Origin: Acidobacteriota bacterium
Lineage (GTDB): Bacteria > Acidobacteriota > Terriglobia > Terriglobales > SCQP01
NCBI GenBank assembly: GCA_021818955.1
Contig: JAKASR010000031.1
Location: 1-36,478, forward strand
DNA: 36,478 bases
Reading direction: 5' to 3'
Of the stretch, positions 1 through 36,478 are shown one piece after another. The position numbers and the translations under genes were made by a program. The notes beneath the pieces are model-generated. The model made no database searches. It was not told where the DNA came from and saw only the letters and a program-made list of their open reading frames with translations. Each line of letters opens with the position of its first letter. Positions within the stretch are counted from its first letter, which is position 1.

Positions 1-125
1 TGATCATCGAAGCGATGAAGATGCAAAACCCGGTCCGCTGCCCGCGCGAAGGCGTTTTGATGGCGCTGGCGGTTGAAGCCGGCAGCGTGGTCGCCGCCGG
101 CGATCTGCTGGCGGAAATCGAATAG
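1..125 (+). CDS. Biotin carboxyl carrier protein/domain, C-terminal end (partial)
   Basis: The window opens inside a reading frame (codons in phase with position 3) ending with TAG at 123-125. It encodes the end of a biotinyl/lipoyl-type domain. The motif EAMKM is visible, with the lysine codon at 18-20 being the expected biotinylation site. The following residues (ending VVAAGDLLAEIE) match the second half of the barrel-sandwich hammerhead fold. In this family the biotin-lysine carries CO2 between carboxylase and carboxyltransferase subunits, for example in acetyl-CoA, propionyl-CoA or pyruvate carboxylase. The upstream part is missing, so it cannot be decided whether this is a free AccB-like protein or the C-terminus of a larger biotin carboxylase. 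Confidence 0.85.
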   Translation, partial: IIEAMKMQNPVRCPREGVLMALAVEAGSVVAAGDLLAEIE

Positions 126-515
126 CCTAAAAGTCCAGCCCTAAAAAGACATGGCTGCGGCCGCGGTTGTGCCCCCCAGACGGACCCGGCGCTACGCGCG
201 GGTGAAACGGAAGTGGAAGCGCTGGACGAGGTCATCGAACGCTATCGCCTGCCGCCGCCGGATTGGATCAAGATCGACGTGGAAGGCATGGAGGCGGAGG
301 TGCTCACCGGCGCGAGCGAAACGCTGCGGCGATTCCATCCTCAAATGGTCGTGGAAATCCACGGCGCCGGTTGCGAAGGCAAGCTGCAGAACGCCCGCCG
401 CGTGCTGGAATTGACGCATGCCCACGGTTATAAATGCCGGCACATCGAAACGCAAAGCGAGCTTGAGCCCGGCGAGGCCGCACGCGCCTTGCGCGGGCAC
501 CTATATTGCTATTGA
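126..515 (+). pseudogene. 5'-truncated FkbM-family methyltransferase remnant
   Basis: The frame from 201 to 515 encodes a recognisable C-terminal part of an FkbM-type SAM-dependent methyltransferase: a TLDxxI-like segment, then DWIKIDVEGMEAEVLTGA and a VVEIHG strand. Full family members are usually about 230-280 residues; here only about 105 are recognisable. The frame is open upstream to 126, directly after the preceding TAG, but the residues before about 201 do not look like the family and there is no good ATG start (a GTG lies at 213). The N-terminal SAM-binding half is therefore missing. The simplest reading is a gene remnant left by a deletion that fused it behind the biotin-carrier gene. 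A short expressed protein from the GTG is possible but unlikely to be a working methyltransferase. Confidence 0.6.
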
Positions 516-633
516 TGATTGATCGCTCCATTCTCGATTAGAGCTCCGGTCAAGGCACGCTGGGCCATAGCGCCTCATCTAATCAAGTGGGATTTTCATT
601 AGCGGTGAAAAAACAGGATGGAAAGGAGTTTCC

Positions 634-876
634 ATGAGAAATCGCGATGAATTGAAGGGCAAATTGAAGGATGTGGAAGGCAGGGCGGAGCGCCAGGCGG
701 CGGAGTGGAAAGGCGATACCCGCGGCCAAGTGCGCGGCGCCGGCCGGCAGGCCGAGGGCAAAGCCCAGCAGGCCCTGGGCCGCGTGAAAAAAGCGGCGCG
801 GGATGTCGGCCAGGACCTGAGCGGTGAAGAGAACGAGGAAAACCGGGAGCGGGGCCGCAGACGGCGGGCGGCCTAA
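634..876 (+). CDS. CsbD-like small stress-response protein
   Basis: An 80-residue, highly charged protein rich in Lys, Arg, Glu, Gln, Gly and Ala. The opening RNRDELKGKLKDVEGRA and the repeated GxxRGxGRQAEGKAQQALG pattern match the CsbD family, small predicted helical proteins often induced by general stress. Their biochemical role is unknown. Start choice: ATG 634 is preceded by a strong Shine-Dalgarno sequence (AAGGAG, about 620-626). The C-terminus is a basic tail (RGRRRRAA) that could bind nucleic acid, but that is a guess. It is a single-gene unit: a strong hairpin terminator follows 7 bases after the stop, and the next gene is on the other strand. Confidence 0.8.
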   Translation: MRNRDELKGKLKDVEGRAERQAAEWKGDTRGQVRGAGRQAEGKAQQALGRVKKAARDVGQDLSGEENEENRERGRRRRAA

Positions 877-883
877 GCACTCC

Positions 884-923
884 AACAAATTGGGGCTGCG
901 CCGGACCGCAGTCCCAATTTGTT
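884..923 (+). terminator. Intrinsic terminator-like hairpin after the CsbD-like gene
   Basis: A 17-bp stem (884-900 pairing with 907-923) is closed by a 6-nt loop (CCGGAC). Pairing is complete, with one G-U wobble. A short T-rich stretch (ATTTCTTTGTCT) follows. It lies between the converging ends of the CsbD-like gene and the GH36-like gene, so it may terminate both directions. Confidence 0.85.
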
Positions 924-1022
924 ATTTCTTTGTCTAAAGCGAAGGTTCCGCATCGAACCTGGACACCGGAAAACACAGGTAACGCTGCATGAACGCCTGC
1001 GGGTAAAAAAATCTGCAATGCA

Positions 1023-3542
1023 TCAATGAGTTTGGGAGTGATAGCGCCTGTTCTTTTCCAGCTCGAAGCGGGTAGTGGGGTATCCGGTGACGCGGACCAT
1101 AAAGGATTTCCGCAGCGCCGGGCCGTCCAGCCCGGGAACGACGAGCACCGCGTGGAAGTTACCGGCCAGGGTATAGGTGTGCCGCACGCGGCAGGACTTG
1201 AGCCCGCCGGTGCTTTCAACTATTTCCGCGTGGCTTCTGGTGCCGTCGCCAAAGCTCCAGCGGCAGCCCCGCGGCGCCGGCGTCGAGCCGTGCTCCAGCT
1301 CCGCCACAAACGTTACCGGTTCGCCGGCCCTGGCGGCGCGGGGTAAAGAAAAAATCATTTGCGGCGCCCGCGGCCGGATGGCCGTATTCACCAGCTTGAT
1401 CAGCCGCACCGAGCGCGGCGGCTGCGACTCGATGCGCAGCGTGCCGCCGGAAAGCGCCACGGGCCGATCACGGTCGAGCACGTCAAAAGCCCGCACCGCC
1501 GCGGGCGCGGCGGCGCGGGCAAACCCAAGTTGGCTGAGCGCGAAGCTGTGCGTGCGCGGCTGGCCGGTGAAATTGAAAACCGCCAGCATGGCCTGGCGGC
1601 GGTCCTGGCGCAGAAAAAATTCGCTGGGCTGGCCGTCGCGGCGGCGGAAAGTCATTAAATCGAGCGGGCGCGCCGCCCGTCCCAAGCGGTTGAGCGCGAT
1701 CAGCTCGCGGTTTTTCACCAGCGCCAAGCGCCGCGGCTCGGAGCCCAGCGTAGGCAAGTCATCGCCGATCTCGTACATGCCGCCGGCCAGCGCCGCCAGC
1801 ACGATTTGGGCCTCGGACTCGCGATAGGTCAGCCCGGTCTTCGACTGATGCCAATGCTCCTGCGGCTCGAGCTGGCGCGTAACGGAAAAGGCGTCGGGAT
1901 CGGAGGTGTAAAAATCGCGGTTCATGTAAAACCGCGCGGCGATGTTCCAGGCGGCGGTGCGGGTGGCGCGGAAGGAATGGCCGGTATCGACCGAGATGCG
2001 CCCGGCCTGCACCAGGCCGATGGGGTTGAGCATGGGGCTGCCGTCTTTATCGAGCAATACGTTCGGCCCGACCGCGCGGCGGAGGATTTCGAGGCCGAGG
2101 CGCTGGGCTTCAAGTGCGGTGGTGTTGGGGCGGAAATAATGGCCTTCCACCGCCGCCGAATCCATGAAATCGAGCTTGAAGGCGCGAATGCCCCAGACGC
2201 GGGCCATCCGGCGGTAGGTGCGATAGAGCCAGGCCTGCGCGCCGGGGCTGGTGGTGTCGAGAACGTAGAGGGCGTCCTGATGGCTGGTGACGTAGCCAAT
2301 GCGGATTGGCCGCCCATGCGCGTCTTTGACCAGCCAGTCCGGATGCCGGGCGAAGACGCGCGCGCGCTCGGAAATTTCAAACGGCGCCGTCCAGATCGCC
2401 GGCGTCAGCCCCAGGCCGTGGATGCGATATTCCAGCCGCCGCATGCCGCGCGGAAACTGCGTGGCGTTGGCGGTGGTGTATTCGCCGCGCGCGTACTGAT
2501 AGCCCTCGTCAATGTGGAAATAATCAAAGCCGAGGCGCCGCAGGTGCTGAGAGAGCCAGGCGGCGTTGGTCTGAACTTCACCGGCGTCAATGCCGCCGTA
2601 AAATGCGGTCCAGCTCCACCAGCCCATGGGCGCCGGGCGCAGGAAACGCGGATGCCGCAGTTGGCGCACGGCGCGGCCATAGCGGGCGAGCAGGCGCACG
2701 GCATCGGGGCCGCCCGTGAGCATCAGCGTTTCCGATTGCAGGCGCGCACCCGGCGCCAGCGTCAGCTCGAGCGGCAATTGCTGGGCGGCCGGAATCTGAT
2801 CGCGCTGGACCACGGCCGCGGTGGTTCCGGTCGAATCCACGGTCAATGCCAGGCCCGGCGCGTCCGAAGCGACCGCTTGCGGATGCAGCCGCAGAATGGT
2901 TAAAAAGCGTTGCTGGGATAGCGCGGCCAGCAGCAAGCCCAGGCGGCGGCGACGGTTGTAGAGCAGCAGATCGTCCACGCCCAAAAAGCCGCGGCGCGGA
3001 GCCCGCGCCAGGCTGACAATGTGCATGGCCGGATCTTCGCTATAGCTGCCGGCCAACACGCGCGTATCGGCGCCGGCGCCGGCGGCCAGATGCGGCACGG
3101 CGGCGGAGGCGAGCAGCCGGAAAGCTTCCAGGCGCAAGGGGCGGCGGCCGGTGTTATGCGCTGCGACAAGCATCACCGCAAACTGGCGGCCGGCATAAAC
3201 CCGCACCACGCGCTTCAGCTCGGGCGCGCCGGCGAGTCCGGAAAATCGCGTAACCAGCTCGCGGCCCGCGCCCAGCTCATCATGAAAACCGGCCGTGCTG
3301 GTTTGGCGATGGGGATAAGCGCCGCCGCGAATCCAGCGGCCGTTGATTTTGACCGCCAGGCCCGCCCGCAGCACCGGCGGCTGAATAGGTGGCAGCCGCA
3401 GGATTAGCTTGCCGCCGGCGACGGAAATGGCCAGCGATGAGTTTTGCGCTGCCGGCGCCGGCGCGGCGGCGGCCAAGGCGGACAAGCCTAAAGCGATCAG
3501 GGCGGGGAAGGCGCGCGAGAGAAGCTTGGGGAAGCGTCGCAT
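1023..3542 (-). CDS. Secreted clan-D glycoside hydrolase (GH36-like alpha-galactosidase) with C-terminal PKD domain
   Basis: An 839-residue protein. Residues 1-27 form a signal peptide (RR, hydrophobic core, AAAAPAPAA). A beta-rich N-terminal supersandwich-type region is followed from about 306 by a (beta/alpha)8 barrel: GWWSW at 307-311, then HIDEGYQ, and FKLDFMD with Asp458 as the likely nucleophile. A later RISVDTG segment (Asp519) is the best candidate for the acid/base. This arrangement is typical of melibiase-type alpha-galactosidases and close relatives, acting by retaining hydrolysis of alpha-galactosides. After a C-terminal beta domain, residues about 735-830 make a PKD-like domain (WSFGDGT near 765, then HTYTLAGNF), common in exported enzymes that attach to polysaccharides. 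The neighbour on the same strand is a GH54 enzyme, supporting a role in plant heteropolysaccharide breakdown. Substrate is inferred from family only. No clear Shine-Dalgarno precedes the ATG. Confidence 0.8.
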   Translation of the reverse strand: MRRFPKLLSRAFPALIALGLSALAAAAPAPAAQNSSLAISVAGGKLILRLPPIQPPVLRAGLAVKINGRWIRGGAYPHRQTSTAGFHDELGAGRELVTRFSGLAGAPELKRVVRVYAGRQFAVMLVAAHNTGRRPLRLEAFRLLASAAVPHLAAGAGADTRVLAGSYSEDPAMHIVSLARAPRRGFLGVDDLLLYNRRRRLGLLLAALSQQRFLTILRLHPQAVASDAPGLALTVDSTGTTAAVVQRDQIPAAQQLPLELTLAPGARLQSETLMLTGGPDAVRLLARYGRAVRQLRHPRFLRPAPMGWWSWTAFYGGIDAGEVQTNAAWLSQHLRRLGFDYFHIDEGYQYARGEYTTANATQFPRGMRRLEYRIHGLGLTPAIWTAPFEISERARVFARHPDWLVKDAHGRPIRIGYVTSHQDALYVLDTTSPGAQAWLYRTYRRMARVWGIRAFKLDFMDSAAVEGHYFRPNTTALEAQRLGLEILRRAVGPNVLLDKDGSPMLNPIGLVQAGRISVDTGHSFRATRTAAWNIAARFYMNRDFYTSDPDAFSVTRQLEPQEHWHQSKTGLTYRESEAQIVLAALAGGMYEIGDDLPTLGSEPRRLALVKNRELIALNRLGRAARPLDLMTFRRRDGQPSEFFLRQDRRQAMLAVFNFTGQPRTHSFALSQLGFARAAAPAAVRAFDVLDRDRPVALSGGTLRIESQPPRSVRLIKLVNTAIRPRAPQMIFSLPRAARAGEPVTFVAELEHGSTPAPRGCRWSFGDGTRSHAEIVESTGGLKSCRVRHTYTLAGNFHAVLVVPGLDGPALRKSFMVRVTGYPTTRFELEKNRRYHSQTH

Positions 3543-3601
3543 GCAAGCATGATAGGGCAGGAGACAAGAGACAGGCTGCCGTTTTTCCTGGCTCCTGATT
3601 C

Positions 3602-6436
3602 CTATTTGTAGCTGCCCACCGTTAATTTGCGGTAACCCGCGGCGGCCCAGGGATCGATGTGGCCGCCGTAATTCAGGCTATCCACCACCAGGCCGGAGGC
3701 ATCGCGCAGCACCATGCTGCCGGCGCGCAGGGAAATGATGCGGCCGAAAAGGGGAACCTCGCTGGCGAGCGCGGGGCCGCCGAACCACTGGTTGGGCGCA
3801 TGCTTCCCCAGATAACCGGCGGAGGTGACGGCGGCGTCTCGCACCACTGCATTGATCGCATGGGCATGATCCAGGGGCCGGTTGAGCGTGATGCCGGCGC
3901 CGAGGGCTTCGATCGGTTCGTTGCTGATATGGGCGAATGCCGTTGCCGGTTGGAAGCTAAGTCCCGTACCCCGGTCACTAAAGGGCAGATTGGCCGAATG
4001 AGAGTAACGGAGCGGCGCGGCCAATTCGAGGCCCGTGCCTGGATCGACGGCGCGGGCGTAGCGATGAAACGCATGGGTGAGCGCGGGGGTAAAATCCACA
4101 ATCGCGCCAGTGCGACGCCAGGCGCCCAGGGCGGTGATCTTAACCGTTGCCGCATCCGCCCGCGCGCCAAGGGTGATCTTGTCTCCCACCTGAAAGCCGC
4201 GCGGGTCACGGATTGCGATATGAGTCGCGCCGGCTTCCGCCGCCGCCATCAGAAAGGTGCGGCTCGTCCGGGTGCCCACGCGCTTGACCGTCACCGTCTC
4301 GATGCCGTGGCCGAGACTGTCGATATCGAGCCTGATTCTGTCGCCGGGGGAGATATTGCGGACGGAAGTCACTTGGATATGGGTCGAGCCGGCGGGAGCG
4401 TCGGCGGCGAGATAGGCTTGCGTGCCCGGTTGGCCGACGGCGGTGATGGTGGCCACTTCAAAATGTTCCAGCCTTTCCGGGACCGTGGGATAAGTGGCGC
4501 CATAGCCGAGAGCGATTTTCTCGCCCGGCTTGAAACCGGCCACGCTGGTGACGGGCAGGTTGGTTGAGCCGGCGGGAATGGTGATGACCGGCCCGTCGGG
4601 CAGAGGCTGCCACAAAGTGGTCGGAATGCCGGCGGGCGTGCCGACACTCACGATTTTGCGGGTCTCGAGATTTGAGCCGGCGCCGATGGCGATCGTATCG
4701 CCGGCCGACATTCCGAACGTGTTGCGGGTATAGATGATGCGATCGCCTGGGCGCGCCGCCGACGCCAGCCCGGAATCGGAAAGGCCGAGCCGGTACGAAC
4801 CGCCGGCCGCGAGCTTCGTGCCGGCGGGAATTTTCACCGCCGAGAAAATGGCTTGTTCGGTGGGGCGCAGAGTCAGGGTCCAGTTGGAAATATCTACGCT
4901 GCGGCGGCCGGCATTATAAAGCTCGATGAATGAATCGGTCGAGTCCATGGGAGGACCGGAGCTGACGCGAAAAGTCCTGATCTTGACCGGGCTGGCGCAG
5001 CGCACCTTTTGGGGGAGGGTTAAAGAGTGCTTCCGGCCCTGGGCCGCATCACGCCACTGGGCGCGACCGAGCAGGTCGCCATCAAAGCCGGCGTTTCCGG
5101 AAGTAATTTTGAAAGCCGCGCTCACGCTTTGGCCGGGCGCAAGCGGGTGGACGAATTGCCTGGAATTCCCCTCCGAGCCCGAGATGGCGGCGGCCGTCCA
5201 GCCATGAGGCACGGCCAGGCTCAGCCTGAGATTCGTTAAGGGCGCGCGGGTGGTATTGGTGAAGCTCGCAACGATATTTCGCGTCGAGTCCAGGGGGAAG
5301 GTAAGAAGCGCGGTGGCCGCCTTCGCCGCCGGCGCCAACTTCAGCGGCAGCTGCTCATATCCGGCCGCCGCGATATTGGCTTGCACCAACTGCTCGGTGG
5401 AGCTGGACGGGTAAGTGCCCGCGGCCGTCATTGCGCCTTCATAGAAAGTGCCTTGCGAGCCGTTGCTGTTATCGCCGCCGTTGCCCAGCACGATCGCTCC
5501 CTGCTTGCGCATCGGGTCGTAGCTGGCATTGACGCGCGGGCCGCTGAACATGACCGCCAGGCGGCCCTGTTGCGCGTTGCCGCCCATGGACCGCCAATGG
5601 TGCGGTTTCCCTTCCGCGATAGCCGTCACGAAGCGCCAGCCGATATGCGGCAAATAACAAGACTTGGATCCATCCGGATTGACGCAGCCGACCAGATTGT
5701 TTTCCTGGTCGGTCATGATCCAGGGGCCGCGCGTAGTGCCGTGAAACCACCAGGGAGCGTTGCCGAAGTAGGCGGTTTCCATGGTGCCGTTGTCGTCGTC
5801 ACGGCTGTCGATTTCGGCGTTGCCGTAATCGAAGCAGCAGCCGGAATTATAGTGATGGCCGTCGATGATCCAGTAGATGCCCTCCGCCTGATCGTCCACC
5901 GCGGTGCCGCGCGGATCATCGTCGCGCAGTCCCATGCCCGGCTCGATATAAACTCCATAAACCTGATGGCCCAGGACCATAACCGGCGCCATGCCGGCGA
6001 GCGGAAGATTGTTGAACCCGCCCATGGCGGGGCCGCTGAATCCGCCGCGGGGCGCCTGGGTGAGGTCGTTATGATGCCCGGATTGGTCGTAGATTCTGGT
6101 GAGCCAACAGTCAGTGTTGCGGCAGAAAGCGTCTTGCGCGGCGGCATTGGCGTACCCGCCCGGATCCGGATAGGGCGATGCGGAAGGCTGGACAACGCCA
6201 ATATTCAGGGTTTTGCCGTCGGATTGGCGTTTGACCTGATAAAGCGGCCCATTGTACGAGGCGTAAAGCGCGCGCGTGGTGCTGTGCGCGGCGATGCACG
6301 CATCGCCGGCGGCGGCATAAATGTCGCAGGGTCCTTGCGGCCGGGGCGGAATTGCGGACTGCGCCCGCATCAGGCCGGGAAAGCTCGCCAGGAAAGCGGT
6401 GGCGAAGATCAGCGCAAGTTGGAATTTCGATTTCAT
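3602..6436 (-). CDS. Secreted GH54 alpha-L-arabinofuranosidase with multi-domain C-terminal extension
   Basis: A 944-residue exported enzyme. ATG 6436 is chosen because it gives a clean signal peptide (MKSKFQLALIFATAFLA, cleavage near AQSA) behind a GGGAG ribosome site; the frame is open further upstream without such features. Residues 35-360 are the GH54 (arabinofuranosidase B) catalytic domain, beginning GPCDIYAAAGDACIAAHSTT. The vicinal Cys200-Cys201, Glu245 (in DQENN) and Asp322 (in GGDNS) correspond, at a near-constant offset of 24-25, to the remembered Cys176-Cys177, Glu221 nucleophile and Asp297 acid/base of the Aspergillus kawachii enzyme. The reaction is removal of terminal alpha-L-arabinofuranosyl groups from arabinan or arabinoxylan. 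The fungal arabinose-binding domain is absent. Instead come a NEW3-like beta domain (about 370-475), a lamin-tail-like domain (about 480-555), three or four similar AGST-V-GD-I modules (about 575-757) and a final tail. Confidence 0.85.
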   Translation of the reverse strand: MKSKFQLALIFATAFLASFPGLMRAQSAIPPRPQGPCDIYAAAGDACIAAHSTTRALYASYNGPLYQVKRQSDGKTLNIGVVQPSASPYPDPGGYANAAAQDAFCRNTDCWLTRIYDQSGHHNDLTQAPRGGFSGPAMGGFNNLPLAGMAPVMVLGHQVYGVYIEPGMGLRDDDPRGTAVDDQAEGIYWIIDGHHYNSGCCFDYGNAEIDSRDDDNGTMETAYFGNAPWWFHGTTRGPWIMTDQENNLVGCVNPDGSKSCYLPHIGWRFVTAIAEGKPHHWRSMGGNAQQGRLAVMFSGPRVNASYDPMRKQGAIVLGNGGDNSNGSQGTFYEGAMTAAGTYPSSSTEQLVQANIAAAGYEQLPLKLAPAAKAATALLTFPLDSTRNIVASFTNTTRAPLTNLRLSLAVPHGWTAAAISGSEGNSRQFVHPLAPGQSVSAAFKITSGNAGFDGDLLGRAQWRDAAQGRKHSLTLPQKVRCASPVKIRTFRVSSGPPMDSTDSFIELYNAGRRSVDISNWTLTLRPTEQAIFSAVKIPAGTKLAAGGSYRLGLSDSGLASAARPGDRIIYTRNTFGMSAGDTIAIGAGSNLETRKIVSVGTPAGIPTTLWQPLPDGPVITIPAGSTNLPVTSVAGFKPGEKIALGYGATYPTVPERLEHFEVATITAVGQPGTQAYLAADAPAGSTHIQVTSVRNISPGDRIRLDIDSLGHGIETVTVKRVGTRTSRTFLMAAAEAGATHIAIRDPRGFQVGDKITLGARADAATVKITALGAWRRTGAIVDFTPALTHAFHRYARAVDPGTGLELAAPLRYSHSANLPFSDRGTGLSFQPATAFAHISNEPIEALGAGITLNRPLDHAHAINAVVRDAAVTSAGYLGKHAPNQWFGGPALASEVPLFGRIISLRAGSMVLRDASGLVVDSLNYGGHIDPWAAAGYRKLTVGSYK

Positions 6437-6610
6437 GCGGGTTGCTCCCGGCGGGTTGGGCGGTGGACTGTAAAGGCATAAGAATAACGCGAAGCCGGCT
6501 ATCTGGAAAAGCGAGGCGCTCGGGCTTGCATCGCCGCGTTCTCGGATGATCGGCGATTCCCAGGCATGGCAAACGGAAACGCGCCACAATTTTTATGCGA
6601 CAGTAAACCC

Positions 6611-8044
6611 ATGACTCCCGATGAATTTCGCCATTATGGCCATCAGCTTATCGATTGGATTGCCGCTTATCGCCGCGACCTCGAAGGCTGGCCGGTGATG
6701 GCCGCGGTGAAGCCGGGCGAGATCCGCGCCCGCCTGCCGCCGGCGCCGCCGGAGCGGGCCGAGCCGGTGGCGGCGGTGCTGGACGAGCTGGAGTCGATCA
6801 TTATGCCGGGCCTGACGCATTGGCAAAGCCCGCGTTTTTTCGGTTTTTTCCCCGCCAATTCGGCGCTGGCAAGCGTGCTGGGCGATCTGGCGTCTTCGGG
6901 GCTGGGGGTATTGGGGCTATCCTGGCAGGCTTCGCCGGCCTTAACTGAGCTGGAAGAAGTCATGACGGATTGGCTGCGCCAACTGCTGGGTCTCTCCGAT
7001 GCCTGGCGCGGGGTGATTCAAGACACCGCTTCGGCCAGCACGCTGGTGGCGCTGCTTTGCGCCCGCGAGCGTACAACCGGCTTCAGCCAGGAGAGCGGCG
7101 GGATAGCGAAGTTGGAGAGGCCGCTGGTGGTTTACGCCTCCAGCCAAAGCCACAGCTCGGTGGAAAAAGCGGCGCTGCTGGCCGGCTTTGGCCGCGAGCA
7201 GGTGCGCGCGCTTGCGGTGGACCAGGATTTTGCGATGCGGCCCGAGGCGCTGGCGGCGGCGATAGAGGCCGACCTGCGCACCGGACTCACGCCTTGCGCC
7301 GTGGTCGCCACCACCGGCACGACCGCGACCACGGCGGTGGATCCGCTGGAGCCGCTGGGCGAATTGGCTCGCCGCCATCAAATCTGGCTGCACGTGGATG
7401 CGGCCATGGCGGGCGCGGCGCAAATCCTGGAGGAATGCCGCTGGATGTGGCGCGGCATCGAAGCCGCCGACTCGCTGGTGCTGAACCCGCACAAATGGCT
7501 GGGCGCGGTCTTCGACTGCTCGCTTTATTTCGTGCGCGATGAGGCAGTGCTCACGCGGGTGATGTCCACCCATCCCAGCTACCTGCGCTCTTCGGCCGAT
7601 AGCGAAGTACGCAACCTGCGCGATTGGGGCCTGCCGCTCGGACGCCGCTTCCGCGCGCTCAAGCTTTGGTTTCTACTGCGCGAGCAGGGCGCCGAGGGAT
7701 TGCGGGCGCGGCTGCGCCGCGACCTGGAAAACGCGCGCTGGCTGGCCGGCGAAATTGCCGCCGCGCCCGATTGGCGGCTGCTTGCGCCGGTGGTCTTGCA
7801 AACGCTGTGCGTGCGGCATGAGCCGGGCGGCCTGGATGGCGAAGCGCTCGACCGCCATACCCTGGCCTGGGTGGAGCGCATCAATCGCGGCGGCGCCGCC
7901 TACCTCACTCCGGCGCAGTTACAGGGCCGCTGGATGGCGCGCGTTTCCATCGGCGCCGAGTCCACCGAGCGCCGCCACGTCGAAGCGCTTTGGCAAGTGA
8001 TGCGCCAGGCGGCGCAGGCCGAACCTTTCGCCGCCAGCCATTAG
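6611..8044 (+). CDS. Group II pyridoxal-phosphate-dependent amino acid decarboxylase (aromatic-L-amino-acid decarboxylase type)
   Basis: A 477-residue fold-type I PLP enzyme. ATG 6611 is chosen because MTPDEFRHYGHQLIDWIA aligns with the usual N-terminus of this family; the frame is open to 6566 but the extra residues look unrelated. There is no clear Shine-Dalgarno. Recognisable features are HWQSPRFFGFFPANSA (substrate pocket), SSQSHSSVEKAALLAG (His stacking on PLP), HVDAAMAGAA (Asp to the pyridine nitrogen) and NPHKWLG, with Lys295 as the Schiff-base lysine. The family decarboxylates tryptophan, DOPA, phenylalanine or tyrosine to amines, and the substrate here cannot be decided by eye. It reads divergently from the GH54 gene and is 349 bases upstream of an aminotransferase on the same strand. 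Confidence 0.85.
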   Translation: MTPDEFRHYGHQLIDWIAAYRRDLEGWPVMAAVKPGEIRARLPPAPPERAEPVAAVLDELESIIMPGLTHWQSPRFFGFFPANSALASVLGDLASSGLGVLGLSWQASPALTELEEVMTDWLRQLLGLSDAWRGVIQDTASASTLVALLCARERTTGFSQESGGIAKLERPLVVYASSQSHSSVEKAALLAGFGREQVRALAVDQDFAMRPEALAAAIEADLRTGLTPCAVVATTGTTATTAVDPLEPLGELARRHQIWLHVDAAMAGAAQILEECRWMWRGIEAADSLVLNPHKWLGAVFDCSLYFVRDEAVLTRVMSTHPSYLRSSADSEVRNLRDWGLPLGRRFRALKLWFLLREQGAEGLRARLRRDLENARWLAGEIAAAPDWRLLAPVVLQTLCVRHEPGGLDGEALDRHTLAWVERINRGGAAYLTPAQLQGRWMARVSIGAESTERRHVEALWQVMRQAAQAEPFAASH

Positions 8045-8064
8045 AAATTGCCGGTGGCCAGCTA

Positions 8065-8115
8065 CCCTGTTTCCGGTAGGCGGCTGCAACCGGCCATGGG
8101 GTACGGAGAACAGGG
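8065..8115 (+). other. Stem-loop in the decarboxylase-aminotransferase intergenic region (8045-8393)
   Basis: The 349-base gap holds no convincing gene. CCCTGTT (8065-8071) pairs with AACAGGG (8109-8115), and nested inside it CCGGT (8073-8077) pairs with ACCGG (8089-8093). A smaller GAGCC-TTTTT-GGCTC hairpin lies at 8275-8289. There is no clear U-tract after the larger one, so it may be an mRNA leader structure rather than a terminator. No known riboswitch was recognised. Confidence 0.35.
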
Positions 8116-8393
8116 AACTGCCGCTACCGCAGGTGATTGACCACCACACCTAAACCTGCCTTCTCCTGATAAAATGAAGAGCATGCGAGCGCCGCTCGAA
8201 ATCGCATTGCGCGCCACCGGCAGCCAGCCGGCGCCGCGCCCGCAAGGTCCGCGCCTGCCGGCCGCGGCGCGACCGAGCCTTTTTGGCTCAGACTAAATTT
8301 CCGCGCTTCCAATCCCTCTGAGTTTTCATGCGCCCGCGGCCAGCGCCGCCGGCGCGAACGTCCCTTTTAAATGTGAATTCAGGAGCCGTCATC

Positions 8394-9725
8394 ATGTCTA
8401 GCGCCCTTGCCGCATCTCAACCGCTGATTCGCACCGAATTACCCGGCCCCCGCGCCCGCCAGGCGCTGGAGGCCGACGCCCGCCTGATCTCGCCTTCTTA
8501 CACCCGCAGCTACCCGCTGGTGGCGCGCCGCGGCCGCGGCATGCTGGTCGAAGATGTGGACGGCAACCAATTCCTCGATTTCAGCGCCGGCATCGCCGTT
8601 TGTTCCACCGGGCATTGCCACCCGCGCGTGGTCGAAGCGATCGAGCGCCAGGCCAAAGAACTGATCCACATGTCGGGCACCGATTTTTATTACGAGCAGA
8701 TGACCGATTTCGCCGCGCGGCTCTCGGCGGCGGCGCCCATGCCGGGACCGCACCGCGTTTATTACGGCAACAGCGGCGCGGAGGCGGTTGAAGCGGCGCT
8801 GAAACTGGCGCGCTATCATACCCGCCGGCCCTACATCATCGGCTTCTACGGCGCCTTTCACGGACGCACCATCGGGGCCTTGTCGCTGACCTCCAGCAAA
8901 ATCACCCAGCGGGCGCGCTTTGCTCCGCTGGCGCCGGGCTTTTTTCACGCGTCCTATCCCGATCCCTATCATCCGCCGCATGGCTGCGCCGACGCCGCCG
9001 CCGCCTGCCTGGAAGAAATCGAGCGCTTGTTCCGCACCACCACGCCGCCGGAAGAAACCGCGGCCATCGTCTTCGAGCCGGTGCAGGGCGAGGGCGGCTA
9101 CATCGTGCCGCCAAAAGCGTTTGTCCAGGGGCTGCGCGCCATCTGCGACCGGCACGGCATTTTGCTGATCGCCGACGAGGTGCAGTCCGGCGCGGGACGC
9201 ACCGGAAAGATGTGGGCGATCGAGCACTTCGGCGTCGAGCCCGACATCATCACCAGCGCCAAGGGCATTGCCAGCGGCATGCCGCTGGGCGTAACCCTGG
9301 CGCGCGCCGGCATCATGGACTGGACGCCGGGGGCGCACGCCTCCACCTTTGGCGGCAACCCGGTATGCCTGGCGGCCGCCATGGCCACGCTCGAACTGCT
9401 TGAAAAAGAACTGGTGGCGAATGCCGCAAAAGTCGGCGCCCACATCCTGCAACGCCTCGAAGACTGGCCGCGCCGGCTGCCCGGCGTGGGCCAGGTGCGC
9501 GGCCTGGGCCTGATGATCGGCATCGAGCTGGTAAAGGATAAGGCGCAACGCACGCCCGATGCCCAGCGCCGCGATCGGGTGGTGAAAGCGGCGTTTGAGC
9601 AAGGCCTGTTGCTGCTGGGCTGCGGCCCGACGGCGATCCGGCTGATGCCGCCGCTGATTTGCACTCAAGCCGACGCCGACCTGGCACTGGATATTCTGGA
9701 GCGCTCGATGCAAGCGACGGCCTGA
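8394..9725 (+). CDS. Class III PLP-dependent aminotransferase (acetylornithine/4-aminobutyrate aminotransferase family)
   Basis: A 443-residue enzyme. ATG 8394 is chosen because AGGAG (about 8381-8385) lies in front of it; an upstream in-frame ATG at 8328 would add 22 unlikely residues. Family marks are FLDFSAGIAVCSTGHCHPRV, the YYGNSGAEAVEAALKLAR phosphate-binding segment, GFYGAFHGRTIGALSLT, EPVQGEGGY, LIADEVQSGAGRTG (Asp contacting the PLP nitrogen) and TSAKGIASGMPLG with Lys290 forming the Schiff base. Class III enzymes move an omega-amino group from GABA, ornithine derivatives or similar substrates to a keto acid; GABA-type activity is a reasonable guess, not proven. It may be co-regulated with the upstream decarboxylase. 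G+C is high, in sharp contrast to the island that starts downstream. Confidence 0.85.
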   Translation: MSSALAASQPLIRTELPGPRARQALEADARLISPSYTRSYPLVARRGRGMLVEDVDGNQFLDFSAGIAVCSTGHCHPRVVEAIERQAKELIHMSGTDFYYEQMTDFAARLSAAAPMPGPHRVYYGNSGAEAVEAALKLARYHTRRPYIIGFYGAFHGRTIGALSLTSSKITQRARFAPLAPGFFHASYPDPYHPPHGCADAAAACLEEIERLFRTTTPPEETAAIVFEPVQGEGGYIVPPKAFVQGLRAICDRHGILLIADEVQSGAGRTGKMWAIEHFGVEPDIITSAKGIASGMPLGVTLARAGIMDWTPGAHASTFGGNPVCLAAAMATLELLEKELVANAAKVGAHILQRLEDWPRRLPGVGQVRGLGLMIGIELVKDKAQRTPDAQRRDRVVKAAFEQGLLLLGCGPTAIRLMPPLICTQADADLALDILERSMQATA

Positions 9726-10210
9726 TGCGAAAAAATTAAAACCGAATAATTTATTTGGTCCGCGCACCTGAAACCTCGGCGCGCCGAAAGCGTCTATTTT
9801 ATGCAGATGCGGCGGCGACTGCAGCACGGCTTGTGAAAACATCGGGCAACTTGTGCGACACAACCGCTAGCGCTGGATCATGCTGGCCGAAAACTATCTT
9901 ACACGAGAGCTGATCGACAGTATGTTACGACGCATCATTGCACTACCGCAACCGACAGGCTAACATACCGCGAGAGCCGCGGGGAAAAGCTCTATGATTT
10001 ATCCAACACAAGGGAAAGTATCTTACAAACGCTGGAAAATGGGCTGAATCAGAACCGTTGCCACTGATGTGGAGGCGTCTTCAACGCTGACTAATGCCAA
10101 ACTGGCGCTACACCACCGCGACATCGCTTTTGAGTGTATGCTATGCGGGTAGAATGGCTACCAAAATGGACATTCCTGTTAAATAGCCACTCCTGTGATG
10201 ATATCTTCTT
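9726..10210 (+). other. Left flank of the defence island: non-coding or decayed sequence with possible zinc-ribbon gene relic
   Basis: This 485-base gap has no intact gene and marks the drop in G+C. Between about 9837 and 10152 there are protein-like fragments in different frames. The frame from 9837 is open for 76 codons without a start codon, and at 10053 reads NRCH-stop-CGGVFNAD. After a one-base shift, the frame at about 10095-10152 reads LALHHRDIAFECMLCG then stop. Together they give a CxxC...CxxC spacing like a zinc ribbon. Two very short ATG frames (MLAENYLTREL at 9880, MIYPTQGKVSYKRWKMG at 9994) are also present. This could be a decayed gene or chance. No att-like repeat or tRNA is visible. 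Confidence 0.35.
10155..10189. repeat. Inverted repeat just upstream of the defence operon
   Basis: TGGCTA (10155-10160) and TAGCCA (10184-10189) form a perfect 6-bp inverted repeat, 23 bases apart, ending 21 bases before the methyltransferase ATG. It could be an operator or a leader hairpin. It is short enough to be chance, and no convincing -35/-10 pair was found nearby. Confidence 0.3.
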
Positions 10211-12127
10211 ATGACATTAATCCGGCGCATCAACTGGAATAACTTGGACCGAGTTGTCGTTCGCCAGCAACGAAATCGATCTGCCTATACACCAGCAATT
10301 TCATTCTATCGCTGGTGGGCGAGGCGTCCGCACAGCTTCGCCGGACGCATTCTCGATGCTGCACAGAAGGAATTTCGGCGGGAATCATTCCTCGTCTCGG
10401 ATCCTTTCAGCGGAGGAGGCACTGTTGCTTTCGAGGCGGCCCGTCGAGGCCTCAAAATATATGCACAAGACTTGTACCCCTGGCCATCGCAGAGCCTGGC
10501 AACAGCACTGACACCAGCCGCGCCCGATGAGTTCAAAACGGCAGCAGCAGTAGTCCTTGAAGCCCTTTCACGGCATCGAGAAGCTTACTGGACACAAATG
10601 TGCGAGCACAAATGGGAAACCACCCATGTGATCCGGGTACGTTCAGCCGTCTGCCCAGCTTGCTCAAAGCGTATTTTTCTTTTCCGCGCCCCCCTCATCT
10701 CGGTTGCTTCCCGTAGAGCCGACGAATCAAATGCTTTTTTCGGATGTTCTGCTTGTGGGGGCGTTACGCGCAAATCCAAGGACGTCCGTTTCTTTAAATG
10801 TGATCACTGTTGTCAACGAGAACTGATAACAACTAAGACCATCAAGAATCGCATGACAGAAATACATTGTCCACATTGTCCTGAGTCTTTCTTGCTTTCA
10901 GATCTCCTCCTCGACACTCCTGAATGGCAGCCCGTGCTTCTCCGGGAACAACGTGTTTTGAGCGCTTATCCTTTGGCCCGCCTGCGGACGCCGGAAAAAG
11001 GCGACCCAATCGAGGACGTGCGAGACAAGGATCACCACAGTCTTCATATCAAGATTACGGAGGGGGTTGAAACCGCCGCGCTCAAACGATACGGCTTTTC
11101 CTTTTGGGATGAGCTCTACACCCAAAGACAGCTTGATGCCATCACAGCCGCACTTAAGATCGTTCCAACCCTCAAAGTCGGGGAGCCGATAAAACAACAT
11201 CTTCGTCTTGCAATCCTCGGTACAACCGAAATGGCGGGTTATATCTGCCGTTGGGAGCGCTTTCACCCAAAAGCTCTCGAAGCTATTGCTAATCACCGAT
11301 TTTCGCGCTCCACAATCACAGTCGAGACAAATCTCCTCTCCACCTCCGGCCGAGGCACCCTACCGCAGAGGTTCAAAGCCGCGGAAAAAGCCCTAAGATG
11401 GATGTGTGCCAAGAGCTACCCAATAAGTACCACGCACGCGCGCTCATCAGGGGCCCGGCGCATCGTAGAGGGTGCTCTTGTTGTCACCGGAAGTTCGGAG
11501 CGTCAACTCCTCACAGATGGTGCGGCACATCTCGTCTTTACCGATCCGCCCTATCATGATGATGTTCAATACGGAGAACTTGCGCGGCTCTTCCACGTCT
11601 GGATGGCCTACGCTGGACAATGCGAGAAAGCCCCAGACGAACGTAAGGAAGCGACTCCCAATGCATCCCGAGGCATCACGACTAGACAGTACGAGAAAAA
11701 AATTGCAGTTTGTCTCCTCGAAAGCCGGCGGACGCTCGCCTCAACCGGGCGGCTTGTTTTAACCTTCCATAACAAAGACCTTAAGGCCTGGGAAGCGCTC
11801 GCAGGTGCCCTCCTACACGCTAAATTCGACATTGTCGCGCTGGCAACTGTAGCGGCAGAGAACTCAGCCGATCATAGCAAACGCGGAAAACAGAGTTTCC
11901 TCTCCGATCTCGTCATTGAATGTCGAACACGCGTCTACAGGCGAAGATCATGGCAACTCAAAGTCAGCGGACAGGTAAGAAGTATGGAGAGAAAGAATCT
12001 ACAAGCTATCGGGCTCGCTCTAGCTGAACGCGTCAATAGTGGTGAGGGAAACCTCGAAATTCTTTTCAAAAAGTATCTCAAGGACCTCAAGGCCAAGAGG
12101 GCGCTTATCTCTCGCGGAGGAAGATAG
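10211..12127 (+). CDS. DISARM-type DNA amino-methyltransferase (DPPY, DUF1156-like) with zinc-ribbon insert
   Basis: A 638-residue predicted DNA methyltransferase. WWARRPHSFAGRIL (35-48) is the WWARRP signature seen in DUF1156-type DNA methylases. Motif I is DPFSGGGTVAFEAARRG from Asp64 (SAM binding). Motif IV is TDPPYHDDVQYGEL with D445-P-P-Y448, the catalytic signature of N6-adenine/N4-cytosine methylases. No PCQ-type cytosine-C5 motif was seen. Between them are four CxxC pairs (C148/151, C179/182, C197/200, C220/223), consistent with two zinc ribbons, plus the likely target-recognition region. The order motif I before IV with a long insert resembles alpha-type enzymes. It is the first gene of the operon, 1 base before the next start, so it would modify host DNA for the DrmE/A/B proteins. 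It is shorter than the usual DUF1156 DrmMI proteins as I remember them. G+C is clearly lower than outside the island. Confidence 0.75.
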   Translation: MTLIRRINWNNLDRVVVRQQRNRSAYTPAISFYRWWARRPHSFAGRILDAAQKEFRRESFLVSDPFSGGGTVAFEAARRGLKIYAQDLYPWPSQSLATALTPAAPDEFKTAAAVVLEALSRHREAYWTQMCEHKWETTHVIRVRSAVCPACSKRIFLFRAPLISVASRRADESNAFFGCSACGGVTRKSKDVRFFKCDHCCQRELITTKTIKNRMTEIHCPHCPESFLLSDLLLDTPEWQPVLLREQRVLSAYPLARLRTPEKGDPIEDVRDKDHHSLHIKITEGVETAALKRYGFSFWDELYTQRQLDAITAALKIVPTLKVGEPIKQHLRLAILGTTEMAGYICRWERFHPKALEAIANHRFSRSTITVETNLLSTSGRGTLPQRFKAAEKALRWMCAKSYPISTTHARSSGARRIVEGALVVTGSSERQLLTDGAAHLVFTDPPYHDDVQYGELARLFHVWMAYAGQCEKAPDERKEATPNASRGITTRQYEKKIAVCLLESRRTLASTGRLVLTFHNKDLKAWEALAGALLHAKFDIVALATVAAENSADHSKRGKQSFLSDLVIECRTRVYRRRSWQLKVSGQVRSMERKNLQAIGLALAERVNSGEGNLEILFKKYLKDLKAKRALISRGGR

Positions 12128-12128
12128 T

Positions 12129-14561
12129 GTGGTTTGGCTCGATGCATTTAAGGCATTGAAGGAAAAACAGACCTTTGAATCGCGCCTACTTCGCGACCAA
12201 GTACCCCTCATCGTAGCCGGCGAACACCTCTCTCCGAGCGTCACGGAGCGTGCAAGCGGGGCCCTCGCTTCATACCTTCCCAGAAATCTCGCCATTGGAG
12301 AAAGACGCAGACTCATTTTATTACTTCCGAATGCAACGCAAAGTCTCGGGCGATTTCTCACTGTAAGCTTGCTTCTTGCGGACTTCGTTAAGCGACGAGA
12401 AGGAAGCATGTCACTTTTGAAAGGTGACCTACTTTTCATTACCCAACACATTCGAAACTGCGTCAATCTTCTTCGCGATGTGGCACTTCACCTGCGTTCG
12501 GAACGCCTTTCAATCACCGAGTTTTGGCCGATCGAAGTTCTCTCTCAATTCTCCACGCCGCCAGATTCCAAACCGCGCGTATTTGTTGCAAACCCAGGCT
12601 GGTCGTCTGTACTCAAGGAACGAAACCCTTTTGGCGCTGTTGTCGTGGACGTATCTCATCCAAGGACCTCGGATCATCTCGAAGACCTTCTAAAGCAACC
12701 AAGCATTGCTTCATCCCCTATCCAGATTCTTGTCATTCCCCCTTGGGAAAAAGACCGCATTTCGGCACTTTCGGAAAAAGACAGGCCATCCGATCTCATC
12801 TGGTCTTGGGACCCTGCCGCGGTCGAAGCCGTCGAAGAACTGCTCGCGACCAAACCCGCGTCTTCCCCTCCAAGACTGATGCAGCGATTTGTTTGGCTCT
12901 CGGATGATTCAGAGGTTGAGGATCAACTAGCCGAACTCCATAGCCTGCTCGTAGGTGCAATGAAAGCCGGAAATGGATACGTCCCAGGCGCGGTGCTTGG
13001 AGCCTGGGGCACGTACAATAAGCTGCGGCAGTTGTCGGTCCCGCTTGTTGCTCTCGAAGAAGAGCGAAGAGATGCCTATCACACCCTTACAATTCGGGAG
13101 CGAATTCACGAACTTGAAGAACAGCCCCCTGAAGGTCGTGGTGCTATCGGAACTTATCTTGATGCGCGATGGCCGAGCATATTGGCGGCACTCAAGGCTC
13201 TCTACGACACATTGCTTCGAAGAAAAGAACCAGCAAAGTTTTATATACTCGCGAGCGTGGTTGACCAATTCATCGAAAAGCGCATGCCTTCCGATAGCTT
13301 ACGCATCGTTGCACCCACACGACACGAAGGCAATATGCTCGCGACTCTTCTCGGCGATATCATAAGCACATGGCCTGAAGCGCTCCAATCAAATGCTGTA
13401 TCCATCACCACAATCAAAGAGGAACCTAGAATCATCGCGGAAGGTACTTTACGACAAACCGTACTTCTCGGTTTTCGAACCAGTGAGACGCGTTATTTGG
13501 ACGTTTATCCAGGAGTTCCTGTGCACGTTGTCGCCTACCCTTATGAGGCTGAGGTCGATGACAAAATCCAGCAGCGCATTCACGCCTCGATCGAAAGTTA
13601 TCAAGAGAACGCTCCCCGAATCGTCGTTTTGAAACAACTTCAATTTGATGCGCCCGTTTCTTCGGGAAATGAAACCCTGCAGAATGATCTTCCAAAAACG
13701 AAGCGTCCTGAAATCACGCGTCGATTTGAACCTCAACCCCGTCTCCAGCAAAGGAAGTTTCTCGGAGATGATGCGGTAGAACCCCTAAACCTTATGAAAC
13801 TCATTGGCCAGAACTGGTTCGAGGAAATCGATATGTCAGGAGAGACCCACGCGCCCGATGACAAAGCTAGACGTTCGCTCGAATACTGCGAGATCGTCAC
13901 CACCGAAGGACGGTACCGTTTTCCCACAGGCCGGCTCGTTGATATATTTCGACCCGCAACCGAGCAGAAAGAGCGCGTTGCCGCGGGCGATCTTGAACCT
14001 GGAATGCTCATGGTTGTTCTCGTTGATGATCCCTACGAAGATATTTTTAACCGGACCCTTGAAGCTATTCGCCAGAACCAAGATATTGCCACGCAGATGG
14101 CTCTTGATCTCTGGGATCACGCAAAACCAGCCGCCCTTACAAAATATGATGGAAACAGAATGAGGCTTCATAACGCTCTCGAAGGGCATGGACTATCCGT
14201 TGACTATGGTGCTTTGCTCGGATGGTACCGCACGGGCGATGACGAGATTATGGCCCCCGACAACCGGGAAGATTTTGAAATACTGGCCCGCGCGACTGGT
14301 CTCTATTCTGATCCCACTCGAATCTCCGCGACATTCAACTGCATTCGACATGAGCGTGCTGTCCGAAGAACCTGCGGACGGCAACTCAGTCGTCTTCTTT
14401 CCCATCTGGCAGCAGGAAAGAACTACGAGGCCGCGCTCAAGAGCGCCGACGCTATCGGCACAGCGCTCGAACAAGTGGCTGCCGCGGTTAGTTTGCAAGA
14501 GGTTGAGTCCGTCCGAATGCTCGGCAAAAGAGGATTCGCCTCGACCTTGGAGGAAGAGTGA
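12129..14561 (+). CDS. drmE: DrmE-like protein of a DISARM system (degenerate helicase-like)
   Basis: An 810-residue protein. GTG 12129 is chosen because GGAGG (12116-12120) sits 8 bases upstream and the previous gene stops at 12127; the frame is open upstream but runs inside the methylase. I see no Walker A: the place where one would be expected reads LILLLPNATQSLGRFL (63-78). Further segments resemble helicase strands, such as GDLLFITQHIRNCVNLLRDV (99-118), VFVANPGWSS (151-160) and VVVDVSHPR (171-179), which sits like a Walker B without the glutamate. A later RIVAPTRHEGNMLATLLGDI looks like a second RecA-type domain. This pattern and its position immediately before drmA suit DrmE, the class 2 DISARM protein of unknown function. 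The assignment is by context and remembered family features; a profile search would settle it. Confidence 0.65.
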   Translation: MVWLDAFKALKEKQTFESRLLRDQVPLIVAGEHLSPSVTERASGALASYLPRNLAIGERRRLILLLPNATQSLGRFLTVSLLLADFVKRREGSMSLLKGDLLFITQHIRNCVNLLRDVALHLRSERLSITEFWPIEVLSQFSTPPDSKPRVFVANPGWSSVLKERNPFGAVVVDVSHPRTSDHLEDLLKQPSIASSPIQILVIPPWEKDRISALSEKDRPSDLIWSWDPAAVEAVEELLATKPASSPPRLMQRFVWLSDDSEVEDQLAELHSLLVGAMKAGNGYVPGAVLGAWGTYNKLRQLSVPLVALEEERRDAYHTLTIRERIHELEEQPPEGRGAIGTYLDARWPSILAALKALYDTLLRRKEPAKFYILASVVDQFIEKRMPSDSLRIVAPTRHEGNMLATLLGDIISTWPEALQSNAVSITTIKEEPRIIAEGTLRQTVLLGFRTSETRYLDVYPGVPVHVVAYPYEAEVDDKIQQRIHASIESYQENAPRIVVLKQLQFDAPVSSGNETLQNDLPKTKRPEITRRFEPQPRLQQRKFLGDDAVEPLNLMKLIGQNWFEEIDMSGETHAPDDKARRSLEYCEIVTTEGRYRFPTGRLVDIFRPATEQKERVAAGDLEPGMLMVVLVDDPYEDIFNRTLEAIRQNQDIATQMALDLWDHAKPAALTKYDGNRMRLHNALEGHGLSVDYGALLGWYRTGDDEIMAPDNREDFEILARATGLYSDPTRISATFNCIRHERAVRRTCGRQLSRLLSHLAAGKNYEAALKSADAIGTALEQVAAAVSLQEVESVRMLGKRGFASTLEEE

Positions 14562-17500
14562 CATCCTCAAAGCCCACCCAACCCTTCTCCTATCGTGATG
14601 AAGAGGCCTTGGTCCGTTATCTCGTCGGTGATCTTGAAAGGAAGCTCGCCGGTCGCCACGAACCGAGGATTTTGCGCATCATTCCTAGCGATCACTGCCA
14701 TCTCGGCGTGCTCGGACCTAGAGACCCCCTTGTGGTGCAGCCCGATCCTCTTGAACCAGGCGACGATGAGCCGCCACCAAGTGCCCAGGCGGCGGCCACG
14801 AAACCTGCTGGGACGACGGCCCCCCAAAGCGAAGATGAGGAGGAGCCCGAAACTGCACCCAACGAGGCAGAACAGCAAACCGCCGAACGCCAGGGCGTGA
14901 CTCGTGATTCGACGCGAAGACCACCCTCGTCACTCGGCTTTGAAATTGTGGTCTCGCCTGCAACCAACGGCGAGATCGAGCTTATTCTGCAAGCCCGCTT
15001 CGCAATCTACACGCAGCATTTCCCGACTTTCGAAGAGCAAAGGGACGAGCTCGGCCGCTTACAGCAAGACCAAACCACCCCTAATCAGCCCGCTCAGCCG
15101 AGGCAGAACGTTTCGCTCCTCGAAGTCTTTGAGCGCCGTGAAGTTGAGGTTCCGCCGATCACGCTCCGCATCAATCTGCAAGAGCGAACGCAGCGAAGTA
15201 ACGATGATGGAGCCGTGCAGCGCGCCCTAGACGCCATCCTGACCGAAGCGGCAACTTCCGAGACGATTGCACGCACGATCGCCGGCAATGCCGTAGTTCC
15301 CGTTCAAGCCTTGAGCGATGCCAATACATTTCAATACTTCCTTCGTAGCATCTCCACTGGCCCCGTCGTTCTCCCTCCGCTCCAGGCGAGTCTCGATATA
15401 CGCTCAAGTGCACTTTCTGATGGAACGGTGCGGGTAAGCTGCTATATCTGCAACAACACCCCAAGAAATGTCGCTCAGCGCTTTCGGGACCAGCACAACA
15501 TCCTCGCGGATTGCCAACTTTCGGCCACGTTAGTTCATGGAGACCTTAAGCCCGTTGAGCTTCTGCCGGTATCAAGAGACTACCAATTCGACCGCAAGGT
15601 CTGGGCTGTAGGTCATTCGGCAAGCGTTGTTGTTTGCAAAGACCTGAAAGCTCTTCGAACGGAAACCCTTGCACGCTTCGAACAGCGGCGGCGAATAACC
15701 AATCAGAAACCGTGCGCCAAGTTTGCTGACCTCGTGGCCAACCCGCTCGACACACTTGAAGCGATCCGAGTCGCGATGACGGCTTACGGCAACGATTGGC
15801 AGTACGAGGTCCTTGGCAAGAATTCGCTGCAACTCTCGCAAGATCAAATCCGCCAATGCGAAATTGACCTTCGAGGGTTTCGCGATGAAGAAGCGCGTTT
15901 TTCGGCAGGAATGGCGGCGCTCGCAAAAGATGAGAGGCTCATGCAAGCATTTCAAGGGATGAACCGGGTTTTCCAACGAACTGTGAAATACGAGAGCTGG
16001 CACCTCTTTCAGATTGTCTTCATTGTTATGCAGCTCCCTGCCCTGGCCGTGCGCGAGGGGATCGTAAGTGGCGAATGGCCGAGCGGAACAATTAGGAATT
16101 GGGATGATGTTCTTAACTGGGCTGACGTTCTTTGGTTTCCAACAGGTGGCGGAAAAACTGAAGCCTATCTAGGACTCATAAGCTGTGCGGCCTTGTACGA
16201 CCGCCTTCGCGGAAAATCCTTCGGCGTTACGGCCTGGCTCCGCTTTCCGCTCCGCATGCTAAGCGTCCAACAGCTCCAGCGAGCCGTTAGGATCGTATGG
16301 GAAACGGAGCAAGAACGGCGTGCTATGCAGAACTCCGATGCCCATGCCGAACCGATTTCTCTTGGCTACTTCGTCGGTCCGAGTACACCCAATTATCTCA
16401 AATACGGACATTGGGCCATAGATCGCTTAGAGAACGATCCCGAGCTCCGAAAAAAGCTTCTACTCGTGAGCAACTGCCCGGCCTGTGGTGGCACCAGCAC
16501 AGTTCAAATCGTCATTGACCGCGAACACCAAAGAATTCGCCATGTATGCTCACGCTGCAACCAGCACCTCCCGGTCTATGTCTCCGATGATGAGATCTAT
16601 CGGTTCCTTCCGACGGTCATCGTTGGGACGATCGACAAAATGGCAAGCGTCGCCTATAGGCCGTCCTTCCCCATGATTTGGGGAGCCGCAGCCTGGCGAT
16701 GCCCGGAACACGAGGAGCACGGGTTTGGCGTGGGGGATTGGTGCATCGAGAAATGTCCATCAAACCCAGGCGCGGGGCGGAGGGCACGGCGACGAACAGC
16801 CGTTACTCCGTATGACCCATCTCCGGCGCTACATATTCAAGACGAACTTCATCTTTTGCAGCAAGAACTCGGAGCTTTTGCCGGCCATTATGAAACCCTC
16901 ATTCGTTCCTGCGAGGAGCATGTTGGCACGCGTCCTCCGAAAACGATTGCAGCAACCGCAACCATTGAGGGTTTTGAGCACCAAATTCGCCAAATCTATG
17001 GCATCCCCCACGCGCGCCGGTTTCCCACCCGCGGCTACGACCTACTACAGACGTTCTATACTTCGGCCGACGTAGATACCGACACTTCCGATCAACACGT
17101 TAAAACTGCACGGGTCTACGTCGCATTTCGCCCGCCACACTTGCATGCGGCTGACGCAGCCTACCTCTGTGTGCGTTATCTCCATGAGGAGATCAATCGC
17201 CTTTACTCGAATCCATGCGACGCCGCAGCTTGGCTCCCAACGGCCCGCACCGAAGACGCAGTACGAGCGCTTCTCTACTTCTATACAACCACGCTCACTT
17301 ATGTCGGATCTAAGCCTCGCGGCCTCCGCATTCGCCAAGCCCTCGAAAAGGACGCTGGTCGTCTCAGGCCCGGAAATGCGCGTGACCTCAATACCGAATT
17401 TTTGTCAGGTGAATCGAGTCTGTCCGTGATCGCCGAGGTTGTTCGTCGTGTTGAAAACCCACCGAAGTGGGACGAGGAGAGTTATCTCGATGCGACCGTC

Positions 17501-18175
17501 GCTACAAGCGTGATCAGCCACGGTGTGGATGTGGAACGATTCAACCTTATGGTCATGGACGGCATTCCCGAGGAAACCGCCGATTACATTCAAGCCTCAA
17601 GCCGAAGCGGCCGAAGACATGTCGGCTTGGTGATTGCGACTCTGGCATCGTACTCTCTTCGTGCTTCAAGTATCTATCACAGGTTTCCCGAATATCACCG
17701 TAATCTCGAACGTCTCATTTCCCCTGTCTCAGTAAATCGCTTTGCGAAATTTGCAGCCCAGCGAACAAGTCCAGGCGTATTTGTCGGTTTGCTATCAGGA
17801 AGGTATGGCGCCATTCTCCACAATCAGCAGCTCGTCAAACGTCGGGTCGCATCAGAATTTCTCAATCCAAATACGCGATCGCAACTACCACGGCAGATAG
17901 GACGCGACGAGATCGAGCGCTCGCTATGGGAAGCCTATGCCCTAGATAAAGACATCTATCCCAAGGGCCTCGAACTCCGCATGAAGCAAATCCTCCGAGA
18001 TCAGATCGACCAGTTTCTCTTTCTTATCCGTGGAAGCCAGAGAGAAAAGGTTATGGAGGTGCTTCAACCAACGCCAATGACGAGTCTGAGGGACGTTGAT
18101 GTTGGTGTCAAGTTCAGGCCTGACGAGTACGCTGAATACCGCGATCTCCAGTGGTTCAATATGGAGAACACATAA
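14558..18175 (+). CDS. drmA: DrmA-like DISARM helicase
   Basis: A 1205-residue superfamily 2 helicase. GTG 14558 overlaps the previous stop (GTGA), with GGAGG at 14549-14553. Motifs visible are FPTGGGKT (527-534, Walker A Lys533), an unusual QDELH (Asp762-His765) in the DEAH position, IAATATIEG as motif III, then ATSVISHGVDVERFNLMVMDG and the arginine-finger motif QASSRSGRR (1012-1020). Between Walker A and motif II is a CxxCGG...CxxC zinc ribbon. The long N-terminal part, about 520 residues, contains an acidic and Pro/Ala/Gln-rich linker (about 66-122). Size and motif set match DrmA. In DISARM, DrmA works with DrmB on unmethylated phage DNA ends. DrmB follows 1 base after the stop, consistent with making a complex. 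Confidence 0.85.
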   Translation: MTSSKPTQPFSYRDEEALVRYLVGDLERKLAGRHEPRILRIIPSDHCHLGVLGPRDPLVVQPDPLEPGDDEPPPSAQAAATKPAGTTAPQSEDEEEPETAPNEAEQQTAERQGVTRDSTRRPPSSLGFEIVVSPATNGEIELILQARFAIYTQHFPTFEEQRDELGRLQQDQTTPNQPAQPRQNVSLLEVFERREVEVPPITLRINLQERTQRSNDDGAVQRALDAILTEAATSETIARTIAGNAVVPVQALSDANTFQYFLRSISTGPVVLPPLQASLDIRSSALSDGTVRVSCYICNNTPRNVAQRFRDQHNILADCQLSATLVHGDLKPVELLPVSRDYQFDRKVWAVGHSASVVVCKDLKALRTETLARFEQRRRITNQKPCAKFADLVANPLDTLEAIRVAMTAYGNDWQYEVLGKNSLQLSQDQIRQCEIDLRGFRDEEARFSAGMAALAKDERLMQAFQGMNRVFQRTVKYESWHLFQIVFIVMQLPALAVREGIVSGEWPSGTIRNWDDVLNWADVLWFPTGGGKTEAYLGLISCAALYDRLRGKSFGVTAWLRFPLRMLSVQQLQRAVRIVWETEQERRAMQNSDAHAEPISLGYFVGPSTPNYLKYGHWAIDRLENDPELRKKLLLVSNCPACGGTSTVQIVIDREHQRIRHVCSRCNQHLPVYVSDDEIYRFLPTVIVGTIDKMASVAYRPSFPMIWGAAAWRCPEHEEHGFGVGDWCIEKCPSNPGAGRRARRRTAVTPYDPSPALHIQDELHLLQQELGAFAGHYETLIRSCEEHVGTRPPKTIAATATIEGFEHQIRQIYGIPHARRFPTRGYDLLQTFYTSADVDTDTSDQHVKTARVYVAFRPPHLHAADAAYLCVRYLHEEINRLYSNPCDAAAWLPTARTEDAVRALLYFYTTTLTYVGSKPRGLRIRQALEKDAGRLRPGNARDLNTEFLSGESSLSVIAEVVRRVENPPKWDEESYLDATVATSVISHGVDVERFNLMVMDGIPEETADYIQASSRSGRRHVGLVIATLASYSLRASSIYHRFPEYHRNLERLISPVSVNRFAKFAAQRTSPGVFVGLLSGRYGAILHNQQLVKRRVASEFLNPNTRSQLPRQIGRDEIERSLWEAYALDKDIYPKGLELRMKQILRDQIDQFLFLIRGSQREKVMEVLQPTPMTSLRDVDVGVKFRPDEYAEYRDLQWFNMENT

Positions 18176-18176
18176 G

Positions 18177-20108
18177 ATGGCGTTCACGCGTGGTCAAACT
18201 CAGGTCCTCTATCAGTTCTTGCCCGGAGCCGTATTTGAACATGATCAATATGGCTTCTGCCGCATCAGTGGCGTTGAACTCCAAGAAAAACAAGTCAATC
18301 AAGACGCAATCTTTAGCGCCCTCGCCGACCTTCTTTTTCAGTGGCCAGATGATGTTTTTCGACCAGGGTTCCCCGATCCTCGGGCGCAAAACAACAGGCG
18401 TTTGTATGTTATTGGGACCCCGACCACGGTTCGCTTTCAGCCATTTCCGACGCTCTTGGAGTGTCGAAAATGCCGCCGTGTCCATCGCCTACGAGATTTG
18501 ACGCGCCGACCAAACATACAACCACGCCAGTGCCCCGAATGTGCCGGAATACTCGGCCAGCTTCGTTACGTACAGGCCCACAATTGCGGAAGAATGGAAG
18601 AACTCTACTATCCGCAAAATGCGTGCCCTAGACACGCCTCCCGCTTCCTTACGTTCTTGGACACAGGCCGCGTTCGCTCCGCACGCTGGAGGTGCGGGGC
18701 CTGCGGTGACGCCGAGGTTGGCCGCCTCCGCATGACTCCCTGCACCTGCCAATACTCTCGGTCATTGGGTACCCAACAGGGCTCTATGTACGAGCGCGGG
18801 CTCAAGACCCTCGCCTTGACCGATAGTGCTCTCTTCCTCCCTCACGTCGTACCCTTTATAAACTTCAACGAAGAGCAAGAGAAAGTCTTCTATCAAGATC
18901 CTGATACCTACAACCTTATCCTCGCGAGAACGTGGGGCGTCCTCACGGAGGATTTGCCAACCACGATCCGCGAGCGCGCAAAGCGTTTGGGTACAGGCTC
19001 TGACGCTTCCGAGGATGAAGACAGGGCGGATGACCTCGCTCGCGCACTTGAGGCCGTCGACCCAAACAATCCGCTGGTTCTGAAGTGGAAACAAAGCAAA
19101 GCGCGCAAAGCCGTTGTCCCCGGCCAGGAGGCCATAGAAAGAGTTCGGGCCCTCCTCGGTGCCAGAGCACCTGCCCCGAATTCGCCAACACCTCGCCAGC
19201 TTGTGGAGCACCTGGCGATTCTCGACACACTCCGCACCACTTCCATCGATGAGGCTGCCGCAGACCTTACGAGTATCGGCGATGGCCCGGGAGCAGACCA
19301 CCTACGGTCGGCAAGAGAGTTTGCGCTTCATGACCTCGGTATCGGTGAACTGAAGATCGTTTCCGATTTCCCAATCGCCCTTTGCGCTGTCGGCTACACC
19401 AGAATAACCAGAGATCCAGCCCGGAGCATTCTCACGCCATTCGAGACTTCAGATTCAGCCGGCCGCGTCCCCCTTTACATTGTGAGCAGCGAAACGGAGG
19501 GGATTTACTTTCAGCTTGACCCGTCACGAGCCGTGAGATGGCTCATTGAGAACCGTTGGGTCCAGTCACCGGTTCCTGATTCCAAAGAAAGTGCTTGGGC
19601 TTGGTTCTACACCCACGTGCCGGGATTGTTCGAAAACCGCTGGCAACCAAACTTCAACGAACATCTTGCGGTAGCCTTGAGAACTCTCCTCCACACGATG
19701 AGTCACGTCCTTCTTCGCCACGTTGAGTGGAGCGGGTTTAACCAAAATAGCGTCGGCGAATACTTGATACCGGGGGCCCTTGCTGGAATCCTCTATGCCA
19801 ACCGCTACGCCGAAACGAAGATCGGCGGACTGACAACTCTCTTCGAACACCAGCTAAGAGTATGGCTCGACGATTCAGCTCAAAGCGGTCGACAATGCGT
19901 CTACGATCCGTTTTGTACGGATGAAGGAGGCACTTGTGTTGGTTGCCTCCACCGAGAATACAATTGTCCCCAGTTTAACCGTGAACTGTCCCGAGCGGTT
20001 CTCTACGGCGGACCAACACCGCCCCCTGAGCTCGGGGGCGCACTAGGAATGCAAACGATCGAATGTGGGTTCTGGCACGGGCTACACCCGACACTTCAAA
20101 ATGCGTAA
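18177..20108 (+). CDS. drmB: DrmB-like DISARM protein with DUF1998 domain
   Basis: A 643-residue protein. ATG 18177 begins 1 base after the drmA stop; GGAG at 18163-18166 is the only ribosome site, so translation is probably coupled. The N-terminal half has cysteine pairs C96/C99, C119/C122, C173/C176 and C189/C191, with C137 and C150 between, forming one or two zinc-binding sites. The C-terminal part (about 500-640) is DUF1998-like: LHTMSHVLLRHVEWSG, the GGLTTLFEH segment and a final cysteine cluster CVYDPFC...CVGCLHREYNC. DUF1998 proteins are partners of DrmA-type helicases, and the DrmA-DrmB pair is the core of DISARM. The last bases overlap the start of a further reading frame (ATG at 20101), so the operon originally continued. 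Confidence 0.85.
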   Translation: MAFTRGQTQVLYQFLPGAVFEHDQYGFCRISGVELQEKQVNQDAIFSALADLLFQWPDDVFRPGFPDPRAQNNRRLYVIGTPTTVRFQPFPTLLECRKCRRVHRLRDLTRRPNIQPRQCPECAGILGQLRYVQAHNCGRMEELYYPQNACPRHASRFLTFLDTGRVRSARWRCGACGDAEVGRLRMTPCTCQYSRSLGTQQGSMYERGLKTLALTDSALFLPHVVPFINFNEEQEKVFYQDPDTYNLILARTWGVLTEDLPTTIRERAKRLGTGSDASEDEDRADDLARALEAVDPNNPLVLKWKQSKARKAVVPGQEAIERVRALLGARAPAPNSPTPRQLVEHLAILDTLRTTSIDEAAADLTSIGDGPGADHLRSAREFALHDLGIGELKIVSDFPIALCAVGYTRITRDPARSILTPFETSDSAGRVPLYIVSSETEGIYFQLDPSRAVRWLIENRWVQSPVPDSKESAWAWFYTHVPGLFENRWQPNFNEHLAVALRTLLHTMSHVLLRHVEWSGFNQNSVGEYLIPGALAGILYANRYAETKIGGLTTLFEHQLRVWLDDSAQSGRQCVYDPFCTDEGGTCVGCLHREYNCPQFNRELSRAVLYGGPTPPPELGGALGMQTIECGFWHGLHPTLQNA

Positions 20109-20242
20109 GGATGAAATACCTGCCCTCAAAACTCTCACGGCTTTAGTCGCCGGAAGGGAAGACCTCGTTGCTCGGATCGCTGCGCCTCTCCGGGCCCGTA
20201 TCGGGCGATGGATCGATTCCGACTTCTTGAAGACGTTATTTT
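20101..20242 (+). pseudogene. 5' fragment of the next island gene (position of drmC), cut at the island border
   Basis: ATG 20101 overlaps the drmB stop (ATGCGTAA, 8-base overlap) and begins a frame reading MRKDEIPALKTLTALVAG and on to about residue 47 (FLKTLFFNRAV). From 20243 on, the same bases are the 3' end of hemW on the opposite strand, so the apparent extension of the frame to 20928 is only antisense shadow. In known DISARM loci drmB is normally followed by drmC, a phospholipase-D-type nuclease, so this is a good candidate for a truncated drmC. The fragment is too short to identify and shows none of the HxK nuclease motifs. A very short intact gene that happens to run into hemW cannot be excluded. 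Confidence 0.55.
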
Positions 20243-21415
20243 TTAATCGAGCAGTTCGGCGAAAACGCTATTGGACAGCATGCGGCCGCGCGGGGTTAGC
20301 CGCAGGCGGCCGGCGACTTCCTCCAGCATGCCTTGCGCGACGGCCTGGGCGATGGCCGGGCGCTTGGCCGCCAGCGGCGCGGCGCCGAATTCGGTTTCCA
20401 ATTCGTTCCAGGCGATGCCGGCGTTGCGCCGCAGGCCGAGGAAAAAAGCCTCTTCCAACTGCCGGCTCGAACTTATATCTTCCACACTGTTGCGCGGCAG
20501 GCGGCCGGCTTCGAGCGCGTCCAGATAGGCGTGCAATTCCGCCGGGTTTCCCCAGCGGCGCTCACGCCCTTGTTGGCGCAGCATCGAGTGCGCTTCCAGG
20601 CCAAAGCCCAGGTAGGGACGCCGCGTCCAGTAGCGCAGGTTGTGGCGGCTTTCGGCGCCGGGGCGGGCGAAGTTGGAAATCTCATATTGCCGCCAGCCCG
20701 CGGCGGCCAGCGTTTCGATTGCCCATTCATAGAAGGATGCGGTCTGTTCGTCGCCGGGCACGGCCGGGGCGTGGTAGCGCGCACCGCCGGCCAGCAACTC
20801 GCGTCCCAGGCGGCTGTCTTCATCCACTTCCAGCATGTAAATGGAGATGTGCGGCGGGGCAGCATCGAGAGTTTGGGCGAGGGAAGCGCGCCAACTGGCT
20901 TCGGTCTGGTGCGGCAGACCGGCGATGAGGTCGAGATTGATGTTTTCGATGCCCGAGCGGCGCAGCAACTCGAGGTCGCGGCGAATGTCTTCGGGAGAAT
21001 GCAAGCGTCCGACGGAGCGGATTTCTTCCGGCTGCCAGGATTGCACGCCCAGGCTGATGCGGTTGACGCCGGCATCGCGCCAGGCCTCGATGCGTCCGGC
21101 ATCGAGCGTGCCGGGCGCGGCTTCCAGGGTGAACTCGGCGTCCGGGGCCACAATCCAATGCTCGCGCGGCGCCGGCGCCAGTTTCCGCACATGTTCCGCT
21201 TCGAGCAGGCTGGGCGTGCCGCCGCCCCAATAAAGGGTATCCGCCTGGCTGCCGGTAAACGGCTCGGCCGCGGCGATCATGGCCATTTCACGGCGAAGGC
21301 AATTCAGGTAGCGCGCTAGCAGGCGCCGCGGGAAAACGTCGCTGGCGAAGTTGCAATAGCTGCACTTGGCGCGGCAGAAGGGAAACGAAAAATATAGTCC
21401 GAGGGGTTCGAACAT
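20243..21415 (-). CDS. hemW: HemW-like radical SAM protein (haem chaperone; formerly annotated as anaerobic coproporphyrinogen oxidase)
   Basis: A 390-residue radical SAM protein. ATG 21415 gives MFEPLGLYFSFPFCRAKCSYC, matching the usual HemW N-terminus; the TTG at 21460 would add unlikely residues. The CxxxCxxC iron-sulphur motif is C14-C18-C21, followed by GGGTPS (SAM binding), RISLGVQSW and INLDLIAGLPHQT. The length and the C-terminal winged-helix-like part (LEEAFFLGLRRNAGI) fit HemW rather than HemN. HemW binds haem and is thought to deliver it to respiratory enzymes. The stop codon lies exactly at the right border of the defence island, and the gene itself looks complete, so the island or a later deletion inserted beside rather than inside it. 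G+C is high again. Confidence 0.85.
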   Translation of the reverse strand: MFEPLGLYFSFPFCRAKCSYCNFASDVFPRRLLARYLNCLRREMAMIAAAEPFTGSQADTLYWGGGTPSLLEAEHVRKLAPAPREHWIVAPDAEFTLEAAPGTLDAGRIEAWRDAGVNRISLGVQSWQPEEIRSVGRLHSPEDIRRDLELLRRSGIENINLDLIAGLPHQTEASWRASLAQTLDAAPPHISIYMLEVDEDSRLGRELLAGGARYHAPAVPGDEQTASFYEWAIETLAAAGWRQYEISNFARPGAESRHNLRYWTRRPYLGFGLEAHSMLRQQGRERRWGNPAELHAYLDALEAGRLPRNSVEDISSSRQLEEAFFLGLRRNAGIAWNELETEFGAAPLAAKRPAIAQAVAQGMLEEVAGRLRLTPRGRMLSNSVFAELLD

Positions 21416-21529
21416 AAGCCCGGATTCGCAGCGCTCGTCATTGCAATTATCCCAAATCAATTTGCGGCGCTCGTAGTGGAAATGAATTCCATTGACAGGG
21501 GGCCTTAATTAAAAGCGAGACACTTTTCG

Positions 21530-21716
21530 AGCGGCACGGCCGCTTTTACTTTTAGGCGCTGACGCTTTCGCAAAGGTCCGGCCGAAACCGGACGCAGGGC
21601 GAATACTCATGGCTGCCGAAAGTTTATTGTCGTTAATAGGCGCGGGACCTAATAGTAACCCCGCGCTTCGGCCTGCGATTTCGGACGAAAACTGCTGTCC
21701 GACTCGGCCGTTAACG
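21530..21716 (+). ncRNA. 187-nt conserved structured repeat, copy A (possible riboswitch-like RNA)
   Basis: This copy matches 29119-29305 over 187 bases with no gaps and 10 differences. It starts with AGCGGC-ACG-GCCGCT plus a T-rich run (terminator-like, though no plus-strand gene precedes it). A first junction can form: CTTTCG pairs with CGAAAG around the hairpin GTCCGG-CCGAAA-CCGGAC and a GACGCA...ATGGCTGCCG segment. A second junction is closed by TCGTTAA/TTAACGA, with hairpins GCGCGGG/CCCGCGC and TCGGAC/GTCCGA. GCAAAGG, GAAA, GACGCA and GGCTGCCG are in the order found in c-di-GMP-I (GEMM) riboswitches, but the third stem is much shortened. The copy lies between hemW and the GH31 gene, both on minus; nothing plus-strand follows it. 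21416-21529 and 21717-21827 hold no recognised feature. Confidence 0.5.
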
Positions 21717-21827
21717 ATTTTGAATTATGTTTCGGATCGAGCCTGTAAGGCATGTGACTACAGCTATTTGCGTTCGACCTTTAGACTGAAACATGAATTA
21801 GCCGCGTCTCGCTTCTTTGGACCCGCG

Positions 21828-24173
21828 TTAATGCGCAGTCAGGCTCAACGGCTGGCCGGTATAGGAGCCTTGGGCATCGGCGGAGGCGGTAACGTCCGGG
21901 CCGGCGCCGTGGCCGGGACGGACGACCACCAGGCGGATGCGAATGCTGGGGGGCATGCCCGGGTAAGAGCCTTGGGCCGCGCCGATTTCAAGCGTGCGGG
22001 TGGCATCGTTCCAGTGCATGGGGACAATCCGGCGCTGGCCCTGCTCGTAGGCGTAGCTATCGCCCGCGTCCGAGTACCAGGAAAAATCGCCATCGGCGCC
22101 AGGATAGACGCGCACTTCAAGCGTGGTGAGCGGGGCGGTGGCGTATTGCACCACGGGGCCGAGCGGCACGATCGAGCCGGCGCGGACATAAAGCGGAATG
22201 CGGTCGAGCGGCGCCGCGGCCTGAACCGTTTGGCCGGCATGGCTGGCGGGGAGGCGGGCGCCGGTCCAGAAATCGTACCAGGCCGGCCAGGCCGGCAGAT
22301 AGACTTCGCGCATGACGGCGTCCGGTTCGGTGACCGGAGCGACGAGAAAAGCGGGGCCGAACATGAATTCATCGCCGAGGTTGCGCACGCGCCGGTCGTG
22401 CGGCCAATCCATGGGCAAGCCGCGCTGCATGGTGTAGTCGTCGTGGGTGACGCGCCAGGCGAGCGAATAGATGTAAGGCAGCAGGCGATAGCGGAACCGG
22501 TCGTAAGCGATTAAGGTCGGGGTTTGGGGGCCGTAGCTGAAGATCTCATTGGTATCGTTGGCGCGATGGCCGTGGGTGCGGAAGATGGGGCAGAAGACGC
22601 CGTATTCGAACCAGCGGGTATAGAGCTGCTGGTAAGCGGGGTCGCGGGTATCGCGCACCAGAGGCCAGCCATAACCGGCGATATCGGTGGTCCAGTAGGG
22701 CAGGCCCGACATTTGATAGTTGAGCCCGGCGGCAATCTGGCGGCGGAAGCTCATCCAGGTGCCGAGCACGTCGCCGGACCAGACAGTCGCGCCGTAGCGC
22801 TGCTGGCCGAGGAAACCGGAGCGGGTCAGGATGAAAACGCGTTTGCGGCTGGTGGTTTTCCGCCAATGGTTATAGACGCCGCGAGTGTGCAGCAAGGGAA
22901 AAATGTTGGTATAGCGGGCGCCGTTGCCGATAAAGAGCCGGCGGTCGGCGAGCGCGGCGTCGCTTTGCCCGTTCCAGATTTCCGGTTCGCTGCTATCGAG
23001 CCAAAAGCCATCCCAGCCCTCGGCAAAGATCTTCCCCAGCAGGTGTTTCCAGTAATAGTCACGGGCGGCGGGATTGGTGGCGTCGTAAACGTCGGTTCCG
23101 GGAATAATGAAGCCGCGCTGGAGCATCGCCTGGTAATTGTGCGAGCGCAGGTCGAACTTGGCCCAGACGGAGATCATGGCATGCAGATGCTCGGCGTGCA
23201 GTTGGCGCAGCGCCGCCGGAACATCGGGCCAGGGCTGGAGATAGGCGGCGGAGAATTGCGGATCGCCCTGGCGGCGCCACCAGAACCAATCCTGCACGAT
23301 GAAATCGAGCGGCACCTGCCGGCTGCGGTATTCATGGGCGATATCGAGCAATTGCCGGGCGGAGGTGTAGCGGTCTTTCGATTGGATGAAGCCGTAGGCC
23401 CAGCGCCCATAAAGCGGGGCATGCCCGGTCATGCCGCGATACAGGTGAATGATGCGATCGATGGAGGGGCCGTAGAAAAAGTAATAATCGATGGCGTCGG
23501 CGGCATCGGAGACGAGTTTCAGCTCGGTGGGGAAGCGATTGTCGTAGCGGGAAACGGCCGCGGTGTTCCAGAGCAATCCATAGCCGCGGGTGGAGACGAA
23601 CATCGGAATGGCGATATTGGTGTTAGCCTGCGCCAGCTCGACCACGTTGCCGCGCTGATCGAAGACGCCGTCCTGATGCTGTCCCAGGCCGTAAATGCCT
23701 TCGCGCGCCGAGGGAAAGAAGCGTTCTTCGACTTTATACAGCTTTTCACCATTGACGATTTCCGGAATATAGCGGCGGGCTACGCGCGGCGATTCCTGCA
23801 AGAGGATTTTGCCGTGCGCATCCTGAAAGCGGAGCAGCGCCTCACGCGTGCCGATGCTGACCGCCAGGTCGCGGGTGCGCACCACCACGGCGGCGGGCGT
23901 GCGGGTAATGGAGAGCTGTTGCGGAACACAAGGCCGCACCCACCAGGGGGTATGGGGAGAAGCGCCTAGCGGGTTTCCGGGGCCGGCGACGACATGGATG
24001 ACATCGGCGCCGCAGGCGCTGACCCGCAAAGTCTCGCTCCCGCTGCGCGCCACGACCGAGGTGGAGTGGAGGTGGAACACCGGCCGCGGCGGGGAGGGCA
24101 TTTGAGCGATAACGGCGGAGGCAGCTAAGGTCAAGCCAACCGCGGCGGATAGAAACCGAAAACCGAGTCGCAT
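21828..24173 (-). CDS. Secreted GH31 alpha-glycosidase (alpha-xylosidase or alpha-glucosidase type)
   Basis: A 781-residue exported enzyme. ATG 24173 is preferred over GTG 24185; it gives MRLGFRFLSAAVGLTLAASAV with cleavage near VIAQ. The GH31 beta-sandwich and barrel are clear: EGIYGLGQHQDG, PLDFIVQDWFWWR, DGFWLDSSEPE with Asp393 as nucleophile, and ATVWSGDVLGTW with Asp468 as acid/base. GH31 retaining enzymes cleave alpha-xylosyl or alpha-glucosyl residues, for example from xyloglucan. The DWFWW motif is often seen in alpha-xylosidases, so that is the first guess, but substrate cannot be fixed by eye. There is no PA14 insert. It fits the plant-polysaccharide theme of the GH54 and GH36-like genes at the other end of the window. 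Confidence 0.85.
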   Translation of the reverse strand: MRLGFRFLSAAVGLTLAASAVIAQMPSPPRPVFHLHSTSVVARSGSETLRVSACGADVIHVVAGPGNPLGASPHTPWWVRPCVPQQLSITRTPAAVVVRTRDLAVSIGTREALLRFQDAHGKILLQESPRVARRYIPEIVNGEKLYKVEERFFPSAREGIYGLGQHQDGVFDQRGNVVELAQANTNIAIPMFVSTRGYGLLWNTAAVSRYDNRFPTELKLVSDAADAIDYYFFYGPSIDRIIHLYRGMTGHAPLYGRWAYGFIQSKDRYTSARQLLDIAHEYRSRQVPLDFIVQDWFWWRRQGDPQFSAAYLQPWPDVPAALRQLHAEHLHAMISVWAKFDLRSHNYQAMLQRGFIIPGTDVYDATNPAARDYYWKHLLGKIFAEGWDGFWLDSSEPEIWNGQSDAALADRRLFIGNGARYTNIFPLLHTRGVYNHWRKTTSRKRVFILTRSGFLGQQRYGATVWSGDVLGTWMSFRRQIAAGLNYQMSGLPYWTTDIAGYGWPLVRDTRDPAYQQLYTRWFEYGVFCPIFRTHGHRANDTNEIFSYGPQTPTLIAYDRFRYRLLPYIYSLAWRVTHDDYTMQRGLPMDWPHDRRVRNLGDEFMFGPAFLVAPVTEPDAVMREVYLPAWPAWYDFWTGARLPASHAGQTVQAAAPLDRIPLYVRAGSIVPLGPVVQYATAPLTTLEVRVYPGADGDFSWYSDAGDSYAYEQGQRRIVPMHWNDATRTLEIGAAQGSYPGMPPSIRIRLVVVRPGHGAGPDVTASADAQGSYTGQPLSLTAH

Positions 24174-24292
24174 GGCATCACTCACTTAGTGAAACTGACA
24201 CCAGCTTAGCAGCTTCAGGAGACAGCAGCAGAAGGCACACGAGTGGGGTTAAGCCGGGGGAAAGCCCAGGCTAAAGACAACCGAATGAAACG

Positions 24293-25321
24293 TTAACCGC
24301 CGGCTGAGATGGGAGCTTCCAGCGGGGCTTCGCGCAAATGGCGGGCGGCATCTTCGGGCAGCACCGGGTTGATATAGAAGCCGCTGCCCCATTCAAAGCC
24401 GGCCACGCGCACCAGCCGCGGCATGTATTCCAGATGCCAGTGATAAAACTCCTGCGCGTTTTCCTGCAGCGGCGCGCTCAGCAGGACCAGATTGTAAGCG
24501 GGGTGATCGAGCACGGCGTCGGTTCTGGCCAGCATGCCTTTCATGGCCTTGGCCAGATTTTCATAGACGCGGCTGGAGGAGTGCTCGAAAAAGCTCTCAT
24601 GCCGGCGCGGCAGAATCCAGGTTTCGAAAGGGAAGCGCGGGGCGTAGGGCGACAGCGTCACGGTATCTTCGTTTTCATCGATGATCCGGGTGCGCGACTC
24701 CAGTTCCTGGCGGATGATATCGCAATAGATGCAGCGTTCCTTATATTGAAAATACTGACGGGCGCCGTCGGTTTCCTCGCGTGCGCGCTTAGGCACAATG
24801 GGCAGGGCGATCAGTTGCGAATGGGTGTGCTCGAGCGAGGCGCCGGCCGCCTCGCCATGATTTTTGAAGATCAGGATATAGCGAAAGCGGGTGTCTTTGC
24901 GCAGATCGAGCATGCGGTCGCGAAAGGCCCAGAGCACGTCTTCAATGCGTTTTTCCGGCAGTTCGGCCATGGTTTTTTGGTGCTCGGGGGTCTCGATAAT
25001 GACCTCATGAGCGCCGATGCCGTTCATTTTGTCGAAGACGCCCTCGCCCTGGCGGTTGAGGTCGCCTTCGATGCCGAGCGCGGGAAATTTATTGGGCACG
25101 ACGCGCACCGACCAGCCGGAAGAGTTGGGGCCATCGCCATTGGAGCGGTAGGCGAGAATTTCCGGCGGGGTTTTGGCTTCATTGCCGTAACAGAAGGGGC
25201 AGCCGGCGCCGTTGCCGCGGGGCTGGCTGGCGAAAGCATGAAAATCATTGGGCCGCATGGAGCGCGCAGTGGAAATAATCACCCAACGGCCGGTAATGGG
25301 ATCTTTGCGAAGTTCAGGCAT
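24293..25321 (-). CDS. galT: Galactose-1-phosphate uridylyltransferase
   Basis: A 342-residue enzyme. It exchanges UMP between UDP-glucose and galactose-1-phosphate in the Leloir pathway in the cytoplasm. The histidine-triad motif LEHTHSQLIA contains His165-Thr-His167-Ser-Gln169, where His167 is the expected covalent UMP nucleophile. CPFC (41-44) and the GAHEV histidine fit the zinc site of the E. coli-type enzyme. N-terminal MPELRKDPITGRWVIIS and the segment RVVPNKFPAL are classic. It starts 12 bases after the stop of the yraN-like gene on the same strand, so the two are probably one transcript. Together with the galactosidase-like GH36 gene elsewhere in the window it points to galactose use; galK and galE are not in view. 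Confidence 0.92.
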   Translation of the reverse strand: MPELRKDPITGRWVIISTARSMRPNDFHAFASQPRGNGAGCPFCYGNEAKTPPEILAYRSNGDGPNSSGWSVRVVPNKFPALGIEGDLNRQGEGVFDKMNGIGAHEVIIETPEHQKTMAELPEKRIEDVLWAFRDRMLDLRKDTRFRYILIFKNHGEAAGASLEHTHSQLIALPIVPKRAREETDGARQYFQYKERCIYCDIIRQELESRTRIIDENEDTVTLSPYAPRFPFETWILPRRHESFFEHSSSRVYENLAKAMKGMLARTDAVLDHPAYNLVLLSAPLQENAQEFYHWHLEYMPRLVRVAGFEWGSGFYINPVLPEDAARHLREAPLEAPISAGG

Positions 25322-25333
25322 GATGGAGAGGAT

Positions 25334-25825
25334 TCACTCCGACCGGCGCCCGTTCAACGGGTCGCGGGCATGGCGAAAAGCGTCGCGGTGCAACTCCATG
25401 CGGGGCGCCTCGCCCCGCGGCGCATGGATTGCCAACACGTCAAAGCGGTAACGTTCCGCCCGGCGTTGGCGCGCATAGGCGCTGCCCAAGCGAAGCAGAT
25501 GGCGGCGCTTGTCGCTATCCACCGCCTGTTCCGCGGGCCAGGGACTGGCCGTGGTACGGGTCTTGACTTCGATAAAAACCAGCTCGCCACCCTCCCAGGC
25601 GATCAGATCGATCTCCTCGCGCCAGGGTGGACGGCGATAATTCCGCGCTTCGATTGTATACCCGTGCTCACGTAAGAACCAATAGGCTAAAACCTCGCCC
25701 GCCTCTCCGGTTAGATGCGCTTCCGGCTTGGGGTATTTCCCCCAGAGCAGGCGAGCGATGCGGCGTGTACCATTCCGGAACTTTTGTATCCAATGCCTGC
25801 TCGCGCGATTCTGGTTCGCCTTCAT
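25334..25825 (-). CDS. YraN/UPF0102-family putative nuclease
   Basis: A 163-residue protein. ATG 25825 is chosen over a TTG at 25849. The central region carries the marks of the UPF0102 family: GEAGEVLAYWFLREHGY, RNYRRPPWREEIDLIAWEGGELVFIEVKTR. The pattern E...EIDLI...FIEVK is the restriction-endonuclease-fold active site (Glu/Asp-Glu-x-Lys), so nuclease activity is likely, although the cellular role of this widespread family is not settled. The N-terminal 30 residues are basic and probably extra. It is the first gene of a likely two-gene unit with galT. Confidence 0.85.
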   Translation of the reverse strand: MKANQNRASRHWIQKFRNGTRRIARLLWGKYPKPEAHLTGEAGEVLAYWFLREHGYTIEARNYRRPPWREEIDLIAWEGGELVFIEVKTRTTASPWPAEQAVDSDKRRHLLRLGSAYARQRRAERYRFDVLAIHAPRGEAPRMELHRDAFRHARDPLNGRRSE

Positions 25826-25910
25826 ACCCACGCCCGAAGCCAGCGACAAGCTATCATCCCGCTAGAGGGCGCAAGGCGCAAGCCGGGGCAAAACGCATAC
25901 ACTGGATATA

Positions 25911-26588
25911 ATGACGAAGCGATTGCGCAAAGGGCTCCTACCGGCTGTGCTGGGGTTGGGGCTGGGGTTAATGGCCAAGCCGCCGGCACAACCGGCGCCG
26001 CTGCCGGTGAGGCGGCTAGCGGACATTCTCGACGGGCGTTTTAATTCGCTGGCCACGCTTTCAGCGGACTTTACCGAAATCTATACCGCTCCCGGCGAGC
26101 ACCGGGTGGAAAGCGGGCATTTATGGCTGCACCGGCCGGGGCGAATGCGATGGGATTATCAAAAACCACAGCGCAAGCTTTTCCTGATCAGCCGCCATAG
26201 CGCCTGGCTCTATCTTTATGGCGAACGCACGGCGCAGCGCACGCCGCTGAAAACGAGCCAGGACCTGCGCACGCCGCTGCGGTTCCTGCTGGGCCATACC
26301 CACCTCAAGCGCGAACTCGAAGGCCTGAGCTATGGCGGCTTGAACCCGCTGCGTTCCGGCGACTGGGTGCTGCGCGGGCGTCCGCGCGACATGGGCGGCT
26401 TGTACCGGGAAGTGATTTTGGAAATCTCGCCCGCCTATAATATCCGCCGGCTAGTGATGCGCCAGGTGAACGGATCGCAAGTGGACCTGCGTTTCCGCCA
26501 AATCGAAGCCAATCACCGCCTCCCCAAAGGGTGGTTTCATTTTCGTCCGCCCGCCGGAGTGAAGGTCGTTCCCGGGCCGGTGCAATGA
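25911..26588 (+). CDS. LolA-like outer-membrane lipoprotein carrier protein
   Basis: A 225-residue protein with an N-terminal signal sequence (KRLRKGLLPAVLGLGLGLMA, about 1-28) followed by a LolA-type unclosed beta-barrel pattern: LADILDGRFNSLATLSADFTEIYT, HLWLHRPGRMRWDYQKPQRKLFLIS and the late DLRFRQIEANHRLPKGWFHFRPPAGVKVV strand. LolA proteins carry outer-membrane lipoproteins across the periplasm. The typical ending FxxPxGVxVV is present. The ATG overlaps a TATAAT-like hexamer (25907-25912), so that hexamer is unlikely to be this gene's -10 unless the start lies further in; I keep this start because of the signal peptide. It is divergent from the yraN-like gene. Confidence 0.8.
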   Translation: MTKRLRKGLLPAVLGLGLGLMAKPPAQPAPLPVRRLADILDGRFNSLATLSADFTEIYTAPGEHRVESGHLWLHRPGRMRWDYQKPQRKLFLISRHSAWLYLYGERTAQRTPLKTSQDLRTPLRFLLGHTHLKRELEGLSYGGLNPLRSGDWVLRGRPRDMGGLYREVILEISPAYNIRRLVMRQVNGSQVDLRFRQIEANHRLPKGWFHFRPPAGVKVVPGPVQ

Positions 26589-26900
26589 GCCGCCGCCGGT
26601 TCCCGGCTTCCAGTTCCCAGCGAGCGGTACAGAAAAATTTTAAATTCCGGTTCGTGACCAGCGGGCGATTCATTTCTTGCCCGGTTATCAATCTCCACCG
26701 GTTTGCTCATCACTTCTAAATCCAAGTTATCACTGCGAAAACGGGTAAAGAAATACCGCAAACCGGGTAAAAGGCGGTAAGAGCCAGCAAGAAAGCGGCA
26801 CAACCCGCTTACATTAGATACAACCATAAGTTAATGATTATCAGCAATTTAGGCGCCGCCGCCGCGGGCCTGATCCAAGGCAAAAAACGGGGAATTTTGA

Positions 26901-26929
26901 TTGACTGGCCGGATTGCTTAGGCTAGGAT
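26901..26929 (+). promoter_or_regulatory. Sigma-70-type promoter for the GloVer-repeat gene
   Basis: TTGACT (26901-26906) and TAGGAT (26924-26929) are separated by exactly 17 bases. Transcription would start near 26936, giving a leader of about 66 bases to ATG 27002. The rest of the 413-base gap (26589-26900) shows no gene; a weak Fur-like palindrome ATGATTATCA lies near 26834. Confidence 0.6.
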
Positions 26930-26947
26930 CATCGCAATAAGTGGGGA

Positions 26948-26967
26948 TGACTCGACACAACGAGTCA
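26948..26967 (+). other. 5'-leader hairpin of the GloVer-repeat gene
   Basis: TGACTCG (26948-26954) pairs with CGAGTCA (26961-26967) around a 6-nt ACACAA loop, about 12 bases after the predicted transcription start. A 5'-end hairpin like this could protect the transcript or be an operator. The ribosome site GGAGG (26992-26996) stays free. Confidence 0.5.
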
Positions 26968-27001
26968 CCATTGGGAGTTGCGTACTACTTTGGAGGTCAA
27001 C

Positions 27002-29119
27002 ATGAGCCGAAGGTATCGCGTCTTATGCGTTATCACCGCGCTGGCGGCGCTGGGCTGGCTTGCTCCCGGGGCACAAGCGCAAAGCTTTAACGAAGTCATC
27101 CGCAGCACGTTTCAAAACGGCGGATCCTACGCCTTTGGCGGCGTGGCGGAAGATGCGCAGGGAAACCTGTACGGCGCCACCTATACCGGCGCGGGCGCGG
27201 CCAGCTATGGCCTGGTGTATAAGCTGACGCCGGCGGGCCAGGAAACCGTTTTGCACACATTTCAGGATGCGGATGGCGCCAACCCCTTTGGCCGTCCGCT
27301 GCTGGATGCGGCCGGCAACCTGTATGGCACCACGCTTTACGGCGGGGCCTATGGTTATGGGGGCGTGTATAAAATCAGCGCGGCCGGCGCATTTACGCTG
27401 CTGCACAGTTTTAATGACAGTTCCAGCGATGGCGCCTGGCCGCATGGCCAAGTCGTCATCGATGCCGCCGGCGATTTGTACGGCACCACTTTCGGCGGAG
27501 GCCTTTATGGCCGCGGGGCGGTATATGAGTTAGCGCTCAACACCGACGGCAGTTACACCGAAAAGCTGTTGCACAGTTTCAATGGCAGCGACGGCCAGAG
27601 TCCGGATGGGGGGCTGGCGCCGGACGCGCAGGGGAATCTGTACGGCACGACCTATGGCGGAGGCGCCAGCGGCCGGGGAACGGTCTTCAAGCTGGATACG
27701 AGCGGCAATGAAACCGTGCTGTATTCATTTACCGGCGGCAACGACGGAGGCTCGCCCGCAGCCGGGCTGGCGACGGATGCCCAGGGCGACCTGTTCGGCA
27801 CGACGCACATGGGCGGAACCAATGACGCCGGCACGGTTTTCGAGCTGGCCAATAACAATGGCACCTACACCGCAACCGTGTTGCACAGTTTCAGCAATAC
27901 CAATGGCGACGGCGGTTATCCGCAATCGCGGCCGCTGCTGGATGGCAACGGCAATGTTTATGTCACCACCGCCAATGGCGGCGCCAGCGGATATGGCACG
28001 GTTTTCGAGCTGGCCTACAGCAATGGCGGCTATTCAGCAATAGTTTTAAACAGCTTTAGCAACAGCAACGGCGACGGCGCCATGCCGCTTGCCGGATTGA
28101 TTATGGATAGTTCGGGAACGCTCTACGGCACCACCGCTTACGGCGGCGGCCCGGCCAACCAGGGCACCGTGTTCCTGCTCACCACCGCGACCAACGTGGC
28201 CACCACGACCCGCATCAGCGCCACACCCAACCCCGCCACCGCGGGCGACAGCGTGACCCTATCCGCCGTGGTGTCGAGCGCGATCGGGTTGCCATCGGGC
28301 ACAGTCACCCTGATGAACGGCTCGACGCCATTGGGGACCGAGCCGCTGGTTTCCGGCCAGGCCACGCTCGCGATCGAGGATGCCGATACGCTGGGCATCG
28401 GCAGTTTCAGCTTGAGCGCGCAATATACGCCGGCATCGGCGGTATTTGCCGGCAGCAACGCCGTTTTTAGCGAAACCGTCGAAGAGGCCGGCGCCGCGCT
28501 CACCAACTCCAGCAACACGTTCAACGGCAATCAGAACTTCAACGGAAACCTCATCGTCGCGCCGGGCTTTAAGCTTTTCGGCGACGGCTCCGGCTTGACC
28601 GGCATTGTGGCGCAAACCGCAAATTACGCCAACACCGCGGGCTCGGCCAACCTGGCGGCTAATGCCAGCGAACTCGATGGCGTCAGCGGCACCGACTTCG
28701 CCCGGCTGGATCTGGATAACAGCTTCCAAGGCAATCAAGCCATTGCGGGCAACGTGACGGTGAACGGCGGGGTCGCGGGAGGTTATTTCAGCACCAGCGG
28801 TTCGACCAGCACCGGCTCGTTAACCATCGGCGGCGGCACCGCCATAACGGGACACTTCTCGATTCTGGTCAACCCGAACTACCCGGCGTTAACGGCGGGA
28901 ACCTGCGCCGCGGCGAATTTTACGCTGAATGGCGCCGCCGACGGCGACACGCTGGCCTTGGGCGTGCCCAACGAGCGCATGCTGGGCGGAGGGAGCATTT
29001 ATTACATCGCCTGGGTGAGCGCCAGCAATACGATCACGGTCAAAGCCTGTAATGTGAGCAAGCTGCCGCAAAAGACCCCGGGTAGCGGCGCCATCCGGGT
29101 AGATTTGTGGAAGCATTAA
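27002..29119 (+). CDS. Secreted GloVer tandem-repeat protein with Ig-like domain and structured C-terminal tail
   Basis: A 705-residue exported protein. ATG 27002 is chosen because GGAGG stands 5 bases before it and a signal peptide follows (RRYRVLCVITALAALGWLA, cleavage near AQAQ). Residues about 35-395 consist of about eight repeats of the form GNLYGTTYGGGxxxxGTVFKL...VLYSF, the GloVer tandem repeat common in Acidobacteriota and Verrucomicrobia, probably folding as beta-propeller-like blades. Residues about 400-496 are a bacterial Ig-like domain (ATPNPATAGDSVTLSAVV). The final 200 residues (NTFNGNQNFNGN, GDGSGLTGI, ANTAGSANLA) look like the repetitive tail of phage-fibre or autotransporter-like proteins. 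A surface or secreted role in adhesion is likely; no enzyme signature is seen. The stop is followed immediately by the repeated RNA element. Confidence 0.75.
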   Translation: MSRRYRVLCVITALAALGWLAPGAQAQSFNEVIRSTFQNGGSYAFGGVAEDAQGNLYGATYTGAGAASYGLVYKLTPAGQETVLHTFQDADGANPFGRPLLDAAGNLYGTTLYGGAYGYGGVYKISAAGAFTLLHSFNDSSSDGAWPHGQVVIDAAGDLYGTTFGGGLYGRGAVYELALNTDGSYTEKLLHSFNGSDGQSPDGGLAPDAQGNLYGTTYGGGASGRGTVFKLDTSGNETVLYSFTGGNDGGSPAAGLATDAQGDLFGTTHMGGTNDAGTVFELANNNGTYTATVLHSFSNTNGDGGYPQSRPLLDGNGNVYVTTANGGASGYGTVFELAYSNGGYSAIVLNSFSNSNGDGAMPLAGLIMDSSGTLYGTTAYGGGPANQGTVFLLTTATNVATTTRISATPNPATAGDSVTLSAVVSSAIGLPSGTVTLMNGSTPLGTEPLVSGQATLAIEDADTLGIGSFSLSAQYTPASAVFAGSNAVFSETVEEAGAALTNSSNTFNGNQNFNGNLIVAPGFKLFGDGSGLTGIVAQTANYANTAGSANLAANASELDGVSGTDFARLDLDNSFQGNQAIAGNVTVNGGVAGGYFSTSGSTSTGSLTIGGGTAITGHFSILVNPNYPALTAGTCAAANFTLNGAADGDTLALGVPNERMLGGGSIYYIAWVSASNTITVKACNVSKLPQKTPGSGAIRVDLWKH

Positions 29120-29305
29120 GCGGCTCGGCCGCTTTTACTTTTAGGCGCTGACGCTTTCGCAAAGGTCCGGCCGAAACCGGACGCATTGCGAATACTCATG
29201 GCGGCCGAAAATTTATTGTCGTTAATAGGCGCGGGACCTAATAGGAACCCCGCGCTTCGGCCTGCGATTTCAGACGAATACTTCTGTCCGACTCGACCGT
29301 TAACG
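29119..29305 (+). ncRNA. 187-nt conserved structured repeat, copy B (possible riboswitch-like RNA upstream of the pilus operon)
   Basis: Second copy of the element at 21530-21716. The first hairpin (AGCGGC-TCG-GCCGCT, then TTTACTTTT) begins inside the TAA of the preceding gene and could serve as its terminator. The GEMM-like first junction and the TTAACG-closed second junction are kept. Differences fall mainly in loops, but three weaken stems (CGAAAG to CGAAAA, TCGGAC to TCAGAC, GGCCG to GACCG), so this copy may be drifting. It lies about 495 bases upstream of the pilus/secretion operon on the same strand. Confidence 0.5.
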
Positions 29306-29325
29306 CTTAAGGTTGAATGCCAACA

Positions 29326-29378
29326 GCTGGAGGCTGCAAGCGGAAGATTTGAAAAGCGATCAGCCGCCAGCCTCCAGC
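29326..29378. repeat. Inverted repeat in the long leader before the pilus operon
   Basis: GCTGGAGGCTG (29326-29336) and CAGCCTCCAGC (29368-29378) are perfect 11-base inverted repeats with a 31-base loop. There is no T-run after them. The remainder of 29306-29799 (about 490 bases) has no credible gene. Confidence 0.5.
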
Positions 29379-29552
29379 CGCGGCAAAGTCCAGAGCATTC
29401 GCCAGAGCCTTCAGGGCTTGCAGACCGCATGCCCGCGCCGGTTGAGCGGCGGCAAGCGGGCCGGCGCCGTAAAGGGCGCGTTGGCGGCTAACCTTATAAC
29501 TATTACTATATGCAGGCCAAACCCGGCGCCCGCCAGGGCGGAAATTCCGGTC

Positions 29553-29580
29553 TTCGCAGGCCTGCCAAGCATGATAAAAT
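29553..29580 (+). promoter_or_regulatory. Possible promoter for the pilus/secretion operon
   Basis: TTCGCA (29553-29558) and TAAAAT (29575-29580) are 16 bases apart. The -10 is good and the -35 weak. Transcription would start near 29587, giving a leader of about 210 bases to ATG 29800. If this is the main promoter, repeat copy B is upstream of it and not part of the mRNA. Confidence 0.3.
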
Positions 29581-29799
29581 CAGTTCCAGCTTACGTTCGG
29601 TCAGGGGTCGCCAGATTATTGCAGCACAAGGGTTTGTACTTTTAGTTGGAGAGTAGTCGCACCCGGATAATCAATCGCCACAGAATTCACACAGTCCGGC
29701 GTGGCCGATACGGATTATGATCCAATAGGCCATATAGGGCCACTGTCAGGCTGGTAAGGCGCATAGCCCCATCCAGTCTTCATACCGCCGCTTCCCATC

Positions 29800-31017
29800 A
29801 TGCCGCAGTTTTTAATCAAAGCCACCGACGAACAGGGCCGGGCACTGAATCAAGTCGAACAAGGCACCAGCGCGCAAGAAGTCCGCGAGCGGCTGCGCCA
29901 GCAGGGCTATTGGGTGTACGCGGTGCGCCCGCAACAGGCCTGGGCGGAGCGCTGGCGGGAGCGCAAGCGGCAATTGCCCTCGACCCAACTACTGCTTTTC
30001 ACGCAACAATTTATGACCCTGGTGAAGGCGGGGTTGCCGATTCCGCGGGCGCTGGAACTGCTGGAAAGCCGGGCGCGCGACCCACGGCTGCGGAATCTAT
30101 TGCAGGATGCGCGCATGCGGGTCAAGGCCGGCGAACAATTGTCCGACGCTTTCGCGCATCAGCCGGGAATTCCACCCATCTACACGACCACCCTGCTGGC
30201 GGGCGAGCGCAGCGGCAACCTGCCGGAAGTGCTGGGCCGCTTTGTGCAGTATCAGCGGCTGGCGCTGTCGGTGAGGCGCAAGCTGATCAGCTCGCTGATT
30301 TATCCGGCGGTGCTGCTGGTGCTGGTGGTGTTCGTCTTGAGTTTCCTGGTGACCTATGTGGTGCCGCGATTCGGGCAATTGTACGACACGCTGGGGGCGA
30401 AGCTGCCGACGCTGACCCTGGTGATGCTGGGGATAGGGAACTTCGCGCGGCATTACCTGGCGCTGGCGGTGCTGGGGGTGATTGCGCTGGCGGCCGTATT
30501 GATGCTGGCCGTGCGCTCGACGGAGTTGCGGCAACGGCTGGATTACTGGCTGCTGCGCCTGCCGCTGGCCGGCGAGATGTGGTGGAAATATCAGATTGCG
30601 GTGCTCAGCCGCACGCTGGCGACCCTGCTGGAGAGCGGCATTCCGGTGATGAGCGCGATTGAGACGGCGGGCAACGCGATTCAGAGCCGGCATTTACGCG
30701 AGCGCTGGCGGCGGATGCTGATCGCGGTGCGGGAAGGCAAGCCACTGGCGGAGAGCATGACGAAGCAGCAACTGGCGCCGCCTCTGGCGGTGGAGATGGT
30801 GGACGTGGGCGAGCAGACCGGGGCGCTGCCGCAAATGCTTTCCAGCCTGGCGGAATTTTACGACGAGGACCTGAACATGGCGCTGGCGGCGATTTTATCG
30901 CTGATCGAGCCCATCATTCTGCTGGTGGTGGGTTCGCTGGTGGCGCTGGTGCTGATTGCGCTCTATTTGCCGATTTTCTCGCTAGGATCCAGCACGATGC
31001 TCGGCGGAGGACACTGA
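29800..31017 (+). CDS. pilC: Type IV pilus/type II secretion inner-membrane platform protein (PilC/GspF)
   Basis: A 405-residue protein with two GspF domains. MPQFLIKATDEQGR and the QxxTLVKAGLPIPRALELL, GERSGNLPEVLGRF and the second-domain FxRTLATLLESGIPVMSAI and GEQTGALPQML segments are typical. Three membrane segments are visible (about 165-190, 214-237 and 372-398). It forms the inner-membrane platform on which the assembly ATPase works. No clear ribosome site precedes the ATG. The next gene starts within the stop codon (TGATGG), so translation is coupled. Whether the machine is a type IV pilus or type II secretion cannot be decided from this gene alone; the pilM-N-O-like genes downstream favour the pilus type. 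Confidence 0.88.
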   Translation: MPQFLIKATDEQGRALNQVEQGTSAQEVRERLRQQGYWVYAVRPQQAWAERWRERKRQLPSTQLLLFTQQFMTLVKAGLPIPRALELLESRARDPRLRNLLQDARMRVKAGEQLSDAFAHQPGIPPIYTTTLLAGERSGNLPEVLGRFVQYQRLALSVRRKLISSLIYPAVLLVLVVFVLSFLVTYVVPRFGQLYDTLGAKLPTLTLVMLGIGNFARHYLALAVLGVIALAAVLMLAVRSTELRQRLDYWLLRLPLAGEMWWKYQIAVLSRTLATLLESGIPVMSAIETAGNAIQSRHLRERWRRMLIAVREGKPLAESMTKQQLAPPLAVEMVDVGEQTGALPQMLSSLAEFYDEDLNMALAAILSLIEPIILLVVGSLVALVLIALYLPIFSLGSSTMLGGGH

Positions 31018-32648
31018 TGGCGACGACCGAGATCCGGGCCGCCGCGCAGCCGGCGGGCGAAGAAGAAGTCAAGGCGCGCGAAATCGCCGCGCGTTATCAC
31101 GCCCCGTTTGTGGACCTGCGCGACGTCCGCATCGACCACGAGCTGTTCCGCACGATTCCAGTGGAGCTGATGTTCCGCTACCATTTCGTGCCGCTGACGG
31201 GCAACGAGCGCAGCCTGACGGTGGCCTGCGCCGATCCCAGCCGGCTGCTGGCCATGGATGAGGCGGGGCTGCTGCTCCAGCGCAAGCTGGTGTTGCGGGT
31301 GGCGACGCCGGGCCAGATTGCGGACCTGCTGAAGAAGACGGAACAGTCGCAGCGGGTGCTGGAGCAGGCGACGGAAGGCTTCACCCTGGACGTCATTATC
31401 GGGGAAGAGGAAAACCCGGACGAGACGATTTCGATCGAGCGGCTGACCGGCGACGCCGATATCTCGCCCATCATCAAGCTGGTGGATACGACCATCTTCA
31501 CCGCGCTGGAGCGGCGGGCGAGCGACATCCATATCGAGACGCAGGAAGGCGAAGTCGCGGTGAAGTATCGCATTGACGGGGTGCTGCACCCGGCCATGGC
31601 GCCGCTGGCGCGGGAATTTCACGCGCCCATCATCTCGCGCATCAAGGTGATGAGCGAATTGGATATTTCCGAGCGGCGGGTGCCGCAGGACGGGCGCTTC
31701 CGGGTGCGCTACAAGGGGCGGGCGATCGATTTCCGGGTCTCGATCATGCCCAGCATTCACGGCGAAGACGCGGTGCTGCGCGTGCTCGACAAGGAAGCGA
31801 TGAGCGAGAAGTTCCAGCGGCTGACGCTGGACGTGGTCGGTTTCGACGAGGCGGCGCTGACCCGGCTGCGGCGCTATATCCGCGAACCCTACGGCATGCT
31901 GCTGGTGACCGGGCCGACCGGCAGCGGCAAAACCACCACGCTGTACGCGGCGCTGAACGAGATCCGCAGCGAGGAAGACAAAATCATCACCATCGAAGAC
32001 CCGGTGGAATATCAACTGCGGGGCGTGACGCAGATTCCGGTAAACGAGAAAAAAGGGCTGACCTTCGCGCGCGGGCTGCGCTCGATTCTGCGCCACGATC
32101 CGGACAAGATCATGGTGGGCGAAATACGCGACACCGAGACGGCGCAGATCGCCATCAACGCGGCGCTCACCGGGCATCTGGTGTTCACAACCGTGCACGC
32201 CAACAACGTGGTGGACGTGATCGGGCGCTTTTTGAACATGGGGGTGGAGCCCTATAACTTCGTGTCGTCGCTGAACTGCATACTGGCGCAACGCCTGGTG
32301 CGGTTGATCTGCCCATCGTGCCGGCGGCCGCGAAAATACCCGCGCGAGCTGCTGGAGGCGTCAGGGCTGAATGGCGACTGGCTGGACCTGGATTATTACG
32401 AAGGCGACGGCTGCCTGGACTGCTCGGGGACGGGCTTCCGGGGGCGGACGGCGATTCAGGAATTGCTGGAAATGACCGACACGGTGCGGGAGATGATACT
32501 GGACAAGCGGCCCAGCTCGGAAATCCGCCGCATGGCGCGGCAGGAAGGCATGCGTTTTTTACGCGAGTCGGCGCTGGACAAGGTACGCGCCGGAGTGACC
32601 ACGTTGCGCGAAATCAACAAGGTCACCTTTATCGAGCTGACACGGTGA
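31017..32648 (+). CDS. Type IV pilus/type II secretion assembly ATPase (PilB/GspE)
   Basis: A 543-residue hexameric ATPase. GGAGG lies 6 bases before ATG 31017. The N-terminal domain is followed by the catalytic core: the segment DIHIETQEGEVAVKYRIDG, Walker A GPTGSGKTTTLYAAL with Lys305, the Asp box IITIEDPVEYQLRGVTQIPVN, Walker B IMVGEIRDTETAQIA and the His box TGHLVFTTVHANN. A CxxC...CxxC zinc element (CPSC ... CLDC) sits in the C-terminal part, as in GspE/PilB. It powers subunit addition from the cytoplasmic face of the PilC/GspF platform. The element ending RGRTAIQELLEM is also conserved. Confidence 0.92.
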   Translation: MATTEIRAAAQPAGEEEVKAREIAARYHAPFVDLRDVRIDHELFRTIPVELMFRYHFVPLTGNERSLTVACADPSRLLAMDEAGLLLQRKLVLRVATPGQIADLLKKTEQSQRVLEQATEGFTLDVIIGEEENPDETISIERLTGDADISPIIKLVDTTIFTALERRASDIHIETQEGEVAVKYRIDGVLHPAMAPLAREFHAPIISRIKVMSELDISERRVPQDGRFRVRYKGRAIDFRVSIMPSIHGEDAVLRVLDKEAMSEKFQRLTLDVVGFDEAALTRLRRYIREPYGMLLVTGPTGSGKTTTLYAALNEIRSEEDKIITIEDPVEYQLRGVTQIPVNEKKGLTFARGLRSILRHDPDKIMVGEIRDTETAQIAINAALTGHLVFTTVHANNVVDVIGRFLNMGVEPYNFVSSLNCILAQRLVRLICPSCRRPRKYPRELLEASGLNGDWLDLDYYEGDGCLDCSGTGFRGRTAIQELLEMTDTVREMILDKRPSSEIRRMARQEGMRFLRESALDKVRAGVTTLREINKVTFIELTR

Positions 32649-32655
32649 GCGGGAG

Positions 32656-33636
32656 ATGAACGGTTTGCCGAACACGGAATTGCAACGCGAGCCCAAACGC
32701 GGGGGAAGCGGGCGGCTGCGGCGCTGGCTGGATTCCCCGCCGCCGTCGCTGGCGATCGCCATCGGCCCGCAACACGTGGCCGGGCTGCGGCGGCAGGCGG
32801 GCGGGCCCCAGCCCCAGGGATCGGCGGTTTCGACCTTGCCGGCGGGGGCGGTGAAACCGGCGGCGCAGCATGTCAATTTAGCCCAGCCCGCGATAGTGCA
32901 GGCAGCGCTGCGCGAAGTGCTGGATGCGCTGGCGGGGCAAGGCAACGAGATCATTCTGCTGGTGCCGGAAATGACGGCGCGGCTCACGGTGCTGGAATTC
33001 GAGCAATTGCCGGACAGCGAGCCGGAGCTGCGGCAACTGGTGCTGTTCCGGCTGCGCAAGGCGCTGCCTTTCGAACCGGAAGAAACGGCCATGTCGCTGA
33101 TGGTGGAACGGGCCCGGAAGACGGCCGCATCGGCGCGGGTGCTGGCCGCAATCGCCGACCGGCGCCGGCTGGACGAATATGAAGAGGCGGTGGCCGAGGC
33201 GGGAGCGCGCGCGGTCACGGTGATGCCGGCGGCGCTGGCGGCGCTGGCGGCGCTGCCGGAATTGCGCGGCGGCGCGCTGCTGGTCAAGGCGGACGCCTGC
33301 CAACTCACCGCGGCCTTTGCCTGGGAAGGATATCCACGCTTCTGCCGGGTGGTGGAATCGAATACGGACGGGCAGCCCGACGATGCCGACCTTTATACCA
33401 CGCTGGCGTACTATCGTGATTTTCTCGAGCAACAGCAAGGGATGAAGCCGAACGAGCCTCCGCAGGTCATCACGGCCGGCCTGGATGCGGCGCGGTTGGC
33501 GCGGTTACGCCTGGAACAGAACTGGGCCGAGCTGCGCGATGCGCGCGATCTGGCGCCGCCGCCCCATCACTGGCCAGCCGGCAGCGAAGGAGAATGGCTG
33601 GCGCTGCTGGGCGCGATGGAAAATAGTTTTTTATAG
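32656..33636 (+). CDS. PilM-like actin-fold assembly protein
   Basis: A 326-residue cytoplasmic protein that starts 8 bases after the ATPase stop, with GGGAG before the ATG. The segments PSLAIAIGPQHVAGLRR, EIILLVPEMTARLTVLEFEQLP and LVLFRLRKALPFEPEETAMS match the PilM/GspL cytoplasmic family (a divergent actin-like fold). In this family PilM binds the N-terminus of PilN and links the cytoplasmic motor to the PilN-PilO frame. It lacks a clear NPIN-binding partner motif, and the ATP-binding glycines are poorly kept, so it is a divergent member. Position between gspE and a PilN-like gene supports the call. Confidence 0.75.
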   Translation: MNGLPNTELQREPKRGGSGRLRRWLDSPPPSLAIAIGPQHVAGLRRQAGGPQPQGSAVSTLPAGAVKPAAQHVNLAQPAIVQAALREVLDALAGQGNEIILLVPEMTARLTVLEFEQLPDSEPELRQLVLFRLRKALPFEPEETAMSLMVERARKTAASARVLAAIADRRRLDEYEEAVAEAGARAVTVMPAALAALAALPELRGGALLVKADACQLTAAFAWEGYPRFCRVVESNTDGQPDDADLYTTLAYYRDFLEQQQGMKPNEPPQVITAGLDAARLARLRLEQNWAELRDARDLAPPPHHWPAGSEGEWLALLGAMENSFL

Positions 33637-33679
33637 CCGCGCAGGCGCCGCGGCCACGAGCACCGGAAGCGAAGAAAAC

Positions 33680-34381
33680 ATGCATCGCTTGGAAATCAAT
33701 TTAGCCCGCCGACCGGCGGAAAACCGGCGCCGCACCTGGATTATCTGGGGCGGCTTGCTGGCGCTGCTGGCGGCGGCGTTGCTGGGGCTGGCGTGGCAGT
33801 TGAATCATGAACTGGACGCTACCCGCTCGATTTCGCGCCAGACCGCGGCGGAGAGCGCGCAACTGGCGCCGCTGGAAGCGCGGCACGCCGCCTTTGCCCA
33901 ATGGCTGCAGCAGCCCAAAAACCGCCAGCAACTGGCGCGGCTGCGCTATCTCAATCACCTGATCGACTACAAAGCGATTTCCTGGACGCACCTGTTTCAG
34001 CGCCTGGAGAAGCTGATGCCAATGCCGGTGCGGCTGATCGCGATCCAGCCGACCGAACACAAAGGGCAATACACCGAAGTCGCGATGGCGGTGGATGCGC
34101 CGCGCATGCGGGACCTAGTGCGATTCATGATCCGGCTGGAAATGGACCGTGAATTTTCGCATCCCCGACCCCTGAACCAACACCGTGAAATCGGGGGAGG
34201 CGACCAGGCGGCGGGCTGGGCCATGCAGATTGTGGCGCGATATCGCCCGCTGGCGGAGAGCGCGGAAACGCCGGCGGCCAGCAGCGGCGGCGCGGGCAAC
34301 AGCCAGGCGGGCGCAAGACGGAGCGGCGGCGGGCGCGACCTTGCCACCGCCGTTCGGGGAGGCGGAGGCCATGAAAATTAA
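33680..34381 (+). CDS. PilN-like inner-membrane assembly protein
   Basis: A 233-residue bitopic protein. ATG 33680 is 43 bases after the pilM-like stop. The N-terminus MHRLEINLARRPAENRR corresponds to the conserved INLLP-type PilM-binding segment of PilN. One membrane helix follows (about 22-43, IIWGGLLALLAAALLGLAW), then a periplasmic coiled-coil/ferredoxin-like part (about 45-190). A Gly/Ser/Ala-rich C-terminal tail is variable. PilN and PilO make the alignment frame of the pilus. The last 11 bases overlap the next start. Confidence 0.7.
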   Translation: MHRLEINLARRPAENRRRTWIIWGGLLALLAAALLGLAWQLNHELDATRSISRQTAAESAQLAPLEARHAAFAQWLQQPKNRQQLARLRYLNHLIDYKAISWTHLFQRLEKLMPMPVRLIAIQPTEHKGQYTEVAMAVDAPRMRDLVRFMIRLEMDREFSHPRPLNQHREIGGGDQAAGWAMQIVARYRPLAESAETPAASSGGAGNSQAGARRSGGGRDLATAVRGGGGHEN

Positions 34382-34988
34382 AACCTGGCCGCTGGCGCGG
34401 CGGTTGCAAGCGCTCTGTATTCTGGCGGCGGTTCTGGACCTGGGGCTGGCCGTATATTTATTCTCTCCCTGGGCGCCCTCGCAAGCGCACGCGCAGGCCA
34501 ACTATGCCGTCGTCAAGCAGCGTTATGAAAGCTTGCGGCGCGAGGCGGGCGAGATTGCGCGGCTGGAACGCGAACTGGACGCCAGCCGGGGGCAAATGCG
34601 CGCATTTGTTTCCAGCTCGATGCCGAAAGGGCGGCTGATGTATTCGACCATCATGGCCGAGCTGAACCGGCTGGCGACGAAACAGCAGGTGGTTCTTTCG
34701 GGGCTCAATTTCGGGCAGCAGGAGCATAGCCACGCCGGACTGCGGGGGGTGTACATCAGCGGGGACTTGTCGGGTCCGTATGCCGGGCTGATGCATTATC
34801 TCAACGCGGTGGAGCGCGATCCGATCTTTTTTCAAATTCAGAAAGTATCGCTTTCGCACCGGTCCGCCCGCCACAGCTCCAATACGGTGCGGCTGCACAT
34901 CTGGCTGGCGACGTATGCGCGAGTGCCGCAGACGAATCAGACCGCAGCGCCGCGGCCGGAAGAGGCGCCGCAACAGAGCACACCATGA
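34371..34988 (+). CDS. PilO-like inner-membrane assembly protein
   Basis: A 205-residue bitopic protein. ATG 34371 overlaps the PilN-like gene by 11 bases. It has a short basic cytoplasmic N-terminus, a membrane helix (about 11-33, LQALCILAAVLDLGLAVYLFSPW), a coiled coil (about 45-80, YAVVKQRYESLRREAGEIARLERELD) and a ferredoxin-like periplasmic domain ending in VSLSHRSARHSSNTVRLHIWLATY. This is the PilO arrangement, partner of PilN. The identification rests on order and topology more than on sequence. Confidence 0.7.
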   Translation: MKIKTWPLARRLQALCILAAVLDLGLAVYLFSPWAPSQAHAQANYAVVKQRYESLRREAGEIARLERELDASRGQMRAFVSSSMPKGRLMYSTIMAELNRLATKQQVVLSGLNFGQQEHSHAGLRGVYISGDLSGPYAGLMHYLNAVERDPIFFQIQKVSLSHRSARHSSNTVRLHIWLATYARVPQTNQTAAPRPEEAPQQSTP

Positions 34989-35533
34989 AGTCGGGAGTTC
35001 AAGAGCGGAAAAAAGTAATCTGGCTGGCGGTGCTGCTGCTGCTGGCGGGCTGGATGTTGTGGCGGCAGTTTGCCAGCGGGCCGCAGCCGAATGCCGCCGC
35101 GCCGGCGGTGAGCGACCCCACGGCGGCCTTGCCCAGCCTGAGCCAGATCATGACGCACCTGCAGTTGAATAAACTCGAGCAGTTGCAAAAGATCCAGTAC
35201 AAAGGCAGCCGGCGCGACCTGTTTGTGGCGGGCCCGGAAGCGATGACACGGCTCCGCGCGCCGAGGCCGCTGCCATCGCCGGCAACCCGTCCAGCATCGA
35301 TGCCCATGCAGCCGCCGTCTCCGCCGCCCATCCCGGTGAAATATTATGGCTTTGCGCGGCGTCCGGACGGACCCCAGCGCGTATTCCTGGAGTACGGCGG
35401 CAAGGTTTTTATCGCCGGCGACGGCGATCGCATTGCCGGACGCTACCAGGTGTTGAGCATCAGCCCGAGCACGGTGCAGGTGCGCGACCTGGTTAGCCAG
35501 CAGACACAATTTCTGCCGCTCATGCAGTTATGA
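34985..35533 (+). CDS. PilP/GspC-like inner-membrane protein
   Basis: A 182-residue protein whose ATG overlaps the previous stop (ATGA). A single membrane helix (about 11-25, VIWLAVLLLLAGWML) is followed by a Pro/Ala-rich linker (about 78-112) and a small beta domain (about 113-180) with YYGFARRPDGPQRVFLEYGGKVFIAGDGDRIAGRYQVLSIS. The beta domain resembles the HR/PilP domain that contacts the outer-membrane secretin. Because PilP is normally a lipoprotein and this is membrane-anchored, GspC-like topology fits better. It is the fourth protein of the M-N-O-P order. Confidence 0.6.
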   Translation: MKSGVQERKKVIWLAVLLLLAGWMLWRQFASGPQPNAAAPAVSDPTAALPSLSQIMTHLQLNKLEQLQKIQYKGSRRDLFVAGPEAMTRLRAPRPLPSPATRPASMPMQPPSPPPIPVKYYGFARRPDGPQRVFLEYGGKVFIAGDGDRIAGRYQVLSISPSTVQVRDLVSQQTQFLPLMQL

Positions 35534-36369
35534 AGCCAGCGCAGCGCCAGTCCGGGGATAGGCGGCACCGGGCGACACCCGCCCGGCGGCGGGGGAATTG
35601 CGCCCGGCCGGGAGAACGCGGTTACATGCTGCTGATCGTGCTGATGATGCTTTGCCTGCTGGTGCTGGCGCTGGCCCAGGCGGCGCCGCGGGTGGCGACC
35701 CAAATCCGGCGCGAGCGTGAAAAAGAGATGGTCTTCCGAGCGCAGCAATATGTGGTCGCGATTCAGCGCTATTACCACAAATTCGGCGCTTATCCTCCCA
35801 ATCTTGATCGTTTAAAAGAGACCAACGGCATTCATTTTCTACGCCGCGCCTGGCGCGATCCGCTCACGCGCAACGGGAAATGGTTTTTTATTCACTATGG
35901 CCAGGTGGCCGTCTCCGGGCCGGCGGCGGCGGGCGCCACCGGCAAGCAGCCCGAGGCCGGCGGCCTCGGCGGCTTCGCCAGCCCCACGAGCAATCCCTTC
36001 AGCTTTACCGCCGGCGGTTTCGGACCCAGCCTAACGGGGGACACGAAATCGAGCAATAACAAAAAAAAGAAACGAGGCGGGTTTGGCGCCTGCCACCGGA
36101 AGCATAAAAACGCGTCGTCGGCATTCGGCTCAAGTTTCAGCGGCGCTTTCGGGGGCGGACCCATCATTGGCGTCGCCAGCCGCGACGACCGTCCGGCAAT
36201 CCTGATGCGCAGTGGCAAGGATCGGCCGTGCGAGTGGGCGTTTGTCTACGATCCAGGCAAAGACAAAACCCTGCATGTCATGCCGGGAATGCTGCCGGGG
36301 GCCGGGGGTTTGCCCGGACAGCCGCCCACGCCTACCGGAATCGGCATGCCTGGTCCACAGATTCCCTGA
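35530..36369 (+). CDS. Pseudopilin-like protein with unusual N-terminus and Gly/Ser-rich insert
   Basis: A 279-residue protein starting in an ATGA overlap. Residues 1-31 are basic (RRHRATPARRRGNCARPGERG), then a hydrophobic segment YMLLIVLMMLCLLVLALAQ (32-51) like a type III signal with cleavage after Gly31. The classic glutamate at mature position 5 is missing (Ile there). After it follow RREREKEMVFRAQQYVVAIQRYYHKFGAYPPNLDRL and a region like GspG/PilA-type pseudopilins (LRRAWRDPLTRNGKWFFI). A long Gly/Ser/Lys stretch (about 135-205, NNKKKKRGG) interrupts the domain. A pseudopilin of GspG type is the best call. Confidence 0.65.
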   Translation: MKPAQRQSGDRRHRATPARRRGNCARPGERGYMLLIVLMMLCLLVLALAQAAPRVATQIRREREKEMVFRAQQYVVAIQRYYHKFGAYPPNLDRLKETNGIHFLRRAWRDPLTRNGKWFFIHYGQVAVSGPAAAGATGKQPEAGGLGGFASPTSNPFSFTAGGFGPSLTGDTKSSNNKKKKRGGFGACHRKHKNASSAFGSSFSGAFGGGPIIGVASRDDRPAILMRSGKDRPCEWAFVYDPGKDKTLHVMPGMLPGAGGLPGQPPTPTGIGMPGPQIP

Positions 36370-36448
36370 AGCCAGTCTCGAATCGTAAAAGGTTAGATTA
36401 ACTTCCGTTCCCGGCCTGGCCGAGAGTATTACCACGGGATAGGGCTCG

Positions 36449-36478
36449 ATGCGTTTCCGGATCAACTCTGCGGCGTTT
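36449..36478 (+). CDS. Possible start of the next operon gene (partial)
   Basis: An ATG at 36449 begins MRFRINSAAF and runs off the end of the window, 80 bases after the pseudopilin stop. AGGG stands just upstream. A secretin or another pilus gene would be expected here, but ten residues cannot identify it. The bases between (36370-36448) show no other feature. Confidence 0.3.
   Translation, partial: MRFRINSAAF

Follow-up and report, generated by a model that had tools for sequence, protein, structure and literature searches.

How should a DISARM-like locus be classified in which a putative amino-methyltransferase stands directly before a DrmE-like protein? DISARM classes rest on fixed pairs, an adenine methylase with DrmD or a C5-methylase with DrmE, and in PADLOC type I DISARM requires DrmA, B, C, D and MI and no drmE, while type II requires DrmA, B, C, E and MII (PMC9252829). 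A lineage breaking this pairing separates two questions, namely the identity of the base mark that DrmAB must ignore and the role of DrmE. Such a locus is found in the window, the stretch of 36,478 nucleotides from an Acidobacteriota bacterium analysed here (Table 1). We favour, with a probability of roughly 78%, the reading that a DISARM of the DrmE-associated kind was acquired here by horizontal transfer, and that a DUF1156/type-3-BREX-like amino-methyltransferase had taken the place of its C5-cytosine methylase in a single event in a common ancestor. The island genes M, E, A and B lie on one strand, tightly packed and abutting or overlapping, and the originally predicted order of a DPPY methylase, a DrmE-like gene, DrmA, DrmB and a truncated gene is borne out by the open reading frames and their coordinates. 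The start codon of E is GTG, preceded by GGAGGAAG. The G+C content of the island is about 51-58% compared to 59-68% in the flanks.

Table 1. Features of the DISARM-like island; gene assignments are based on profile matches and homology.
Feature	Assignment	Position	Strand	Length	Remark
M	DUF1156/HmaB/PglXI-like amino-methyltransferase	10211..12127	+	638 aa	
E	divergent DrmE homologue	12129..14561	+	810 aa	
A	DrmA, YprA-family helicase	14558..18175	+	1205 aa	
B	DrmB, DUF1998-type partner	18177..20108	+		ATG at 18177
DrmC stub	DrmC, N-terminal part	20101..20242	+	47 codons	
Island	low-G+C island	9726..20242			between aminotransferase gene and inverted hemW/galT

The gene order M-E-A-B recurs in distant bacteria, as it was proposed to check. 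It is followed by an intact DrmC gene on a plasmid of Rubrobacter tropicus, where an integrase comes next, and in Tautonia sociabilis (Planctomycetota), and it extends up to the contig end in a betaproteobacterial groundwater MAG; on a plasmid of Streptomyces cellulosae M is placed divergently and followed by E-A-B-C, with an annotated AAA ATPase, a transposase and a TnsA-like endonuclease downstream. The known set comprises five loci including the window, all of them computational. The system is rare: a search of about 1,100 genomes with an E-clade profile returned two partial or weak matches beyond the query genomes, scanning genomes with E alone yielded none, scanning them with DrmA yielded two, and no relatives were detected in viral and phage collections. 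By identity to the window proteins the loci rank as Tautonia, Rubrobacter, the betaproteobacterial MAG and Streptomyces, and this ranking is identical for M, E, A and B, which suggests that the four genes have travelled together. An isolated fragment in another genome (G298, locus L034, about 9350-9808) is 37% identical to the central part of E. Its surroundings contain no DrmA, and it is a probable remnant of a lost system.

The helicase core is readily recognised. A matches DrmA in PADLOC (1.9e-107), in NCBIfam (4.1e-106) and in the solved structure of Serratia DrmA (7s9v; 1.3e-52), and its helicase motifs PTGGGKTE, QDELH, ATAT and QASSRSGR are intact; B matches DrmB (PADLOC, 6.9e-40) with an intact four-cysteine cluster. 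Two of the components expected of class 2 are present with them, and as DrmA and DrmB are encoded by neighbouring but distinct genes next to a DNA methylase, the locus is a DISARM in the broad sense. DrmD had no match among the four locus proteins in PADLOC, and the closest DrmD-like SNF2 helicase elsewhere in the genome is the HmaA of an Hma-type locus on contig C21. This second locus (L045, 3510-11684) encodes the HmaA SNF2 helicase (PADLOC, 1.8e-148), a PDC-S01-like protein and a 1019-aa HmaB/DUF1156 methylase (4e-109), so that DUF1156-family methylases occur twice in one genome, each in a different defence context.

The prediction of a DrmE-like product for the second gene passed the test that was set beforehand. 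Residues 292-795 of E match the NCBIfam model DrmE_fam (6.9e-14, 51 bits, with a curated cut-off of 80), and no PADLOC model matches E. When E and three close relatives were compared by hhalign to the DrmE proteins of four haloarchaeal loci, at least two of which contain a C5-methylase, a probability of 98.3% was obtained (E 2.6e-14, 659 columns), and a second DrmE set gave 97.5%. The control comparisons with DrmA, DrmB, M, UvrD, NERD-UvrD and PglX reached at most 0.5%, and the comparison with DrmD gave 0.5%. Because the HMM match, the full-length profile-profile match and the clean negative controls come together, E is, as judged by homology, a full-length but divergent homologue of DrmE; the DrmE of class 2 is in this way present, though it scores under the curated cut-off and escapes the PADLOC models. 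A motif scan found no helicase Walker A and no DEAD/DEAH-box in E or in the DrmE set, and since E is devoid of ATPase motifs its role is probably non-catalytic. A GGGKT stretch in the Rubrobacter E was considered as Walker A and rejected, being a single regex match situated in an unconserved stretch. A search of the PDB with the E sequence found nothing, and the AlphaFold2 model of E, obtained from a three-sequence alignment, was too poor for use (pLDDT 44).

In M, the SAM motif DPFSGGGT is found at residues 64-71 and the catalytic DPPY motif at 445-448, exactly the Asp445-Pro-Pro-Tyr448 that had been predicted; the M motifs including DPPY are invariant across four close homologues, and four CxxC pairs start at residues 148, 179, 197 and 220. 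The comparison of M with methylase families, likewise proposed earlier, identified it as DUF1156-type and neither as DrmMI nor as C5-MTase. Its best PADLOC families are PglXI (2.2e-17) and HmaB (3.9e-16), and NCBIfam DUF1156_antiphage is matched with 1.3e-21, under the curated cut-off; the assignment to the DUF1156/HmaB/PglXI family is based on these profile matches (1e-16 to 1e-21) together with DPFSGGGT and DPPY. By hhalign, M and the Streptomyces M match with 100%, and no similarity of M was detectable to the DrmMI of three class 1 loci (0.9% probability), to C5-MTases (1.7%) or to the PglX-like MTases of haloarchaeal loci. According to PMC12839542, DUF1156 MTases are N6-MTases near those of type-3 BREX. 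From the family and the DPPY motif the product of M is probably N6-methyladenine, and N4-cytosine methylation would also be compatible with DPPY alone. In the PDB the M profile matched TAL repeats and zinc ribbons (E 3e-4 to 1e-2), most likely owing to chance or composition, and the AlphaFold2 model, again from a three-sequence alignment, was too poor for use (pLDDT 38).

With a methylase of the HmaB/PglXI kind, and with an Hma-type locus residing in the same genome, the operon might be regarded as a BREX- or Hma-like system that has recruited a DrmAB helicase rather than as DISARM proper. We consider this very unlikely: the methylase family is indeed shared with Hma and type-3-BREX/BR systems (HmaB, PglXI, DUF1156 MTase), but their other components, PglZ, BrxC, HmaA and HmaC, are all absent from the locus, and the partners of M are DISARM proteins, as A, B, E and, in the relatives, C all belong to DISARM families.

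Profile searches supported the predicted absence of both a C5-methylase and DrmD from the locus. A search for C5-MTases that was positive in 10 of 14 control genomes found none at E<=0.001 anywhere in the 96%-complete draft genome, so that DrmMII, the C5-cytosine methylase of class 2, is detected neither in the locus nor in the genome. This bears on the proposal that the system is an ordinary class 2 DISARM with its C5-methylase encoded elsewhere and M as an unrelated neighbour. The linkage of the C5-MTase can be loose, since in some haloarchaeal loci it lies downstream or on the other strand. However, the search likewise found no C5-MTase in the Tautonia genome, in the betaproteobacterial MAG or on the plasmids of Rubrobacter and Streptomyces, and in four loci M is the direct neighbour of E, with which it co-diverges, by which this proposal is largely refuted and, in our estimate, highly improbable.

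The replacement of the methylase within a DrmE-associated lineage agrees with the phylogeny of DrmA. In a tree of 27 rows the five loci form one clade (support 100/98), in which the four M-E-A-B loci are grouped at 100/100, and the clade is nested in a 19-member DrmE-associated branch (100/100) that carries C5-MTases, other MTases or none recognised, while class 1 is placed on the opposite side. The distribution of methylases is explained by three changes, the smallest number possible with four methylase types, so that the change from the C5 to the DUF1156 type appears single in this sample, in which some branches are long (Alloc, Strep), some loci have no assigned methylase and no Bacillus-type class 2 reference is included. 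The locus resembles class 2 DISARM by its DrmE homologue, by DrmB, by a DrmA on the DrmE-associated branch and by the order E-A-B-C, with DrmC in the relatives; it differs by a DUF1156-type amino-MTase in place of the C5-cytosine methylase, by an E so divergent that the PADLOC models miss it and by the truncation of DrmC in the window copy. With class 1 it shares an amino-type methylase and the DrmA/DrmB core, but it contains a DrmE homologue where class 1 has none, lacks DrmD, belongs to a different DrmA branch and encodes an M that, by profile comparison, is not homologous to DrmMI. Taken by its gene content, the locus thus fits neither published DISARM class, and under the PADLOC definitions it is neither type I nor type II. 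The original prediction of an exchanged modification chemistry on a class 2 effector side is the best description, given the DrmE homologue and the position of DrmA. Its statement that the island mixes class 1 and class 2 is loosely worded because M is neither DrmMI- nor PglX-like and represents a third kind. The predicted combination of a DrmE-side DISARM with an adenine-type, BREX/Hma-related methylase is undefined in current catalogues. A survey of the YprA helicase family covers DISARM, ARMADA, BRIGADE and TALON (PMC12458937), and in the part of it that was available no description of this gene combination was found; DISARM mentioned together with DUF1156 was not found in the literature searched.

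DrmC, a further component of class 2, is intact in Rubrobacter and Tautonia and is truncated in the window. The stub is homologous to both of these DrmC proteins (44% over 43 aa; in tblastn, E 0.002 for Rubrobacter DrmC and 67% over 18 aa for Tautonia DrmC). It lacks the PLD nuclease domain, and its reading frame goes on through antisense hemW up to 20928. The aminotransferase gene, galT and hemW are collinear and co-directional in two relatives. In the window the hemW/galT pair is inverted with respect to the aminotransferase gene, and the stub terminates exactly at the hemW stop (the hemW 3' end), marking the right edge of the island as a rearrangement breakpoint. The DrmC nuclease domain was therefore probably removed by this rearrangement. 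As DrmC is cut, the window copy is an incomplete system, and it might be a decaying remnant of the same lineage whose function was lost in this host. The rearrangement has left only the N-terminal codons of DrmC, and its remainder was not found elsewhere in the genome in a search performed without a positive control. Nevertheless, the reading frames of M, E, A and B are open across 9.9 kb, every motif that was checked is intact, and DrmC was reported to be dispensable in another DISARM (PMC9142583), so that its loss need not inactivate the system; we judge decay to be possible but unlikely. The lost part of DrmC was also sought at the far end of the hemW/galT inversion (near 25334-25849), where the open reading frame is YraN-like and has no match to DrmC. 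Within 20243-25321 of the window, about 2.8 kb separate the inverted hemW and galT, a gap that amounts to about 120-180 bases in genomes G001 and G004, and these 2.8 kb include a 785-aa minus-strand open reading frame resembling a family 31 glycosidase. A tRNA-Arg called by ARAGORN at 20337-20425, inside hemW and antisense to it, next to the island edge, is probably a false positive and was not used as evidence for an attachment site.

How such a system may work can be sketched by homology with another DISARM, whose DrmAB binds unmodified 5'-overhang DNA and shows a lower ATPase activity on methylated DNA, the mark being 5-methylcytosine (PMC9142583). M would label host DNA as self, probably by N6-methyladenine as suggested by its family and the DPPY motif, and the DrmA-DrmB helicase pair would load on unmarked DNA and block or unwind it. 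E would act as a structural or regulatory partner, that is, as a scaffold or regulator and not as a catalyst, and DrmC would be an accessory nuclease in the intact relatives, destroyed in the window copy. Protection would be exerted via DrmAB, with or without the nuclease, and the window copy either works without DrmC, as reported for other DISARM, or decays. In the broader reading, to which we give slightly better than even odds, the five loci represent a third DISARM class, of DrmE type, in which self is marked by adenine instead of C5-cytosine methylation and whose BREX-3/Hma-type methylase was gained in a single event and carried by mobile elements into several phyla. If this third-class reading is true, DrmAB is combined with two independent modules, one being the methylation chemistry and the other the DrmD/DrmE partner, and the variant described here uncouples the former from DrmE; if the DrmAB of a DrmE-type system is held off by adenine marks, the model of sensing by base contacts must cover more than one methyl position. 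In practical terms, defence finders that require DrmMII or that apply the present DrmE models will miss such loci.

Mixed methylases in DISARM have precedents. The Serratia DISARM contains an N6A as well as a C5 methylase (PMC9142583), and a Woesearchaeales provirus with an unspecified MTase_II was termed class 2 (PMC11705971). Operons on Polaromonas and Afipia plasmids (L021, L030) resemble the window locus, since an amino-type NPPY MTase precedes a large E-like protein followed by A-B-C; they differ in the MTase family (Alw26/BREX-PglX-like matches) and in their separate DrmA branch, and their E-like protein is only weakly related to the window E clade (4-13%) compared to haloarchaeal DrmE (83-86%). 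An E-like protein of this kind occurs with A-B-C also on a Rhizobium phaseoli plasmid (L031, 4199-14334), where the sole amino-MTase motif of the stretch lies downstream on the opposite strand. A further mixed DISARM is present in genome G307 (L036, 5457-17708), in which a C5-MTase, a 537-aa DrmE_fam protein, a NERD-UvrD-type helicase, DrmA and DrmB stand in a row; the tree places this DrmA on the class 1 side.
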